Source: Lachnospiraceae bacterium
Lineage (GTDB): Bacteria; Bacillota; Clostridia; Lachnospirales; Lachnospiraceae
Reading direction: 5' to 3'
NCBI GenBank assembly: GCA_910573755.1
Contig: CAJTBO010000005.1
Coordinates: 124,001 to 188,000, forward strand
Length of the DNA: 64,000 nucleotides
Shown here piece after piece: positions 1-64,000 of the stretch; the first letter of the stretch is position 1, and each line of letters starts with the position of its first letter. The position numbers were made by a program, and so were the translations under genes. The notes under the pieces are model-generated. The model was not told where the DNA came from. It saw nothing but the letters and a program-made list of their open reading frames with translations, and ran no database searches.

Positions 1-2
1 CA

Positions 3-344
3 GGACTTAGAGTAAAAAGAATAAAGTGTATCGCATATGTAATCAACGGTCTTACAGCGGCTCTTGCAGGGATTATCTTATCTGCCCGTGTCGCTGTGGG
101 CTCGCCCACGGCAGGAGAGAGTTATGATCTGTTGGCAATAACAGCGGTAGTAGTAGGCGGAACCTCTAATCAGGGTGGAACGGGAGGTATCCTTCCATCG
201 ATTATTGGCGTATTTATTGTAACTGTTTTAAATAATGGAATGGATTTACTGGGGGTATCCGGCTATTACCAGAAAATCGTGACAGGTGTAGTGGTATTGT
301 TGGCTGTTATCATCGATCGCAATAATGTGAATCGGAATCACTAA
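3..344 (+). CDS. Ribose-type sugar ABC transporter permease (C-terminal part, cut by window start)
   Basis: Inner-membrane permease of a ribose-type (RbsC-like) sugar importer; only the last 113 residues are present, and the frame is open to the window edge. The visible part has the family's conserved GGTSNQGGTGG stretch, then a hydrophobic helix, then the NGMDLLGVSGYYQ motif and a last membrane helix ending in a short basic tail. The gene is followed after 64 bases by a sugar-binding lipoprotein, so the operon order is permease then binding protein. The family call is secure; the substrate cannot be read from this fragment. Confidence 0.9.
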   Translation, partial: GLRVKRIKCIAYVINGLTAALAGIILSARVAVGSPTAGESYDLLAITAVVVGGTSNQGGTGGILPSIIGVFIVTVLNNGMDLLGVSGYYQKIVTGVVVLLAVIIDRNNVNRNH

Positions 345-408
345 CTTAGTTATCTATAATGTGCACATAGATAAGATAAAAAATTCAAAAAAGAAAAGGA
401 GAAGAACT

Positions 409-1428
409 ATGAAAAAGCTGGTAACGATGATGTTGACATTGGCAATGGTGTTTTCGTTGGCTGCATGCGGCGCTGCCGGAGGGACACAAGAGGCAGCAGA
501 TCCTGCCGCAAGTGGGGACAGCAACAACGCAGTAACAACGGTAAAGACAGATACGGATACGGAGATGGTAGAAGCGCAGGATTCTTATACAATTGCTATG
601 ATCTATCAGGATCTGTCTCAGGAATTTAATATTTATTTTCAGGAAGTTTTAAGCACACGCTGTAAAGAAGCGGGAATCACGCTGATAGAATTTGACGGTA
701 AGAGTGATACCGAAACGCAGTTGAATCAGTGTGAGAATGCAATTTCTTCAGGTGTGGACGCACTGTTATTTATTCCTTTTGATAAAGACGGGGCGGCGCC
801 CATCATTGATAACTGTAACGATGCGGGGATTCCTGTTATCTGTTGTAACAATATTACTTCCAATGTAGATGATGCAACGGCGTATGTAGGAGCTAATGAT
901 ATTGAAGCGGGAATCATGGAAACGGAGTATATCATAGAGTTGATTGACGGCAAGGGAAATATTGCAGTTGTGGAAGGGCCTTTTGGACATTCTGCACAGG
1001 TGGCACGTCAGGAAGGAGTGGAGCAGGTACTTGCTGAATATCCCGACTGTGAGATCGTATTGGATGATACTGCAAACTGGAATCGCGATGAAGCAATGGA
1101 GTTGGTAGAGAACTGGCTTGCAGGAGGGACGCAGATTGATGCGATCATTTGTCATAATGATATCATGGCAATGGGGGCCTTGCAGGCCTGTCAGGACCAG
1201 GGACTGGAGATTCCCATTATTGGCATTGATGCAACATATGACGCATTGTGTGCGGTAAAAGAAGGAACGTTGTGTGCTGATGTTTATCAGGATGTATATG
1301 GACAGGCTGAAGAAGCATTTAATGTCTGTATGAGGATTTTGAACAAAGAAGAGTATGAAAAGACAAATTATGTTCCGTTTAAGCTGATTACGGCAGAAAA
1401 TGTGGACGAGTACCTTGCTAATTTTTAG
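409..1428 (+). CDS. Sugar-binding lipoprotein of a ribose-type ABC importer
   Basis: Extracellular substrate-binding protein (periplasmic binding protein type 1, RbsB-like) that would deliver a sugar to the permease just upstream. Start chosen at the ATG at 409, after AAAAGGAGAAG; an in-frame upstream GTG lacks a ribosome site. The first 20 residues form a lipoprotein signal ending in the lipobox LAAC, followed by a low-complexity linker of about 40 residues, which is usual for Gram-positive anchored binding proteins. The mature domain shows the two-lobe pattern (IAMIYQDLSQEFN at the start, IDAIICHNDIMAMGALQA in the middle, a closing VPFKLITAENVDEY). Downstream genes encode an alcohol dehydrogenase, a mutarotase and transketolase, pointing to import of a monosaccharide, possibly a deoxy sugar. 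The ligand is not inferable. Confidence 0.93.
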   Translation: MKKLVTMMLTLAMVFSLAACGAAGGTQEAADPAASGDSNNAVTTVKTDTDTEMVEAQDSYTIAMIYQDLSQEFNIYFQEVLSTRCKEAGITLIEFDGKSDTETQLNQCENAISSGVDALLFIPFDKDGAAPIIDNCNDAGIPVICCNNITSNVDDATAYVGANDIEAGIMETEYIIELIDGKGNIAVVEGPFGHSAQVARQEGVEQVLAEYPDCEIVLDDTANWNRDEAMELVENWLAGGTQIDAIICHNDIMAMGALQACQDQGLEIPIIGIDATYDALCAVKEGTLCADVYQDVYGQAEEAFNVCMRILNKEEYEKTNYVPFKLITAENVDEYLANF

Positions 1429-1527
1429 ATATTGAAAATTGCGAATACAGGAAAAGGTATGAATGAAATGGTGGCACGGGATTTCATATTCTGTGCCGCC
1501 GTTATGAAAAGGAGAGAAAATAATCGC

Positions 1528-2703
1528 ATGGAAAATTATGAATTTTATTGTCCAACCAAGATCCTTTTTGGTAAAGAAATGGAAAAACGCGTAGGAGAGG
1601 AAACAGCCAGATATGCCAAAAAAGTTCTCATCGTATACGGATCAGACCGTATTAAAAAATCAGGTTTGTTTGATACGGTAGCAAAGTCTCTGGAGGATGC
1701 AAAGGTAGAGTGGTTTGAACTTGGCGGTGTAAAAGCAAATCCGCGTGATGATCTGGTTTATGAAGGAATAGAAATCTGCCGTAAAAATGGAATTGATTTT
1801 GTTTTGGGCGTTGGCGGCGGCAGTGTGATCGATACGGCAAAAGCGGTTGGCTATGGCGTAGAATATGACGGAGATTTTATGGATCTGTATCTTGGCAGGG
1901 CAAATCCTGTTTCCTGCCTGAAGATTGGAGCAGTACTGACAATTCCGGGAGCAGGCAGCGAGTCCAGCAACGGATCTGTAATTACAAGCCTGTCAGAGGA
2001 ATTAAAGCGTTCCTGTGATACGGATCTTGCAAGGCCGGTATTTGCAGTCATGAATCCGGAATTAACGACAACGGTTCCGATGTATCATACTCTGGCTGGA
2101 GCTTTTGACGCAATCGTACATGCAATGGAACGTTATTTTACAAATTCTGCATATGTGGATTTTGGGGATCGGATGGCAGAGGGTATTATGAAGTCCATGA
2201 TGAAATATATGAAGCTGATCAAGACAGATCCCGAAAATTATGATTACAGGGCAGAGATCATGTGGGGGTGCAAAGTTGCACAGGATGATTTTATCGGTGT
2301 AGGGCGTGAGCAGTGCTGGGAGAGTCATCTGCTGCAGAGAGATATAGGTTCTGTCTGTATGGATTCGTCCCATGGCGCGGGACTCGCGGTGGTGGTACCG
2401 CACTGGATGCGGCATGTTTATAAGGTGAATGTTCCGCGTTTTGCGCAGTGGGCAAATCGTGTGATGGATGTGGAGGTAAATACCTCTGATCTGGAAGCAA
2501 CGGCGCTGGAAGGAATTGACCGTCTGGCTGCCTTTCTAAAAGAAGTGGGGCTTCCGATCACCATGAGAGAACTGGGCGTTAAAAGCGCAGATGATATTGA
2601 GTTAATAGCAAACAAGGCATATCCGGATGGAAGCGGAACTTTGGGAGGATTTTCCCATATGACACGACAGGATTTTGTGGAAATTTTAACAGCAGCATAT
2701 TAG
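1528..2703 (+). CDS. Iron-type alcohol dehydrogenase with altered metal site
   Basis: NAD(P)-dependent group III alcohol dehydrogenase, 391 residues. Start chosen at ATG 1528, which follows AAAGGAGAG at 1507-1515 and gives the normal family N-terminus (ENYEFYCPTKILFG); a longer frame back to 1432 looks untranslated. The N-terminal half has the nucleotide-binding GVGGGSVIDTAKAV. Metal ligands by position are D194 and H198 (FDAIVHAM) and H282 (SSHGAGLA). The usual third ligand, a histidine ten residues before H282 in the GMGHEL motif, is here D272 in LLQRDIG, so the metal site differs from textbook members. In an operon with a mutarotase and transketolase, it may oxidise or reduce a sugar or the short aldehyde left by transketolase. 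Substrate unknown. Confidence 0.88.
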   Translation: MENYEFYCPTKILFGKEMEKRVGEETARYAKKVLIVYGSDRIKKSGLFDTVAKSLEDAKVEWFELGGVKANPRDDLVYEGIEICRKNGIDFVLGVGGGSVIDTAKAVGYGVEYDGDFMDLYLGRANPVSCLKIGAVLTIPGAGSESSNGSVITSLSEELKRSCDTDLARPVFAVMNPELTTTVPMYHTLAGAFDAIVHAMERYFTNSAYVDFGDRMAEGIMKSMMKYMKLIKTDPENYDYRAEIMWGCKVAQDDFIGVGREQCWESHLLQRDIGSVCMDSSHGAGLAVVVPHWMRHVYKVNVPRFAQWANRVMDVEVNTSDLEATALEGIDRLAAFLKEVGLPITMRELGVKSADDIELIANKAYPDGSGTLGGFSHMTRQDFVEILTAAY

Positions 2704-2716
2704 GAGGAAAAATAAA

Positions 2717-3142
2717 ATGTTGAAGAAAATATCGCCGATTATTGGAGCGGATTTAATTAAAGTCTTGATGGAGATGGGACATACGGATGAAATTGTGATT
2801 TGTGACGGAAATATGCCGGCATGTACGATGGGAAAGCGCATTGTCAATATGCCAGGGCATAATGTTCCGGAAATTCTGGAAGCAATTCTTGATATCCTGC
2901 CTTTAGACCATACCGTAGAAAAACCTGCGGCAATCTGCAGATGGGACGGACCGGATGCGCCGATCTGGGATACATATGCCAAGATCATTAAAGAGAGTGA
3001 AGAAGGAGATAAATTCCAAAATGGATTTCTTATGCTGCCGCCTGCGGAGTTTAATGCAGCAGTTGCGAATGCGTATTGTCTGATCACCACATCAGAAAAA
3101 GCTTTAGCTGCGAATATTATTCTGCGTAAGGGTATCATGTAA
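2717..3142 (+). CDS. RbsD/FucU family sugar mutarotase
   Basis: Small cytosolic mutarotase, 141 residues, which interconverts the alpha and beta anomers of an imported sugar. It is closer to FucU (L-fucose mutarotase) than RbsD by length and by motifs: MGHTDEIVICDGNMP near residues 20-34 supplies H22 and D30, the family active-site pair, and NAYCLITTSEKALAANIILRKG closes the protein. It follows the alcohol dehydrogenase by 13 bases with AGGAGG just before the start, so it is certainly co-transcribed. The neighbouring permease, binding protein and transketolase support a role at the entry of a monosaccharide pathway. Fucose itself is only one possibility, because no fucose isomerase or kinase is visible here. 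Confidence 0.9.
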   Translation: MLKKISPIIGADLIKVLMEMGHTDEIVICDGNMPACTMGKRIVNMPGHNVPEILEAILDILPLDHTVEKPAAICRWDGPDAPIWDTYAKIIKESEEGDKFQNGFLMLPPAEFNAAVANAYCLITTSEKALAANIILRKGIM

Positions 3143-3235
3143 GAGATAAAAGGCGCGGTTGGCAGCATCTGACTGCCAGCCGTGTGGCAAACATAGTACC
3201 TCGGGACCAAAGAGAGGAATGCATCGGAGGGAATT

Positions 3236-4078
3236 ATGGACCAACATAAAAAAAGTAAACTAATGAAACGGGCTATGGATATACGGATCAGCGGTCTTAA
3301 AATGGTGCAGAAAGCACATTCAGGGCATATAGGAGGGGCGTTTTCCATGTCCGAGATCATGTCTGTTTTATATTTTGATAAAATGAATATCCGGCCCCAA
3401 GAGCCTGATTGGGAAGAAAGGGATCGTTTTGTCCTGTCAAAAGGACATTGTACGGTGGCGCTTTATCCCACACTGGCGCTGAGAGGTTTTTTTGAGATGG
3501 AAAGGCTTGATACATTCCGGAGAATTGACGGGCATTTATCAGGACATGCGGAAATGCGCTATGTGCCGGGAGTGGATATGTCTACCGGTTCTCTGGGGCA
3601 GGGGTTTTCAGCAGCAGTAGGAATGGCGGTAGGAGCAAAACTGAGTGGGAAGGAGTTATCCGTTTATGCGGTGATGGGAGACGGAGAAATTCAGGAGGGA
3701 CAGATATGGGAAGGATGCATGTATGCAGGAGCCCATAAACTGGATAATCTGATCGGAATTATAGATTCAAATAAGGTGCAGCTTGACGGGACGGTACAGG
3801 AAGTTCTGGATACGGGAGATCTGAAATTGAAATTTGAAAGTTTTGGATTTTTTGTGCAGTCTATTGATGGGCATGATGTAGAGGCCATTGTGGAAGCGAT
3901 AGACAGGGCGAAAGCAGAAAAAGGAAGCCCGTCTATGATCATTGCCAATACGGTGAAGGGGAAGGGGATTTCCTTTATGGAAGGAAAAAGCACATGGCAT
4001 GGAAAAACGCCTGATGAAGAGCAGTTTGAAGCGGCGTTTGCAGAATTGTATCAGAGGGCAGGAGAACTGGGGGATTGA
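3236..4078 (+). CDS. Transketolase, N-terminal (TPP-binding) subunit
   Basis: First half of a split transketolase, 280 residues, which binds the pyrophosphate of thiamine diphosphate with the motif GDGEIQEG (148-155) and the metal-binding N179. The N-terminal GHIGGAFSMSEIM segment is also typical. The partner subunit begins 36 bases downstream. Split transketolases are common in Clostridia and often sit in sugar operons distinct from the housekeeping enzyme. Together the pair transfers a two-carbon ketol unit from a ketose to an aldose phosphate; in this operon the donor is probably the sugar delivered by the upstream importer. A GGAGGG ribosome site precedes the ATG. Confidence 0.94.
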   Translation: MDQHKKSKLMKRAMDIRISGLKMVQKAHSGHIGGAFSMSEIMSVLYFDKMNIRPQEPDWEERDRFVLSKGHCTVALYPTLALRGFFEMERLDTFRRIDGHLSGHAEMRYVPGVDMSTGSLGQGFSAAVGMAVGAKLSGKELSVYAVMGDGEIQEGQIWEGCMYAGAHKLDNLIGIIDSNKVQLDGTVQEVLDTGDLKLKFESFGFFVQSIDGHDVEAIVEAIDRAKAEKGSPSMIIANTVKGKGISFMEGKSTWHGKTPDEEQFEAAFAELYQRAGELGD

Positions 4079-4114
4079 AATTACAATTTCGTTTGGAGCA
4101 TTAGGAGGAGAAGT

Positions 4115-5068
4115 ATGTCAGAAAAAATTGCAACCAGGCATGCATATGGGGAAAGCCTGGCAGAAATCGGTGATGATCCACGGATCGTGGCATTGGATAC
4201 GGACGTGTCTACCTGCACTATGTCAGTGATTTTTGGGAAGAAGTATCCGGATCGATTTTTTAATTGTGGAATCGCGGAAGCGAACATGATCGGGATGGCG
4301 GCAGGGCTTTCTACTTTTGGTTATATTCCGTTTGTGCATGCTTTTGCCATGTTTATGGCAGGACGGGGATACGACCAGATCAGAAACAGTGTCTGTTATC
4401 CGCGGCTGAATGTAAAATGTGTTGGTACACATGCGGGACTGTCCGTGGGGGAGGATGGCGCAACGCATCAATGTGTGGAGGATATTGCATTAATGCGGGC
4501 GATTCCGGGGATGACGGTCATCTGTCCGGCTGATGCAAAAGAGACTAAAGCAGCAACGAAGGCAATTGCAGAATATAAGGGACCGGTTTATCTTCGGCTG
4601 GGGCGTCTTGCGGTGGATACAGTGACTGATATGGAAGATTATACTTTTGAAATCGGAAAAGCAGTGCGGTTGAGGCAGGGAGAAGATATAACTATCATAG
4701 CGGTGGGACTTATGGCAGCAGAGGCGTTAAAGGCGGCGGATATTCTGGAACGGGAAGGAATCAGTGCCCGTGTTTTGGATATGCACACTATAAAACCACT
4801 GGATGAAGAAGAAGTACTGAAAGCGGCCAGAGAAACAGGCGGGATTGTAACAGCGGAAGAGCATAATATTCTGGGTGGTCTGGGCAGCGCAGTTTCAGAG
4901 GTCGTTGCGGGAACCTGTCCGGTGCCGATACAGCGGATTGGAGTACAGGATACCTTTGGACGATCTGGAAATGCGTTGGAATTATTGAAGCAGTATCACC
5001 TGTGCGCGGAGGATATCTGTCTGGCGGTTAAGAAGGTGCTCTTCCCAAAAGACAGATATAAAATTTGA
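4115..5068 (+). CDS. Transketolase, C-terminal (pyrimidine-binding) subunit
   Basis: Second half of the split transketolase, 317 residues, carrying the pyrimidine-binding and C-terminal domains. Visible features are the IALDTDVSTCT opening, NCGIAEANMIGMAAGL with the glutamate that activates the cofactor, and GTHAGLSVGEDGATHQC, where family histidines contact the substrate. A transketolase C-terminal domain follows (VRLRQGEDITIIAVGLMA onward). Start at ATG 4115 after TTAGGAGGAG. It is the last gene of the operon entering from the left; 136 AT-rich bases separate it from hemerythrin. A 1-deoxyxylulose-phosphate synthase is less likely because of the two-subunit layout. Confidence 0.93.
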   Translation: MSEKIATRHAYGESLAEIGDDPRIVALDTDVSTCTMSVIFGKKYPDRFFNCGIAEANMIGMAAGLSTFGYIPFVHAFAMFMAGRGYDQIRNSVCYPRLNVKCVGTHAGLSVGEDGATHQCVEDIALMRAIPGMTVICPADAKETKAATKAIAEYKGPVYLRLGRLAVDTVTDMEDYTFEIGKAVRLRQGEDITIIAVGLMAAEALKAADILEREGISARVLDMHTIKPLDEEEVLKAARETGGIVTAEEHNILGGLGSAVSEVVAGTCPVPIQRIGVQDTFGRSGNALELLKQYHLCAEDICLAVKKVLFPKDRYKI

Positions 5069-5137
5069 AAGCTGTCGGAAATCCAATCCCATGACAAAAA
5101 AGAATGGAGGAATGATAAAATATATCTTCAAAAAAGA

Positions 5138-5166
5138 TTAACAAATCCTTCTTTAGATGATAAAAT
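5138..5166 (+). promoter_or_regulatory. Probable promoter for the hemerythrin gene
   Basis: TTAACA at 5138-5143 and TAAAAT at 5161-5166 are separated by exactly 17 bases, in an AT-rich spacer just upstream of the hemerythrin start. It fits a housekeeping sigma factor; AT richness makes chance matches more likely, so confidence is moderate. Confidence 0.45.
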
Positions 5167-5204
5167 AAGAAATATTATATATTATATAAGGAAGGGAAGA
5201 TATT

Positions 5205-5627
5205 ATGCTCATAGAATTCAGCGATAACTTATTAACCGGCAACAACACGATCGACACTCAGCACAGGGAACTGATCGGCCGCATTGCAGCCTTTGTCAGC
5301 TCCTGCGAAGAGGGGGACGGAAAAATGAAAGCCATCAAGATGCTGGACTACCTTGCGGAATACACGGAGTTCCATTTCTCCGAGGAGGAAAAACTCCAGC
5401 AGGAGGTTTCCTATCCGGGCTTTAAGGAACACAAGGAAAAACATGAGGAATTCAAGAGAACCGTCGATGCGCTCCACGAATTCCTTGAAGAATCCGAAGG
5501 ACCTACCGCCGCCTTTGTAGATCAGGTGAAGCAGCAGGTGGTGGACTGGCTTTTTAGACATATAGAAGGCTTTGACCGTTCTGTAGCCGAGTATATAAAC
5601 TATGTCAATAATCCAGGCCGCTTATAA
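5205..5627 (+). CDS. Bacteriohemerythrin
   Basis: Single-domain hemerythrin, 140 residues, a cytosolic four-helix bundle with a non-haem di-iron centre that reversibly binds oxygen. All seven ligands are present in the right order and spacing: H20, H57, E61, H76, H80, H119 and D124. The ribosome site AAGGAAGGGAAG lies directly before the ATG. In an anaerobe the likely role is oxygen scavenging or delivery to oxygen-reducing enzymes. It stands alone between a sugar operon and the ribosomal cluster, with its own likely promoter, so it is probably a single-gene transcript. Confidence 0.95.
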   Translation: MLIEFSDNLLTGNNTIDTQHRELIGRIAAFVSSCEEGDGKMKAIKMLDYLAEYTEFHFSEEEKLQQEVSYPGFKEHKEKHEEFKRTVDALHEFLEESEGPTAAFVDQVKQQVVDWLFRHIEGFDRSVAEYINYVNNPGRL

Positions 5628-5698
5628 CCGGGTTTGTGAAACAAATATCGGTTAGATACCCGTTTAGGCAAAAAACGTAAAAATTTTCAAAAAAGTCC

Positions 5699-5727
5699 TT
5701 GCATTATGAAACTTTCTATAGTACAAT
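5699..5727 (+). promoter_or_regulatory. Main promoter of the S10-spc ribosomal operon
   Basis: TTGCAT at 5699-5704, a 17-base spacer and TACAAT at 5722-5727 form a strong housekeeping promoter; transcription should begin near 5734. The same hexamers with the same spacing recur before rpmJ (19216-19244), which supports both calls. Confidence 0.85.
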
Positions 5728-5733
5728 AGCTTT

Positions 5734-6030
5734 TGCTGTGGCATGATAGCGATGAAGCGTGAGGTTGCTGTCAGCGGGCAACTACTGACAGGTTTTCCGT
5801 GGAGCGAATGTCAAAACCGGAAGATCAGAGGTCTCCGGTAAGGAAACTGACGACAAGTCACTGTACAAACGTAGGATATTCTGCAAGGACTTATTTTAAA
5901 GGAAAGCAGAAACGTGTGGAACCAGATACTTCATAAAGAGTTATGAAAAGGTCTGGCGGAGTCCGGAGACGGACACACACGGAAGAGTGTACAGTCACCG
6001 CTTGTCGTACTATTAAAAGTGCGAAAAGGA
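5734..6030 (+). ncRNA. Structured leader RNA of the S10 operon (candidate autoregulatory leader)
   Basis: About 300 transcribed bases without a gene before rpsJ, with many exact pairings. A closing helix joins 5850-5857 to 6001-6008, and a second helix joins 5861-5866 to 5989-5994. Inside lie a hairpin 5930-5936/5941-5947 with loop AGAG, extended by 5922-5926/5952-5956, and a hairpin 5961-5965/5970-5974 with a GAGA tetraloop. Upstream, 5791-5796 can pair with 5813-5818, 5817-5821 with 5834-5838, and 5768-5774 with 5785-5791. The last helix ends only 19 bases before the ribosome site AAAAGGAGG. In E. coli the S10 leader is the target of L4; which protein binds here is not visible. No strong terminator run is seen. 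Confidence 0.7.
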
Positions 6031-6043
6031 GGCGACTTTTTTT

Positions 6044-6361
6044 ATGGCAAGTCAGGTAATGAGAATTACATTAAAAGCTTATGACCATCAGCTGGTTGAT
6101 GCGTCTGCCAAAAAAATCATCGAAACAGTCAAGAAAAATGGTTCTCAGGTGAGCGGACCGGTTCCCCTTCCTACAAAAAAGGAAGTTGTTACGATCTTAA
6201 GGGCGGTTCACAAATACAAAGATTCCAGAGAACAGTTTGAGCAGAGGACTCACAAGAGACTGATCGACATCATTGCACCGACACCCAAGACCATCGATGC
6301 ACTGCAGAGACTGGAAATGCCGGCGGGTGTGTACATTGATATCAAAATGAAACAAAAATAA
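6044..6361 (+). CDS. rpsJ: 30S ribosomal protein S10
   Basis: Ribosomal small-subunit protein of the 30S head, also known as the antitermination factor NusE. It has 105 residues, the usual length, starting [19 protein letters not shown] and containing the conserved [13 protein letters not shown] and [18 protein letters not shown] segments. It is the first gene of the cluster, preceded by the ribosome site AAAAGGAGGCG and the long structured leader. The next gene is rplC. Confidence 0.99.
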
Positions 6362-6430
6362 CCTTCTACTAGTATGAACGCACAACCCGCCGCGGATGTG
6401 CGGTCCGATGTAGAAACAAAGGAGGGTAAA

Positions 6431-7114
6431 ATGAAGAAAGCGATCTTAGCTACAAAAGTCGGAATGACTCAAATCTTTCAGGAAGACGGCACGCTGATCC
6501 CGGTAACCGTTCTTCAGGCAGGCCCCTGCGTGGTAACCCAGATCAAGACAGAGGAAAATGACGGTTACAAGGCAGTGCAGGTAGGCTTCGTTGACAAAAA
6601 GGAAAGAATCGTCAACAAGGATAAGGGCGGCAGGAAAGAGATCGTTCACCGCCACGGCGTGAACAAGGCCGAGATGGGACACTTTAAAAAAGCGGACGTT
6701 TCCGCAAAGAGATATGTCAGAGAGTTCCGTTTTGAAAATGCAGAAGAATACGAACTCGGCAAAGAGATCAAGGCTGATATCTTTGAAGTAGGCGAGAGAG
6801 TCGATGCTTCCGGTATTTCCAAAGGTAAAGGATTCCAGGGTGCGATCAAGAGACTCGGCCAGCACAGAGGCCCCATGAAGCACGGTTCCAAGTTCCACCG
6901 TCATCAGGGTTCCAACGGCGCCTGCTCATCTCCCAGCAGAGTATTCAAGGGAAAAGGCATGCCTGGACATATGGGCTGCGAAAAGGTAACGGTTCAGAAT
7001 CTGGAAGTGGTAAGAGTTGATGCAGAGAAAAATCTGCTGTTGATAAAAGGCTCCGTTCCGGGACCGAAGAAAGCACTGGTTACTATTAAAGAGACAACCA
7101 GGGCGGAAGCATAA
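6431..7114 (+). CDS. rplC: 50S ribosomal protein L3
   Basis: Early-assembly large-subunit protein near the peptidyl transferase centre, 227 residues. Start chosen at ATG 6431 ([16 protein letters not shown]) after AAAGGAGGG; the frame runs back to 6374 but that extension is not protein-like. The conserved region [26 protein letters not shown] and the glutamine in HQGS, the site methylated by PrmB in other bacteria, are present. It lies between rpsJ and rplD as in all S10 operons. Confidence 0.98.
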
Positions 7115-7138
7115 TAGGGACGAAAGGAGGACAATGAG

Positions 7139-7762
7139 ATGGCTAACGTATCTGTTTATAATATGGAAGGCAAGGAAGTCGGTACTGTGGAATTAAATGA
7201 CGCAGTGTTCGGCGTGGAAGCGAATGAACATCTGGTTCATATGGCAGTATTGCAGCAGCTTGCAAATAACCGTCAGGGAACCCAGAAGGCAAAAACCCGC
7301 GGCGAAGTATCCGGCGGCGGCAGAAAGCCCTGGAGACAGAAAGGAACCGGTCATGCGAGACAGGGATCTACAAGATCTCCTCAGTGGAAGGGTGGCGGCG
7401 TTGTATTTGCTCCCGTGCCGAGAGACTATTCCTTTAAGATGAATAAGAAAGAAAAAAGAGCGGCTTTAAAATCGGTATTATCCGACAAGGTTGCTATGAG
7501 CAAGCTCATCGTTTTGGATGAACTGAAGTTTGACGAGATCAAGACAAAGAAGTTCAAGGCAGTGCTGGATAACCTGAAAGTGGAAGATAAGGCGCTGGTT
7601 GTGCTGGGAGAAAAGGATGACGTGGTGATTAAATCCGCAAACAACCTTCCCTTCGTACAGACCGCCCTGCCGGGGACAATCAATGTTTACGACATTTTGA
7701 AAGCAGGCACACTGATCCTGACCAAAGATGCCGTGGCAAAAATTGAGGAGGTGTATGCATAA
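7139..7762 (+). CDS. rplD: 50S ribosomal protein L4
   Basis: Large-subunit protein, 207 residues, lining the exit tunnel with its long loop ([24 protein letters not shown]). In E. coli L4 represses its own operon by binding the S10 leader, which makes it the first candidate ligand for the leader before rpsJ here; that transfer is inference. Its stop codon shares one base with the rplW start (TAATG), indicating coupled translation. Confidence 0.98.
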
Positions 7763-8061
7763 TGGCTGACCTGAAATATTATGATATCATACTGAAACCG
7801 GTCATCACCGAAAAGAGCATGTCCGGCATGGCTGATAAAAGGTATACATTCCTGGTGCATCCCGATGCGACAAAGACGCAGGTGAAGGAAGCGGTGGAAA
7901 AGATGTTCGAAGGAACCAGAGTGGAACGTGTCAACACGATGAACCTTGACGGCAAGAAGAAAAGAAGAGGCATGACAGTCGGCAGAACGGCAAAGAGAAA
8001 GAAAGCGATTGTCCAGCTCACGGCGGACAGTAAGGAGATCGAGATCTTTACAGGCCTCTAA
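7762..8061 (+). CDS. rplW: 50S ribosomal protein L23
   Basis: Large-subunit protein at the tunnel exit, where signal recognition particle and trigger factor dock. It has 99 residues, with the family opening [15 protein letters not shown] and the basic loop [16 protein letters not shown]. It starts on the last base of the rplD stop. A 101-base spacer with possible stems (CGGCGC at 8074-8079 against GCGCCG at 8116-8121) separates it from rplB. Confidence 0.98.
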
Positions 8062-8162
8062 AATGAAATGCGGCGGCGCGTCTGGTTATGCGATAGAGCC
8101 GGCAGGTCCGGTGAGGCGCCGAAAAATCTATTGCGACATAAAAAGAAAAGGAGAAAAGAGAC

Positions 8163-9005
8163 ATGGGAATTAAAACCTACAACCCATATACACCTTCCAG
8201 AAGAAATATGACGGGTTCTGATTTCTCTGAGATCACGAAAAAGACCCCTGAAAAGTCCCTGCTTGCAAGCAAGAAGAAACATGCGGGACGCAACAATCAG
8301 GGTAAGATCACCGTTCGTCACCATGGCGGCGGCAACAGACAGAAATACAGGATCATTGATTTTAAGAGAAATAAAGACGGCATTCCGGCAACCGTGATCG
8401 GCATCGAATATGATCCGAACAGAACGGCAAATATTGCGCTGATCTGTTATGCGGACGGACAGAAAGCTTATATCATCGCTCCTGAAGGACTGAAGGATGG
8501 CATGAAAGTCATGAACGGTCCCGATGCGGAAGTGAGAGTCGGTAACTGCCTGCCTCTTTCGGCGATTCCTGTCGGTACACAGGTACACAACATTGAACTG
8601 TATCCGGGCAAGGGCGGCCAGATGGTCCGCAGCGCCGGCAACAGCGCACAGCTTATGGCAAAAGAAGGCAAGTATGCGACACTGCGTCTTCCTTCCGGTG
8701 AAATGAGAATGGTTCTCAGCGTATGCCGCGCTACGATCGGCACGGTAGGCAACGTTGACCACAACCTTATCAATATTGGTAAAGCAGGACGGAAACGTCA
8801 CATGGGTATCCGCCCGACAGTCCGCGGTTCTGTTATGAACCCGAATGACCATCCGCACGGCGGTGGTGAAGGACGTGCACCGATCGGACGTCCCGGCCCG
8901 AGCACACCCTGGGGCAAACCTGCGCTTGGCTTAAAGACCCGTAAGAAGAAAAAAGCTTCTAACAAGATGATTGTAAGAAGAAGAGACGGCAGAGCTATCA
9001 AGTAA
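8163..9005 (+). CDS. rplB: 50S ribosomal protein L2
   Basis: Core large-subunit protein needed for subunit joining and peptidyl transfer, 280 residues, close to the usual length of about 275. It shows the [20 protein letters not shown] segment, the [17 protein letters not shown] region and the C-terminal [16 protein letters not shown]-type loop (here [20 protein letters not shown]), which carries the functionally important histidine. The ribosome site AAAAGGAGAAAAG precedes the ATG. Confidence 0.99.
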
Positions 9006-9026
9006 GAATATTGAGGAGGAAGAATC

Positions 9027-9308
9027 ATGTCGAGATCACTGAAAAAAGGACCATTCGCAGATGCAAGCTTACTGAAAAAAGTAGATGCTTTAAATGCATC
9101 CGGTCAGAAGCAGGTCATTAAGACCTGGTCCCGTCGTTCCACAATCTTTCCGTCTTTCGTAGGACATACGTTTGCGGTTCACGACGGCAGAAAGCATGTA
9201 CCTGTATATGTTACAGAGGATATGGTTGGGCACAAACTGGGTGAGTTCGTTGCAACCAGAACCTACAGGGGACATGCAAAAGAAGATAAAAAATCCAAAG
9301 TGAGATGA
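9027..9308 (+). CDS. rpsS: 30S ribosomal protein S19
   Basis: Small-subunit head protein, 93 residues, partner of S13 and close to the A-site tRNA. The sequence [20 protein letters not shown] and the [30 protein letters not shown] core are diagnostic. It follows rplB after 21 bases with GAGGAGG. A perfect 11-base-pair hairpin lies immediately downstream. Confidence 0.99.
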
Positions 9309-9315
9309 AAGGTTA

Positions 9316-9340
9316 ATATGAAAATCAAAGATTTTCATAT
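9316..9340 (+). repeat. Perfect hairpin directly before the rplV ribosome site
   Basis: ATATGAAAATC at 9316-9326 pairs perfectly with 9330-9340 across a three-base loop. It fills most of the rpsS-rplV spacer and abuts the AAAGGAGG of rplV. There is no T-run, so it is not a terminator; it could tune rplV translation or protect an RNA end. Confidence 0.6.
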
Positions 9341-9357
9341 GAAAGGAGGTTTATACT

Positions 9358-9744
9358 ATGGCTAAAGGACATAGAAGTCAGATTAAAAGAGAAAGAAATG
9401 CTCAGAAAGATACAAGACCTTCCGCTAAGTTATCTTACGCAAGGATTCCTGTACAGAAAGCATGCTTTGTATTAGACGCCATCAGAGGCAAAGATGTAAC
9501 AAACGCTCTTGCGATTCTGGAGTACAATCCCAGATATGCATCCGGCGTTATCAAAAAATTACTGGAATCAGCAATTGCCAACGCTGAAAACAACAACGGC
9601 ATGAATGCGGCCAACCTTTATATAGAGGAGTGTTACGCAAGCAACGGTCCTATTATGAAACGTGTGAGACCCCGGGCACAGGGCAGGGCATACAGAATCG
9701 AAAAGAAGATGAGCCATATCAAGATTGTGCTGAACGAGAAATAA
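9358..9744 (+). CDS. rplV: 50S ribosomal protein L22
   Basis: Large-subunit protein of the exit tunnel, 128 residues, touching all 23S domains; its beta-hairpin is the site of macrolide-resistance changes in other bacteria. SAKLSYARIPVQKACFVLDAIRGK and the C-terminal KRVRPRAQGRAYRIEKKMSHI are typical. The ribosome site GAAAGGAGG sits directly after the hairpin. Confidence 0.98.
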   Translation: MAKGHRSQIKRERNAQKDTRPSAKLSYARIPVQKACFVLDAIRGKDVTNALAILEYNPRYASGVIKKLLESAIANAENNNGMNAANLYIEECYASNGPIMKRVRPRAQGRAYRIEKKMSHIKIVLNEK

Positions 9745-9812
9745 TCTAGCGAAGGCTCATAAGAGGGGGCGGTATGCTCCGTTATGGGCGGAAGAAAGGA
9801 GTTAAGTAATAT

Positions 9813-10469
9813 ATGGGACAGAAAGTTAATCCTCACGGCCTCAGAGTAGGTATTATTAAGGATTGGGATTCCAGATGGTATGCTGATGCTGAGTTTTCCG
9901 ATTATCTGGTTGAAGACTATAATATCAGAAAATATCTGAAAAAGAAATTATATGCTGCCGGTATCTCCAAGATTGAAATTGAAAGAGCTTCCGACAGAGT
10001 AAAAGTTATCATTTATACAGCAAAACCCGGTGTTGTGATCGGTAAAGCAGGTGCGGAGATCGAAAAGACAAAAGCGGAACTCTCCAAACTGACAGATAAA
10101 AAGGTGCTGATCGATATCAAAGAGATCAAGGTACCCGACAGAGATGCACAGCTTGTTGCGGAAAACATTGCGCAGCAGCTTGAAAACCGTGTATCTTTCA
10201 GAAGAGCCATGAAGTCCTGCATGGGCAGAACAATGAAAGCAAGAGCACTCGGTATCAAGACAGCCGTTTCCGGACGTCTGGGCGGCGCGGATATTGCCCG
10301 TACGGAGTTCTACAGCGAAGGTACTATTCCGCTTCAGACACTGAGAGCTGATATTGACTATGGTTTTGCGGAAGCAGATACCACCTACGGCAAAGTCGGT
10401 GTGAAAGTCTGGATCTACAAGGGCGAAGTACTTCCCGCTAAAGGAAATAAGGAAGGGAGCGAGAAATAA
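9813..10469 (+). CDS. rpsC: 30S ribosomal protein S3
   Basis: Small-subunit protein at the mRNA entry channel with intrinsic helicase function, 218 residues. The N-terminal [24 protein letters not shown], the KH motif ([16 protein letters not shown], with the GxxG loop) and the C-terminal [22 protein letters not shown] are visible. The next gene, rplP, starts two bases after the stop, so the pair is translationally coupled. Confidence 0.99.
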
Positions 10470-10471
10470 TT

Positions 10472-10909
10472 ATGTTAATGCCAAAAAGAGTAAAACGTCG
10501 TAAACAGTTCCGTGGTTCCATGGCAGGCAAACCTACCAGAGGTACAACGATTACCTATGGCGAATATGGTATTATCGCAACGGAACCGGCCTGGATCAAA
10601 TCCAACCAGATCGAAGCGGCCCGTGTGGCTATGACCCGTTATGTGAAACGTGGCGGTAAAGTCTGGATCAAGATTTTCCCGGATAAACCTGTAACAACAA
10701 AACCAGCAGAAACACGTATGGGTTCCGGTAAAGGTACTCTCGAATACTGGGTAGCAGTTGTTAAGCCGGGACGCGTGCTTTTCGAGATCGCAGGTGTGCC
10801 TGAGGATATTGCAAAAGAAGCGCTGCGTCTTGCAACACATAAGCTTCCATGTAAATGTAAAGTCGTTTCTAAAGCAGACTTGGAAGGCGGTGCATCAAAT
10901 GAAAACTAG
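10472..10909 (+). CDS. rplP: 50S ribosomal protein L16
   Basis: Large-subunit protein organising the A-site tRNA region, 145 residues. It begins [19 protein letters not shown]; the first ATG at 10472 is two bases after the rpsC stop, and a second in-frame ATG (10478) cannot be excluded. The conserved [25 protein letters not shown] and [19 protein letters not shown] segments are present. It overlaps rpmC by 11 bases. Confidence 0.98.
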
Positions 10910-11099
10910 TAAATATTTAGAAGATTTAAAGGCAAAGACTTCTGCGGAATTGGCGGAAGAGTTAGTGGCTGCTAAGAAAGAACTTTTCAATTTGAGGTTC
11001 CAGAACGCAACAAATCAGTTGGACAATACAGCAAGGATCAAAGAAGTGAGGAAAAATATTGCCCGTATTCAGACTGTGATCACAGCAAAGGCAAACTGA
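10899..11099 (+). CDS. rpmC: 50S ribosomal protein L29
   Basis: Small two-helix large-subunit protein by the tunnel exit, 66 residues, normal for the family. The start is ATG 10899 ([21 protein letters not shown]), inside the end of rplP; the ribosome site (GGAAGGCGG) lies in the rplP coding sequence. [27 protein letters not shown] is the family signature. Confidence 0.97.
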
Positions 11100-11136
11100 G
11101 CATCTGTATTGTATTAACTGGAAAGGAGAGCAAATC

Positions 11137-11391
11137 GTGGAAAGAAATTTAAGAAAAACACGTACTGGCAAGGTTGTCAGCGATAAAATGGATAAGACGA
11201 TCGTTGTAGCGATTCAGAATAACGAAATGCATCCGCTTTACAACAAGATCGTAAAAAGAACTTACAAATTGAAAGCTCATGACGAGAACAATGATTGTCA
11301 TATCGGTGATACCGTCAAGGTTATGGAGACAAGGCCTCTGTCCAAGGACAAGAGATGGAGACTTGTCGAGATTGTTGAGCGTGCGAAGTAA
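11137..11391 (+). CDS. rpsQ: 30S ribosomal protein S17
   Basis: Primary 16S rRNA-binding protein, 84 residues. It starts with GTG at 11137 after the strong site [53 protein letters not shown] and the C-terminal [20 protein letters not shown] are conserved family segments. Confidence 0.98.
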
Positions 11392-11437
11392 GTAAAACGC
11401 AAAAAGCGATCATGAACAAAGTGAAAGGAGAATCAAC

Positions 11438-11806
11438 ATGGTTCAGCAGGAAACCAGACTGAAAGTTGCCGATAACACAGGTGCGAAGGAACTGCTTTGC
11501 ATCAGGGTAATGGGCGGCTCGACAAGAAGATATGCAGGTATTGGTGATATAATTGTTGCTTCTGTTAAAGATGCAACACCAGGCGGCGTTGTGAAAAAGG
11601 GCGATGTAGTAAAAGCTGTTGTAGTGCGTACCGTAAAAGGCGCCCGCCGCAAAGATGGTTCTTACATCAGATTCGATGAAAATGCTGCTGTTATTATCAA
11701 AGATGACAAAACTCCGAGAGGAACCCGTATCTTTGGACCGGTAGCAAGAGAGCTTCGTGAGAAACAGTTTATGAAGATTGTTTCCCTGGCTCCGGAAGTA
11801 TTATAG
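11438..11806 (+). CDS. rplN: 50S ribosomal protein L14
   Basis: Large-subunit interface protein and docking site for the silencing factor RsfS. It has the standard 122 residues, beginning [21 protein letters not shown] and ending [15 protein letters not shown]. It heads the spc part of the cluster. The rplX start follows after 11 bases with AGGAGG. Confidence 0.99.
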
Positions 11807-11817
11807 GAGGTACCGGT

Positions 11818-12129
11818 ATGGCGATGTTAAAGATCAAAAAGGGCGATACTGTGAAGGTGATCGCCGGTAAAGATAAAGACAAAGAAGGCAAAGTCCTTGA
11901 GATAGACCGCAAGAATGGCCGTGTGCTGGTAGAAGGCGTGAATATGATCACAAAGCATATGAAACCTTCTGCAGCAAATGCTAACGGCGGTATCGTGCAG
12001 AGAGAAGCAATGATCGACATTTCCAATGTGATGTATGTGCACAAAGGAAAAGCAACAAGAATCGGCTTTAAGATGGAAGGCGACAGGAAAGTCCGCTTTG
12101 CCAAATCTACAGGCGATGTGATCGATTAA
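11818..12129 (+). CDS. rplX: 50S ribosomal protein L24
   Basis: Assembly-initiating large-subunit protein, 103 residues, with a KOW motif near the start (KIKKGDTVKVIAGKDKDKEGKV) and the ITKHMKPS segment. Spacing on both sides is under 20 bases, with strong ribosome sites, as expected in a tightly packed operon. Confidence 0.98.
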   Translation: MAMLKIKKGDTVKVIAGKDKDKEGKVLEIDRKNGRVLVEGVNMITKHMKPSAANANGGIVQREAMIDISNVMYVHKGKATRIGFKMEGDRKVRFAKSTGDVID

Positions 12130-12144
12130 GGGAGGAGGTAAAAC

Positions 12145-12684
12145 ATGAGCAGATTAAAAGATATGTACAAAAATGAGATCGTAGACGCTATGATCAAAAA
12201 GTTTGGCTATAAGAATATCATGGAAGTTCCTAAAATCGACAAGATCGTGGTAAATATGGGTGTCGGCGAAGCAAAGGAAAATCCCAAGGTATTGGAAGCT
12301 GCTGCCGCTGATATGGAAAAGATCACAGGACAGCATGCCGTTATTACAAAGGCAAAGAAATCTATTGCAAACTTCAAGATCAGGGAAGGACAGTCCATCG
12401 GATGTAAAACAACTCTCCGCGGTGAGAAGATGTATGAGTTTCTGGACCGTCTGATCAATCTGGCACTGCCCCGTGTACGTGACTTCAGAGGCGTCAGCGC
12501 AAACGCGTTCGACGGAAGAGGCAACTACGCACTGGGTATCAAGGAACAGATCATCTTCCCGGAGATCGAATATGATAAGATTGATAAAGTAAGAGGCATG
12601 GATGTGATCATCGTAACGACTGCCAAGACGGACGAAGAGGCGCGTGAGTTACTGAGATTATTCAATATGCCTTATGAAAAATAA
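12145..12684 (+). CDS. rplE: 50S ribosomal protein L5
   Basis: 5S rRNA-binding protein of the central protuberance, 179 residues, the usual length. Diagnostic segments are [21 protein letters not shown], the [23 protein letters not shown] loop and the C-terminal [22 protein letters not shown]. It precedes rpsN by 15 bases. Confidence 0.99.
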
Positions 12685-12699
12685 CAGGAGGTAAATTCC

Positions 12700-12885
12700 A
12701 TGGCTAAGACAGCGATGAAGATTAAACAGCAGCGTAAACCGAAGTTCTCCACAAGAGCATACAGCCGCTGCAAAATTTGTGGTCGTCCCCACGCATATTT
12801 AAGAAAATACGGAATCTGCAGAATTTGCTTCCGTGAATTGGCATACAAGGGCGAGATTCCCGGCGTAAAGAAATCAAGCTGGTAA
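12700..12885 (+). CDS. rpsN: 30S ribosomal protein S14, zinc-binding type
   Basis: Short form of S14, 61 residues, with a four-cysteine zinc site (CKICGRP then CRICFRE). This type Z form is typical of Firmicutes and indicates that the main ribosomal copy needs zinc. A zinc-free paralogue used in zinc starvation is not in this window. Confidence 0.98.
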
Positions 12886-12926
12886 AGGCGCGTGATGAGT
12901 CAAAATGAAGAAGGAGGAAACTGACC

Positions 12927-13328
12927 ATGACAATGAGTGACCCTATTGCAGATATGCTTACAAGAATCCGTAATGCAAATACTGCAAAACATGATACAGT
13001 AGACGTACCCTCATCTAAAATGAAACTGGCTATCGCGCAGATTCTGGCAGATGAAGGTTATATCAAAAAATTTGAAGTGATAGAAGACGGTTCATTCAAT
13101 ACGATCCGAATTAGTATGAAATACGGCGCAGACAGAAATGAAAAGATCATTTCCGGTATCAAGAGAATTTCCAAACCCGGCCTTCGCGTATATGCGGGCA
13201 AGGAAGACATGCCGAAGGTTCTGGGCGGTCTGGGAATCGCTATCATTTCCACAAATCAGGGCGTTATCACGGATAAGAAGGCAAGAGAGTTAGGCGTAGG
13301 CGGCGAAGTATTAGCGTTTGTGTGGTAA
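12927..13328 (+). CDS. rpsH: 30S ribosomal protein S8
   Basis: Primary 16S rRNA-binding protein, 133 residues. In E. coli S8 is the repressor of the spc operon. [21 protein letters not shown] and the C-terminal [27 protein letters not shown] are diagnostic. A 167-base spacer rich in repeats follows before rplF, unusually long for this operon. Confidence 0.98.
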
Positions 13329-13348
13329 AGGACGAAAAGAATTTCTAA

Positions 13349-13455
13349 GGCGTCAGAGGACGCCGCCTAAGAAAATCTAAGTTTCGTCCGTAGGAGAAAA
13401 TGCGCTGCATTTTCTCTGCTGCTACAGGACGCCGCCTGAGAAAATCCGGGTTTCG
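13349..13455 (+). repeat. Repeat and hairpin block between rpsH and rplF
   Basis: Two 30-base direct repeats, 13357-13386 and 13426-13455, match at 26 positions. Between them is a perfect ten-base-pair hairpin, 13394-13403 with 13407-13416, around a three-base loop. GGCGTC at 13349-13354 pairs with 13359-13364 at the left edge. There is no T-run after any stem. It resembles a small palindromic element inserted in the operon or a regulatory RNA for rplF; no coding sequence is supported. Confidence 0.75.
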
Positions 13456-13495
13456 CCCCGGCGCTATGACAATATAACAATTAGGAGGTACGGGC

Positions 13496-14038
13496 ATGTC
13501 ACGTATAGGAAGAATGCCAATCGCGATTCCCGCAGGTGTGACTGTGGAAGTTGCAGAAAATAATAAAGTGACTGTAAAAGGTCCTAAAGGTACTCTGGAG
13601 AGAGTACTTCCGTCTGAGATGGAGATCAAGGTGGAAGGTGCGGAAGTTACCGTATCAAGACCGAATGACTTAAAGAAAATGAAATCTTTGCATGGCCTTA
13701 CCAGAACACTGATCAACAATATGGTAGTCGGTGTGACGGAAGGGTTCCAGAAGAAGCTGGAAGTTAACGGTGTAGGTTACAGGGCAGCAAAGGCAGGCAA
13801 GGTGCTTACTTTATCCCTCGGTTATTCCCACCCGGTTGAGATGACAGATCCCGAAGGTATCGAGACAGTACTGGAAGGACAGAACGTGATCATCGTAAAA
13901 GGCATCGATAAAGAGAAAGTCGGACAGTTTGCGGCTGAGATCAGAGACAAGAGAAGACCTGAACCTTATAAAGGCAAGGGTATCAAGTATGCTGACGAAG
14001 TGATCAGGCGTAAAGTTGGTAAGACCGGTAAGAAATAA
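13496..14038 (+). CDS. rplF: 50S ribosomal protein L6
   Basis: Large-subunit protein near the sarcin-ricin loop, 180 residues, made of two similar domains. [17 protein letters not shown] and the C-terminal [29 protein letters not shown] are typical. It has its own TTAGGAGGT site after the repeat-bearing spacer, so its translation may be independent of rpsH. Confidence 0.98.
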
Positions 14039-14058
14039 CAGATAAGGAGAGTGTAAAG

Positions 14059-14427
14059 ATGGTTAGTAAAAAATCAAGACAGGAAGTTCGTGTGAAAAAA
14101 CACAGAAGAATGCGTAACCGTTTGTCTGGAACCGCTGCAAGGCCTCGTCTTTCGGTATTCAGAAGCAATAATCATATGTATGCTCAAATTATCGACGATA
14201 CCGCCGGAGTAACGCTTGCTTCCGCCTGCACGCTTGAAAAAGAGGTGAAGGCTGAGTTGGAGAAGACCAACAACGTTGACGCGGCAGCATATCTCGGAAC
14301 GGTAATCGGTAAAAGAGCGCTTGAAAAGGGTATTACAACAGTTGTCTTTGACAGAGGCGGTTATATATACCAGGGTAAAGTAGCAGCATTAGCTGATGCG
14401 GCCAGAGAAGCTGGCCTTACATTCTAG
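14059..14427 (+). CDS. rplR: 50S ribosomal protein L18
   Basis: 5S rRNA-binding protein, 122 residues. [36 protein letters not shown] and the closing [24 protein letters not shown] region are conserved. Ribosome site AAGGAGAG; the next gene, rpsE, follows after 16 bases. Confidence 0.98.
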
Positions 14428-14443
14428 GAAGGGAGAAACGTAC

Positions 14444-14953
14444 ATGAAGCGTACAATCATAGATATAAGCAACATGGAATTAACGGAAAAAGTTGTTACC
14501 ATCAAACGTGTTACTAAGGTTGTAAAGGGCGGACGTAATATGCGTTTTACAGCTCTCGTGGTTGTTGGTGACGGCAATGGTCATGTAGGTGCCGGCCTGG
14601 GAAAAGCTACTGAAATCCCTGAGGCTATCAGAAAAGGCAAAGAAGACGCTATCAAGAATCTGGTAAGCGTTGCCATTGATGAAAACAACAGTATCACACA
14701 TGACTTTATCGGAAAATATGGTTCTTCAGAGGTTCTTTTGAAGAGAGCTCCCGAAGGTACCGGTATCATTGCAGGTGGTCCTGCACGTATCGTCTGCGAA
14801 CTTGCAGGCATCAGGAACATCCGTACCAAATCTCTGGGCTCCAATAATAAACAGAACGTGGTTCTTGCAGCGATTTCAGGCTTAAGCCAGCTTAAGACTC
14901 CTGAGGAGGTTGCAAAAAGCCGCGGCAAATCCGTAGAAGAAGTTGTAAGCTAG
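14444..14953 (+). CDS. rpsE: 30S ribosomal protein S5
   Basis: Small-subunit protein important for decoding accuracy, 169 residues. Start chosen at ATG 14444 ([20 protein letters not shown]) after GGAAGGGAG; the frame extends upstream into rplR but without a ribosome site. The double-stranded RNA-binding domain ([20 protein letters not shown]) and the [19 protein letters not shown] segment are clear. Confidence 0.98.
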
Positions 14954-14970
14954 AAAGGAGGAGACCCAAA

Positions 14971-15159
14971 ATGGCAGATAATAAAACGTTAAAAATTACT
15001 TTAGTGAAATCTCCTATTGGTGCGATCCCTAAGCAGCGTGCAACTGTCGTTGCAATGGGACTTCGAAAAATGCATCAGACAGTGGAAATGCCTGATAACG
15101 GAGCGACCAGAGGCATGATTCAGAGAGTAAGACACTTAGTAAAAGTAGAAGAAGCTTAA
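14971..15159 (+). CDS. rpmD: 50S ribosomal protein L30
   Basis: Small large-subunit protein of 62 residues with the family core [20 protein letters not shown] and [20 protein letters not shown]. It lies in the conserved rpsE-rpmD-rplO order, with AAAGGAGG before the start. Confidence 0.97.
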
Positions 15160-15181
15160 TAGAGAAGGAGGTGTCATCAGG

Positions 15182-15622
15182 ATGGATTTATCTAACTTGA
15201 GACCTGCGGAAGGTTCCAAACACAGCGATAGTTTTAGAAGAGGTCGTGGACACGGTTCAGGTAATGGCAAGACAGCCGGTAAAGGCCATAAAGGACAGAA
15301 GGCTCGTTCCGGAGCTCCCAGGATCGGTTTTGAAGGCGGTCAGATGCCTTTATACAGACGGCTTCCCAAGAGAGGCTTTAAGAACAGAAACAGAAAAGAG
15401 ATCGTAGGCATTAATATAGGTGCTCTCGAAGTATTTGAAAATGACTCTGTAGTAGATGTACAGGCATTGATGGACAGAGGCATTGTGAAAAATCCCAGAG
15501 ATGGTGTGAAAATCCTTGGAAACGGAGAACTTACCAAGAAGCTGAATGTGAAAGCGAATGCTTTCAGTGCATCGGCTGCTGAAAAGATTCAGGCACTTGG
15601 TGGAACAACAGAGGTAATGTAA
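15182..15622 (+). CDS. rplO: 50S ribosomal protein L15
   Basis: Late-binding large-subunit protein of 146 residues. The glycine- and arginine-rich N-terminal extension ([20 protein letters not shown]) that threads into 23S rRNA is present, followed by the globular domain. Its stop overlaps the secY start by one base (TAATG), coupling the two. Confidence 0.98.
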
Positions 15623-16938
15623 TGCTTACAACATTAAAAAATGCATTTAGAGTAAAGGAAATCAGACAGAGAGTTCTGTATACGCTGGGAATGCTGGTAA
15701 TTATCAGGCTTGCATCCCAGCTCCCTGTACCGGGAGTAAACAGAGACTATTTTGCCAACTGGTTTGCCCAGCAGACAGGAGATGCATTTAATCTCTTTGA
15801 TGCGTTTACAGGCGGCTCATTTTTGAGCATGTCAGTCATTGCGCTCAATATCACACCTTATATCACATCTTCCATCATTATACAGCTTCTGACCATTGCA
15901 ATCCCGAAGCTGGAGGAGATGCAGAAGGATGGAGAAGAGGGCAGAAAGAAAATCACGGCAATCACCCGTTATGTTACGGTGGCACTGGCAGTGATCGAAT
16001 CCGGCGCTATGGCGATCGGCTTTGGAAGGCGCGGCCTTTTGCAGACTTATAATGCACTGAATGTTATAACAGTGATCGTTGCGCTTACGGCCGGCAGTGC
16101 GTTCCTGATGTGGATCGGTGAGCGGATCACGGAAAAAGGTATCGGAAACGGCATTTCTGTTGTCCTGACGATCAATATCGTTTCAAGACTGCCGCAGGAG
16201 CTTACCACACTGTTTAACCAGTTTATATCCGGCAGGGAGATCGCGCCGGCAGTGGTTGCCGCAGTGATCATTATTGCGGTGATCATTATCATGGTGGTAC
16301 TTGTTATCGTCCTGAATTCCGGAACCCGTAAGATTCCGGTGCAGTATGCAAAGAAGATGCAGGGAAGGAAAATGTATGGAGGAAATTCCAGCAATATCCC
16401 GCTGAAGATCAATACGGCGGGCGTTATTCCGGTAATCTTCGCATCTTCTCTTATGCAGTTCCCTGTGATTATCTGTTCCCTGCTGGGAGTGAGCGGCGGC
16501 ACAGGTTTTGGCGGCAAGGTATTGAGGGCGCTCAGTTCAAGCAACTGGTGCAGGCCGAGCGAGCCGCTTTACAGCATTGGCCTTGTATTATATATTGTTC
16601 TGGTCGTATTCTTTGCCTATTTCTATACATCTATTACTTTCAATCCGATAGAGATTGCAGAGAATATGAAGAAGCAGGGCGGATTTATCCCCGGTATCAG
16701 ACCGGGCAGACCGACCAGCGAGTACCTGTCAAAAATTTTGAACTATATTATCTTCATTGGTGCCTGCGGACTGACGATCGTATGCGTACTGCCGTTTTTC
16801 TTTAACGGTGTATTCGGCGCAAGCGTATCCTTCGGCGGCACGAGCCTGATCATTATCGTCAGCGTTATAGTGGAGACATTGAAACAGGTAGAATCACTGA
16901 TGCTGGTTCGCAATTATAAAGGATTTTTGAACGATTGA
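15622..16938 (+). CDS. secY: Protein translocase subunit SecY
   Basis: Central pore of the Sec translocon, 438 residues with about ten membrane helices. The N-terminal FRVKEIRQRVLYTLGMLVIIRL, the plug-region segment AFTGGSFLSMSVIALNITPYIT, and the cytoplasmic loops (GNSSNIPLKINTAGVIPVIF; KKQGGFIPGIRPGRPTSEYL) that contact SecA and the ribosome are all visible. It starts on the last base of the rplO stop. A 12-base-pair hairpin (16965-16992) separates it from adk. Confidence 0.98.
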   Translation: MLTTLKNAFRVKEIRQRVLYTLGMLVIIRLASQLPVPGVNRDYFANWFAQQTGDAFNLFDAFTGGSFLSMSVIALNITPYITSSIIIQLLTIAIPKLEEMQKDGEEGRKKITAITRYVTVALAVIESGAMAIGFGRRGLLQTYNALNVITVIVALTAGSAFLMWIGERITEKGIGNGISVVLTINIVSRLPQELTTLFNQFISGREIAPAVVAAVIIIAVIIIMVVLVIVLNSGTRKIPVQYAKKMQGRKMYGGNSSNIPLKINTAGVIPVIFASSLMQFPVIICSLLGVSGGTGFGGKVLRALSSSNWCRPSEPLYSIGLVLYIVLVVFFAYFYTSITFNPIEIAENMKKQGGFIPGIRPGRPTSEYLSKILNYIIFIGACGLTIVCVLPFFFNGVFGASVSFGGTSLIIIVSVIVETLKQVESLMLVRNYKGFLND

Positions 16939-16964
16939 TAAAGAAAGGGCCACAGGCCTTATGA

Positions 16965-16992
16965 TATGGGATGGGGAGTACCTCATCCCATA
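16965..16992 (+). repeat. Hairpin between secY and adk
   Basis: 16965-16976 pairs with 16981-16992 over 12 positions (one G-U pair) around the loop AGTA. No T-run follows, so it is more likely an mRNA processing or stability element than a terminator. Confidence 0.6.
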
Positions 16993-17035
16993 ATCCGGTG
17001 AAGAAGGTTAAAACCCAAGATAGGGAGGTTTGTCA

Positions 17036-17677
17036 ATGAAAATTATAATGTTAGGGGCACCCGGGGCAGGAAAAGGAACACAGGCACATATGATAGCGGA
17101 AAAGTATCATCTGCCTCACGTTTCCACAGGGGATATTTTCCGTGCCAATATCAAGAACGGTACGGAGCTTGGAAAAGAAGCAAAAGGTTACATGGATCGC
17201 GGTGAACTCGTGCCGGATGAACTGACAGTCAGGATTCTTCTCGACAGGGTGGCTCAGGAGGACTGTAAGAACGGATACATTCTGGATGGCTTCCCGAGAA
17301 ATATTCCGCAGGCTGAAGTTCTGGAAAAGGAACTTGAAAATCTTGGCGAAAAGATCGATGCGGCGATCGATATGGAAGTACCGGATGAGAGTATCATCAG
17401 AAGGATGTCAGGAAGACGCGCATGTTCATCCTGCGGCGCAACGTATCATATTGTAAATGTACCGCCGAAAAAAGAGGGCATATGTGATGTCTGCGGGGAG
17501 GCGCTCATTCTCCGTGATGATGATAAAGAGGAAACAGTGCAGAAGCGTCTGGATGTTTATCATGAACAGACCCAGCCGCTGATCGAGTTTTATACCAAAA
17601 AAGGTATCCTGAAGACGGTGGACGGCACACAGGATATGATGAGTGTGTTTCAAACAATTACGAAAATTCTGGAATAG
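17036..17677 (+). CDS. adk: Adenylate kinase
   Basis: Converts ATP plus AMP to two ADP; 213 residues. Start chosen at ATG 17036, six bases after GGGAGGT; an in-frame TTG two codons earlier is too close to the site. The P-loop is GAPGAGKGT near the N-terminus, the AMP site includes STGDIFR, and the LID carries a four-cysteine zinc site (CSSCGATYH and CDVCG), typical of Gram-positive enzymes. It lies in the conserved secY-adk-map order. Confidence 0.98.
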
Positions 17678-17704
17678 ACATATAGATTAAAGAAGGCATG
17701 GGCA

Positions 17705-18460
17705 ATGGCAGTTAGTGTAAAATCAGCAAGAGAAATTGAGCTTATGCGGGAGTCCTGCAGGCTCCTCGAAATAGTGCATGACGAATTGGGGAAAATGATC
17801 AGGCCGGGTATCTCCACTCTGGACATCGACAGAAAGGGAGATGAAATGATCAGGGAGATGGGCTGTATACCGAATTTTAAAAATTACAACGGTTATCCGG
17901 CATCAATCTGCGTTTCGGTCAATGATGAAGTGGTACACGGAATCCCGAGCAGGGACAGGATACTGATGGACGGCGATATCGTGAGTCTGGACGCCGGGCT
18001 GATCTATAAAGGATATCATTCCGATGCGGCAAGGACGCATGCGGTGGGAGAAATCAGCGAAGAGGCAAGACTTTTAATAGAAAGAACACGTCAGAGTTTT
18101 TTTGAAGGTATCAGGAATGCAAGGGCGGGCGCGCATCTTTATGATATCTCCAATGCGATCGATGGTTATATCAGTCAGTTCGGATACGGGATCGTCAGAG
18201 ATCTTGTGGGGCACGGCATCGGAACCTCCCTGCATGAAGATCCACAGGTTCCCAACTTCAGGCAAAGAAGAAAAGGGATCAGGCTGGTGCCCGGAATGAC
18301 GCTGGCTGTGGAGCCCATGATCAATCTGGGACGTGCCGATGTGGAATGGCTGGACGATGACTGGACAGTCGTGACAGAGGACGGAAGCATTTCGGCTCAT
18401 TACGAAAATACGATCCTGATCACAGAGGGCGAACCGGAAATTCTGACCCTCAGCCATTGA
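17705..18460 (+). CDS. map: Methionine aminopeptidase, type I
   Basis: Removes the initiator methionine from new proteins; 251 residues, type I length. The di-metal site residues lie in DAGLIYKGYHSDAART, GHGIG and EPMINLG, and the final glutamate is in SAHYENTILITEGEPEIL. It follows adk by 27 bases. Downstream is a tandem palindromic repeat rather than a normal short spacer. Confidence 0.97.
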   Translation: MAVSVKSAREIELMRESCRLLEIVHDELGKMIRPGISTLDIDRKGDEMIREMGCIPNFKNYNGYPASICVSVNDEVVHGIPSRDRILMDGDIVSLDAGLIYKGYHSDAARTHAVGEISEEARLLIERTRQSFFEGIRNARAGAHLYDISNAIDGYISQFGYGIVRDLVGHGIGTSLHEDPQVPNFRQRRKGIRLVPGMTLAVEPMINLGRADVEWLDDDWTVVTEDGSISAHYENTILITEGEPEILTLSH

Positions 18461-18472
18461 ACATTATAATAA

Positions 18473-18693
18473 AAACAGCAGAATTTCCGGAAGCACATAA
18501 CTCGATTTACAGATGCGGAGCAGCTGGAAAGCGAGTTGCATGTGAGATGTGCCGGAGGAAATTCTGCGGAACTGGAATAATAGAAACAGCAGAATTTCCG
18601 GAAGCACATAACTTGATTTACAGATGCGGAGCAGCCGGAAAGCGGGTTGCATGTGAGATGTGCCGGAGGAAATTCTGCGGAACTGGAATAATA
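18473..18693 (+). repeat. Tandem 111-bp palindromic repeat between map and the KOW gene
   Basis: Two copies (18473-18582 and 18584-18693) with a 111-base period differ at only three positions. Each copy folds on itself. In copy 1, 18478-18488 pairs with 18557-18567, 18493-18498 with 18547-18552, and 18499-18504 with 18532-18537. Two of the three differences in copy 2 fall in the last stem and turn Watson-Crick pairs into G-U pairs, so folding is kept. The repeat can be read as a short protein in one frame, but that frame has only a TTG start and no ribosome site. It could be a palindromic mobile element or a duplicated structured RNA. Confidence 0.85.
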
Positions 18694-18704
18694 ACTAAAA
18701 TAAT

Positions 18705-18965
18705 ATGACAGGTTGTATGGCGTTGTCCCTTGCGGGACATGATCGAAATAAGATATATCTCATAGTCAGGGAAGAAAAAGAGTATGTTTATCTTGCGGAT
18801 GGAAAGGAAAGAACCTGCGAGCATCCGAAGAAAAAGAATAAGAAGCATATCCAGATAATAAAAAAATATAAGAATCCCGAAGTGGCCGGAAAGCTCCTTC
18901 GGGGTGAAAGTATTGATGTAAGTATCATGATTCAGGAGGTTAAAGCATGTCAAAAGCAGATGTAA
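18705..18965 (+). CDS. KOW-domain putative RNA-binding protein
   Basis: Small basic protein, 86 residues, of the KOW/L14e-like type found between map and infA in many Clostridia. [25 protein letters not shown] is the KOW-like core, followed by a lysine-rich stretch (HPKKKNKKH). A ribosomal or RNA-binding role is assumed from the cluster; no function is proven. The ribosome site is weak, and an internal ATG at 18717 is an alternative start. The gene overlaps infA by 19 bases. Confidence 0.85.
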
Positions 18966-19165
18966 TCGAAATTGAAGGAACTGTAGTGGAAAAACTGCCT
19001 AATACGATGTTCCAGGTAGAGCTGGAAAACGGACACAAGGTGCTGGCACATATCAGCGGAAAACTGAGACAGAATTTTATCCGTATCCTGCCCGGCGACA
19101 GGGTGACATTGGAGCTTTCCCCCTACGACCTCTCCAAAGGAAGAATCATCTGGAGGGATAAGTAA
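18947..19165 (+). CDS. infA: Translation initiation factor IF-1
   Basis: S1-fold factor of exactly 72 residues that occupies the ribosomal A site during initiation. [45 protein letters not shown] and the C-terminal GRIIWRDK are near-universal. The start lies inside the end of the preceding gene, with AGGAGG upstream. Confidence 0.98.
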
Positions 19166-19215
19166 GAAAAGATAATTGCAAGCCCGTAGAATAAAGGCTT
19201 TCAAATAATTTATGC

Positions 19216-19244
19216 TTGCATTAATAATGCGGATATGATACAAT
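19216..19244 (+). promoter_or_regulatory. Internal promoter before rpmJ and the alpha-operon genes
   Basis: TTGCAT at 19216-19221 and TACAAT at 19239-19244 with a 17-base spacer, identical hexamers to the S10 promoter. It lies in the infA-rpmJ spacer and would drive rpmJ, rpsM, rpsK, rpsD, rpoA and rplQ separately from the upstream genes. Confidence 0.8.
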
Positions 19245-19276
19245 GAGAGACGGTCTTTTTGAAAGGAGGGAACACG

Positions 19277-19390
19277 ATGAAGGTTAGATCATCAGTAAAA
19301 CCGATTTGCGAAAAGTGCAAAGTTATTAAGAGAAAAGGAAAAGTAAGAATAATCTGTGAGAATCCAAAGCATAAACAGGTACAGGGCTGA
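19277..19390 (+). CDS. rpmJ: 50S ribosomal protein L36
   Basis: Smallest ribosomal protein, 37 residues, with a zinc ribbon of three cysteines and a histidine (CEKC, then C and H near the end: ICENPKHKQ). Ribosome site GAAAGGAGGG. It begins [20 protein letters not shown] and is in its standard place between infA and rpsM. Confidence 0.98.
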
Positions 19391-19634
19391 GAGCCTGTTC
19401 CATGCTGACTTGTGCAGCGTTTTACTTTTTGATACCGAGAGGTATTCGGAAAGGCTGGATTTATTTCCGGCTGGCTGACATGAGACCGGTCCGCAGGGCG
19501 GAACGGCTGTTGATCAGCCCAGTCAATTAGTAACTTAATTGCATAAGGAAGTGCTGTGAAATAAATTTGCTGCAAATTTATTTTTGGCAATTTCTGGCAA
19601 ATCCAAAGAAACAAAGAAAGTGGAGGAAAATGGA
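19391..19634 (+). promoter_or_regulatory. Untranslated spacer with hairpins before rpsM (candidate leader)
   Basis: 244 bases with no supported gene. GGCTG at 19505-19509 pairs with 19515-19519, and CCGGTCCGC pairs imperfectly with the following GCGGAACGG (about 19486-19505). A perfect AT-rich stem of ten pairs joins 19559-19568 to 19574-19583 just before the rpsM ribosome site. It could be a leader for the alpha operon, whose regulator in other bacteria is S4; the protein ligand is inference. Confidence 0.5.
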
Positions 19635-20003
19635 ATGGCTCGTATTTCAGGTGTAGACTTACCCAGAGACAAACGTGTCGAAATCGGACTTACCTATATT
19701 TATGGTATTGGACGTGTGAGTGCAACAAAAATCTGTGCGGCGGCGAAGGTAAATCCTGATACCCGTTGTCGTGATCTGACAGATGAAGAAGTAAAGAAGA
19801 TCAGCGAAGTGATCGATGCAGATTATATGGTGGAGGGTGATTTAAAGAGAGAAGTTGCTCTGAACATCAAGAGGCTGCAGGAAATCGGATGCTATCGTGG
19901 TATCCGTCACAGAAAGGGACTTCCTGTCCGCGGTCAGAATACAAAGACCAATGCGAGGACAAGAAAAGGTCCGAAGAGAACCGTAGCAAACAAGAAGAAA
20001 TAA
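19635..20003 (+). CDS. rpsM: 30S ribosomal protein S13
   Basis: Head protein contacting the P-site tRNA, 122 residues. Start at ATG 19635 ([19 protein letters not shown]) after TGGAGG; the open frame upstream is part of the spacer hairpin. The C-terminal [25 protein letters not shown] is diagnostic. It begins the alpha-operon block. Confidence 0.98.
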
Positions 20004-20031
20004 GTAAATTGTTGATGATGCAGATGTATCG

Positions 20032-20098
20032 CATGCAAAATGCATACATGCAAAATGTATACATGCAAAATGCATACATGCAAAATGCATACATGCAT
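20032..20098 (+). repeat. 15-bp tandem repeat between rpsM and rpsK
   Basis: Four full units of CATGCAAAATGCATA at 20032, 20047, 20062 and 20077 (the second has one change, C to T), then a partial unit from 20092. The units contain overlapping ATGCAT palindromes. There are no unique spacers, so it is not a CRISPR array. Its copy number is likely variable between strains. Confidence 0.9.
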
Positions 20099-20125
20099 AG
20101 TAAAAAGAAAGTAGGTTAGTTTAAA

Positions 20126-20524
20126 ATGGCAAAAAAAGTTACAGCAAAAAAAGTGACAAAAAGACGTGTCAAGAAAAACGTTGAACGCGGACAGGCACAT
20201 ATTCAGTCTTCCTTTAATAATACGATCGTCACACTGACGGATACGGAAGGCAACGCTCTCAGCTGGGCAAGTGCCGGTGGTCTTGGTTTTAGAGGTTCAA
20301 GGAAATCTACTCCGTATGCAGCACAGATGGCAGCAGAAACAGCAACTAAGGCAGCACTGATCCATGGCCTTAAGACAGTTGATGTTTTTGTAAAGGGCCC
20401 CGGCTCAGGACGTGAAGCAGCGATCCGTGCGCTTCAGGCTTCAGGGCTGGAAGTAGTGAGCATTCGTGACGTAACCCCGGTTCCTCATAACGGGTGCCGC
20501 CCTCCGAAACGCCGTCGTGTATAA
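20126..20524 (+). CDS. rpsK: 30S ribosomal protein S11
   Basis: Platform protein of 132 residues near the mRNA exit. [54 protein letters not shown] and the C-terminal [18 protein letters not shown] are diagnostic. A 15-pair hairpin starts at its stop codon. Confidence 0.99.
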
Positions 20525-20593
20525 TGAATTGTTAAAATTAATTTTAGCAATTCATGCAAATTGCAAAGCAATTAGCGAAGCCCGTACGGGCTT
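20524..20593 (+). promoter_or_regulatory. Hairpins between rpsK and rpsD
   Basis: 20524-20538 pairs with 20541-20555 (15 pairs, one G-U, two-base turn), beginning on the last base of the rpsK stop. A perfect 16-base palindrome AAGCCCGTACGGGCTT at 20578-20593 follows, then TT. The second resembles a short terminator or attenuator but its loop is very tight. The 144-base spacer could contain an S4 binding site controlling rpsD, as S4 leaders are known in Firmicutes; this is inference. Confidence 0.55.
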
Positions 20594-20668
20594 TTGAGTT
20601 GAAACGTTGGAAGAATGTACGAAAATACGTATTGTAAACAATGTATAGAAAGAGAGGAAATTAATTAA

Positions 20669-21262
20669 ATGGCAGTAAACAGAGTACCGGTACTGAAAAG
20701 ATGTCGTTCCCTGGAACTTGATCCGACTTTTCTGGGATATGATAAGAAGTCCAGAAGAAAATCTCCCAGAGCGGGCAAGAAGATGAGTGAGTATGCTGTG
20801 CAGCTCCGTGCAAAACAGCAGGCGAAATTCATCTATGGCGTTTTGGAGAAACCTTTCAGAAATTACTATAATAAAGCGGAAAGAATGAAAGGCCGTACAG
20901 GTGAGAACCTGATGATCCTGCTGGAGAGAAGGCTTGACAGCGTAGTATTCAGAATGGGTTTTGCAAGAACAAGAAGAGAGGCAAGACAGATTGTCGGCCA
21001 TCAGCATATCCTTGTCAACGGTAAGCCCGTACAGATTCCTTCTTATCTGATCAGCGCCGGCGATACGATAGAGATCAGAGAGAAATCCAGAGAACTGCAG
21101 AGATATAAAGATATTATTGAAGTGACAGCAGGCAGGCTGGTTCCGGAATGGATGGATGTAGATCTGGAAGCTTTCAAAGGCACCATTAAAGCACTTCCTA
21201 CAAGAGAAATGATAGACGTACCTGTTGATGAAATGGCTATCGTCGAATTATATTCTAAATAA
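20669..21262 (+). CDS. rpsD: 30S ribosomal protein S4
   Basis: Assembly-initiating small-subunit protein, 197 residues. NRVPVLKRCRSLELDPTFLGYDKKSRR and the S4 RNA-binding domain (LERRLDSVVFRMGFARTRREARQIVGHQHILVNG) are clear. It lacks the N-terminal zinc cysteines of some S4 forms. In other bacteria S4 represses the alpha operon, so it may regulate its neighbours here. Confidence 0.98.
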   Translation: MAVNRVPVLKRCRSLELDPTFLGYDKKSRRKSPRAGKKMSEYAVQLRAKQQAKFIYGVLEKPFRNYYNKAERMKGRTGENLMILLERRLDSVVFRMGFARTRREARQIVGHQHILVNGKPVQIPSYLISAGDTIEIREKSRELQRYKDIIEVTAGRLVPEWMDVDLEAFKGTIKALPTREMIDVPVDEMAIVELYSK

Positions 21263-21382
21263 TGTGGCGTAAAAGAAAAACAAAGTGCAAAGTGACGTTA
21301 TCACAAAGTGATACCGTCACTTGTCGGCGAATATTTGTTTTTCTTATGCGTCTGTAGTTTTCATAAAAGGAGGGTGTTTGCA

Positions 21383-22342
21383 GTGTTTGATTTTGAAAGA
21401 CCTAATATTGAGGTTGTAGAAATCTCTGACGATAAAAAGTATGGCAAATTTGTGGTGGAACCTTTGGAAAGAGGTTATGGCATCACACTTGGTAACTCTC
21501 TCAGAAGAATTATGCTTTCTTCTTTGCCCGGCACCGCTGTAAGCCAGGTGAAATTTGATGGCGTGTTACATGAATTTACGACGATCGAAGGCGTAAAGGA
21601 AGATGTGACTGAGATCATAATGAACATCAAGAGCCTTGCGATAAAAAACAACAGCGAGAGCAATGAACCAAAGACAGCATATATTGATTATCAGGGCGAG
21701 GGCGTGATCCACGCTTCTGATATTCAGGTTGATCAGGATATCGAGATCATGAATCCGGATCAGGTGATCGCGACATTAAGCGGCGGAAAAGATTCCAAGC
21801 TGTATGTGGAACTGACGATCACAAAGGGCCGTGGGTATGTGGGCGCTGACAAGAATAAGAGCAGTGATATGTCTATCGGTGTTATTGCAGTGGATTCTAT
21901 CTATACACCTGTAGAGCGTGTCAATGTGACGGTGGAGAATACCCGTGTCGGTCAGGTGACTGACTTTGATAAGCTGACGATGGATGTATATACGGACGGA
22001 ACGCTTGCGCCGGATGAGGCGGTGAGCCTTGCGGCAAAAGTACTCAGCGAGCATTTAAGCCTCTTTATCGATCTTTCCGAGAATGCGAAGTCCGCGGAGG
22101 TTATGGTGGAAAGAGAAGATGACGAAAAAGGGAAGGTTCTTGAGATGAGCATCGATGAACTGGAACTTTCCGTCCGTTCTTATAACTGTTTGAAACGTGC
22201 AGGTATCAATACGGTGGAAGAACTTACAAATAAAACTTCCGAGGATATGATGAAGGTTCGCAATCTGGGCCGCAAGTCTCTGGAAGAAGTGCTGGCGAAG
22301 CTGAAAGAGTTAGGCCTTCAGTTAAATCCCAGCGAGGAGTGA
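21383..22342 (+). CDS. rpoA: RNA polymerase alpha subunit
   Basis: Assembly platform of RNA polymerase, 319 residues. Start taken as GTG 21383 ([20 protein letters not shown]) after AAAAGGAGGG; the upstream in-frame stretch reads through the spacer and is not family-like. N-terminal dimerisation domain with [19 protein letters not shown]-terminal domain with [22 protein letters not shown] and [12 protein letters not shown], which binds UP elements and activators. Between rpsD and rplQ as usual. Confidence 0.98.
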
Positions 22343-22349
22343 TGAAACG

Positions 22350-22465
22350 GGCGTATCCGGTAAGACCGATGAGCGCGGATATGTGTTTTCATAAATGGTA
22401 ACTATCAATATACAGGTAATATCCCGGTAAGTAAGTCCGATGCGCGTGGCCGGAATAGACCATTT
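22350..22465 (+). promoter_or_regulatory. Structured spacer before rplQ (candidate leader)
   Basis: 142 bases separate rpoA and rplQ. TATCCG 22354-22359 pairs with CGGATA 22376-22381, and AAATGGT 22393-22399 pairs with ACCATTT 22459-22465, enclosing a segment that looks like a diverged copy of the first (TATCC, GGTAAG, CCGATG and CGCG in the same order). No gene is supported here. Confidence 0.45.
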
Positions 22466-22484
22466 AATGTGAAAGGAGCCTATC

Positions 22485-23021
22485 ATGGCAAAATACAGAA
22501 AACTTGGCAGAACAAGCAGCCAGAGAAAAGCACTGCTCAGAAATCAGGTTACGGCGCTTTTATATCATGGCAAGATCGTTACAACCGAAGCGAGAGCAAA
22601 AGAAGTGCGCAAGATCGCGGAGCATGTGATCACTTTGGCTGTAAAGGAAAAAGATAATTTCGAAACCGTAAAGGTGAAAGCAAAAGTAGCACGTAAGGAC
22701 AAAGACGGCAAGAGGGTCAAAGAGGTTGTTGACGGCAAGAAAGTAACCGTATTTGACGAAGTGGAAAAAGAGATCAGAAAAGATCTGCCGTCCAGACAGC
22801 ATGCGAGACGTCAGATGATGAAAGTACTTCTTCCTGTGACGGAAATACCGACTGCGCCTGCCGGACGTAAGAAAAATACAAAAGAGATCAATATGGCAAA
22901 TAAGCTGTTTGATGAAGTTGCACCGAAATATGCGAACCGTAAGGGCGGCTACACAAGGATCGTAAAGATCGGTCCCCGTAAAGGTGATGCGGCGATGCAG
23001 GTAGTATTAGAGTTAGTATAA
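22485..23021 (+). CDS. rplQ: 50S ribosomal protein L17 (long form)
   Basis: Large-subunit protein near the tunnel exit, 178 residues, clearly longer than the 113-127 of most bacteria. The N-terminal [31 protein letters not shown] and the C-terminal [32 protein letters not shown] are canonical. The extra residues lie between, roughly 60-125, and are lysine rich. This insertion appears to be usual for the Lachnospiraceae type but its role is unknown. It ends the ribosomal cluster. Confidence 0.97.
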
Positions 23022-23034
23022 AATGATAAAATGC

Positions 23035-23064
23035 ACATACCCTGCAGTTTGCTGTGGGGTATGT
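23035..23064 (+). terminator. Hairpin ending the ribosomal cluster
   Basis: 23035-23047 pairs with 23052-23064 at all 13 positions (two G-U) around loop TTTG, directly after rplQ. The following T-run is short and broken, so termination may be partial. Confidence 0.65.
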
Positions 23065-23157
23065 GACTTTGTGGGTCTATAGGATAGAGGCTTTATGTTA
23101 TGTGCGTATGAGTGCATAAAGAAAATATTTTGAAGAATAAAGAAAAGGAGAAACGTT

Positions 23158-24384
23158 ATGAAGGGAAATGTTGTAGTTGGACAGTCCGGCGGGCCTACCG
23201 CGGTAATCAATTCTTCTGTTGCAGGTGTATATGCGGCAGCAAAGAAGCTCGGTGTGAACAAAGTATATGGCATGGTTCACGGCATCGAAGGTTTTTTGCA
23301 GGACAAGATTTGCGATCTGGATGAGTATCTTGCTGATGAGACAGGTATCGAACTGTTAAAGAGAACTCCGTCGGCTTTTCTTGGTTCCTGCCGGTTTAAA
23401 ATGCCGAAAATCGAGGGACATGAGGATGTCTATGAGAAAATTTTTGAGATCATGGAAAAGCATGATATCGAGTGCCTTTTCTACTGCGGCGGAAATGACT
23501 CTATGGATACCGTAAAGATGCTTTCCGATTATGCGGCGGCTCATGGCAAGAGCCAGAGATTTGTGGGCGTACCGAAAACGGTTGACAACGATCTTCCGAT
23601 CACCGATCACTGTCCGGGTTACGGTTCCGCTGCAAAATATATCGCAACATCCATGAAAGAGATCATCCGCGACAACTCCTCTTTCGGCGTACAGAAACCT
23701 ACGGTTTGTATCGTGGAGATCATGGGACGTAATGCAGGCTGGCTTACGGCTGCTGCCGCTTTATCCCGCGGAAGCGACTGTGAAGGCCCTGATGCGATCT
23801 ATCTGCCGGAGAGAGTATTTGACATGGATGCGTTCATGGAGAAGGTAAAAGAGCTGGCAGCGAAGAAATCTTCTGTTGTGATTGCCGTATCCGAGGGCGT
23901 TCAGATCGCGGACGGCAGATTTGTATGCGAACTTGGCAGAGAAGTTGCTGTGGATGCGTTCGGCCATAAGCAGATGTCCGGTACGGCAGTGATCCTTGCA
24001 CAGAAAGTTGCCGAGGAGACGGGTCTTAAGACAAGGGCGATCGAGTTCTCCACACTGCAGAGAGCCGCTACACACATTGCTTCCCTGACAGATATCAACG
24101 AAGCGTTTCAGGTAGGCCATGACGCTGTGGTTGCCGCGAACGAAGGCAAGACCGGCATGATGATCACACTGGACAGAAACGGCGACGATCCTTACCAGTG
24201 CGGTACAAGCGCTTACGATATCCACGCTATCGCAAATGTGGAGAGAAAAGTGCCCGACGAGTGGATCACGGCGGACGGTACGGATCTGACAGATGATTTC
24301 GAGAAGTACGGCAGACCCCTTATCATGGGTGAGCTGATGCCGCTGTATGTAAACGGCACACCGAGACATCTGGTGAGAAAGTAA
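23158..24384 (+). CDS. 6-phosphofructokinase, probably pyrophosphate-dependent
   Basis: Phosphorylates fructose 6-phosphate in glycolysis; 408 residues, longer than the roughly 320 of the ATP enzyme PfkA. Two positions set donor preference in this family. The motif after the catalytic glycines reads GGNDS (111-115), with aspartate where ATP enzymes have glycine, and the next motif reads PKTVDND (139-145), with lysine where ATP enzymes have glycine. Both favour pyrophosphate. The rest (GQSGGPTAVINSS, MGRNAGWLTAAAAL) is typical. It sits alone after the ribosomal cluster and is closed by a bidirectional terminator. Donor preference is a prediction. Confidence 0.92.
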   Translation: MKGNVVVGQSGGPTAVINSSVAGVYAAAKKLGVNKVYGMVHGIEGFLQDKICDLDEYLADETGIELLKRTPSAFLGSCRFKMPKIEGHEDVYEKIFEIMEKHDIECLFYCGGNDSMDTVKMLSDYAAAHGKSQRFVGVPKTVDNDLPITDHCPGYGSAAKYIATSMKEIIRDNSSFGVQKPTVCIVEIMGRNAGWLTAAAALSRGSDCEGPDAIYLPERVFDMDAFMEKVKELAAKKSSVVIAVSEGVQIADGRFVCELGREVAVDAFGHKQMSGTAVILAQKVAEETGLKTRAIEFSTLQRAATHIASLTDINEAFQVGHDAVVAANEGKTGMMITLDRNGDDPYQCGTSAYDIHAIANVERKVPDEWITADGTDLTDDFEKYGRPLIMGELMPLYVNGTPRHLVRK

Positions 24385-24408
24385 ATTAGGAAAAAGTAAT
24401 GAAAAAGA

Positions 24409-24435
24409 GGGCATTGAGAAGTTCAATGCCCTTTT
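24409..24435. terminator. Bidirectional terminator between pfk and the DeoR gene
   Basis: GGGCATTGA 24409-24417 pairs with 24423-24431, followed by TTTT on the + strand and CTCTTTTT on the - strand. It separates the convergent genes and should stop transcription from both sides. Confidence 0.88.
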
Positions 24436-24448
24436 ATGATGATTCGGG

Positions 24449-25225
24449 TCACTGAACAAACACATCTATATTATGCGCAGCAAAGTATGTCCGATATTCT
24501 GCAGGGATATCAGAATCTGTAATAATAATATCTGCAACGGTCAAATCACAGATCTTCATAAAGTTGGTCTTACCAAATTTGTGAGAGGCTAGTGCAAAGA
24601 CAACTGTGCCGGAGGCTTTTCTTACGGTTTCGCAGACAGTCTGCTCAAAGTTGGAATAGGTTGTAAAACCGCCGGAAACATCGGCTCCGGCTGCACCTAA
24701 AAAGGCATATTTGAAATGAAAATCCTGCATGGATTTTATAAAGGTATCACCGCTTAGAAAATGTCTGTCATACCCGCTCAGATTTCCGCCGGTTACAAGT
24801 ACGGAAGCATAAGGGTTGAGGGCAAGGATAGCAGCAACAAGAATGCTGTTTGTAACAAAGTTGGCTTTTCGGGACAGCATTGCCTGAGCTATGGCGGCGC
24901 AGGTGTCACCGCAGCCGATAAATATATTATCTCCGTCGCTCACCAGACGGGAAGCGATGGAGGCGATATACCGTTTGTCAGAACTGAAATTCAGGATTTC
25001 ATTTTTTATCATGGAACGGGGAAGAAAAATAGAATCTGTATTTTCAGAAGTCATAATAGCGCCCCCGTAGATTCGCTGGACATATCCTTCTTCCTCTAAC
25101 AGATTCAGATCTTTTCGGATGGTCACCTCGGAGACCTCAAATCTGGAACATAAATCTTCCACAAAAACTTTCCCCTGATCTAACAAAATGTCTTTTATTT
25201 GCATGATTCTTTCGGAACGATGCAT
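24449..25225 (-). CDS. DeoR/GlpR-family transcriptional regulator
   Basis: Sugar-responsive repressor, 258 residues. Start chosen at 25225 (MHRSERIMQIKDILLDQG), preceded on its strand by AGGAGGAG; a TTG seven codons upstream overlaps that site. The helix-turn-helix (VEDLCSRFEVSEVTIRKDLNLLEEEGYVQRIYGGA) is of the DeoR type, followed by the DeoR sugar-phosphate sensor fold (FIGCGDTCAAIAQAM and VTGGNLSGYDRHFLSG). It is divergent from the BtpA/sugar operon and is very likely its regulator. The effector would be a phosphorylated sugar, consistent with the FGGY kinase at the operon end. Confidence 0.94.
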   Translation of the reverse strand: MHRSERIMQIKDILLDQGKVFVEDLCSRFEVSEVTIRKDLNLLEEEGYVQRIYGGAIMTSENTDSIFLPRSMIKNEILNFSSDKRYIASIASRLVSDGDNIFIGCGDTCAAIAQAMLSRKANFVTNSILVAAILALNPYASVLVTGGNLSGYDRHFLSGDTFIKSMQDFHFKYAFLGAAGADVSGGFTTYSNFEQTVCETVRKASGTVVFALASHKFGKTNFMKICDLTVADIIITDSDIPAEYRTYFAAHNIDVFVQ

Positions 25226-25317
25226 AAATAACTCCTCCTGATTCAATAAATGAATACATATCTATTGTATATTCTCCTATATTTCCGTGATTAAGTCAAT
25301 GGTAAAAATGACAAAAA

Positions 25318-25410
25318 CGAAATAATAAACTTTCGGTTATATGGTAAAACGAAATAAATATTGAAACAAATAGAAACATAATATATAATAAAAACATCAA
25401 ATCGAAATAA
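25318..25410 (+). promoter_or_regulatory. Promoter of the BtpA/sugar operon with three CGAAATAA motifs
   Basis: TTGAAA 25361-25366, 17 bases, TATAAT 25384-25389 form a near-consensus promoter. Three identical CGAAATAA octamers lie at 25318-25325, 25350-25357 and 25403-25410, spaced 32 and 53 bases, close to three and five helical turns. One is just upstream of the -35 and one just past the start point. DeoR-family operators often contain repeated TTTCG/CGAAA cores, so these are the likely binding sites of the divergent regulator. Confidence 0.75.
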
Positions 25411-25429
25411 AACAGAAAGGGAAAAGGAA

Positions 25430-26239
25430 ATGAGCTGGTTAAAGGAGATTATAGGGACGGAGAAAGCGGTTATTGCAATGTGCCATTTGCAGCCTCTTCC
25501 GGGTGATCCGGGCTTTTCAAAAGAAAAGGGGATGGATTGGGTTGTGGACAGAGCCTATAAAGATTTAACGGCATTGCAGGACGGCGGTGTCGATGCAGTA
25601 ATGTTTTCAAATGAGTTCAGCCTCCCGTATTTAACGGAGGTCAAAAAGGAAACGGTGGCTGCAATGGCGTACGTTGTGGGTACACTGAAAAAGGAAGTGA
25701 GGATTCCGTTTGGTGTAAATGCATTGTGGGATGGCTCAGCGTCGATAGATATTGCAGTGGCGACAGGGGCAAAATTTGTAAGAGAGATTTTTACAGGCGT
25801 ATATGCGAGTGACTTTGGTCTCTGGAATACAAATTACGGAGAGGTGGCAAGACATCGCTGCAGGGTAGGCGGAGAAGATGTAAAACTTCTTTTCAATATT
25901 GTTCCGGAAGCGGCAAAATATCTGGGAGAGAGGGATATCGTCCAGATTGCAAAATCGACGGTGTTCAACTGTAAGGCGGACGCGTTGTGTGTATCGGGAT
26001 TGACAGCGGGGGTCGAGACAGATCAACAGATTCTGAAAGAAGTAAAGGATGCTGTAAAAGATACGGTTGTTCTCGCGAATACCGGATGCAGGATCGACAA
26101 TATTGAAAAGCAGCTGGCAGTTGCGGATGGCGCCGTTGTGGGGACTACGTTCAAATATGACGGTGTATTTGAAAATGGCGTAGATAAGGAAAGGGTTCTC
26201 AGATTTATGGACAAGGTGCATAGCTGTCGGAAGTCATGA
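25430..26239 (+). CDS. BtpA-family protein, copy 1
   Basis: TIM-barrel protein of the BtpA/SgcQ family, 269 residues. Members were named for a photosystem I assembly factor in cyanobacteria, but in anaerobes they occur in sugar operons and their reaction is not established. Visible family marks are AVIAMCHLQPLPGDPGF, ALQDGGVDAVMFSNEFSLPY, FVREIFTGVYASDFGLW, VFNCKADALCVSGLTAG, LANTGC and VVGTTFKYDGVFEN. It is the first gene after the regulated promoter. A paralogue with about the same length lies at the other end of the transporter genes, suggesting two related but distinct activities. Confidence 0.9.
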   Translation: MSWLKEIIGTEKAVIAMCHLQPLPGDPGFSKEKGMDWVVDRAYKDLTALQDGGVDAVMFSNEFSLPYLTEVKKETVAAMAYVVGTLKKEVRIPFGVNALWDGSASIDIAVATGAKFVREIFTGVYASDFGLWNTNYGEVARHRCRVGGEDVKLLFNIVPEAAKYLGERDIVQIAKSTVFNCKADALCVSGLTAGVETDQQILKEVKDAVKDTVVLANTGCRIDNIEKQLAVADGAVVGTTFKYDGVFENGVDKERVLRFMDKVHSCRKS

Positions 26240-26287
26240 TTGACGGCATGAACATAGACATTTATGAAAAGAAAGGAAGGTATGGTT

Positions 26288-27364
26288 ATGAAAAAGAAAT
26301 GGATCACGTGGCTCGTTCTCGGATGTATGACAGTTTCTTTGTGGGGATGCGGTTCAAAACAGGAGGAGCAGCCGGCGGCAGAGTCAGCTCCGGCGGCGGA
26401 GGAAGCAGCAGAAGAGACGACAGAAGCGGCTTCTGCAGAAAGCGGTGATTATAAGATCGCTACAGTTGTAAAAGAAAGTTCGGATCCGTGGTTTATCCGT
26501 ATGGAGGAAGGTGTAAACCGTTTTGCGGATGATACCGGTGTGAACGCTTTTCAAAAGGGACCGAGCAAGACGGATGCGGCGCAGCAGGTGCAGGTTATTG
26601 AGGAACTTGTTGCACAGGATATCGATGCAATCTGTGTGGTGCCCATCGATCCGGCAGCCTGCGAGAGTGTACTGAAGAAAGCAATGGACAAGGGGATTGT
26701 TGTGATCACACACGAAGCGACAACGCAGCAGAATTGCGACTTTAATATTGAGGCATTTGACAATGCGGGATATGGCGCATATATGATGGATGAACTGGCA
26801 AAGGCGATGGGAGAGGAAGGACAATATGTATGTATGGTTTCCTATCTGACCAATGCGGCACATAAGGAGTGGTCAGATGCGGCAATCGCCCGCCAGAAAG
26901 AAATGTATCCGAATATGGAACTGATTCCGGAAGAAAAAATAGAAACGGAAGACAGCATGGAAGTGGCATACGAGAGAGTAAAGGAAATATTGAAAAAGTA
27001 TCCTGATATCAAAGGCTTTCTCGGAACAGCCAGCAATGATCCTCCGGGAGCGGGAAAAGCAATCGATGAGATGGGACTGACAGGAAAAGTATTTGCGGCG
27101 GGAACATCCGTGACATCCGTGGCGGCGCCCTATCTGGAGAGTGGTTCCGTGGCAACTGCTACCTGCTGGGATCCCGCAGATGCAGGTTATGCGATGAATG
27201 TACTTGCTAAAATGATTCTTGATGGCAAAAGAGATGAGATTCAGACAGGTTTGGACCTTGGTGTACCGGGCTTTGAAAGCATTTCGGTGACAGACGGGAA
27301 GTATATTAACGGGGAAGGCTGGATCGCGATCACCAAAGATAATATGTCAGACTATAATTTCTAA
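26288..27364 (+). CDS. Sugar-binding lipoprotein, ribose/autoinducer type
   Basis: Extracellular binding protein for the adjacent ABC importer, 358 residues. Start taken as ATG 26288 with GGAAGG seven bases before; the ATG at 26282 is too close to that site. The signal peptide ends in a lipobox (VSLWGC), followed by a glutamate- and alanine-rich linker of about 35 residues. The mature type 1 binding fold shows VKESSDPWFIRMEEGVNRFA, QDIDAICVVPIDPAACESV and KGFLGTASNDPPGAGKAI. Overall it resembles RbsB, RhaS or LsrB proteins. A hairpin with a T-run lies directly downstream, a common way to make more binding protein than membrane parts. Confidence 0.92.
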   Translation: MKKKWITWLVLGCMTVSLWGCGSKQEEQPAAESAPAAEEAAEETTEAASAESGDYKIATVVKESSDPWFIRMEEGVNRFADDTGVNAFQKGPSKTDAAQQVQVIEELVAQDIDAICVVPIDPAACESVLKKAMDKGIVVITHEATTQQNCDFNIEAFDNAGYGAYMMDELAKAMGEEGQYVCMVSYLTNAAHKEWSDAAIARQKEMYPNMELIPEEKIETEDSMEVAYERVKEILKKYPDIKGFLGTASNDPPGAGKAIDEMGLTGKVFAAGTSVTSVAAPYLESGSVATATCWDPADAGYAMNVLAKMILDGKRDEIQTGLDLGVPGFESISVTDGKYINGEGWIAITKDNMSDYNF

Positions 27365-27395
27365 AAGCAGAATATTCGCTGAGTAATAAGGGACG

Positions 27396-27438
27396 AGGAG
27401 GTTCAGAGATGCGAATGCATTTTCTGTAACCTCCTTTT
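27396..27438 (+). terminator. Attenuator hairpin between binding protein and ATPase genes
   Basis: 27396-27407 pairs with 27423-27435 in 12 pairs with one bulged T, followed by TTTT. Read-through would supply the downstream ABC genes. A second stem, 27452-27458 with 27467-27473, lies before the next ribosome site. Confidence 0.7.
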
Positions 27439-27498
27439 AGCTGAAGCATTCATGCCCGGATAAGCACGGGCATAGGGATGATGGGAGAGGATTAGCAA

Positions 27499-29016
27499 AT
27501 GTCAGATGTTATGTTACAGATCAGCCAGATAAGCAAAGCTTTTGGGGGAGTACAAGCGCTTGATAAAGTGGATTTGGAGATCCGCCGCGGAGAGATTCAT
27601 TGTCTGGCAGGGGGCAATGGTTCCGGCAAGTCAACATTGATTAAGATTATTTCGGGATATTATAAGGCTGACAGTGGTACGATCAGCATAGAAGGACATG
27701 ATCACAGTAAATTAAATCCGATCGAAGCGATCATGTCCGGAATACAGGTCATTTATCAGGATTTTTCTGTTTTTCCGAATTTGACGGTGGCTGAAAATAT
27801 TGCGATGTATGATGCCGTGGCGTCGAAGCAGAAACTGCAAAACTGGAAAAGGACAGCGGAAACAGCAAAAAATACCATGGATAAGCTGGGGATCACGATA
27901 CCGCCGGATGCCCTTGTGGAAGAACTTCCTGTGGCGGACAGACAGCTTGTGGCAATCTGCAGGGCGATGGTTCACGATGCGAAACTGATCATTATGGACG
28001 AGCCGACAACGGCACTCACAAGGAGGGAAGTAGATAAGCTGTTCGGAATTATCAGGATACTGCAGCAAAAGGGAATTGCTATTTTATTTGTAAGCCACAA
28101 ACTGGATGAGGTGTTTGAGATTGCCGACAATTTTACGATTCTCAGAAACGGGAAAAAGGTCATTAGTGATGCGGCATCTAATGTGGACAATGATAAATTT
28201 ATATACTATATGACCGGAAGGGCAATTAAAAAAGAAAATTTTACGCCTAAAGAGATCAGAAAAGACAAACCGCTGTTTGAGGTCAGGGATCTGTGCCTTG
28301 AGAAGGGTTTTGAACATATCAGTTTTAAGGTATATGCGGGGGAAGTGCTGGGTATAGTCGGGCTTTTGGGTTCAGGGAGAACAGAACTTGCGGAATCGCT
28401 GTTCGGACTGCTGCCATCGACAAGCGGTGATATCTTAATTGACGGAGAAGCGGTACGTATCCGCACACCGCAGGATGCAATAAGACATAAGATTGGATAT
28501 GTTCCCGAGGACAGGCTGACAGAGGGTCTGTTTTTAGGACAGCCGATTGAAAATAATATGATGCTTGCAAATATCGATGCACTTACCACAAAAAGAAAAA
28601 TGATCGACTGGAAAACCCTGCATGAGCATGCCGGGGCATGGAGGGATGAACTGTCCATAAAAATGGGTGCCATGAATGCATTGATCACAACTCTTTCCGG
28701 CGGAAACCAGCAGAAAGTAGTGTTGGCAAAATGGCTTGAGATACAACCGAAAGTGTTGATCCTGAACGGTCCCACGGTAGGAGTTGATATCGGGGCAAAG
28801 TATGATCTGCACGCGTATCTGCACAGGCTTGCAGAGGCGATGGAAACGGCGATCATTGTTATTTCGGATGATATCCCGGAATTGATTGAAAATTGTAACA
28901 GAATCATTGTTATGAAACAGGGAAGGCTGACCGGGGAATACAGCAATAAAGAAGTAACCGAGCAGGAACTGATGAGCGCGGTCACTGCACAGAAGGAGGA
29001 AGCAGATGAAAACTAA
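27499..29016 (+). CDS. Sugar ABC transporter ATP-binding protein (RbsA-like)
   Basis: Energises the importer; 505 residues with two fused ATPase domains. The first has Walker A GGNGSGKST, Walker B LIIMDEPTTAL and the switch histidine in FVSHKLDEVF. The second has LLGSGRTELAESLFGL in place of a normal Walker A, signature LSGGNQQKVVLAKWL and Walker B VLILNGPTVGVDIGAK; this degenerate second site is normal for RbsA-type proteins. Note that the second Walker B reads NGPTVGV rather than DEPTxGV. It overlaps the first permease gene by 11 bases. Confidence 0.95.
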   Translation: MSDVMLQISQISKAFGGVQALDKVDLEIRRGEIHCLAGGNGSGKSTLIKIISGYYKADSGTISIEGHDHSKLNPIEAIMSGIQVIYQDFSVFPNLTVAENIAMYDAVASKQKLQNWKRTAETAKNTMDKLGITIPPDALVEELPVADRQLVAICRAMVHDAKLIIMDEPTTALTRREVDKLFGIIRILQQKGIAILFVSHKLDEVFEIADNFTILRNGKKVISDAASNVDNDKFIYYMTGRAIKKENFTPKEIRKDKPLFEVRDLCLEKGFEHISFKVYAGEVLGIVGLLGSGRTELAESLFGLLPSTSGDILIDGEAVRIRTPQDAIRHKIGYVPEDRLTEGLFLGQPIENNMMLANIDALTTKRKMIDWKTLHEHAGAWRDELSIKMGAMNALITTLSGGNQQKVVLAKWLEIQPKVLILNGPTVGVDIGAKYDLHAYLHRLAEAMETAIIVISDDIPELIENCNRIIVMKQGRLTGEYSNKEVTEQELMSAVTAQKEEADEN

Positions 29017-30019
29017 AAAGCTTTTAAAGAGAAATGAATTTTATGTAGCCGTGACCATTTTTCTGTTGAGCCTTGTCATTCAGCTTCGAAGCGGCCAGTT
29101 CTTTACGGCAAACAATTTTGTGGATCTGGCGAGAGCCATGATCATTCCGGGCATGTTGACGATGGGAGTGATGATGGAGATCATATCGGGCGGTATTGAT
29201 GTGTCTTTTCCGGCTATTTCGATGTTAAGCATGTACGCGACTCTGGAACTTTTGCTAAAAACAGAATATGATGGACCGGTTGCACTGGCTTTTGCGGTTG
29301 CAACGATGATCGGTCTGTGCCTTGGGCTTATCAACGGGGCACTGATCTGTTGGCTGAAATTGCCCGCTTTCATTATTACATTGGGAACTTCCAGTATTTA
29401 TCTGGGATTTATGCAGGCTGTGTTAAAGAGCCACACATCGTCACTTCTGCCGGGACCGGTCAGCAGAATGGTAAAATCATTCTTGCTGACGGTGACAAAT
29501 CAGGAGCTTGGGATATCAAGTTCCCTTCCGAGTGTATTTGTTTTTTTGATCATTATTGTGGCATTTACGGCTTTTCTTTTAAAATATACCATGCTGGGGC
29601 GCGGTATATACGCGCTGGGCGGTGATCCGGTGGCGGCGGAGAGAGCAGGTTTCCATGTCAATGGCATCAGATTGTTTGTATATGGTTTTATGGGTGCTCT
29701 GGCAGGTTTTGTCGGAATCACGAGAACTATCCTGGTGGGAAGCTGCCAGCCGAACAGTCTGATCGGCTATGAAATGACCTGTATTGCGGCGGTTGTGCTG
29801 GGCGGCACAAGGATCAGCGGCGGGCATGGAACCGTGACGGGGTCTCTGCTGGGGGCACTGCTTCTTACGATGGTGAGCAACAGCCTGATCCTGATGGGGA
29901 TTCCCACTTACTGGAGCAAATTTGTGACGGGCATTCTGATCATTTTGGGGACAGGTGTATCGGCATATCAGGCATTAAAGAGACAGAAACAATTGGCAGC
30001 CAATGTATTGGAGGACTAA
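29006..30019 (+). CDS. Sugar ABC transporter permease 1 (RbsC-like)
   Basis: Membrane subunit, 337 residues and about nine helices. GGIDVSFPAISMLSMYATLEL, LGLINGALICWLKLPAFIITLGT and AAVVLGGTRISGGHGTVTGSLLGALLL are conserved permease segments; the GG-GT loop contacts the ATPase. The start lies within the ATPase gene, so translation is coupled. Two different permeases indicate a heterodimeric channel, as in LsrC/LsrD or YtfT/YjfF, rather than the homodimer of ribose systems. Confidence 0.94.
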   Translation: MKTKKLLKRNEFYVAVTIFLLSLVIQLRSGQFFTANNFVDLARAMIIPGMLTMGVMMEIISGGIDVSFPAISMLSMYATLELLLKTEYDGPVALAFAVATMIGLCLGLINGALICWLKLPAFIITLGTSSIYLGFMQAVLKSHTSSLLPGPVSRMVKSFLLTVTNQELGISSSLPSVFVFLIIIVAFTAFLLKYTMLGRGIYALGGDPVAAERAGFHVNGIRLFVYGFMGALAGFVGITRTILVGSCQPNSLIGYEMTCIAAVVLGGTRISGGHGTVTGSLLGALLLTMVSNSLILMGIPTYWSKFVTGILIILGTGVSAYQALKRQKQLAANVLED

Positions 30020-30030
30020 GGAGGGTAGTG

Positions 30031-31047
30031 ATGAAAGATAAGATAGTTCATTTCTTGAAAGCGGATTCCAATATTTCGCGTCTCAGTATACTGTTGTTCG
30101 TTTCAGTCGTGGCGCTTGCGATTATGGAACCGGATATTTTCCTGACGCAGGATTATATGGTATCCATGCTGTATCTTTTTCCGGAATTCGGCATTCTTGC
30201 GCTGGGAATGGCGTTTTGTATGATCAGCGGAGGAATTGACCTGTGCGTTGTCGCAACGGCAAATTTTTCCGGCATTCTGGCATGTATTTTTATGAAAACG
30301 GTGCTGGGGGATTCGGAGACGCCAGGGGCGGGGATTGCAGTACTTTGTATTGCAGTGCTGCTCGCTTTATTGATCGGCATGATATGCGGTGCTTTGAACG
30401 GCGTACTGATAGCAAAACTGGGGATACCGCCTATTCTGGCAACACTGGGTGGGAGCGATTTGGTCATGGGGCTGGCGATTGCCCTGACAAAGGGATCTTC
30501 TGTAACGGATATTCCGCCGGCGTTAAATGCGACGGGAACACATATTTTCGGTAACCTGTTTCCGGTAACGCTGCTTGTGTTTATATTGTGCGCGTGCTTT
30601 GCGGCATATCAGCTAAATAAAACGACTTTCGGCTATAAATTATATATGATGGGTTCAAATGCGACAGCGTCGAGATACTCCGGTGTGGATAATGAGAAGA
30701 CCATTATGAAGACATATATTTTCAGCGGGATGCTGGCGGCGGTTTCAGGCCTTTTGATGTGTGCGAGGTTCAATACCGCCAGGGCGGACTTCGGATCATC
30801 CTATACGATGCAGGCTATTTTGATCTGTGTACTCGGTGGCGTGAATCCAAACGGGGGATCAGGGAAAGTGAGAGGCGTTGTGTTTGCGGTGCTGATTCTG
30901 CAGGTACTCTCATCGGGACTGAATATGTTTCCGTCACTCAGCAACTTTTACAAAGACCTGATCTGGGGGGCGGCCCTGATCCTGATCATTGCGTGTAACC
31001 ATGTTGGAAACAGACTGGCGGAGAAAAGACTGTTAGGCGGTAATTAA
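30031..31047 (+). CDS. Sugar ABC transporter permease 2 (RbsC-like)
   Basis: Second membrane subunit, 338 residues. Start chosen at ATG 30031 with AAGGAGGG six bases before; the preceding GTG is less likely. GGIDLCVVATANFSGILACIF, GALNGVLIAKLGIPPILATLGG and CVLGGVNPNGGSGKVRGVVFAV match the family. With the upstream permease it would form the transport path. It is followed after 18 bases by the second BtpA gene. Confidence 0.94.
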   Translation: MKDKIVHFLKADSNISRLSILLFVSVVALAIMEPDIFLTQDYMVSMLYLFPEFGILALGMAFCMISGGIDLCVVATANFSGILACIFMKTVLGDSETPGAGIAVLCIAVLLALLIGMICGALNGVLIAKLGIPPILATLGGSDLVMGLAIALTKGSSVTDIPPALNATGTHIFGNLFPVTLLVFILCACFAAYQLNKTTFGYKLYMMGSNATASRYSGVDNEKTIMKTYIFSGMLAAVSGLLMCARFNTARADFGSSYTMQAILICVLGGVNPNGGSGKVRGVVFAVLILQVLSSGLNMFPSLSNFYKDLIWGAALILIIACNHVGNRLAEKRLLGGN

Positions 31048-31065
31048 GAGAGGAGATAATATAAA

Positions 31066-31878
31066 ATGGCTAAAGGAATTAAAGAAATTAAAAAACCGAT
31101 CGTTGCATTGCTGCATCTGGCAGCATTTCCGAGTGATCCCAATTATGTGAGAGGGACAACCATGGGAGAGATTGTGAAACAGGCGGCAAAGGATCTGGAG
31201 GCCCTGCAGAAGGGCGGTGTGGATGCCGTGCTGTTTTCAAATGAATTCGGCATACCCTATAGAAATGTGGCGGATCATATGACTACGGCGGCTATCGCAA
31301 GGATCGTAGGGGAATTGAAACATGATATTTCCGTACCTTATGGCGTGGATCTTTTGCAGGATCCGGTCAATATCATCGATCTGGCGGTCGCGGTGGAGGC
31401 ATCCTTTGTGAGAGAGCAGTTTACCGGCGCTTTTGTCGGGGAAGGGGGGATATTCCGCACTGATATTGCGGAGACGTTGAGACGGCGCAGGCAATTGGAC
31501 GCAATGGATCTGGAAATGTATTACTTCCTGAATAATGAATCGGATGTCTATTTAAATGACCGGGACTATGCGACAATCGTGCGGTCGATGATCTTCAAAT
31601 GTAAGCCGGACGGTATCTGTGTGGCGGGAATCCATGCCGGGGCTGATCCGGATTCGGCGTGGATAAAGGGAATCAAGGAGGCCGCAAAGAGTACCAGAGT
31701 ATTCTGCAATACAGGATGTAAGAAAGAAAATATCCGTGAGAAGCTGACAGTGGCGGACGGTGCCTTTGTGGGAACCACCTTCAAAGTGGACGGAAAATTT
31801 GAGAACTTTATTGATTATCACAGAGTAAAAGAGTTTATGGATGAAGTAAAAGATTTCCGTAAAGGGTTTACGGAGTAA
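31066..31878 (+). CDS. BtpA-family protein, copy 2
   Basis: Second TIM-barrel BtpA/SgcQ protein of the operon, 270 residues. It shares the family marks with copy 1 (KPIVALLHLAAFPSDPNYV, ALQKGGVDAVLFSNEFGIPY, SFVREQFTGAFVGEGGIF, IFKCKPDGICVAGIHAGADPD, CNTGCKKENI, VGTTFKVDGKFEN) but is clearly diverged, so it is an old duplicate rather than a recent one. It lies between the permease and kinase genes, hinting at a step near phosphorylation. Its reaction is not known. It may be an aldolase-, epimerase- or nucleosidase-like step. Confidence 0.9.
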   Translation: MAKGIKEIKKPIVALLHLAAFPSDPNYVRGTTMGEIVKQAAKDLEALQKGGVDAVLFSNEFGIPYRNVADHMTTAAIARIVGELKHDISVPYGVDLLQDPVNIIDLAVAVEASFVREQFTGAFVGEGGIFRTDIAETLRRRRQLDAMDLEMYYFLNNESDVYLNDRDYATIVRSMIFKCKPDGICVAGIHAGADPDSAWIKGIKEAAKSTRVFCNTGCKKENIREKLTVADGAFVGTTFKVDGKFENFIDYHRVKEFMDEVKDFRKGFTE

Positions 31879-31890
31879 GGGGAGTATAAC

Positions 31891-33390
31891 ATGCGCTATT
31901 ACATGGGAGTTGATGTCGGGAGTTCTTCAAGTAAAGGAGTGCTGGTGGACCAGGAGGGAAAGATTCATGCGGAGATAAGCTTTCCGCATGATATGGAGAA
32001 TCCAAAACCTGGCTATTACGAGCACGACGCCGAAGAGGTATGGTGGGGAGATTTCTGCAGGATCAGCAGAAATCTGCTTATCATGGGTAAAGTGGCTCCG
32101 GAGGAGATAAAAAGTATCGGAGTCAGCGCGCTTGGAGCGGACTGCGTCCCTGTGGATGAAAATTGTGTGCCGCTTCGCAGGGCGATCCTCTACGGGATCG
32201 ATGCCAGAGCGGAGGAAGAGCTCAGAGAGATAGAGGACAGCATCGGACCGGAAAAAATCAGAGAGATGCGGAGTAATCCGCTGTGTTCCGAAGATGTTTT
32301 CGCAAAATCGCTCTGGATCAAGAATAAAGAGCCGGAGATTTACAAAAAAACATATAAATTCTGCACGGCGTCCACTTATCTGACGGCGAAACTGACAGAT
32401 GTTTTTGTGGTGGATAATTATCTGGCGCAGCTCTGTTACTTTCCGGCTTACCATAAAGACGGAACACTGGCAAAAGAGATGGTTTCCCGTTTTATTGAAC
32501 CGTCCATGATGGCAGATACGGCGTCCTGTACGGATGTGGTGGGAAAGGTGACAAAGCGGGCGGCAGAACAGACCGGGCTTATGGAGGGAACACCTGTGAT
32601 CACCGGCACGGATGATGCAGGCGCCGAAGCCGTCAGTGCAGGTATTGTGGGTCAGGGTGATACGATGATTATGTTGGGATCTTCCATGTATATGATCAGC
32701 CTGTCGGATCGGCCTATCGCTGACTCCAGATTGTGGAACAGTGCCTATCTGGTTCCGGGGGTTCATTCTATTCAGGGTGCCACTAATAATATGGGAACCG
32801 TGACAAAATGGATGAAAGAGAAATTGTTTCCGGAACTGGAAGATAAGGAGAGAAACGGCGGTGAAAACGCTTATGCGGCGATGATGAAACTGGGGGAGAG
32901 CGTGCCCGCAGGTGCTGATGGGCTGGTAGCGCTGCCCTATTTTTCGGGAGAGCGGACACCGATCAATGATCCCTGTGCGAGCGGTGCCCTGTTCGGACTG
33001 CGCCTGCATCATGACAAAAGGCATATATACCGGGCTTTTCTGGAGGGAATCGCTTACAGCATAGCTCAGAATATTCTGGTATTGGAAGAAAATCAGGTGG
33101 AGATCAGGCGTTTGACGGCGACCGGGGGCGGGACGAAGAACAGACTGCTTTTACAGATACTGGCAGACGTTACAGGGAGGGAGATTTTTGTTCCGAAGGT
33201 GACAATTGGGGCTTCCTATGGGGATGCCGTTCTCGCGATGATAGGCTGCGGGGAGATTCCTTCTTTTGAACAGGCAGGAAAATTATTCCGGTATGCTTCA
33301 TCTTACAAACCCGATAAGGAGAGACATCTTTTTTACAGAGAAGGGCTGCAGCGATTTACGGAGTTTTATAAAAGTACAAAAATCATGTAA
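31891..33390 (+). CDS. FGGY-family carbohydrate kinase
   Basis: ATP-dependent sugar kinase, 499 residues. The N-terminal phosphate loop is GVDVGSSSSKGVLVD, the central segment GTDDAGAEAVSAGIV holds the catalytic aspartate region, and the C-terminal TATGGGTKNRLLLQILADV and the GASYGDAVLAM site bind adenosine. It is nearest to xylulokinase-type members by length and motifs. It closes the operon whose regulator senses a sugar phosphate. Possible substrates are a pentulose, a hexitol or a less usual ketose; the sequence alone does not decide. Confidence 0.92.
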   Translation: MRYYMGVDVGSSSSKGVLVDQEGKIHAEISFPHDMENPKPGYYEHDAEEVWWGDFCRISRNLLIMGKVAPEEIKSIGVSALGADCVPVDENCVPLRRAILYGIDARAEEELREIEDSIGPEKIREMRSNPLCSEDVFAKSLWIKNKEPEIYKKTYKFCTASTYLTAKLTDVFVVDNYLAQLCYFPAYHKDGTLAKEMVSRFIEPSMMADTASCTDVVGKVTKRAAEQTGLMEGTPVITGTDDAGAEAVSAGIVGQGDTMIMLGSSMYMISLSDRPIADSRLWNSAYLVPGVHSIQGATNNMGTVTKWMKEKLFPELEDKERNGGENAYAAMMKLGESVPAGADGLVALPYFSGERTPINDPCASGALFGLRLHHDKRHIYRAFLEGIAYSIAQNILVLEENQVEIRRLTATGGGTKNRLLLQILADVTGREIFVPKVTIGASYGDAVLAMIGCGEIPSFEQAGKLFRYASSYKPDKERHLFYREGLQRFTEFYKSTKIM

Positions 33391-33520
33391 GAGAAATATG
33401 GGGGAGAGGTCAGGAAAGAAAATATTCCATAGGTCCTATCTGCCCTATTATCTGCTTACCTGCCTGATAGAAGAGACGGGAGAAAAATATTTTTGTTTCA
33501 AAATAATCCAAGTAGATTTT

Positions 33521-33556
33521 ACAAAAAATCCAACTGGGAAAGCAGTATTTTATGAT
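33521..33556 (+). promoter_or_regulatory. 15-base motif and possible -10 before the histidine kinase gene
   Basis: ACAAAAAATCCAACT at 33521-33535 recurs exactly at 37148-37162 before the binding-protein gene of the same locus. TATGAT at 33551-33556 could be a -10. The shared motif is a candidate site for the response regulator. Confidence 0.4.
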
Positions 33557-33593
33557 ATGATAAGGAAAATATCGCAAAGGAATCAAAGAGGGC

Positions 33594-35396
33594 ATGAAAC
33601 TGCGTTTTCGTATACTGCTTAGCTGTATCGTCTGTGTGCTTCTGGCGTTGCTGATACAGACTTTTTTATTTAAAGAGACATCTTCTGAGATGATCTATAA
33701 TCTTTCCCGGGAGGAGAGTGAAAACTCTCTGAAAAATATGCAGGAGGAAATCTATCATTTTACAGGCAATATGGAGAAAAAGCTGATAAAGATCTACAGT
33801 GAACAGGACTTTATCAGCGCCCTGAAGGATGACAGTTACGGGGTGGATCGTCTGCGGGAGGATTTTTACCGGAGGGCCTATGAGGTCGGTGCGGGAAATT
33901 TTGAGACCAGCGACAAGGTGATGGCACTGTATCTGTATACGATGGATCATGAGATCATCAGCACCTACCGGAAGGCGACGACGCCGAAGCACAATTATCC
34001 GGTGGATATCTATGAGGATATGGAAGCCTATAATGCGCGGAAAGTGCAGGAGTATGTGGAATCGGATGAACAGGCGCTGCTGATCTCAGGATATTATAAT
34101 GCTTATCGGGAGAAAGATATTATCCGTTTTGTGTTGAAACTGTATAATAACAGTAACCGGAACAAAAAGATCGGCTATGTGGTGTGCGATGTGGACAGCA
34201 AGGTATTTATGGATATTCTGGAAAAATACTGTACGGAGAATACGATGTATATCTGGCTGCAGTCGGATTCCGACAGGCCGATCGTTTCCCAGGGAAGCCT
34301 TACGGAAGTGGATGACGGGATCTATCAGGTGATCTCCGGACAGATCGAGGCGGGGGATCAGGCGTCCATAGCCAATCAGTCCAAGCAGGAGTTGTTTCAG
34401 GCGGAGCAGAGAAAGTATAACCTGACGGCGTATTCCCTGATGCCGGAGAGCATTCTGCAGCAAAACCAGCAGGCGCTGACAGTCAACCTGATCACGATAG
34501 CCGTGGTGATGGTGATCGTATCCGCCATGCTGATCTTCATTGTATCCAGAAGCATTACAAAACCTCTGGATATGCTGATCGGGACGATACAGCGGATCGC
34601 GGGCGGAGAGATGGAACTGCGGGCGAATGTGACAAAGTCGGATGAGATCGGGGAACTGGGCAGGAATTTCAATGTGATGCTGGATCAGGTGGAGGAACTG
34701 AAGGAGAAGGAAAATCAGGCGAACCTTCAGCTTGCGCAGGCACAGTACAAAGCGCTGCAGGCGCAGATCAATCCGCATTTTCTGTATAATACGCTGGATA
34801 CGATGAGCAGTATCGCGGAGGTGAAGGACTGCCCGGAAGTCAGTATGCTGAGCCAGTCTTTGTCCAATATTTTCCGCTACAGCCTGAATATGAAAGATCC
34901 CTTTTCCACGGTGGCAAAGGAGATCGTGCATTTAAAAAACTACTGTTATGTAATGGATGTGCGGATGCAGGATCATGTGCAGTATTATTATGATATCGAT
35001 CCGGAATCTTTAAAGGCGCGGGTTCCGAGGATATCGATACAGCCGCTTGTGGAAAATGCACTGAACCACGGGCTTCGCAATAAGCGGGGAGAAAAACAGG
35101 TGCGGATCGGGGCAAAGGTGAAGGAGGAACTTCTGGAGATCTGTGTGGCGGACAACGGCGTGGGCATGGATGCGGAGAAGATGAATAAGAGCCTGAAACA
35201 GAGCAATCTGGATTATGTGGAGCGGGGAAATTCCATCGGCATTCACAATATCAACGCCCGCCTGAAGATTCTGTACGGGGAAGAGTACGGACTGCATATA
35301 GAGAGCACGATCGGAGAAGGGACGCGGGTGTGGATGGTGATACCGAAGATAGAGGGAGAGCCGGAGAAGGATGCGGGAAAGCCGGAAGCGGGGTAA
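33594..35396 (+). CDS. Sensor histidine kinase, YesM/LytS type
   Basis: Membrane sensor for carbohydrates, 600 residues. One helix near residues 4-24 and a second near 297-320 bracket an extracellular sensing region. A HAMP domain follows (SRSITKPLDMLIGTIQRIAGGEMEL), then a coiled segment, the His-kinase domain with H395 in QINPHFLYNTLDTMSS, and an ATPase domain (VENALNHGLRNK, DNGVGMDAEKM, GIHNINARL). The response regulator begins 121 bases downstream, and then a CUT1 sugar importer, so it probably senses an oligosaccharide such as an alpha-galactoside. The start codon is the ATG that follows CAAAGAGGGC. Confidence 0.94.
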   Translation: MKLRFRILLSCIVCVLLALLIQTFLFKETSSEMIYNLSREESENSLKNMQEEIYHFTGNMEKKLIKIYSEQDFISALKDDSYGVDRLREDFYRRAYEVGAGNFETSDKVMALYLYTMDHEIISTYRKATTPKHNYPVDIYEDMEAYNARKVQEYVESDEQALLISGYYNAYREKDIIRFVLKLYNNSNRNKKIGYVVCDVDSKVFMDILEKYCTENTMYIWLQSDSDRPIVSQGSLTEVDDGIYQVISGQIEAGDQASIANQSKQELFQAEQRKYNLTAYSLMPESILQQNQQALTVNLITIAVVMVIVSAMLIFIVSRSITKPLDMLIGTIQRIAGGEMELRANVTKSDEIGELGRNFNVMLDQVEELKEKENQANLQLAQAQYKALQAQINPHFLYNTLDTMSSIAEVKDCPEVSMLSQSLSNIFRYSLNMKDPFSTVAKEIVHLKNYCYVMDVRMQDHVQYYYDIDPESLKARVPRISIQPLVENALNHGLRNKRGEKQVRIGAKVKEELLEICVADNGVGMDAEKMNKSLKQSNLDYVERGNSIGIHNINARLKILYGEEYGLHIESTIGEGTRVWMVIPKIEGEPEKDAGKPEAG

Positions 35397-35517
35397 CAGT
35401 GAAGCCTAAGGCTGAACTGTTGCAAATCAGGTGCGGGGCGGAGATGCCGAAAGGAGTAAAAAGCCGGGGGAGGATTAGAAGTGCCGGCGGCGGATGCGGA
35501 TGACTGAGGAGGGGAAT

Positions 35518-37107
35518 ATGAACGAGAAAAAATATAAGGTGCTGATTGCTGACGACGAATACTGGACAAGGGAAAAATTGAAACGAATGATCCCCTGGGA
35601 AAAGTATTCTCTGGAACTGCTTGTGCCTGCCGTGGACGGGGAGGACGTATTGCGGAGGATGGAGGAGGAAGTGCCGGATATCCTGATCACGGATATTGAT
35701 ATGCCTTTTTTGTCGGGGACCGAACTTCTGGCAATCGTGCAGGAAAAGTATCCGAAGGTGATCTCCTTTGTCGTCAGCGGCTACAATGATTTTGCCTATG
35801 TGAAGGATTCCTTTCTTGCCGGTTCCATCAACTATCTGATGAAGCCGGTGACAAAGATGGATCTGGTGAATGCGCTGGTCAGGGCGCTGGAGCTGATCGG
35901 AGAGCGGGAGCATGAGCAGAGACGGATGCAGGAGGCGGCTTCCCTGATTCAGGATACGGAATTCAGCGAGATGATCGCCCACAGACAGCTTCCGCTGGCA
36001 TCGAGCGTGTCTGTCAATGCGGGGATGGATCTTGCGGGGATCAGTCTGATACTTCTTAAAATACATAACCTGCAGGACATCGTCAGAAAAAGCAGGCAAG
36101 GCAGGAACGGGTTTTCGTTTCAGATGAAGGAGAAGATACGGGAACTTCTCTGCAATGAAAAAGCGATCGTATTTAATTATATTTATCACTCCAATGAATT
36201 TCTGATCATCACGGAAACAGGCGGAAAGGAGCTGGAGAGGGCGGCGGAGCGATTAATGACAGGCATGTCGGAATTTTTGCAGACAAGGCTGACGATCTGC
36301 ATCAGCGGACATTCCTATTCTATGGAGAGCATTCACACGGCTTATATGGAGACGATAGGGCTTTTGATGGAGCGGACATTCAGCAAGAAGGATGAAATAC
36401 TGTTTGGCGGGGAGAACAGGGAGCGGCCAGATAAGATGGTGCTTCATTTTCAGGAGGAGAAGGAGAAGCAGGTTCGTTTCCAGCTTACAGCCTGCGACGG
36501 GGAGGGTGTCATTCGGACCATTCTGGAAGAGACAGATCTGGCGGACTGCGAGAGACAGGGCTGGAGTTATCTGGAGGTGAGGCAGACCGTGCGGCAGATC
36601 ATGAACGTATTGCAGGACTATGCGGTGCGGGAGTGCAGTACGGAGAAAGCCATCGATATCGAGAATGTGACGGAATCACTGGACAAGATGGTGGAAAGTC
36701 TGGATATCAGGAATGTGTGCGATATGATGCGGGAAGCGGTCAGCGTGCTGGTGCCGGAAAAGAGGGAAGCCGCCACAGATTCCATGAAAGCCATCGTACA
36801 GGAGGCTGCGGCATGGATCGATAAGCATTTTTACGAGGAGTTGACGCTGACCACACTGGCGGAACAGTTCCATGTGGAGCATTCCTATTTTTCAAGGGTC
36901 TTCCGGCAGGAGATAGGAATAAGTCCGGTTATCTATATTACAAACAGGAGGATGGAGAAGGCGAAGCAGTATATTCAGGAAGGGAAGAAGAATCTGACGG
37001 AGGTTGCCTTTATGGTGGGGTATGATGATTATACGTATTTCAGCAGGGTGTTCCGGAAAAATACGGGGGAGAGCCCGCGGGAGTACAGAAGCCGGTTTCC
37101 GGGGTAG
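35518..37107 (+). CDS. AraC-type response regulator, YesN family
   Basis: DNA-binding partner of the upstream kinase, 529 residues. Start at ATG 35518 with GAGGAGGGG before it; an in-frame ATG at 35494 is upstream of that site. The receiver domain opens YKVLIADDEYWTREKLKRMI, with phospho-acceptor D59 in ITDIDMP and the switch lysine in LMKPVTK. A long central region of unknown fold leads to a C-terminal pair of AraC helix-turn-helices (LTTLAEQFHVEHSYFSRVFRQEIG and VAFMVGYDDYTYFSRVFRKNTGESPREYR). It most likely activates the binding-protein operon next door. Confidence 0.95.
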   Translation: MNEKKYKVLIADDEYWTREKLKRMIPWEKYSLELLVPAVDGEDVLRRMEEEVPDILITDIDMPFLSGTELLAIVQEKYPKVISFVVSGYNDFAYVKDSFLAGSINYLMKPVTKMDLVNALVRALELIGEREHEQRRMQEAASLIQDTEFSEMIAHRQLPLASSVSVNAGMDLAGISLILLKIHNLQDIVRKSRQGRNGFSFQMKEKIRELLCNEKAIVFNYIYHSNEFLIITETGGKELERAAERLMTGMSEFLQTRLTICISGHSYSMESIHTAYMETIGLLMERTFSKKDEILFGGENRERPDKMVLHFQEEKEKQVRFQLTACDGEGVIRTILEETDLADCERQGWSYLEVRQTVRQIMNVLQDYAVRECSTEKAIDIENVTESLDKMVESLDIRNVCDMMREAVSVLVPEKREAATDSMKAIVQEAAAWIDKHFYEELTLTTLAEQFHVEHSYFSRVFRQEIGISPVIYITNRRMEKAKQYIQEGKKNLTEVAFMVGYDDYTYFSRVFRKNTGESPREYRSRFPG

Positions 37108-37147
37108 CATTATTGGCAGGAGATCGTATGCCGGGGGTAAAGTTATG

Positions 37148-37211
37148 ACAAAAAATCCAACTTATATTTTCAAATTTTTCCTAATTGTTCCCCGAAAAGG
37201 TTTAGTATAAT
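37148..37211 (+). promoter_or_regulatory. Control region of the CUT1 sugar importer
   Basis: The 15-base motif shared with the kinase promoter lies at 37148-37162, and an extended TATAAT at 37206-37211 precedes the binding-protein gene. No good -35 is present at 17 bases, which fits a promoter that needs an activator such as the adjacent YesN-type regulator. Confidence 0.55.
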
Positions 37212-37273
37212 AAGACCATCAGAAAGCGGCGGTTTCAAACGGACTGCCGCAAATAAGAAACGGAGGAAGGAAA

Positions 37274-38626
37274 ATGAAAAAGAAAAGTATCTTGAGTTTA
37301 CTACTGGCAACAAGTATGACAGCAGCGCTCCTTGCAGGCTGCGGCAGTTCCGGGGAGACCGGGGAAGCACCGGCGGCGGAGTCCGGGGCGGAGACGCAGG
37401 AAAGTGCGGAAGCGGAGGCGGAAGCAGAGACGCCGGCAGCGGAGAGTTCCTCCGATGAGGCGGTGACACTCACCGTACTGGCAGGACAGTCCACAACGGA
37501 CGCGGGCATTGAGGATATGATCGATGAGGCATTGGCGGCGAAGTATCCGGAAGTAACACTGGAATGGGAATGCGTGGACTGGGGTAATGATTTCCAGCCG
37601 AAGATGCAGCAGTATATGCAGTCCGGCCTGCCCGATATTATGATCGGCAAGGCACAGGATGTGGCAACCTACGCGCCTCAGGGCATTCTGGGCGAGATCG
37701 ACGCGGCATATCTGGATAAGGGACTGGATGCGGCAAGAGAGAACGTGACCATCGACGGTAAGACCTACGGCCTTGTATATAACGCATTATATCAGGGCGT
37801 TTACTACAACAAGACCATGTTTGCGGAGAACGGCTGGGAAGTGCCGAAAACACAGGAGGATCTGCAGGCGATTATCGACGACTGCAACGCAAAGGGGATC
37901 ACTCCCTTCGCAAGCCACATGGTAGATACCTGGTCCATCGGCAACGTGACCATGCAGTTTATGATGAACGACGTATTCAATAACGATCCCACATGGGGCG
38001 ACAAGTTCCGTGCGGGCGAGGTGTCCTTCGCGGAGGATAAGGCGGCACAGACAGCTTACGAATATAACAAGCTGATCTTTGACAATACATATCCCGAGAC
38101 GTTCTCCACGGAGCAGACGGACTGTGACGCGAAGATGGTACTGGGCGAAGCTGCCATGAAGGTTTCCGGTTCCTGGTCTATCCAGAACTTCCTGGATATC
38201 GATGAGAGTTTTGATTTCGGTATTTTCCCGTTCCCGAACCAGACCGGCGATTCCAAGCTGATTTTTGAGCCGAACATCACCATTATGACAAGTGCGGCGA
38301 CGGAACATCAGGATGCGGTCAACAAGGTGTTGGATGTGCTGACCTCCGACAAGGAACTGGCAGTGGAAATTCTGGACTACACAAAGACCGCTTCCATGCT
38401 GAAAGATGTTACGCCTACTTTCGCAAATCCGAGTCAGGCTGATATCGACGCTTATGCGGCAGACAACATGATCGTGGATGTAACCCTCGGAAACAACCAG
38501 CTTGTATGGGGCGGTTTCCAGGAGGAGAACGCAAAAGATATCGCTGCATGGCTGCAGGGAGACGAATCCTTTGAAGACTGCCTGAAAGCTTCCGACGGCA
38601 GGGTGGACGCAAGTTCCGCTAACTAA
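37274..38626 (+). CDS. Oligosaccharide-binding lipoprotein (CUT1, family 1)
   Basis: Extracellular solute-binding protein, 450 residues. The signal ends in lipobox LAGC and is followed by an acidic, alanine-rich linker of about 45 residues. The mature fold has the family 1 pattern: LTVLAGQSTTDAGIEDMIDEAL, LPDIMIGKAQDVATYAPQGIL, GLVYNALYQGVYYNKTMFAENGWEVPKTQEDL and KMVLGEAAMKVSGSWSIQNF. Ribosome site ACGGAGGAAGG. It is the first gene of the importer. The alpha-galactosidase downstream suggests raffinose- or melibiose-like sugars as ligands. Confidence 0.95.
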   Translation: MKKKSILSLLLATSMTAALLAGCGSSGETGEAPAAESGAETQESAEAEAEAETPAAESSSDEAVTLTVLAGQSTTDAGIEDMIDEALAAKYPEVTLEWECVDWGNDFQPKMQQYMQSGLPDIMIGKAQDVATYAPQGILGEIDAAYLDKGLDAARENVTIDGKTYGLVYNALYQGVYYNKTMFAENGWEVPKTQEDLQAIIDDCNAKGITPFASHMVDTWSIGNVTMQFMMNDVFNNDPTWGDKFRAGEVSFAEDKAAQTAYEYNKLIFDNTYPETFSTEQTDCDAKMVLGEAAMKVSGSWSIQNFLDIDESFDFGIFPFPNQTGDSKLIFEPNITIMTSAATEHQDAVNKVLDVLTSDKELAVEILDYTKTASMLKDVTPTFANPSQADIDAYAADNMIVDVTLGNNQLVWGGFQEENAKDIAAWLQGDESFEDCLKASDGRVDASSAN

Positions 38627-38791
38627 ACGATAATGCAGGAGGGGAGAAGCACGGCCTTTTCCCCTTTTCCAATGTATCCGACGGCTGCATTATAATTGGA
38701 AGGTATATTGTATCCGGCAGGTTTTGGCAGGCGGTGGTCCCGGGGCCGGTTTTGTTGTATGTTTATGATTGGGGAAAGAAGGACGGCGTTT

Positions 38792-39685
38792 ATGAATGAA
38801 AAAAAGAAGATAAGTCACATGGAAAAAAAGATGTCCAGGCAGTACTTTTTGATGGTACTTCCCGGTTTTATTATTTTTACGATAGGATTGATCGTACCGC
38901 TGTTTCTGGCAGTCCGTTATTCTTTTACGAGTTGGGACGGCATGTCGGCGGAAAAACCCTTCGTGGGGATTCAGAATTATATTGACCTGATGAAAGATCC
39001 GGAGTTCCGCAATGCCTGGTGGTTTACCCTGCGGTTTACAATCTGGAATACGGTCATTCAGAATGTAGTGGCACTGTTGTTTGCGGTGGCGCTGGATTCC
39101 GGTATCAAGGCGCAGAAGATTTACAGGACGGTGCTGTTTGTGCCCTGCCTGATCAGTGCGCTGGTGGTCGGGTTTGTGTGGCTGAAAATGTTTTCCAATG
39201 TGCTGCCTGCGCTGAATGATGTGCTGGGGACAAATATCAATTTCCTGCTGTTCGGAGAAAAGAGGACTGTTCTGCGAGGGCTTTTGATTGCCAACAACTG
39301 GCAGTGGATCGGTTACTGGATGCTGATTTATCTGGCGGGACTGCAGTCTGTGCCGGGAGATCTCCATGAGGCGGCAAAGGTGGACGGCGCAGGGCCGGTA
39401 AGCCGGTTCATCAACGTGACGCTGCCGATGCTGGCGCCGGCGATCACGATCTGTGTGGTGGGCATTACAACGGGTTCCCTGAAGGTCTATGACCTGCTTG
39501 TTTCATCTACAAAGGGAGGACCCGGCAGGGCTTCCACTTCTGTGATCTATCAGACCTATACGACGGCGATCAACGGCAGGCAGTACGGCTATGGCAGCGC
39601 CATGTCTGTGACGCTGGTACTGGCGCTGCTCCTTGTGGCAATGATTCAGGTGAAGGGGCTCAAGAAGAAGGAGGTGCAGGTGTAA
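38792..39685 (+). CDS. CUT1 sugar ABC permease (MalF/UgpA type)
   Basis: Membrane subunit of 297 residues with six helices. Start chosen at ATG 38792 (MNEKKKISHMEKKMSRQYF) after AAGGA; an open frame back to 38696 covers the spacer. The coupling motif EAAKVDGAGPVSRFINVTLPML contacts the ATPase. The stop shares bases with the next start (TAATG), so translation is coupled. Confidence 0.94.
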   Translation: MNEKKKISHMEKKMSRQYFLMVLPGFIIFTIGLIVPLFLAVRYSFTSWDGMSAEKPFVGIQNYIDLMKDPEFRNAWWFTLRFTIWNTVIQNVVALLFAVALDSGIKAQKIYRTVLFVPCLISALVVGFVWLKMFSNVLPALNDVLGTNINFLLFGEKRTVLRGLLIANNWQWIGYWMLIYLAGLQSVPGDLHEAAKVDGAGPVSRFINVTLPMLAPAITICVVGITTGSLKVYDLLVSSTKGGPGRASTSVIYQTYTTAINGRQYGYGSAMSVTLVLALLLVAMIQVKGLKKKEVQV

Positions 39686-40557
39686 TGAGTATCATAAAAC
39701 AGAAAAAAGAAAAGGAATTTGTACCGTCCCAGCCCTATACAAAGGGAACGCTGGTTCTGCAGATCATAATGACGCTGGCAGCAGTTCTGTTCGTTGCGCC
39801 TTTGTTTATTATTTTGAACTATTCTTTTAAGGGAAAGAGGGAACTTTATCTGAGCAGTCCGCTGGCACTGCCGGAGAGCCTGAATTTTAACAACTATGCG
39901 GCGGCTTTTAAAAAACTGGATCTGGGGACCACTTTTGTCAATACGCTGTTTTATACGGTGACAAGCGTTCTGATTCTTGCAATATTATGCGGGATGACCG
40001 CCTGGGCGATCGCGAGATGCAAAAGAAAGTTTTTTAAATTTGCCTATGTTTATTTTATCGTGGGAATTCTGATTCCTTATCAGGCGCTGTTTCTGCCGAT
40101 TTATATCATAGGATACCGGCTGAACCTGACCAATACAAGATACGGTATTATTTTTATGTATGTGGCGACGGGGATTTCGTTCGGCGTATTTTTGATGACA
40201 AGTTTTATGTCCACGGTGCCGCTGGAGCTGGAGGAGGCGGCAAGGATCGACGGCTGTTCGGTGTTCCGCACTTATTTTTCGGTGGTACTGCCGCTCTTGA
40301 AGCCGGCGATGGCGACGCTGGTCATCATGCAGGCGTTCCAGATATGGAATGACTATTTGCTGGCAAGCCTTTATGTCAGCAAGAAACAGCTTAAAACGCT
40401 GACTGTAGCGATACAGTCTCTGTTTTCGGCGCAGAGCAGCGACTATACGACGGCGATGGCGGCGATCGTGATCTCGGTTCTGCCGATCGCGGTTTTGTTT
40501 CTCAGCCTGCAGAAGTATTTTATCAAAGGAATGACGGTTGGAGCCGTGAAAGGGTAG
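39685..40557 (+). CDS. CUT1 sugar ABC permease (MalG/UgpE type)
   Basis: Second membrane subunit, 290 residues, with the coupling motif EEAARIDGCSVFRTYFSVVLPLLKPA. No ATPase gene follows; CUT1 importers in Firmicutes often share one MsmX/MsmK-type ATPase encoded elsewhere. The alpha-galactosidase gene begins 106 bases downstream, so the locus handles an alpha-galactoside from uptake to hydrolysis. Confidence 0.95.
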   Translation: MSIIKQKKEKEFVPSQPYTKGTLVLQIIMTLAAVLFVAPLFIILNYSFKGKRELYLSSPLALPESLNFNNYAAAFKKLDLGTTFVNTLFYTVTSVLILAILCGMTAWAIARCKRKFFKFAYVYFIVGILIPYQALFLPIYIIGYRLNLTNTRYGIIFMYVATGISFGVFLMTSFMSTVPLELEEAARIDGCSVFRTYFSVVLPLLKPAMATLVIMQAFQIWNDYLLASLYVSKKQLKTLTVAIQSLFSAQSSDYTTAMAAIVISVLPIAVLFLSLQKYFIKGMTVGAVKG

Positions 40558-40663
40558 CGGCGGCCAGGAGGATATTTGATGAAACTGTCTGTGATGAAGA
40601 GAGTGCAATTTCGGGTTAACTGTAATATTCTATAGATGCGGTGGAAAGTAAAGGGAAATAAAC

Positions 40664-42757
40664 ATGAAAATATTGAAAGATTATCCGCTGGGGGATATGG
40701 TGGCGCGGTATGTGACGGATGATGAGCGCAGGCAGGTTGGCCTGATGCTGCTTCCGGCGGACCTGCCCCTTGAGACATTGTATGAGAAGGAAGAGGCAGT
40801 GGACTCTCTGGTGCAGGTGAAGTTGACCGGGGATATCTATAATGAAGCTTATGCGCTGGGAAATTCCATGCGGAACGGGGAGAGTGTCCGCAGGCTTGTC
40901 TTTCGGGAACAGCGGGTGAAGGAAGAGGGGGAAAGGCTGCAGATTGAGACAGTGATGGCGGCAGAGCGGTACGAAGCGGTGCATACGCTTTTCTGGCGGC
41001 ATGGCGACCCCTATGTGCGGATTTTTTGCAAATTGCGAAACACAGGAAAAGAACCCCTGACGATGGAGATGTTTGAAAGTTTCTCGTTGGGAAATCTTTC
41101 GCCCTATCAGGAGGGGGACGGACATGAACGGCTTTTTGTGTATCGTGCGAGGAGCGTGTGGAGCCAGGAAGGACGGATGGAGAGAATTCCGCTGGAGGAT
41201 TTGCAGTTAGAACCGGCATGGGATCCCCATGCGGTGCGGTGTGAAAAGTTCGGGCAGGCGGGCTCCATGCCGGTCAACAGGTTCTTTCCATTTGCCGCGG
41301 TGGAGGATGCGGAGCATCATGTATTCTGGGGCGCCCAGATCGCCCATCCGGCGTCCTGGCAGATGGAACTCTACCGGAAGGATGAAGGACTTGCCCTCAG
41401 CGGCGGGCTTGCGGACCGGGATTTCGGGCACTGGAGGAAGACGCTTCTGCCGGGAGAGGATTTTGAAACGCCGCATGCCGTTGTCTCTGCGGCACATACG
41501 AACTCTCTGGATGTTTTTGCGCAGCGGCTGACAAGGGCGGCGCTGGAAGGGTTCGAGAGGGCGCCGGAGTCGGAGCGGGATCTGCCGGTTCTGTTTAACG
41601 AGTATTGTACCACGTGGGGGAATCCGTCCCATGAAAATATCCGGGAGATCCTGCGCTGTATTCAGGGAAAGGGATTTCGTTATTTTGTAATCGACTGCGG
41701 CTGGTATAAGGAGGACGGCGTCCCCTGGGATATCGGCATGGGGGATTATGAGGTTTCAAAGACGCTGTTTCCGGAAGGGTTGGATAAGACCGTTCAGGCG
41801 ATTAGGGATGCAGGGATGGTGCCGGGGCTCTGGTTTGAGATAGAGAATGTGGGCAGTGCGGCGAGGGCATATCAGAAGACGGATCATCTGCTTCACAAAG
41901 ACGGCGCGGTGCTGACCAGTTATTTCAGGCGGTTCTGGGATATGAGAGATCCCTGGGTACAGGAATACCTGACGGAAAAAGTGATAGGAACACTGAAAAA
42001 ATACGGCTTCGGCTATATGAAGATCGATTATAACGAGACCATCGGCATAGGCTGTGACGGGGCGGAATCTCTGGGCGAGGGGCTGCGGCAGAATATGGAG
42101 GCTTCAATGGACTTTATTGAAAAAGTGAAGCGGGAGATTCCGGGCATCGTGCTGGAAAACTGTTCTTCCGGCGGGCACAGGCTGGAGCCGGGACTGATGG
42201 GGCTGATGAGCATGGCTTCCTTTTCGGATGCCCACGAGTGTCCGGAGATTCCGGTTATCGCGGCGAATCTGCACAGGCTGATCCATCCGGCGCAAAGTCA
42301 GATCTGGGCGGTGATCCGGCAGACGGATTCTGTAAGGAGGGTCGTGTATTCGATGGCGAATACCTTTCTGGGCAGAATGTGTATTTCCGGGGATGTAACG
42401 AATTTAAGCGGGGAACAATGGAAGGCGATTGATTCCGGTATTGCGTTTTATCATAAAATAGCACCCGTTATTAAAGAGGGGATTTCATTCCGGTATGGAC
42501 CAAAGATCAAAAGCCTACGTCATCCGAAGGGGTGGCAGGGAATGGTGCGTTTTAGGGAAAGGCTGGACGGGTATGTGACGATTCATACGTTTGGCGGGGA
42601 AGTGCCGGAAGTGATAGAGATTCCGCTGCCGGAAGGCTGCCCGGGGAAGATGGCGGAGGTTTACGCGGCGGGAGAAGCAGATCTGCGGATTGAGGGTCGT
42701 GTGCTGCGGTATCATCCGGGAGAGAACTGGGAGGCTGCGGCGGTGTATCTAAAGTGA
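40664..42757 (+). CDS. Alpha-galactosidase, glycoside hydrolase family 36
   Basis: Hydrolyses alpha-1,6-galactosides such as raffinose and melibiose; 697 residues, close to the usual 700-730. There is no signal peptide, so it acts on imported sugar in the cytosol. The beta-sandwich N-terminal domain is followed by the barrel with FVIDCGWY and WFEIENVG. The predicted nucleophile is D455 (MKIDYNE), then NCSSGGHRLEPG, and the predicted acid/base is D522 in FSDAHE. GH36 members usually have tryptophan or tyrosine before the nucleophile segment and a different residue spacing after the acid, so substrate preference is uncertain, but the fold assignment is strong. Confidence 0.93.
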   Translation: MKILKDYPLGDMVARYVTDDERRQVGLMLLPADLPLETLYEKEEAVDSLVQVKLTGDIYNEAYALGNSMRNGESVRRLVFREQRVKEEGERLQIETVMAAERYEAVHTLFWRHGDPYVRIFCKLRNTGKEPLTMEMFESFSLGNLSPYQEGDGHERLFVYRARSVWSQEGRMERIPLEDLQLEPAWDPHAVRCEKFGQAGSMPVNRFFPFAAVEDAEHHVFWGAQIAHPASWQMELYRKDEGLALSGGLADRDFGHWRKTLLPGEDFETPHAVVSAAHTNSLDVFAQRLTRAALEGFERAPESERDLPVLFNEYCTTWGNPSHENIREILRCIQGKGFRYFVIDCGWYKEDGVPWDIGMGDYEVSKTLFPEGLDKTVQAIRDAGMVPGLWFEIENVGSAARAYQKTDHLLHKDGAVLTSYFRRFWDMRDPWVQEYLTEKVIGTLKKYGFGYMKIDYNETIGIGCDGAESLGEGLRQNMEASMDFIEKVKREIPGIVLENCSSGGHRLEPGLMGLMSMASFSDAHECPEIPVIAANLHRLIHPAQSQIWAVIRQTDSVRRVVYSMANTFLGRMCISGDVTNLSGEQWKAIDSGIAFYHKIAPVIKEGISFRYGPKIKSLRHPKGWQGMVRFRERLDGYVTIHTFGGEVPEVIEIPLPEGCPGKMAEVYAAGEADLRIEGRVLRYHPGENWEAAAVYLK

Positions 42758-42833
42758 ACAGTATGGTTCTTTAAAGGACTTATAAAGAAAAAATAATTTG
42801 GCTTGTACATATTACGGATTCTGTGTATAATAA

Positions 42834-43652
42834 GCATATTCAAAAGCGGTTTTCATCTGCCTTTGGATATGCTTTCTTAAAAGCAATTCTGAAATTCTGG
42901 CCGGTCGGTCAAAATTTACGCAACTGCGCTCCTTATTATGCAGTCTGTTGGGAGTAGGAGAAGATGAAATCATATCAGTAATGATGACAAATCCGATCAT
43001 ACCGGGCAGTAAAGCTGATGAAAAAACAACGATGCTGGATATAAAGATATTGCTGAATAACAGAAAAATCATTAATCTGGAAATGCAGAATATTGACCGT
43101 CATGACTGGCAGGAGCGTTCGCTCATCTATTTGTGCAGATGCTTTAATAATATAAAAAAGGGGGCGGATTATATTGATGTAATACCAGCTCAGCATATCG
43201 GTATTTTGGATTTTGCGCTGTCTCATCTGTCTGAAGAATTTTACAGTCATTTTTATATGATGAACCCCAAAACTCATGAGATATATAGTGACAAATTATG
43301 TATATCCGTGCTAAACTTAAAATATATAGAGATGGCGACAGAAGAGGATAAGCGGCAGGGGCTGGATAAGTGGGCTGCTGCTTTTCTGGCTAAGACGTGG
43401 GAGGAGTTTCAGATGCTGGCTGCGGAAAATTCTGTTTATGAAAGTGTTGCGGATGCGATTTATGAGGCGTTGGCGGAGGATAATATACGGGAAGCATGCC
43501 TGCGCTATGAGGAACAAAAAGCGGTGGAGGAGAGATTTATCCGGGAGCGGGATGATGCTTTGAAGATAATACAGGAAAAAGAGATAACAATACAGGAAAA
43601 AGACAAAAGGATTGCTGAACTGGAAAAAGCATTGGCTGAAGCGGGAAGATAA
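42834..43652 (+). pseudogene. N-terminally truncated Rpn/PD-(D/E)XK nuclease-like gene
   Basis: The downstream part reads like an Rpn-type (transposase-like PD-(D/E)XK) nuclease: LLGVGEDEIISVMMTNPIIPGS, then DEKTTMLDIKILLNNRKIINLEMQ, which supplies the catalytic D, E and Q, then ERSLIYLCRCFNNIKKGADY. It ends in a heptad-like EKEITIQEKDKRIAELEKAL coiled coil. The same frame is open from 42834 with recognisable but degraded sequence (CFLKSNSEILAG), yet has no ATG or strong ribosome site before a TTG at 42948. The N-terminal part typical of the family is missing. It may be a relic, or may be translated weakly from TTG. Confidence 0.65.
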
Positions 43653-43703
43653 GCGGCATTTTCTGATGAGTAGGAAATACAGTGATAAGAAAAGGAGAAG
43701 ATC

Positions 43704-44726
43704 ATGGCAAAAGTAACACTGGGAAAAACAGGTTTCTGTGTGGAAAAAAATGCGTTTGGCGCGCTGCCGATCCAGCGCATCAGCAAAGAGGAAGCTATGA
43801 AACTGCTTCGGAAAGCATATGACAATGGCGTCACTTTCTTCGACACCGCAAGATTTTATACGGACAGTGAGGAAAAAGTAGGGGAAGCTTTTGCAGGCAT
43901 GCGGGAGAAAGTGATCATAGCGACAAAGACCGGCGCAACGACAGCGGAAGGGTTTTGGAAGGACATCGAGGTTTCCCTGCGCAATCTTCAGACGGACTAT
44001 ATCGACCTGTATCAGTTCCACAATCCGGCGTTCTGCCCGAAACCCGGCGACGGGAGCGGGCTGTATGAGGCGATGCTGGAAGCGAAGGAAAAGGGGATGG
44101 TCCGGCATATCGGTATTACAAACCACCGGCTGAATATTGCGATGGAAGCGATAGAGAGCGGCCTGTATGAGACCTTGCAGTTTCCCTTCTGCTATTTGGC
44201 GACGGAGAAGGATCTGGAACTGGTGGAGGCCTGCAAGAAGGCTGACATGGGATTTATCGCGATGAAAGCGTTATCCGGCGGCCTGATCACCAATTCGGCG
44301 GCGGCATATGCGTATCTCGCGCAGTTTGATAATGTGCTGCCGATCTGGGGCGTGCAGAGGGAAAGTGAACTGGATGAATTTTTATCCTACATAGAAAATC
44401 CGCCGGTGATGACGGAGGAGATCAAAGCGCTGATCGAAAAGGACAGAGGCGAACTGCTCGGGGAGTTCTGCCGCGGCTGCGGTTACTGTATGCCCTGCCC
44501 GATGGGAATCGAAATCAACAACAGCGCCCGCATGAGCCTGATGCTGCGCAGGGCGCCTTCCGAGGCATGGCTGACGCCCGCATGGCAGGAGAAGATGAAG
44601 CTGATCGAAAAATGCCTGCACTGTGGGAAGTGTAAATCGAAATGTCCGTATGGGTTGGATACGCCGGCGCTGCTGGAAAAGAATTATCGGGATTATCAGG
44701 AAATTCTGGCAGGGAAGGCACTTTAA
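43704..44726 (+). CDS. Aldo/keto reductase with C-terminal ferredoxin-like cysteines
   Basis: NAD(P)H oxidoreductase, 340 residues. The aldo/keto reductase barrel has NGVTFFDTARFYTDSEEKVGEA, with the catalytic aspartate and tyrosine, VIIATKTG, with the lysine, and YIDLYQFHNP, with the histidine. The last 90 residues add two cysteine clusters, CRGCGYCMPCPMG and CLHCGKCKSKCP, able to hold a 4Fe-4S centre, as in a Clostridia subfamily probably using ferredoxin-linked electrons. Ribosome site AAAAGGAGAAG. It stands alone between unrelated genes; its substrate is unknown. Confidence 0.93.
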   Translation: MAKVTLGKTGFCVEKNAFGALPIQRISKEEAMKLLRKAYDNGVTFFDTARFYTDSEEKVGEAFAGMREKVIIATKTGATTAEGFWKDIEVSLRNLQTDYIDLYQFHNPAFCPKPGDGSGLYEAMLEAKEKGMVRHIGITNHRLNIAMEAIESGLYETLQFPFCYLATEKDLELVEACKKADMGFIAMKALSGGLITNSAAAYAYLAQFDNVLPIWGVQRESELDEFLSYIENPPVMTEEIKALIEKDRGELLGEFCRGCGYCMPCPMGIEINNSARMSLMLRRAPSEAWLTPAWQEKMKLIEKCLHCGKCKSKCPYGLDTPALLEKNYRDYQEILAGKAL

Positions 44727-44754
44727 ATTTACGCGGTTATAAATGGAAGAAGGG

Positions 44755-44778
44755 AAATTTCAGTAACGCTGAAATTTT
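44755..44778 (+). terminator. Hairpin after the aldo/keto reductase gene
   Basis: AAATTTCAG at 44755-44763 pairs perfectly with 44769-44777 around a five-base loop, then a short T-run. A plausible weak terminator. Confidence 0.5.
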
Positions 44779-44918
44779 AAATAAAGAAAGGATAACGGCA
44801 TGGCTGCGGAGTTGTGCCGTTTCTGTATCAGAGAAATTGCACTTTGCGAAATGGAAACGTTCAGCAAGAGTGGAGATTTTGATTAACTGCTGGCTTCTGT
44901 CAGTGATTAAAAAAACTC

Positions 44919-44966
44919 TTGACACCATACAACATTTGTACTATAGTATCGATGGAAAACGTTTTC
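44919..44966 (+). promoter_or_regulatory. LacI-gene promoter with palindromic operator
   Basis: TTGACA 44919-44924 with a 17-base spacer and TATAGT 44942-44947 make a near-consensus promoter. A perfect 12-base palindrome GAAAACGTTTTC at 44955-44966 has the central CG typical of LacI-family operators and covers the transcription start, so the regulator probably represses its own gene. Confidence 0.82.
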
Positions 44967-45051
44967 TGAACCTGATATCCTGTCATGGGATGTGTCAGAA
45001 TCATCAGGCATACATAAAACGCGGAGTCAGAGGGGGAAAACAGGAGCAGAA

Positions 45052-46041
45052 ATGGTTTCGATCAAAGATGTGGCAAAACAGGCGGGCGTGGCGATCTCCA
45101 CGGTATCAAAGGTATTGAACGGGTATCCGGGGGTCAGCGATGCGACGAAAAAGAAGGTGCAGGAAGCGGCGAAGGAACTGCATTTTGTGCCGAATTCCAT
45201 CGCGGCGGCGCTTTCCTCCAAACAGGCGGGGCGCATTGCGCTGTTGATGAACTTGAATACCCGGACCAAGGCGATCGATGAGATCAGCATGCAGTATATC
45301 GCGGGCGCCATCCAGAAAGCGCAGGAGATGAGGCTGGATCTGATCACCGTGTTTTTCTCCATGCTGAAGGGAAAAACGGTGGGAGAGATCATCCGGTATT
45401 TTCAGGCACAGAGTATCGAGGGCATTATTGTTTACGGGATTCCCACAAATGATAAGGTGCTCTGGGAACTGGTGGAGACGGGGGCCTTCAAGATGGTGCT
45501 GGCGGATGTCTCGTTTCATGCGGCATCGGTTTCCTGTATCGGCATTAACCACAGGCAGGCGCAGATCGACGTGGCGCGGAAGACGATCCTGGAGAATAAA
45601 TCCGGAAAGATCTTCTATATCGCCGGGAAAAAGAATTCTTATCCCGGGGCGGAACGCCTGAAGGGGATCGAGGAGCTGGCGGAGGAACTTTCCTGTAAGC
45701 TGTTTGTACGGTACGGGGACTTCAGCGAACTGAAAGCGAGGAACCTGACATTCCGGTATGCGAGGAGCAGGGATGTTATTGTCTGCGGTTCGGACCTGAT
45801 GGCGATCGGGGCGATGAGGGCGCTGATCGAAATGGATATCTTCCGCCCGGTCTGCGGATTCGACGGCCTTGTGCTGATGGGATACGCCGGAAAGCAGATG
45901 AACACGGTACAGCAGAACTTTGCGGGGATCTCTTCCGCGGCGGTGGAAGAGCTGCAACATCTTCTGCAGGGCGGAGAAGGAAGAGAGGTTGTTCTGCCGC
46001 ACAGCATCATACGAATGAAATATCTGGACATTATTGCATGA
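45052..46041 (+). CDS. LacI-family transcriptional regulator
   Basis: DNA-binding repressor, 329 residues. Start chosen at ATG 45052 (MVSIKDVAKQAGVAISTVSKVLNG) after CAGGAG; the frame upstream is not protein-like. The helix-turn-helix and hinge (FVPNSIAAALSSKQAG) are followed by the ligand-binding core (GRIALLMNLNTRTKAI, FQAQSIEGIIVYGIPTND). A palindromic operator overlaps its own promoter. The next genes are the glycogen phosphorylase, 4-alpha-glucanotransferase and GH31 glucosidase, so it may be the maltodextrin regulator, but no matching operator was found before those genes. Confidence 0.93.
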   Translation: MVSIKDVAKQAGVAISTVSKVLNGYPGVSDATKKKVQEAAKELHFVPNSIAAALSSKQAGRIALLMNLNTRTKAIDEISMQYIAGAIQKAQEMRLDLITVFFSMLKGKTVGEIIRYFQAQSIEGIIVYGIPTNDKVLWELVETGAFKMVLADVSFHAASVSCIGINHRQAQIDVARKTILENKSGKIFYIAGKKNSYPGAERLKGIEELAEELSCKLFVRYGDFSELKARNLTFRYARSRDVIVCGSDLMAIGAMRALIEMDIFRPVCGFDGLVLMGYAGKQMNTVQQNFAGISSAAVEELQHLLQGGEGREVVLPHSIIRMKYLDIIA

Positions 46042-46214
46042 GGGCGTCAGATAAGCGGGGCAGATCCCCTCATCCGCCCGGACGGCGGCAGAATGAAAAA
46101 CCATAAGCAGCGGCGGGGCCGGCGGCCGGACGGCTGCGGCTATCATGCATTTGTGAACAAAAAATTGCATAGGCTGACAGGCGCTATGCGGAATGGAAGC
46201 AGGAGGATTATGTT

Positions 46215-48545
46215 ATGACAGAATTACAGATGCCAAGAAAAGTATTACAGCTTAACATGGAGACCCAGCTTAAGATGCTGGCGGAAAGGAAATACGGAAA
46301 AGGGCTTTCGGACTGTACGGATGAACAGCTTTATTATTCCATTCTGGAACTGACAAAGGAAATGACGGAAGTGACGGAGGAGATCACGGGGGATAAGAAG
46401 CTTTATTATATTTCGGCGGAGTTTCTGATCGGGAAACTGCTGTCTAATAACCTGATCAATCTGGGGATTTATGAGGAACTGGAAAAGATCCTGAAAAAAT
46501 ACGGGAAAGAGCTGGCCAGGATTGAGGAGGTTGAGCCGGAACCGTCTCTTGGAAACGGCGGGCTCGGGCGTCTCGCCGCGTGTTTTCTGGACTCTATCGC
46601 AACGCTGGGGCTGCCCGGCGACGGCATCGGTTTAAATTACCACTTCGGACTGTTTAAGCAGGTGTTTCAGGAGAAACTGCAGGAGGCGGAGCCGAATGAG
46701 TGGATCGAGAAGGACAGCTGGCTGAATAAGACGGAAACCACTTTTGAGGTAACGTTTGGAGATATGACCGTAAAGTCCAGACTGTATGACATTGATGTTG
46801 TCGGATATGACAGTGGTGTCAATAAACTGCATCTGTTTGATATTGAATCCGTGGATGAGAGCATTGTAAAGGACGGGATCAACTTTGACAAGGAAGAGAT
46901 CGAAAAGAACCTGACACTGTTTCTGTATCCGGATGATTCCGATGAGGCGGGTAATCTTCTGCGGATCTACCAGCAGTATTTTATGGTCAGCAACGGCGCC
47001 CAGCTTATCCTGCAGGAGCTGAAGGAAAAGAAACAGGATTTAAAGAAACTGCATGATTACTGTGTGATCCAGATCAACGATACGCATCCGACGATGGTCA
47101 TTCCGGAACTGATCCGGATTCTGGTGGAGGATAAGGCATTTACGCTGGATGAGGCGATCGAGGTGGTGAGCAAAACCTGCGCTTATACAAACCATACGAT
47201 CCTGGCGGAAGCGCTGGAAAAATGGCCGCTTGAATATCTGGAGAAGGTAGTGCCCCAGCTTGTGCCGATTATCAAAGAACTGGATAAGCGGGTGCGGGAG
47301 AAATACCCGAAGAATAAGAATGTATGGATCATCGATCAGGACGATAAGGTACATATGGCGCATATCGATATCCACTATGGTTTTTCCGTGAACGGCGTGG
47401 CGGCGATCCATACGGAGATCCTGAAAAATACGGAACTGAATGATTTTTATAAGCTTTATCCGGAGAAATTCAACAACAAGACAAACGGTATCACGTTCCG
47501 CCGCTGGCTGTTATCCTGCAACAGAGAACTGACAGCCTATATTTCCGGGCTGATCGGCAAGGGCTTTAAAAAGAACGCAAATGAACTGGAAAAACTGCTC
47601 GCCTTTGAAAATGACGGCGCGGTGCTGGATAAGCTTGCCGAGATCAAGCGGATCAAGAAGCAGGAACTGGTGGCTTACGTAAAAGAGACGGAAGGCATAG
47701 AACTGAATCCGGATTCCATTTTCGATATTCAGGTAAAGAGGCTTCACGAATATAAGCGGCAGCAGATGAACGCCCTGTATATCATCCATAAATATCTGGA
47801 GATCAAAGGCGGCAAAAAGCCGGAGAGGCCGCTGACCTTTATTTTCGGGGCAAAGGCGGCTCCCGCCTATGTGATCGCGAAGGATATCATCCACCTGCTT
47901 CTCGTGCTGGAGGAGATCGTAAATAATGACAAGGATGTCAGTCCTTATATGACAGTGCTGATGGTGGAAAACTACAATGTCAGCTATGCGGAGAAGATTA
48001 TTCCCGCCTGTGATATTTCCGAACAGATATCCCTTGCGTCCAAAGAAGCTTCCGGCACGGGCAACATGAAGTTTATGTTAAACGGCGCGGTGACACTGGG
48101 GACGGCGGACGGCGCCAATGTGGAGATCCACGATCTGGTGGGAGATGAGAATATTTATATTTTCGGCGAGGATTCCGATACGGTCATCAACTACTATGAG
48201 GAAAAGAAAAAAGGCAGACAGGGTTATGTATCGAAAAAATACTATGAGAAGAGCAAAGTGATCAAAGAGGCGGTGGACTTTATTGTCGGAAAGCAGGCGA
48301 TGGCGGCGGGCAATAAAGAGAATTTAAAGCGGCTTCATGACGAACTGCTGAACAAAGACTGGTTTATGACGCTGCTGGATCTGGAGGATTACATCAAGGT
48401 AAAGGATCAGGCGTTTGAGGATTATGAGAACAGGACGAAGTGGAAAAAAATGATGCTGCACAATATTGCGAAGGCGGGATTTTTCTCTTCCGACAGGACA
48501 ATCGAAGAGTATAACAGGGATATATGGCATCTCAGTAAGATGTGA
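46215..48545 (+). CDS. glgP: Glycogen/maltodextrin phosphorylase
   Basis: GT35 enzyme that removes glucose 1-phosphate from alpha-1,4-glucans; 776 residues. The PLP lysine is K619 in [20 protein letters not shown]. Also present are [34 protein letters not shown] and [19 protein letters not shown]. The N-terminal allosteric extension of animal enzymes is absent, as usual in bacteria. The next genes (malQ and GH31) complete a route from glucan to glucose and glucose 1-phosphate. Whether storage glycogen or imported maltodextrin is the main substrate is not decided. Confidence 0.96.
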
Positions 48546-48564
48546 TAACCAAACAGATCTGAGA

Positions 48565-48621
48565 AAATAAATAACAACGGGGTAACGACATGGCTGCAGT
48601 TACCCCTTGTGTTATTTATTT
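48565..48621. terminator. Long palindromic hairpin between glgP and malQ
   Basis: GGGGTAAC 48579-48586 pairs with 48599-48606, extended by an outer AAATAAATAACA/TGTTATTTATTT pairing from 48565 to about 48621. It resembles a bidirectional terminator; the T-run is mixed with A. Confidence 0.6.
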
Positions 48622-48689
48622 ACCCGGACTTGGGTCATTGATACGGAAACAAATGTTGAGATAAGAGAAGTTATCGAATGGAGTTAAGT

Positions 48690-50252
48690 ATGAGACGAAG
48701 CGGCGTATTATTACCGATCACAAGTATTCCGTCGAAGTACGGGATCGGGGGATTTTCTAAGGAAAGCTATGAATTTGTGGATTTTCTGGAGAAGGCGGGG
48801 CAGTCCCTGTGGCAGATTCTGCCGCTTGGGCCCACAGGATACGGGGATTCCCCCTATCAGTCTTTTTCCACCTATGCGGGAAATCCTTATTTTATCGATC
48901 TGGAAAAGCTGGTGGAAGCGGGCTGGATCACAAGAGAGGACTGCGAGGGAACTTCGGCGGAAAATCCTTCGGGGCAGAAGCGCCGTGAGGGGGAAACGCC
49001 GGGGCGGAAAATCTCCGGGGAAGGGGAAGATGCGGGAAAAGTCTCCCTGCGGAAGCAAAGATATGTGGATTACGGAGAGATTTATGAAACCCGGTTTGTG
49101 ATCCTCAGAAAGGCATATGAGAACAGCAATATCGAAAACAATGCGGCGTTTCGCGGGTTTTGTGAGAAAAATGCCTGCTGGCTGGATGATTATGCACTGT
49201 ATATGGCAGTCAAAAATGCCTTTGGCGGAAAGAGTTTCAGCGAGTGGGATGAGGATATCCGGTTCAGAAGGCCCGAAGCCATGAGGCGCTATCGGGAAAA
49301 GTATGCAGGGGAGATCGGCTTTATCCGGTTCCAGCAGTTTTTGTTCGGGGAACAGTGGTTTGCGCTGAAAGAATATGCAAACAAAAAGGGAATCCGGATC
49401 ATCGGGGACATTCCGATCTACGTGGCGTATGATTCGGCGGACGTATGGGCCAGGCCGGAGTTGTTCCAGCTGGATGAAGATCTGCTGCCGACGGGTGTGG
49501 CGGGCTGTCCGCCGGATCTGTTTTCCGCTACGGGGCAGCTTTGGGGGAATCCTTTGTACCGCTGGGATTACCATAAGGAGACAGGGTATGACTGGTGGAT
49601 GAGGAGGATCTCCAGATGTTATGAGCTGTATGATATTCTGCGGATCGATCATTTCAGGGGCTTTGACGAGTATTACTCCATCCCCTACGGCGATCCGACA
49701 GCGGAGTTCGGGCATTGGGAGAAAGGTCCGGGCTATGATATCTTTCAGGTGATGAAAAAGAAGCTTGGGAAGAGGGACGTGATCGCAGAGGATCTGGGAT
49801 TTTTGACGCCTTCCGTGCTGCGGCTGGTGAAGAGAAGCGGTTACCCGGGGATGAAAGTTCTCCTGTTTGCGTTTGACGGAGGATCGGACAGCGAATATCT
49901 GCCCCATAATTACGGAAAGAACGCGGTGGTCTATACCGGAACCCACGATAACGATACGATCGAGGGCTGGCTTGGGAGCGCAAAGAGAGCAAGCGTTTCT
50001 TTTGCCATGAAATATCTGGGAGTGAAGCGGAGAAAGGATATCCGGGCGGGAATGATCCGGGCGGCGCTTGCCTCTGCCGCGGATACGGCGGTGATCCCGA
50101 TACAGGATTATCTGGGGCTTGATAATGATGCGAGGATGAACCTGCCGTCCACGCTGGGTACAAACTGGAAGTGGCGGTTGCTGCCGGGAGAACTGACCGG
50201 GGAAATGGCAGAGCAGATTGCCGGGATGGCGGAATTATATGACAGGCATTAG
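48690..50252 (+). CDS. malQ: 4-alpha-glucanotransferase (amylomaltase)
   Basis: GH77 disproportionating enzyme that reshuffles maltodextrins, 520 residues from ATG 48690, chosen for GGAG six bases before; an in-frame ATG at 48678 is an alternative. The opening RRSGVLLPITSIPSKYGIGGF and the active-site motifs RIDHFRGFDEYY (nucleophile aspartate), VIAEDLGFL (acid glutamate) and YTGTHDNDTIEGW are all present. Residues about 87-121 are an unusual glycine-, glutamate- and lysine-rich stretch where relatives have a short loop before the YVDYGEIYE segment. It sits between glgP and a GH31 gene. Confidence 0.95.
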   Translation: MRRSGVLLPITSIPSKYGIGGFSKESYEFVDFLEKAGQSLWQILPLGPTGYGDSPYQSFSTYAGNPYFIDLEKLVEAGWITREDCEGTSAENPSGQKRREGETPGRKISGEGEDAGKVSLRKQRYVDYGEIYETRFVILRKAYENSNIENNAAFRGFCEKNACWLDDYALYMAVKNAFGGKSFSEWDEDIRFRRPEAMRRYREKYAGEIGFIRFQQFLFGEQWFALKEYANKKGIRIIGDIPIYVAYDSADVWARPELFQLDEDLLPTGVAGCPPDLFSATGQLWGNPLYRWDYHKETGYDWWMRRISRCYELYDILRIDHFRGFDEYYSIPYGDPTAEFGHWEKGPGYDIFQVMKKKLGKRDVIAEDLGFLTPSVLRLVKRSGYPGMKVLLFAFDGGSDSEYLPHNYGKNAVVYTGTHDNDTIEGWLGSAKRASVSFAMKYLGVKRRKDIRAGMIRAALASAADTAVIPIQDYLGLDNDARMNLPSTLGTNWKWRLLPGELTGEMAEQIAGMAELYDRH

Positions 50253-50319
50253 ATGAGTCTGTGGGATGTATATTCGACAGTAAGAATCCTGTAAAATGAA
50301 AAAAGAGAGGGACTTTGTG

Positions 50320-52602
50320 ATGGAAAAGGTAACTTACGGGAAAATTGTGAAGGCAAGACAGGAAGGCACAGCGGTTTTTATCACATTTGAAAACGGAGAA
50401 CTGGAAGTGACGGCATACACCGATCTTATTATCAGGGTGTTTTCCGATCTTTCGGGTGTCCGCCCTGTGTCCCATGCGATAGAAGGCGATAAAAGAACTG
50501 ACATATCTGTCAGAATGGAAGAGACGAAAGGCTGCGTGAGAGTCCTGACAAAAGAACTGACCGTTGAGATCAGAGATGAGGCAGGCTGCGATTTCTACGA
50601 TAAGGACGGGAAACTGCTGTGTATGGACTACAGGGGAGTGAGGAAGCCGGCAAGGAAACTCTCCGACAAGATGAGGAAGCTTATGGAGCAGGAAGGGCAC
50701 AGCGTGGAGGACTGCGGGGCGGAGCACAGGATTCAGGTTGTGAAAAAGCTGGACCGGGGAGACTGCTTCTACGGGCTGGGGGACAAGACCGGCTTTATCA
50801 ACAAGCGGGGCTATGAGTATGTGTCCTGGAATACCGATGATCCGAACCCTCATGTGGACTCCTACAGATCATTGTATAAGAGCATACCGTTTTTTATCAC
50901 ACTGAAACAGGAAGGAGTGTTCGGAATCTTTTTTGACAATACATACAAAACATTTTTTGATTTCGGAAAAGAATCGGACGACTACTATTTCTTCGCGGCG
51001 GATGAAGGGGATCTGAATTATTATTTTATCGGCGGTAATTCCATGCAGGATGTGGTGAAGGGATATACTTACCTGACAGGTACGGCGCCGCTGCCGCAGC
51101 TCTGGACTCTGGGATATCATCAGTCCCGCTGGGGGTATTGCTGCGAGGAGGATGTCCGGGGCATTGCGGAGAACATGAAAAAGTATAATATTCCCTGTGA
51201 CGCGGTTCATCTGGATATCGACTATATGCGGGGATACCGGGTGTTTACGGTGGATGAGGAAAAGTTCCCGGATATGAAAGGGCTGACTGAGGATCTGCAT
51301 AAGATGGGGATGCGCCTTGTGACGATCATCGATCCAGGCGTCAAGAAGGATGCCGGGTATACGGTCTATGACGAGGGTGCGGAAAAGGGATATTTTGCGA
51401 AAACGCCGGAGGGTGAGATCTATGAGAATGTGGTCTGGCCCGGCGCGGCGGTATATCCCGATTTTGGCAGGAAGGAAGTTCGCAGGTGGTGGGGGGAAAA
51501 CCACAGATATCTGATGGAAAACGGTATTGCCGGTATTTGGAACGATATGAATGAGCCCGCCAGCTTTAACGGGGAACTGCCCGGAGATGTGGTGTTTTAT
51601 GAGGAAGAGAGAAAGACATGCCACAGCGAGGTACATAATGTTTATGGCCACAATATGGCGAGGGCAACCTATGCGGGGCTGAAGGAACTGACCGGAAAAC
51701 GTCCCTTTGTAATCACAAGGGCATGTTACAGCGGTTCCCAGAAGTACACTATGGCATGGACGGGAGACAATCAGAGCCTTTGGGCACATCTGCAGATGGC
51801 GATCCCCCAGATCTGTAATCTGGGACTGAGCGGCATGCCTTATGTGGGAACGGATATCGGCGGCTTCGGCGCGGATACCACGAAAGAGCTTCTGTGCCGC
51901 TGGATCGAGCTGGGAAGCCTGTCGCCGTTTTGCAGAAACCACTGCTCCTTCGGAAACAGAGTACAGGAGCCCTGGACTTTTGATGAGGAAACATTGAAGA
52001 TCTATTGCAAATATGTGAAACTGCGCTATGCACTCCTGCCCTATTTATATGATCTGTTCCGGCAGGAGGAGGAGAGCGGGCTGCCGCTGATGCGTCCTAT
52101 GGTGCTGCAGTACGAAAAGGACGAAGAGACAAGGAATATGAACGGGCAGTTTATGGTCGGGGAGAGTCTTCTTGCGGCGCCGGTGGTGGAACAGGGCGCG
52201 ACGAGAAAGATGGTCTATCTGCCGGAGGGCGATTGGTATGACTACTGGAGCGGCGAAAAGCTGGAAGGCGGACGGTATGTGATCCGCAGGGCGGCGCTGG
52301 ATGAGTGTCCTGTGTTTGTGAAGGCGGGCAGCGTCATTCCCTGTTATCCGGAGATGGATCATATATCCGGAGAAAAGGACAGGGAACTGATTCTTAAAGT
52401 GTATCCCGGCGGGGGAGAGTATTTCCACTATCAGGACAACGGGGAGGATTTCGCGTACCGGGAAGGGGAGTATAACCTGTACCACGTGGTCTGGAAAGAC
52501 GGCAGGGCGGCGGTTACGCTTACACATCAGGGATATGCGCCGGTCTATGAAAAAGTTCTGGTGCAGTGCGGAGAGGATGTGCGGGAAGCGGAGATTTTAT
52601 AA
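50320..52602 (+). CDS. Alpha-glucosidase, glycoside hydrolase family 31
   Basis: Cytosolic exo-glucosidase, 760 residues. Start taken as ATG 50320 with GAGAGGG nine bases before; an upstream ATG at 50296 lacks a site. FYGLGDKTGFINKRG and GYHQSRWGYCCEEDVRGIAENM are family marks, and the nucleophile is D409 in GIWNDMNEPASF. The next domain has ARATYAGLKELTGKRPFVITRACY and DIGGF. It probably trims maltose, isomaltose or related glucosides released by the upstream enzymes. There is no signal peptide. Confidence 0.95.
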   Translation: MEKVTYGKIVKARQEGTAVFITFENGELEVTAYTDLIIRVFSDLSGVRPVSHAIEGDKRTDISVRMEETKGCVRVLTKELTVEIRDEAGCDFYDKDGKLLCMDYRGVRKPARKLSDKMRKLMEQEGHSVEDCGAEHRIQVVKKLDRGDCFYGLGDKTGFINKRGYEYVSWNTDDPNPHVDSYRSLYKSIPFFITLKQEGVFGIFFDNTYKTFFDFGKESDDYYFFAADEGDLNYYFIGGNSMQDVVKGYTYLTGTAPLPQLWTLGYHQSRWGYCCEEDVRGIAENMKKYNIPCDAVHLDIDYMRGYRVFTVDEEKFPDMKGLTEDLHKMGMRLVTIIDPGVKKDAGYTVYDEGAEKGYFAKTPEGEIYENVVWPGAAVYPDFGRKEVRRWWGENHRYLMENGIAGIWNDMNEPASFNGELPGDVVFYEEERKTCHSEVHNVYGHNMARATYAGLKELTGKRPFVITRACYSGSQKYTMAWTGDNQSLWAHLQMAIPQICNLGLSGMPYVGTDIGGFGADTTKELLCRWIELGSLSPFCRNHCSFGNRVQEPWTFDEETLKIYCKYVKLRYALLPYLYDLFRQEEESGLPLMRPMVLQYEKDEETRNMNGQFMVGESLLAAPVVEQGATRKMVYLPEGDWYDYWSGEKLEGGRYVIRRAALDECPVFVKAGSVIPCYPEMDHISGEKDRELILKVYPGGGEYFHYQDNGEDFAYREGEYNLYHVVWKDGRAAVTLTHQGYAPVYEKVLVQCGEDVREAEIL

Positions 52603-52773
52603 AGAGGAATGCCCGCCGGCAGATATGAAAAGAACACAGAGAATATTTTTATGAAGTTCTGCTGCATGTCTGGAGGAAATGGAGCAGCTTCCGGATAAAG
52701 GAATTGTGTGGCAGAGGTTCGGCTCTTTTATCATGGATGAATTTAAGCGCTGTATGAATAGTGAGGTCTTACT

Positions 52774-54084
52774 ATGCAATGTAATGATGACGGGTGTAGA
52801 AGTTCTCGTGTGAGGAAAACTGTAAATTCGTTTTTATTGTGTATATTTGCAGGGCTTTTGATGGCGGGCTGCGGGAGTACGGGGAGCAGGTCCGGGGAAA
52901 CCGTGATCGATAACGCAAAAGGGCAGACGGCGGAGAAGTCGATGGAAGAATCTGCCGGAGATCAGGCGGCGGAGAAGGTGGAAGAATCCGCCGGGGAGCA
53001 GGCGGCGGAACCGGAAACCGTCCCGGGATTATCTGCTGAAGAGTCGGACGCCTATGAGCAGATGGCTCTCTATATTCAGGAAGGATTCCGCATTTATGGA
53101 ATCGAAGACGTTTATCAGGCATATTTTGGTCCGATCGAAGAGGAAGAGGAGTTATTTTCCTGTGATATACTGCTGGAGGGAGAGGGCGAACTGTGGAGTG
53201 AGTACATTTCCTATACAATGGATACGGAAAATGCCTGGTACACATTTCGAGGACAGCATGAGCCGATTTTTTCCGGCGATGCTCTATGCATGTTGCGTGA
53301 AGATGACTCCTATGTCATGGATTTGAAAGAAAACTGCAGGTATAAAGTCCGGATCGCCGGCAGGACGGATTTGACGGCAACCGTCCATTATGATTCGGAG
53401 GGCAGACCGCTCGAGAGAGATTTGCGGAAGGAAATTCCTTTTCACGATGCCGGTTCGGGTTATGGTTATTATGTATATCCGATGCTCTATACCTATCAGG
53501 ATGAAAGAATGGACATAGATATCGTCATAGAATATCCGGAAATTTCGCTGCCGTATGGGTCGGATGCGGAACTGGAGGAGAGGATCAATGAAGCGGTGAG
53601 AGATGCCTTTTTCTATGGATATTATTCGGATGACAAATTGTATCCGGCGGAGAAAATGTATACTTCAATATGCAGAACCTATAAGGTTACCAGAGAAGAT
53701 GAAAGATATTTTTCGGTTCGCATTTATGAAGACAATTATACGCGCGGTGCCAACCATCCGAATGAGTGGGAGAGTGGATTTACCGTTGACCTGAAAACAG
53801 GCGGGGTGATCCATTTGGAGGATGTAGTAGGGAAGGAGCAATCGGTGAAATCATTGTTGGAGAGCGGAGTCTTTGAGAGCCTATTATCATGGGAGGGGCA
53901 GTCGACGCAGGAGTGGATCGACGAAGTGAAACGGATGGGAGGACTGGAGGAGGAAGAACCACTCAGCGAGTATGACTCCTGTTTTTACCTGACAGAGGAC
54001 GGATTAGGGATCATTACTTTTGCCGGGAGATATTATAACTGTCTGGAGGCGAGTTTTGAGGATCTGGGGATAGAGGGAATCTGA
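52774..54084 (+). CDS. Lipoprotein with DUF3298-like C-terminal domain
   Basis: Cell-surface lipoprotein, 436 residues, of unknown function. The signal has lipobox LMAGC; a GTG at 52810 is an alternative start, but GTGAGG before ATG 52774 supports the longer form. A glutamate-rich linker contains three imperfect EESAGxQAAE-like units. The C-terminal half (MDIDIVIEYPEISLPYGSD, RGANHPNEWESGFTVDLKTGGVIHLEDV) resembles the DUF3298/RsiV-type domain found in anti-sigma factors and some deacetylases. No sigma factor gene is next to it, so an RsiV role is unlikely. Confidence 0.82.
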   Translation: MQCNDDGCRSSRVRKTVNSFLLCIFAGLLMAGCGSTGSRSGETVIDNAKGQTAEKSMEESAGDQAAEKVEESAGEQAAEPETVPGLSAEESDAYEQMALYIQEGFRIYGIEDVYQAYFGPIEEEEELFSCDILLEGEGELWSEYISYTMDTENAWYTFRGQHEPIFSGDALCMLREDDSYVMDLKENCRYKVRIAGRTDLTATVHYDSEGRPLERDLRKEIPFHDAGSGYGYYVYPMLYTYQDERMDIDIVIEYPEISLPYGSDAELEERINEAVRDAFFYGYYSDDKLYPAEKMYTSICRTYKVTREDERYFSVRIYEDNYTRGANHPNEWESGFTVDLKTGGVIHLEDVVGKEQSVKSLLESGVFESLLSWEGQSTQEWIDEVKRMGGLEEEEPLSEYDSCFYLTEDGLGIITFAGRYYNCLEASFEDLGIEGI

Positions 54085-54152
54085 GGGGCAAAATGACGCC
54101 CGCCCCGGTTGATCAACTTTTGAAAAACGTAGCAGTATTCCCTTCGATTTGA

Positions 54153-54653
54153 TTATTTTTTGTAAAACACCTGCCTTGACATATAGGAATTGTGATATCT
54201 GACGTCCTGCGTTACATCCTCTAAAAACCAGTCCGGCATCCGAAAAGCGTGGGCGGCTTCTTCGTTTGGAAATTCCACTTCCGCCAGAAGGAGCGGCGCA
54301 AAGGGCGGGGCGAACTCATCCAGTTCAATGGTGAGGGCGGCCCCGTTTAAAAGCGAGAGGCATTCAGGGTTTATTTCTTTATCTGACAGCGGGATCAGAT
54401 ATCTTTTTTTGGATATGACATTGCCGTCAGCTTTTGGCAGCAGGTGGTCATATGCATCTTTATTTAACGGGAGATTGTATTCTTCCCGTCTCATCATGCC
54501 GCTGCCCTTGTAAGTCATATAATATTCATCATCCTGTCTGCGGATGCGTACGACAGGTTCTGTGCACAGGTATGCCTGTTCGATGAGGTGATAAGAATAA
54601 CTGTCCAGATTTTCCGGTATATGCTTTATTAAAAATTTACGTTCGATTTCCAT
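54153..54653 (-). CDS. CYTH-domain protein
   Basis: Triphosphate-tunnel protein, 166 residues. Start at 54653 (MEIERKFLIKHIPENL) after GGGAGG on its strand; a longer frame has no site. The EIERKFLI opening is the CYTH signature, with paired charged residues such as RIRRQDDEYYMTYKGSG and ELDEF further on. Bacterial relatives act as inorganic triphosphatase or class IV adenylate cyclase. Which one applies here is not clear. It is convergent with the DUF3298 lipoprotein gene. Confidence 0.9.
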   Translation of the reverse strand: MEIERKFLIKHIPENLDSYSYHLIEQAYLCTEPVVRIRRQDDEYYMTYKGSGMMRREEYNLPLNKDAYDHLLPKADGNVISKKRYLIPLSDKEINPECLSLLNGAALTIELDEFAPPFAPLLLAEVEFPNEEAAHAFRMPDWFLEDVTQDVRYHNSYMSRQVFYKK

Positions 54654-54790
54654 GAAAGCCTCCCAATACATATATATCATACCACAAAATGATAAGGATT
54701 TCGAGATGCCGGAATAAAATTTATTGCTTTAAAGGCAGAAAAAAGATATGATATCCGTAAGATGGGACGTATGTCAGAGAGAGGTGTTTT

Positions 54791-55173
54791 ATGGCAAGGA
54801 CAGTAGGGATCGGGAATCAGGATTTTGAAACGGTCCGGAGAGAAGGATACTTTTATATAGATAAGACCGGTTTTATCCGGGAATGGTGGGAGAGCGGAGA
54901 TAGCGTGACGCTGATCGTCCGCCCGAGGCGTTTCGGAAAAACGCTGAATATGAGTATGATGGAGCAGGTTTTTCCGTAGATTATGCGGGACGCAGCGATC
55001 TGTTTGAGGGGCTTTCCATCTGGCAGGAAGAGAAATATCGACAGCTGCAGGGGACATATCCTGTGATCGCCCTAAGCTTTGCGAAGGTAAAGGGGATTTC
55101 GGAGGAACATATCCGAAAATATGGGTTTGCCTTTTGCGGAAAAGAAGTACTGATAGGCAGCGCAGAGACATGA
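54791..55173 (+). pseudogene. Broken AAA-ATPase (PD-(D/E)XK-linked) gene
   Basis: The first 62 codons match the N-terminus of a common Clostridia AAA-ATPase/nuclease-like protein, including the YFYIDKTGFI segment and the P-loop-proximal RPRRFGKTLNMSMM, then stop. One base is missing in a run of T near 54970: with it restored the reading would continue FSVDYAGRSDLFEGLSIWQEEKYR and join LSFAKVKG. After that the sequence jumps to KYGFAFCGKEVLIG, which looks like the protein's C-terminal end. So the gene has a one-base frameshift and a large internal deletion. It is non-functional. Confidence 0.85.
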
Positions 55174-55212
55174 TCCGTGGAAATTATTTACAAAATTTTA
55201 ACATCAAATGCA

Positions 55213-55241
55213 TTGGATAATAGCACATAAAATGGTACACT
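55213..55241 (+). promoter_or_regulatory. Promoter for the DJ-1/PfpI gene
   Basis: TTGGAT at 55213-55218, a 17-base spacer and TACACT at 55236-55241, followed 42 bases later by the ATG with a GAGGG site. Confidence 0.65.
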
Positions 55242-55283
55242 AAAGATATCAGAATAAAACAGCAAAAAGAGAGGGTATCGGCA

Positions 55284-55829
55284 ATGAAGGATATTTGTGT
55301 ATTTTTCGGTGAGGGTTATGAGGAGATAGAGGCGCTTACTGTGGTGGATATTCTGCGGAGGGCATCTGTTCCCGTGAAAATGGTATCTATCACAGAAGAG
55401 AGGGAAGTGACGGGTTCCCATCAGATCACGGTTAAGATGGATAGTCTTTTGTCAGAGGTGGATTTTGACAAGGTGGAGATGATCGTACTGCCGGGCGGCA
55501 TGCCGGGAACGAAAAATTTAGAAGCCTGTGCGCCGCTGATGGAGCAGGTGGATGCTTTTGTAAAAGCGGACCGTCCTGTCAGCGCTATCTGTGCGGCGCC
55601 GAGCATCCTGGGGCACAGGGGTCATTTAAAAGGCAGGGAAGCCTGCAGCTTTCCGTCCTTTGAAGGTCATCTGGAGGGGGCAAAAGTGTTGAAAGACCCA
55701 AGCGTCGTTTCCGGAAATATTACGACAGGGCGCGGTATGGGCGCGGCGATTCCGTTTGCGCTTTCCATTTTGGAGCGGTATCAGGGAAAAGAGGCGGCTG
55801 ACAATATGGCGGAAACGATCATTTACTGA
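55284..55829 (+). CDS. DJ-1/PfpI-family protein
   Basis: Cytosolic protein of 181 residues of the DJ-1/ThiJ/PfpI superfamily. The reactive cysteine is C103 in SAICAAPSILGHRG and the glutamate partner lies in EGYEEIEA. LPGGMPGTKNLEACAPL and GNITTGRGMGAAIPFAL complete the fold. Members act as deglycases/glyoxalase-like or redox chaperones; which one is not known. It resembles YajL and human DJ-1 more than the protease PfpI. Confidence 0.93.
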   Translation: MKDICVFFGEGYEEIEALTVVDILRRASVPVKMVSITEEREVTGSHQITVKMDSLLSEVDFDKVEMIVLPGGMPGTKNLEACAPLMEQVDAFVKADRPVSAICAAPSILGHRGHLKGREACSFPSFEGHLEGAKVLKDPSVVSGNITTGRGMGAAIPFALSILERYQGKEAADNMAETIIY

Positions 55830-55898
55830 AACAACAGGTAATATGACGGAAGAAAGCCGGATAAAAAATAAACAGATGGAACAGGATAAGAAGGCAGT

Positions 55899-56309
55899 AT
55901 GAATATTTTGTTTTTTTTAAAACCGAAAGGGGAATGCGTCTATGTATATGACGAGGATTCCCTGCGGCAGGTGCTGGATGTTATGGAAGCCCACAGGTTT
56001 GCATCCATTCCGATGATCTCAAAGTCGACAGGCGCTTATAAAGGAACGATCACCGAGGGGGATCTGCTCTGGTATATTAAAAATCAGCATAATCTGAATT
56101 TACATAGCGCAAAAGACATCCGCATTAAGGATATCAAACGCCACCGGGACAACCAGCCGGTAAGCGTGGGCGCGAAAATGGAGGATCTTTTCTCAAAAGC
56201 CGTCCAGCAGAATTTCGTGCCGGTGATCGACGGGCAGAAATGTTTTATCGGCATTATCACGAGAAAAAATATCATAGAATATTTATGTGAAAAAACAGAA
56301 AAGAAATAA
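55899..56309 (+). CDS. CBS-domain protein
   Basis: Small protein of 136 residues made of a pair of CBS repeats, which bind adenine nucleotides. The first is VYDEDSLRQVLDVMEAHRFASIPMIS, the second VSVGAKMEDLFSKAVQQNFVPVIDGQKCFIGIITRKNIIEYL. No catalytic domain is attached, so it may report energy state to a partner. It sits between DJ-1/PfpI and a spore-protein gene. Confidence 0.9.
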   Translation: MNILFFLKPKGECVYVYDEDSLRQVLDVMEAHRFASIPMISKSTGAYKGTITEGDLLWYIKNQHNLNLHSAKDIRIKDIKRHRDNQPVSVGAKMEDLFSKAVQQNFVPVIDGQKCFIGIITRKNIIEYLCEKTEKK

Positions 56310-56360
56310 TACCATTCATTACCAACATATTTTCAAAGAGGCTGTCAATAATAACTACAG

Positions 56361-56381
56361 GATAAGTCGCAAGGACTTATC
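56361..56381 (+). promoter_or_regulatory. Hairpin in the 5' untranslated region of the spore-protein gene
   Basis: GATAAGTC 56361-56368 pairs perfectly with 56374-56381 around a five-base loop, about 40 bases before the start. Possibly an mRNA-stability stem. Confidence 0.5.
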
Positions 56382-56423
56382 TGAAATATGAAAACAGTAC
56401 GAAAATTATGGAGGTATGAAAAA

Positions 56424-56627
56424 ATGGCTAATAGCAAAAATTCTTCTACTATGGCAGTACCTGAAGCAAAGGCTGCTATGGACCGTTTCAAGACTGAGGT
56501 TGCATCTGAGATGGGTATTAACCTGAAAGAGGGATATAACGGTGACTTAACTTCTCGTGAGGCTGGTTCCATCGGCGGCGAAATGGTTAAGAGAATGGTA
56601 AAGAACTACGAACAGAACCTGAAATAA
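56424..56627 (+). CDS. Alpha/beta-type small acid-soluble spore protein
   Basis: Spore-core DNA-protecting protein, 67 residues. Start at ATG 56424 (MANSKNSSTMAVPEAKAAM) after TGGAGGT; the upstream in-frame ATG at 56388 precedes that site. The conserved MDRFKTEVASEMGI and GDLTSREAGSIGGEMVKRMV segments hold the DNA-contacting helices, and the family glutamate lies in a position consistent with cleavage by the germination protease GPR. Its presence shows the organism, or its recent ancestor, forms endospores. Normally made under sigma G late in sporulation; no sigma G promoter was confidently identified. Confidence 0.97.
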   Translation: MANSKNSSTMAVPEAKAAMDRFKTEVASEMGINLKEGYNGDLTSREAGSIGGEMVKRMVKNYEQNLK

Positions 56628-56659
56628 GGAATTTCACGCAGTTGAAAAATGAATAAAAG

Positions 56660-56695
56660 AGCTGCCGCATAACGAGTATATGCGGCAGCTTTTTC
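56660..56695. terminator. Bidirectional terminator between the spore-protein gene and ribU
   Basis: AGCTGCCGCATA 56660-56671 pairs perfectly with 56679-56690, followed by a T-run on the + strand and CTCTTTT on the - strand. Confidence 0.9.
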
Positions 56696-56726
56696 TTTCA
56701 TAGTTTACGCGTATTACAGGGGCGGA

Positions 56727-57497
56727 TCAAACCGTCATTTTTGTTTTTTCCTTCTGTTTTACTACCTTGATCGGCTCATTGGTTTTTAAAACAGGACTGA
56801 GTTTTTTGTAAATGAGCAGTGTCATAACGGAAACGGATGTCCCTTTCAACAGGTTCAGCGGCGCCACCGCCAGCATGACAAAACTGGAAACACTGTTGAT
56901 AGAGGGGTTGATGGCTGTTCCCATACCGATAATGGCATCTAACGGCATACCGTAAAGCTGGGCAAATTTCGGCAGCAGATATATTGCATTGAAAGCGGTT
57001 CCCACCACGGTCATCACAAAGGTTCCGGCGATACAGCCGACCACCGCATTTTTTCTTGTCTTCTTAAACAGGTAGATAATGGATGCGGGCAGCAGGTAAC
57101 TGCAGCCGATGGAAAAATTGGCAAGGTCCCCGACAAAAGCGGTGGTAGTGCCTTTCATCAAAAGCTTTAACAGGATCTTGCAGAGTTCTATCAAAACACC
57201 CGCCACAGGCCCGTAGGCAAAAGTGCCGATCAGCGCCGGCAGTTCCGAAAAATCAATTTCGTAAAACGGCGGGGCAAAGGGAACCGGAAACTCAAACAGC
57301 ATGAGTATCGCGGAAATTGCCGAAAGCACGCCGATCACTGCGATCTTTCTTGTGGAGAGCACCCGTTCTGTATCGCCGGATACTTTTTTTGCCCATTTTT
57401 CCGCGGCGTAAGCAACAAGGAACAATGCGCAGATCAGCGCCAGAAACTCCAATAAAAATACCACGTTTTCCTGAATACTTTGTAACAGTTCACTCAT
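56727..57497 (-). CDS. ribU: ECF riboflavin transporter, substrate-binding subunit
   Basis: Membrane S-component that captures riboflavin for an ECF importer, 256 residues with about six core helices. Start chosen at 57497 (MSELLQSIQENVVFLLEF) after GGAGGAG; a longer frame would cross the upstream terminator. ISAILMLFEFPVPFAPPFYEIDFSELPALIGTFAYGP is the substrate-site region, and KGTTTAFVGDLANFSIGC is also typical. It has an extra N-terminal helix of about 45 residues and a lysine-rich C-terminal tail. It is preceded by an FMN riboswitch, which fixes the assignment. The energising EcfA/A'/T genes are not here. Confidence 0.95.
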   Translation of the reverse strand: MSELLQSIQENVVFLLEFLALICALFLVAYAAEKWAKKVSGDTERVLSTRKIAVIGVLSAISAILMLFEFPVPFAPPFYEIDFSELPALIGTFAYGPVAGVLIELCKILLKLLMKGTTTAFVGDLANFSIGCSYLLPASIIYLFKKTRKNAVVGCIAGTFVMTVVGTAFNAIYLLPKFAQLYGMPLDAIIGMGTAINPSINSVSSFVMLAVAPLNLLKGTSVSVMTLLIYKKLSPVLKTNEPIKVVKQKEKTKMTV

Positions 57498-57614
57498 TTT
57501 TTTCTCCTCCGATCTTTCTTTCAGGAGTTCTTCCAGTTTGTGCAGCATACGGACCGCGTTGTGCCGGCAGCATATTTCCGGGTATCTGCGGCACTTTTTG
57601 TACGGATCTGCACA

Positions 57615-57646
57615 TAAAAAAATCCCCACATCAAAAATATGCGGGG
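57615..57646 (-). terminator. Riboswitch-controlled terminator before ribU
   Basis: On the minus strand CCCCGCAT (57646-57639) pairs with ATGTGGGG (57631-57624), then a run of seven T. It lies between the FMN aptamer and the ribU start, so FMN binding should stop transcription here. Confidence 0.85.
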
Positions 57647-57713
57647 CATCACCGTAAAACCATTACCGGGATCTAGCTGTTTCCAGCTTTACAATAACCG
57701 GCCATACTTTACA

Positions 57714-57862
57714 GTTTCTTCTTTCATCCAGACTTTACTGTCGGTTTTGGATTCTCACCAAATCAGCCATTTACATGGGTCGTAGACTTGCCGTATTTCT
57801 GTTTTTTACAGAAGACGTATCACTACCGGTAGGGAATTGCACCCGACCCCGAAGAACTTCTT
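57714..57862 (-). ncRNA. FMN riboswitch
   Basis: On the minus strand the aptamer has the conserved elements TTCTTCGGGGTCGGGTG, CAATTCCCTACCGGTAGTGA, GATTTGGTGAGAATCC, ACCGACAGTAAAGTCTGGA and GAAAGAAG, in the right order with variable arms between. It binds flavin mononucleotide and controls ribU by the terminator at 57615-57646. Confidence 0.97.
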
Positions 57863-57880
57863 TATACTGTTTACTCAGAT

Positions 57881-57909
57881 AGGATACCACTAAATTGCAG
57901 AGGATGCAA
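57881..57909 (-). promoter_or_regulatory. Promoter of the FMN-riboswitch/ribU transcript
   Basis: On the minus strand TTGCAT (57909-57904), a 17-base spacer and TATCCT (57886-57881), about 20 bases before the aptamer. Confidence 0.7.
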
Positions 57910-57928
57910 GAGGTTTTGTGAAAATAGC

Positions 57929-57957
57929 TTTACACCTTTGGCTTCTTCTATTATAAT
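57929..57957 (+). promoter_or_regulatory. Promoter divergent from ribU
   Basis: TTTACA 57929-57934 and TATAAT 57952-57957 with a 17-base spacer, reading toward the small ORF at 58004 and the YcxB-like gene. Confidence 0.65.
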
Positions 57958-58003
57958 GGGACTATAACGGTTTGCATGATTCATAAAAGGCAGGTGATAG
58001 TGT

Positions 58004-58110
58004 ATGACCGCAAAGGAAACGGCAAAAATATTGATTGAAGAATTTTCAAAGGTGCAGGACTGGATGCATCAGGAATCAGTCTGACAGAGATTGACAGGAT
58101 AAAAGAATAG
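58004..58110 (+). pseudogene. Tiny ORF with an apparent frameshift
   Basis: ATG 58004 has AGGTGA six bases before and a promoter upstream. The frame encodes MTAKETAKILIEEFSKVQDW and stops after 26 residues. Another frame continues from the same point with AGLDASGISLTEIDRIKE and stops at 58110, so a single-base change near 58055 may have split a 35-residue protein. Family not recognised. Confidence 0.35.
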
Positions 58111-58130
58111 ATTTCAATTTGAAAAGTCAC

Positions 58131-58159
58131 AAAAGGCGCCTGCAATGTGGGCGCTTTTT
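58131..58159 (+). terminator. Hairpin before the YcxB-like gene
   Basis: AAAAG-CGCC at 58131-58140 pairs with GGCG-CTTTT around 58150-58159 with one bulge, then a T-run. Possibly terminates the tiny upstream transcript or attenuates the next gene. Confidence 0.55.
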
Positions 58160-58186
58160 AGTCATGAAGAAAGCGGAGATGCGAAA

Positions 58187-58666
58187 ATGGAAATGGAATT
58201 TGATATACAGATCACAAAAAAAGATTTATACGATTATCAGCTGCATCATGCCTATACCTCGCCCACGGGGTTGTTCGGCACTATTGTGGGCTGTCTTTTT
58301 ATCGTCGGATTTTTTAACACAGGGACACCCCTGTATCTGGTTATCGGCGCTTTTGTGATTTTGTATTTTCCGTGGACACTGCATATCAGAGCGGCGTCTC
58401 AGGCGGCATCCCCTGTTTTTAAGAAACCTCTGCATTATAAATTGTCGGAGGAGGGGCTTGAGATTTCCACGGAGGAGGAAAAGCAGCTTGTCCCCTGGGA
58501 GAGCATTACGAAAGCCGCTGCAACAGGGAGGACGATCATGTTATACACATCCAAAGTAAACGCTTTTCTGTTCCCGAAGCGGGTGCTGGGGGAGAGAAGC
58601 GGAGAACTGGTTCAGGTGATTTCGAGGTACGTATCGCCCGAGAAGGTGAAGATCAAAACGGCGTAA
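58187..58666 (+). CDS. YcxB-like membrane protein
   Basis: Protein of 159 residues with two adjacent membrane helices (GLFGTIVGCLFIVGFFNTG and LYLVIGAFVILYFPWTL) and a soluble C-terminal domain with the YcxB-type pattern LHYKLSEEGLEISTEEEKQLVPWESITKA, ending FLFPKRVLGERSGELVQVI. Start chosen at ATG 58187 after GGAGAT. Function unknown; not obviously linked to its neighbours. Confidence 0.85.
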   Translation: MEMEFDIQITKKDLYDYQLHHAYTSPTGLFGTIVGCLFIVGFFNTGTPLYLVIGAFVILYFPWTLHIRAASQAASPVFKKPLHYKLSEEGLEISTEEEKQLVPWESITKAAATGRTIMLYTSKVNAFLFPKRVLGERSGELVQVISRYVSPEKVKIKTA

Positions 58667-58684
58667 TGTGCGTGGATGAGCAGA

Positions 58685-58777
58685 ATGTCCGGGGATGATG
58701 CGGATCAGGCCGCGGGGATTAGAGCTCCGGGGGATGATGCGGATCAAGCTGTGGGAATCAGAACTCCGGGGGAATGA
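58685..58777 (+). CDS. Short repeat-encoding ORF coupled to tsaE
   Basis: A 30-residue frame made of two in-phase 39-base repeats (58688-58726 and 58727-58765; 31 of 39 bases equal) encoding GDDADQAxGIRxP twice. Its TGA overlaps the tsaE start codon as ATGA, so it could act as a leader peptide coupling translation of tsaE, or be a non-coding repeat that happens to be open. A GGATGAG site lies before the ATG. Confidence 0.4.
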   Translation: MSGDDADQAAGIRAPGDDADQAVGIRTPGE

Positions 58778-59271
58778 TCATCAGGACGCGGGATTTAACG
58801 GATGAATGGATGATAACGGAAATGATTTATGAAAGTTATAAGCCTGAGGATACCTTTGCAATAGGAGAAAGGATCGGGCGGGAGGCGGAGCCGGGGATGC
58901 TGTGTACACTGACAGGAGATCTGGGCGTCGGAAAGACCGTGCTCACGCAGGGAATTGCAAAGGGGCTTGGCATAAAAGAATGTGTAAACAGCCCTACCTT
59001 TACGATCGTACAGGTATATGAAAGCGGCAGGCTTCCCCTGTACCATCTGGATGTGTACCGGATCGGGGATATAGAAGAGATGGAAGAGACCGGTTATGAG
59101 GACTACTTTTTTGGTGAAGGGTTGTGCATTGTTGAGTGGGCGGATCTGATCAGAGAACTGATACCGGAGGAACATACACAGATCATCATTGAAAAAGATC
59201 TGGAAAAAGGGTTTGATTACAGGAAAATATCTGTAAGGCAGCCCGGGAAGGGCAACAGGTTATTATCATGA
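58774..59271 (+). CDS. tsaE: tRNA t6A biosynthesis ATPase
   Basis: ATPase needed for turnover of the TsaBD complex that makes threonylcarbamoyl-adenosine on tRNAs reading ANN codons; 165 residues. Walker A is GDLGVGKTVLTQGIA; NSPTFTIVQVYESGRLPLYHLDVYRIG and IVEWADLI are diagnostic. The start at 58774 is chosen because it overlaps the preceding small ORF (ATGA); ATG at 58810 would give a length nearer the family norm. It overlaps tsaB by four bases. Confidence 0.95.
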   Translation: MIIRTRDLTDEWMITEMIYESYKPEDTFAIGERIGREAEPGMLCTLTGDLGVGKTVLTQGIAKGLGIKECVNSPTFTIVQVYESGRLPLYHLDVYRIGDIEEMEETGYEDYFFGEGLCIVEWADLIRELIPEEHTQIIIEKDLEKGFDYRKISVRQPGKGNRLLS

Positions 59272-60026
59272 AAATACTTGCAATCGACAGTTCGGGGCAG
59301 ACCGCATCCGTAGCTGTCTGGGAGGATGATCTGACATTGGCGGAATTTTCCATTCATGCGAAGATGACGCATTCCCAGACGCTGCTTCCGATGCTGGAGG
59401 CTGTCCGGGAGAAAACGGAATTGGATATGGAAACAATAGATGCCATAGCGGTAACTTCCGGGCCGGGTTCCTTTACCGGGCTTCGTATCGGTTCCGCGAC
59501 AGTGAAAGGTTTTGGCTTTGCACTGGATAAACCGATCATTCCGGTGCCGACATTGGAGGGGCTTGCCTATAATTTATATGGAACAGACAAGATAGTCTGT
59601 CCGCTGATGGATGCCAGAAGAAGCCAGACATATACGGGATTGTATGAGTTCAGGAGTAAGGATGGCACAGAAGAATATGACATGAATGTCATAATGGGAC
59701 AATGTGCCGTTGCGATAGAGGAAATTTTGGAAGCCTGCAATGAACAGGCCTGTAAACAGGGAGGCAGAGGCGTTATCTTTCTGGGGGATGGCGTTCCTGT
59801 CTTCAGGGAAGAGATCGCCGGACTGCTAACGGTTCCCTGCGGTTTTGCGCCTGCCCATATGAACAGACAGCGGGCGGCGGCGGTAGCGGCGCTGGCGGCA
59901 AAGTATTACAGGCAGGGAAAAGTGCAGACGGCGGCGGAATATGCGCCGGAATATCTGCGGCTCTCTCAGGCGGAACGGGAGAGGAACGTACAGAGTGAGG
60001 CGCAGGCGTCAGAGAAGACGAAGTAG
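59268..60026 (+). CDS. tsaB: tRNA t6A biosynthesis protein
   Basis: Dimerisation partner of TsaD, 252 residues. ILAIDSSGQTASVAVWEDD, the TSGPGSFTGLRIGSATVKGFG core and PLMDARRSQTYTGLYE are typical. It starts in an ATGA overlap with tsaE. The end is odd: after LRLSQAERERN comes a charged tail and TAG in a motif repeated 41 bases later with CAG. The frame of that later copy leads without a stop into rimI, suggesting an ancestral TsaB-RimI fusion. Confidence 0.94.
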   Translation: MKILAIDSSGQTASVAVWEDDLTLAEFSIHAKMTHSQTLLPMLEAVREKTELDMETIDAIAVTSGPGSFTGLRIGSATVKGFGFALDKPIIPVPTLEGLAYNLYGTDKIVCPLMDARRSQTYTGLYEFRSKDGTEEYDMNVIMGQCAVAIEEILEACNEQACKQGGRGVIFLGDGVPVFREEIAGLLTVPCGFAPAHMNRQRAAAVAALAAKYYRQGKVQTAAEYAPEYLRLSQAERERNVQSEAQASEKTK

Positions 60027-60181
60027 AAGCCGAACCGGGCAGAGACAGCAGAGGAAAGACGAAGCAGAAGCCGGATAAGAAAAAGCGGAAGCAGCAGAGG
60101 GAAACCGGAGCGGAAACCCGGCAGGAAAGGCAGAAGCTGAATGGGGAAGAGATAGAGGCAGCAGAGAGGACAGGGCGGAAG
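60015..60181 (+). repeat. Purine-rich linker with a 41-bp spaced repeat between tsaB and rimI
   Basis: An 18-base motif at 60015-60032 recurs at 60056-60073 with one change (TAG to CAG). The linker is almost only A and G. The rimI frame is open through the whole linker (from 60023), so the spacer could once have been coding. Confidence 0.7.
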
Positions 60182-60697
60182 ATGAGTGAGGCACAAGCCG
60201 CAAAAAAGGCGGAAGGGAATCATAATATCACGGTTCATATCCGCAGGATGATACCGGAAGATGTGCCGGCAGCAGCGGCGCTGGAGCGGATCTGTTTTTC
60301 CGAACCCTGGTCGGAGAATGCTTACCTGCGAACTTTGACAGACGAAAAAGCGCTGTATCTGGTGGCGGAAAACGAGGACGGGGAAATAGCCGGTACGTGC
60401 GGCCTGCTGGATATCCTCGGAGAGGGAGATATCAGCAATGTGGCGGTGGCGGAGCCTTTCCGCAGACAGAGAGTGGCGCAACGGATGATGGCGGAACTGC
60501 TGAAACAGGGAAAGGAGCGGGGGATCAGGGCATTTACCCTGGAGGTGCGCGCTTCCAATGAGGCGGCGGTCCGGCTCTATGAAAAATTCGGATTTGTCTG
60601 CGAGGGACGCAGAAAAAATTTTTATAAAAAGCCCGATGAGGATGCGCTCATATTGTGGTACAGGACAGGAGAGGATGCCGGTGCGGAAAGATCCTGA
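60182..60697 (+). CDS. rimI: Ribosomal protein S18 alanine N-acetyltransferase
   Basis: GNAT acetyltransferase, 171 residues. The acetyl-CoA loop is RRQRVAQRMMAELL (Q/RxxGxG/A type), and ICFSEPWSENAY, DISNVAVAEPF, FTLEVRASNEAAVRLYEKFGFVCEGRRKNFYK are RimI marks. It has an extra N-terminal segment of about 18 residues, and the open frame continues upstream into tsaB's end; some genomes have TsaB-RimI fusions. The start could lie further upstream only if the frames were joined. Confidence 0.93.
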   Translation: MSEAQAAKKAEGNHNITVHIRRMIPEDVPAAAALERICFSEPWSENAYLRTLTDEKALYLVAENEDGEIAGTCGLLDILGEGDISNVAVAEPFRRQRVAQRMMAELLKQGKERGIRAFTLEVRASNEAAVRLYEKFGFVCEGRRKNFYKKPDEDALILWYRTGEDAGAERS

Positions 60698-60745
60698 AAA
60701 GAGTTTTCGGGTTGAAAGATGCGGTGCGGCGAAGAGGTAGGATAG

Positions 60746-61663
60746 ATGATAGATGTTTGTTTGCTGGGAACAGGCGGGATGATGCCGCTGCCTTACAGGT
60801 GGCTTACGTCCCTGATGGTAAGATATAACGGCCACAGTATTTTGATAGACTGCGGCGAAGGAACCCAGATCGCTCTGAAGGAAAAGGGGTGGAGTCCCAA
60901 TCCTATCGATATGATCTGTTTTACGCATTACCATGCGGATCATATCAGCGGTCTGCCGGGGATGCTTCTGACAATGGGAAATGCGGAGAGAAAAGAGCCG
61001 TTGACGCTGGTGGGTCCCAAAGGGTTGACCAGAGTAGTCAGCGCCTTGAGGACTATCGCGCCGGAACTTCCTTTTGAGATCCGTTATCTGGAACTGACGG
61101 AGACGGAGGAACAGTTTGATTTTGAAGAACTTAAGGTGCAGGCTTTTCGTGTAAACCATAATGTGGTATGTTATGGATATAGCGTTTCGCTTGGCAGGGC
61201 GGGGCGGTTTCAGGTGGAAAAAGCCAAAGAGCTTGGGATCGAAATGAAATACTGGAGCAGGCTGCAGAAGGGTGAGAGGATCGAAACGGAAACGGGTATC
61301 CTGACGCCGGAAATGGTTCTCGGACCCGCGCGGAAAGGGCTGAAGCTTACCTATTGTACGGATACCAGGCCCACAGAGAGCATTGCAGAGCATGCGGCTG
61401 GTTCCGATCTGTTTATCTGCGAAGGAATGTACGGTGAGGCGGATAAACAGGAAAAAGCAAAAGAACATAAGCATATGACGTTCCTGGAGGCGGCGAAACT
61501 GGCGAAAAAGGCGGAGGTCGGGCAGCTTTGGCTGACGCACTACAGCCCTTCCCTGACAAGGCCGGAGCCCTTTATGGATGGAGTCAGAAAAATTTTTCCC
61601 AGAGCGTATGCAGGGAAGGATGGAAAAAGTATGGAACTTCAGTTTGAAGAGGACGGGAATTAA
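60746..61663 (+). CDS. rnz: Ribonuclease Z-like metallo-beta-lactamase
   Basis: tRNA 3'-processing endonuclease of the metallo-beta-lactamase fold, 305 residues. The zinc motif is HYHADH (61-66), DCGEGTQIAL precedes it, and CTDTRP, FICEGMYG and LTHYSP carry later ligands. The arm region around the LGIEMKYWSRLQKGE segment fits RNase Z. It lies within a tRNA-modification cluster, which agrees with the role. Confidence 0.92.
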   Translation: MIDVCLLGTGGMMPLPYRWLTSLMVRYNGHSILIDCGEGTQIALKEKGWSPNPIDMICFTHYHADHISGLPGMLLTMGNAERKEPLTLVGPKGLTRVVSALRTIAPELPFEIRYLELTETEEQFDFEELKVQAFRVNHNVVCYGYSVSLGRAGRFQVEKAKELGIEMKYWSRLQKGERIETETGILTPEMVLGPARKGLKLTYCTDTRPTESIAEHAAGSDLFICEGMYGEADKQEKAKEHKHMTFLEAAKLAKKAEVGQLWLTHYSPSLTRPEPFMDGVRKIFPRAYAGKDGKSMELQFEEDGN

Positions 61664-61726
61664 TTTTTCATGTACGGATTCGTGTGAGTGCGTATCCGGT
61701 TGTTGCAGTCAGATGGAGGTTTGATG

Positions 61727-62299
61727 ATGAGAAAAGGTCCAAAATCAGCGGCGGTGCTGGCAGTCATGGTGATCACTGTATTTGCGTTGTATTATTATCT
61801 GGTCAATAAAGTGGAGCGTTCTTCACCGGAGGTGGAAACGACCGCGATACAGGATGTCCTTCTGAGAAATCTGGAGACGGATTATCCTGCGACGGTCCGG
61901 GAAGTGATAAAGTATTATAACGAAATCATGAGCTGCTACTACAGTGAAAGCCCCACGGATGAGGAGTTAAAGGATCTGGCGGATAAAGCGCTTGAACTGT
62001 ATGATACGGAACTTGTAAATTTTCAGAGTGAGGAAATGTATCTGGCGGATTTAAAAACGGAGATCGCCGGGTTTGCCTCATCGGGGACGGTGCTTTCCCA
62101 TGTGGCGCTCTCTTCAAGCACGGCAGTGGATTACTTTACTTATAATGGAAGAGAATGCGCGCAGATCAGATGCATCTATACGATGCGGCAGAAAACAAGC
62201 ATGATGACGATCAAGGAAATTTATGTGCTGCGCAAAGATGACAACGGAAGATGGAAAATTCTGGGATGGACTCCCGCAGAGGATGAGACGACGGAATGA
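61727..62299 (+). CDS. Single-helix membrane-anchored protein of unknown function
   Basis: 190 residues with one N-terminal helix ([19 protein letters not shown]) and an outside domain. Start taken as ATG 61727 with GGAGGT six bases before; ATG 61724 is also possible. It resembles a DUF6715-type family known mainly from Lachnospiraceae, always with unknown function. The C-terminal part ([20 protein letters not shown]) has an SnoaL- or NTF2-like feel, seen also in such domains. Its stop overlaps the tsaD start (ATGA), so it is translationally coupled to t6A synthesis. Confidence 0.75.
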
Positions 62300-63339
62300 A
62301 TATGCTGGAAAAGATGAACGAAGAAAAGGGAGTGCTGATACTGGCAATAGAAAGTTCCTGTGATGAAACGGCGGCGGCTGTGATCAGAGACGGAAGGGAA
62401 GTCCTGTCCAATATTATCTATTCACAGATAGAACTGCATACGGTCTATGGCGGTGTGGTGCCGGAGATCGCATCCAGAAAGCATATAGAGAAGATCAATC
62501 AGGTAGTGCAGACGGCGCTTGAGCAGGCGGGACAAAAACTGACAGATATGTCAGTAATTGCGGTCACCTACGGCCCCGGGCTGGTAGGGCCGCTGCTGAT
62601 CGGTGTATCCTTTGCGAAAGCGCTCAGTTTCGCAACCGGGATTCCATTGGTCGGCGTGCATCATATCGAAGGGCATATCAGCGCCAATTATATAGAACAT
62701 AAAGAACTTGAGCCCCCCTTTGCCTGTCTGGTTGCCTCCGGCGGCCATTCCCATCTTGTGGTGGTGAAAGACTACGGAGAATATGAAGTGATCGGCAGGA
62801 CCAGGGACGACGCGGCGGGGGAGGCCTTTGACAAGGTGGCAAGGGCGATCGGGCTGGGTTATCCGGGCGGACCGAAGATCGACAAGATATCTAAGGAGGG
62901 AAATCCCGATGCAATCCATTTTCCCCGTGCTAAAGTGGTGGAATCAATGTATGATTTCAGCTTCAGCGGTTTGAAGTCGGCAGTGCTGAATTATTTAAAC
63001 GGCTGTCAGATGAAGGGGGAGAAAGTGAATCAGGCGGATGTGGCGGCCTCTTTCCAGAGGGCAGTGGTGGATGTGCTGGTGGAGCATTCCATGGCGGCGG
63101 TCAGGGAGTATGGCTTTACAAAGTTTGCGATAGCGGGCGGTGTGGCATCCAACTCCTCTTTGCGGGAAGCCTTCGTGGAGGCATGCAAAAAAGAAGGAAT
63201 AGAATTTTATGATCCGTCTCCGGTATTTTGTACGGATAATGCGGCGATGATCGGGGCTGCAGGCTATTATGAATATCAAAAGGGCGTGCGGCACGGATAT
63301 GATCTGAATGCGGTGCCGAATCTGAAACTGGGAGAGTGA
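62296..63339 (+). CDS. tsaD: tRNA N6-adenosine threonylcarbamoyltransferase
   Basis: Catalytic subunit that transfers the threonylcarbamoyl group to A37 of tRNA; 347 residues. [27 protein letters not shown], the metal histidines in [23 protein letters not shown] and [14 protein letters not shown] are diagnostic of Kae1/Qri7 proteins. It completes tsaE, tsaB and tsaD in one cluster (tsaC is not here). The start overlaps the preceding gene. Confidence 0.97.
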
Positions 63340-63483
63340 ACAAGAGGAATTTTCATTTCCGGGAGGGATAGCAGGATAGTATGCGTAAAATACTGCGCCG
63401 CACCGGTCCGGTGTGAAGGTGTTGTGTGATACCCGGGAAAACGGGGATAGGCATGCCCGAAAATGAGGATGATGAGGATAACA

Positions 63484-64000
63484 ATGGAAAAGAAACGATG
63501 CACGGCGGTGATTCTGGCGGCAGGAAGCGGCAGCAGGATGAAAAGCAATATGGCAAAGCAGTTTATGCCGCTTTCAGGAAAACCGCTGATCTGTTATGCC
63601 CTGCAGGCTGTGGAGGAGTCGGATATCATAGATGACTGCATCCTTGTGACAGGTGCGGGGGATCTTATGTGGGTGAGCGAGGAGATCGTCCGGAAATATC
63701 ATTATCATAAAGTGGATACGGTGATCGCCGGCGGCGATGAACGGTACGCTTCGGTGGCAGGCGCCATGCGGCTGATCAGATCGGGGGATATGGCTGTGCC
63801 GAACAGGGACGGCTATATCTTTGTACATGACGGGGCGAGGCCTTTTCTGACGGAGAAAATACTGCGGGATACTTATGAGGCGGCGCGGAAATATGGCGCC
63901 TGCGTCAGTGCCGTGCGCAGTAAGGATACCGTTAAAATAGCGGACGGAGAAGGCTTTGTAAGTGAGACGCCGGACAGAAACCTTGTCTGGAATATGCATA
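63484..64000 (+). CDS. ispD: 2-C-methyl-D-erythritol 4-phosphate cytidylyltransferase (cut by window end)
   Basis: Second committed enzyme of the MEP isoprenoid pathway; CTP plus methylerythritol phosphate gives CDP-ME. The first 172 residues are present; the frame is open at the window end. The CTP-binding segment is TAVILAAGSGSRMKSNMAKQF, followed by FVHDGARPFLTEKIL with the substrate aspartate, and AVRSKDTVKIAD. Start at ATG 63484 with GAGG six bases before; ATG 63463 is in frame but lacks a better site. Confidence 0.95.
   Translation, partial: MEKKRCTAVILAAGSGSRMKSNMAKQFMPLSGKPLICYALQAVEESDIIDDCILVTGAGDLMWVSEEIVRKYHYHKVDTVIAGGDERYASVAGAMRLIRSGDMAVPNRDGYIFVHDGARPFLTEKILRDTYEAARKYGACVSAVRSKDTVKIADGEGFVSETPDRNLVWNMH

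Follow-up and report, generated by a model that had tools for sequence, protein, structure and literature searches.

The function of the Escherichia coli operon sgcXBCQAER is not established according to the accessible part of a 2026 E. coli atlas, and the available text describes deletions of sgcC and sgcX as growing normally on standard substrates and on 190 Biolog carbon sources. Two D-ribulose systems, Aau of EHEC and Rbl of C. rodentium, use an ABC importer; the accessible text of PMC12307932 gives the D-ribulose contacts of AauA as K37, W43, E118, H167, E196 and S223, reports an FGGY kinase and a KpsF-like isomerase in Rbl, and does not mention BtpA. The autoinducer-2 system Lsr combines a binding protein, an ATPase, two permeases and an FGGY kinase. 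In L-arabinose use, the pentulose kinase AraB precedes AraD, which acts on a pentulose-5-phosphate.

The operon considered here occupies positions 24449..33390 of the window, that is, the whole stretch of 64,000 nucleotides that was analysed. With sgc it shares a DeoR-type regulator, phosphorylating uptake and a BtpA protein, BtpA1, which is 68% identical to the E. coli protein annotated SgcQ. Uptake in sgc is by a PTS, whereas here there are an ABC importer and a kinase; the galactitol-type PTS, the M42 peptidase SgcX and the RPE-like SgcE, which are found with SgcQ relatives, are absent from the operon. The kinase scores below the ribulokinase models, and the KpsF-like isomerase is a feature of Rbl. 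We consider it somewhat probable that the operon serves the salvage of a ketopentose (ribulose-like), by import, phosphorylation and then the action of BtpA on the sugar phosphate.

Operon layout and importer

The preliminary description, which placed a DeoR regulator divergent from BtpA, importer and kinase genes, holds in its gene content: all eight genes have open frames at the positions given below and pass Pfam cut-offs. The DeoR-family regulator (24449..25246, minus strand; DeoRC/HTH_DeoR) begins at a mechanically chosen TTG, with an internal ATG seven codons in as the alternative, and its best NCBIfam match is AgaR, at 167.8 bits below the cut-off of 260. The plus strand carries BtpA1, of the SgcQ group (25430..26239), a CUT2 sugar-binding protein (26264..27364), an RbsA-type double ATPase (27499..29016; two ABC_tran stretches), permease 1 (29006..30019), permease 2 (30028..31047), BtpA2 (31066..31878) and an FGGY carbohydrate kinase with the motif LYGIDAR, the proposed ketopentose kinase (31891..33390; FGGY_N and FGGY_C). 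Gaps of 24, 134, −11, 8, 18 and 12 bp from BtpA1 to the kinase, on a single strand, are compatible with one transcript. We considered the histidine kinase and the response regulator encoded at 33594-37107 and rejected them as operon members, since they start 203 bp past the FGGY kinase and a CUT1 importer and a melibiase-family gene come after them.

The divergent promoter region (25247..25429) contains TTGAAA-17-TATAAT at 25361-25389 with a score of 11/12. The scanned region has 27 promoter-like sites, compared with 19.4 (sd 4.3) for shuffled sequence, and this one is distinguished by its score and place only. The sequence AAAACGAAATAA occurs twice in the same gap, at 25314 and 25346, 32 bp apart, and the pair is a possible DeoR-type operator. 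Rfam at gathering thresholds gave no match between 22000 and 40000.

The Peripla_BP_4 binding protein, the double-domain ATPase and the two BPD_transp_2 permeases make up a CUT2 sugar ABC importer to which NCBIfam assigns no substrate: the binding protein reaches 131.8 of 342.25 bits for RhaS, 97.9 of 384 for LsrB and 23 of 510 for YtfQ. Its residues K70, W76, E151, H200, D230 and S257 align with the six AauA contacts listed above, five being identical and the sixth, Glu196, replaced by Asp; judged by alignment, the pocket resembles that with which AauA holds D-ribulose. For comparison we took 22 other CUT2 binding proteins from BtpA loci, with the 209-aa fragment of L160 excluded by length. 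K-W-E-H stands at the first four pocket places in 17 of the 22 (L184 duplicates L008) and is absent in five; all six residues are the same as here in seven, and seven of the 17 have Gly instead of the Ser aligned with AauA Ser223.

Two of the five proteins lacking K-W-E-H are Citrobacter LsrB proteins, which score above the LsrB cut-off and carry other pocket residues. The likeness to Lsr and Ytf systems, earlier taken as a guide to the substrate, thus gives way to the AauA-type pocket. The autoinducer-2 reading was likewise dropped, since the LsrB and LsrK cut-offs are missed and the pocket motif is absent from the two true LsrB proteins; LsrF and LsrG are also absent from the operon ORFs.

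BtpA proteins and their kinase partners

BtpA1 and BtpA2 score 312.6 and 229.5 bits with PF03437 (cut-off 30) and 336.5 and 235.6 bits with TIGR00259 (cut-off 153.4); neither reaches the cut-off of 400 for the photosystem I biogenesis BtpA, NF045918 (161.8 and 120.8 bits). They are 45% identical over 265 aa. Genes of the family range over enterobacteria, gut clostridia, rhizobia, Thermus, a cyanobacterium and an archaeon, and one distant relative came up when viral contigs were searched with BtpA2. None of the matches listed from the open-access literature assigns a ligand or structure to BtpA/SgcQ or, in line with the preliminary description, a reaction, and the proposal in that description of a sugar pathway with BtpAs is supported. 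The same genome has a third and more distant BtpA at another locus, which looks like a mannose-type PTS locus and whose PTS genes were identified by reading translations.

In a comparison of the BtpA profile with solved structures, the best four matches (E < 0.01) were CutC, two geranylgeranylglyceryl-phosphate synthases and a TrpA-type chain. The top matches have the TIM-barrel fold, and most of them belong to phosphate-binding families; they are weak (best E 4e-4) and run mainly through the C-terminal half, and those at E 0.01 to 10 include non-barrels too. Compared directly with PDB sequences, BtpA1 had a single match, at chance level (E 0.72). His19, Asp55, Asn61 and Lys242 are invariant across 34 diverse members, and further polar positions do not vary within a narrower set of 54, which omits more distant BtpAs.

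Three samples of BtpA neighbourhoods were used, with mechanical ORF choices as their genes: the best 80 of 274 relatives; a family sample, found with the BtpA2 query and leaning to its kin, that covers 31 of 32 regions (G552 omitted) and leaves 29 loci after L142 and L177, in which no BtpA ORF was chosen; and all 22 regions of a phylum sample, several ending at contig ends. The preliminary description had suggested a search for FGGY partners of BtpA, and the outcome was positive: BtpA has an FGGY kinase or a galactitol-type PTS no more than 6 kb away at 69/80, 20/29 and 7/22 loci, respectively. With 15 FGGY genes above cut-off in the 4.88 Mb genome that carries the operon, about 4% of such stretches would have one by chance. 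The phylum sample adds L149 and L153, with an FGGY gene further along the same run, and three loci with PfkB. It should be noted that L153 was considered as a second kinase swap (Dak1/Dak2) and rejected, since the stretch beyond holds Dak1, Dak2, M42 and FGGY genes in one run.

In raw counts for the 80 loci, FGGY and PTS are nearly exclusive (46 with the former, 22 with the latter, two with both, 10 with neither), as are M42 and SDR genes (M42 only at 32, SDR only at 29, both at one, neither at 18). Tree-based tests on supported branches retained two independent pairs for FGGY/PTS and one for M42/SDR, too few to weigh either exclusion.

The kinase of the operon lies under both specific cut-offs (ribulokinase, 166 of 428 bits; AI-2 kinase, 173 of 528 bits), and the FGGY motif table has two motif groups among the rows listed. 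The syntenic operon L008, whose BtpA1 and binding protein are 72% and 79% identical to those here, has instead an AraB-type ribulokinase (602.8 bits against a cut-off of 428), to which our kinase is only 26% identical. The L008 genome gave no AraA match and a weak AraD match of 112.9 bits at best, compared with 369.5 in the genome of our operon and 373.4 in G911; the AraD cut-off of 389.1 was unreached in all four genomes searched, so that this cut-off cannot alone separate AraD from its kin.

Proposed pathway and alternative readings

According to the pathway that we favour, the binding protein and the RbsA-type importer would bring in a ketopentose, a substrate class suggested by the pocket residues, and the FGGY kinase would phosphorylate it. 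BtpA1, probably a phosphate-binding TIM barrel, would then turn the pentulose phosphate into an entrant of the pentose phosphate pathway, the simplest chemistry being an epimerisation or isomerisation. The likeness to AraB/AraD is one of proposed order, a pentulose kinase followed by an enzyme acting on pentulose-5-phosphate; the L008 ribulokinase fits it, whereas AraA and AraD are absent from the operon ORFs and BtpA, an unrelated protein, would take the place of AraD. If the sugar is D-ribulose itself, the kinase alone would be enough, as in Rbl of C. rodentium, and BtpA superfluous, which counts against the pathway. DeoR-family regulators typically repress until a sugar phosphate accumulates, and by analogy the regulator here probably does the same.

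BtpA2 probably joined the operon along with the kinase and would be a further enzyme that handles a related isomer, or else a copy that is in part redundant. The preliminary description had the two BtpAs catalysing two different steps on one imported sugar or its phosphate; that they carry out successive steps on one sugar is doubtful. The proteins do fall into different groups separated by nine positions, of which BtpA1 carries its own group's residue at eight and BtpA2 at seven; C18/L and H142/R, beside the conserved His19 and Arg141, are among them, and both proteins retain the conserved polar residues. Against this, syntenic operons have one BtpA: whole genomes L008, L149 and L153 each gave a single match, and the regions retrieved for L007 and L061 likewise show one. 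The two-BtpA loci L065/L171, L180 and L151 pair other clades, with no fixed pair recurring among the loci fetched, and the BtpA2 clade (17 rows, SH-aLRT 98) is associated with kinases, an FGGY gene being nearby in 16 of the 17.

A plain pentulose route leaves unexplained the peptidase- or amidase-like genes of many BtpA loci. The substrate might instead be a nitrogen-bearing sugar conjugate, such as an amino-acid or amide derivative of ribulose, trimmed by peptidase or amidase partners, with BtpA splitting or rearranging the phosphorylated sugar like the Amadori-type isomerases HisA and TrpF of the same fold class. M42 genes near BtpA at 33/80 loci and an M29 aminopeptidase between BtpA and FGGY in L078 fit this, as do creatininase-, amidohydrolase-, cyclase-, acetamidase-, GGT-, isochorismatase- and PIG-L-type genes at other loci, which carry no count since the scanned neighbours were hand-picked. 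SIS (GlmS-like) and PfkB genes adjoin distant BtpAs in L165, L167 and L169, weak HisA-type matches occur for three of 34 BtpA members, and the available text on the E. coli sgc module reports induction on some nitrogen-containing carbon sources. Among the ORFs of our operon there is neither a peptidase nor an amidase gene, and the near-exclusion of M42 and SDR suggests that several pathways are possible; we judge such a conjugate distinctly unlikely.

It is quite improbable that the sugar is nucleoside-derived or ribose-like and that BtpA acts on a ribose-derived phosphate. The run at L139 comprises a BtpA 63% identical to BtpA1, a Bmp-type importer, a nucleoside hydrolase (a Pfam call; the RihC and RihA models stay below cut-off), M42 in two ORFs and FGGY. 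At L185 a distant BtpA accompanies a Bmp-type binding protein, a uridine-phosphorylase-like gene and PfkB, and alphaproteobacterial homologues of the binding protein lie beside ribokinase and deoC. These ribose-type binding proteins, however, have Gln and Met in place of His and Ser, and the operon contains no nucleoside gene. FGGY kinases, moreover, seldom act on aldoses.

That BtpA is a chaperone or regulator of sugar systems is very improbable: the named roles found are non-enzymatic only (NF045918 and, in the accessible text, 'PTS chaperone-like features' of SgcQ), but four residues are invariant across the 34 members, the C-terminal half resembles phosphate-binding barrels, and BtpA is kept while kinase and transporter vary.

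Returning to ketopentose salvage, a wider proposal that we regard as speculative and unlikely is that BtpA/SgcQ epimerises or isomerises pentulose-5-phosphates, an activity so far unrecognised, and replaces AraD-type enzymes without being related to them. It would be fed by interchangeable FGGY, AraB-type or PTS devices and would pass their product into the pentose phosphate pathway.

Taken together, the new elements are the SgcQ likeness of BtpA1, the AauA-type pocket, the L008 ribulokinase, the barrel-type matches and the BtpA2 clade near kinases. The proposed ketopentose class and kinase-first order, with the natural kinase swap, bring the BtpA question within reach of standard enzyme assays. 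If BtpA is an epimerase, many sugar operons annotated as unknown could become readable, and gut bacteria would gain a defined rare-sugar niche; the epimerase or isomerase reading, if true, would also supply the missing chemistry of the orphan sgc operon of E. coli.

Layout of the operon and its two BtpA proteins

The genes claimed for the operon in the preliminary description (24449..33390) are present at the positions given there. A DeoR regulator, encoded on the minus strand, diverges from BtpA1 (25430..26239, plus strand), a Peripla_BP_4 binding protein, an RbsA-type ATPase, two BPD_transp_2 permeases, BtpA2 (31066..31878, plus strand), and an FGGY kinase; all eight are open frames above the Pfam cut-offs. 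The genes are closely spaced, and the divergent gap contains a good promoter-like site and a 12-bp repeat, AAAACGAAATAA, with a 32-bp step, which could be an operator. After the FGGY kinase, a YesM-like histidine kinase and an AraC-type regulator precede a CUT1 importer and a melibiase-family gene (33594-42757), a sugar locus separate from the BtpA operon. A ribulokinase-like gene (G000:C5:118765-120405; 563 bits, above the cut-off) lies about 3.6 kb before the window's left end.

BtpA1 and BtpA2 share 45% identity, and the SgcQ-annotated protein of an E. coli record is 68% identical to BtpA1 and 44% to BtpA2. A quickly built tree of 77 BtpA rows groups BtpA1 with SgcQ-like rows at moderate support, no smaller set holding it being starred, and places BtpA2 within a set of 17 rows (SH-aLRT 98) on a long end branch (1.15 versus a median of 0.5). 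Given this separate placement, recent duplication of BtpA1 is an unlikely origin for BtpA2. The polar residues His19, Asp55, Asn61, and Lys242 never change across 34 diverse members; the 54 members of a narrower set also share invariant Lys12, Glu62, Arg118, Arg141, and Glu160. In the latter set, BtpA2 deviates mildly at four highly conserved positions (I15V, G25S, M79I, Y125F), and nine positions set the BtpA1 and BtpA2 groups apart, so their specificity may differ.

The window's genome encodes a third, shorter BtpA (G000:C1:186353-187039; 22% to BtpA1 in the alignment), surrounded by what appears from translations to be a mannose-type PTS locus with a GntR-type regulator. BtpA gene pairs also occur in L151:6810-8443, a direct tandem, L065:8189-10810, and L180:5115-7985, every pair being different. 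A distant relative occurs on an IMG/VR contig classed as viral (L122).

Genes accompanying BtpA

FGGY partners of BtpA, which the preliminary description proposed to look for, were found within 6.5 kb in 16 of the 17 rows of the BtpA2 set (the window's row was counted by hand; locus L176 lacks one). The SgcQ-like loci are the closest 80 of 274 BtpA1 relatives. Within 6.5 kb these 80 split into FGGY only (46), PTS only (22), both (2), and neither (10); they are kin, and a tree-aware test had too little power to decide. With a limit of 6 kb, 69 of the same 80 loci have an FGGY kinase or a galactitol-type PTS near BtpA, as do 20/29 loci of the family sample found with BtpA2 as query and 7/22 of an evenly drawn phylum sample. 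The window's genome has 15 FGGY genes above the cut-off in 4.88 Mb, a chance of about 4% per 12.8-kb stretch by our own arithmetic for this one genome. The enterobacterial loci among the 80 usually follow the sgc order: M42 peptidase, EIIB, EIIC, BtpA, EIIA, RPE-like, DeoR.

The kinases vary between loci and BtpA is constant, the loci having been chosen for BtpA. LYGxDxR-type FGGY kinases mostly accompany CUT2 importers and members of the BtpA2 clade, the QQN-DAR type is mostly in loci having SDR and HAD genes, PfkB kinases accompany distant BtpAs, and L153 has Dak1/Dak2 on top of FGGY. In L153 and L189, one run holds the BtpA operon, Dak1, Dak2, M42, and FGGY, with two kinase types together. 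Another run (L139:7185-17000 and L188) comprises DeoR, BtpA, a creatininase-like gene, a Bmp-type importer, nucleoside hydrolase, M42 (two ORFs), and FGGY, which would link BtpA to nucleoside salvage. On rhizobial plasmids (L123, L124), BtpA, a PIG-L deacetylase, a Gfo/Idh/MocA oxidoreductase, a sugar isomerase, and an alpha/beta hydrolase lie beside a CUT1 importer.

The imported sugar

Among solved structures, the window's binding protein is closest to 5bra (named for ribose), 9i1m, and 3d02. The second is EHEC AauA, solved with D-ribulose (KD about 2 uM), which is contacted by Lys37, Trp43, Glu118, His167, Glu196, and Ser223 (PMC12307932). At the same positions the window protein carries K, W, E, H, D, and S, differing from AauA only by Glu196 to Asp, and its pocket is read as probably that of a ketopentose binder. 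K-W-E-H is present in 17 of 22 other CUT2 binding proteins from the loci at hand (L184 duplicates L008); among the 17, all six places match the window's in 7, the last is Gly in 7 more, and the last two vary in 3. Two of the five proteins that lack it are LsrB, and those in L143 and L157, 1.8 and 3.1 kb from a BtpA, show that the motif is not universal for importers near BtpA. In alphaproteobacterial binding proteins beside ribokinase and deoC, and in 5bra, Gln and Met replace His and Ser.

Locus L008 contains, in one run, DeoR, BtpA1 (72%), a ribulokinase above the cut-off, the binding protein (79%), the ATPase, and both permeases; relative to the window operon this is a kinase swap, the ribulokinase being of the AraB type. 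In its genome (G056, 98% complete), the ribulokinase model matches this gene alone, and AraA has no match. The single class II aldolase, adjoining a PNP/UDP-type phosphorylase gene, is closest to fuculose-phosphate aldolase, though below that cut-off. The genome's AraD score is 112.9 bits versus about 370 in the window's genome and G911, a contrast of scores only, since none of the three reaches the cut-off of 389.1. The presence of a pentulose kinase without arabinose isomerase supports import of a pentulose; apart from the kinase, BtpA is then the one enzyme candidate left in the L008 operon.

The rival reading, a nitrogen-bearing sugar, draws on the peptidase- or amidase-like genes of many BtpA loci, which a plain pentulose route leaves unexplained, and on L078, where M29 occupies the place held elsewhere by M42. 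The M29 aminopeptidase gene (L078:10829-11899) lies between BtpA and FGGY, possibly a non-homologous swap. A ligand with a C1 substituent may also fit the pocket, since the AauA contacts listed from PMC12307932 include none to C1.

A possible role for BtpA

Searched against solved structures, the BtpA profile scores best with four TIM barrels, CutC (4e-4), two geranylgeranylglyceryl-phosphate synthases (7e-4 and 9e-4), and a TrpA-type chain (8e-3), mostly via the C-terminal half, with non-barrels mixed in below. Pfam matches of the 34 members are all weak: TrpA (6/34), HisA/HisF (3/34), PcrB (2/34), and single chance-like ones. This comparison suggests that BtpA may bind a phosphorylated ligand and so would act after the kinase.

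Judging by the C. rodentium Rbl system (PMC12307932), D-ribulose-5-phosphate would call for no additional enzyme, which favours a pentulose whose phosphate requires epimerisation or isomerisation. RPE-like, HxlA-like, ribose-bisphosphate-isomerase-like, and L-ribulose-5-phosphate-3-epimerase-like genes in the neighbourhood of other BtpAs, all except SgcE below model cut-offs, point to the same pentulose-phosphate pool. No assigned BtpA reaction was seen among the literature matches listed, which were mainly open-access papers.

The operon is a CUT2 sugar operon around a BtpA family without an assigned reaction, whose favoured substrate would be a pentulose phosphate needing epimerisation or isomerisation.
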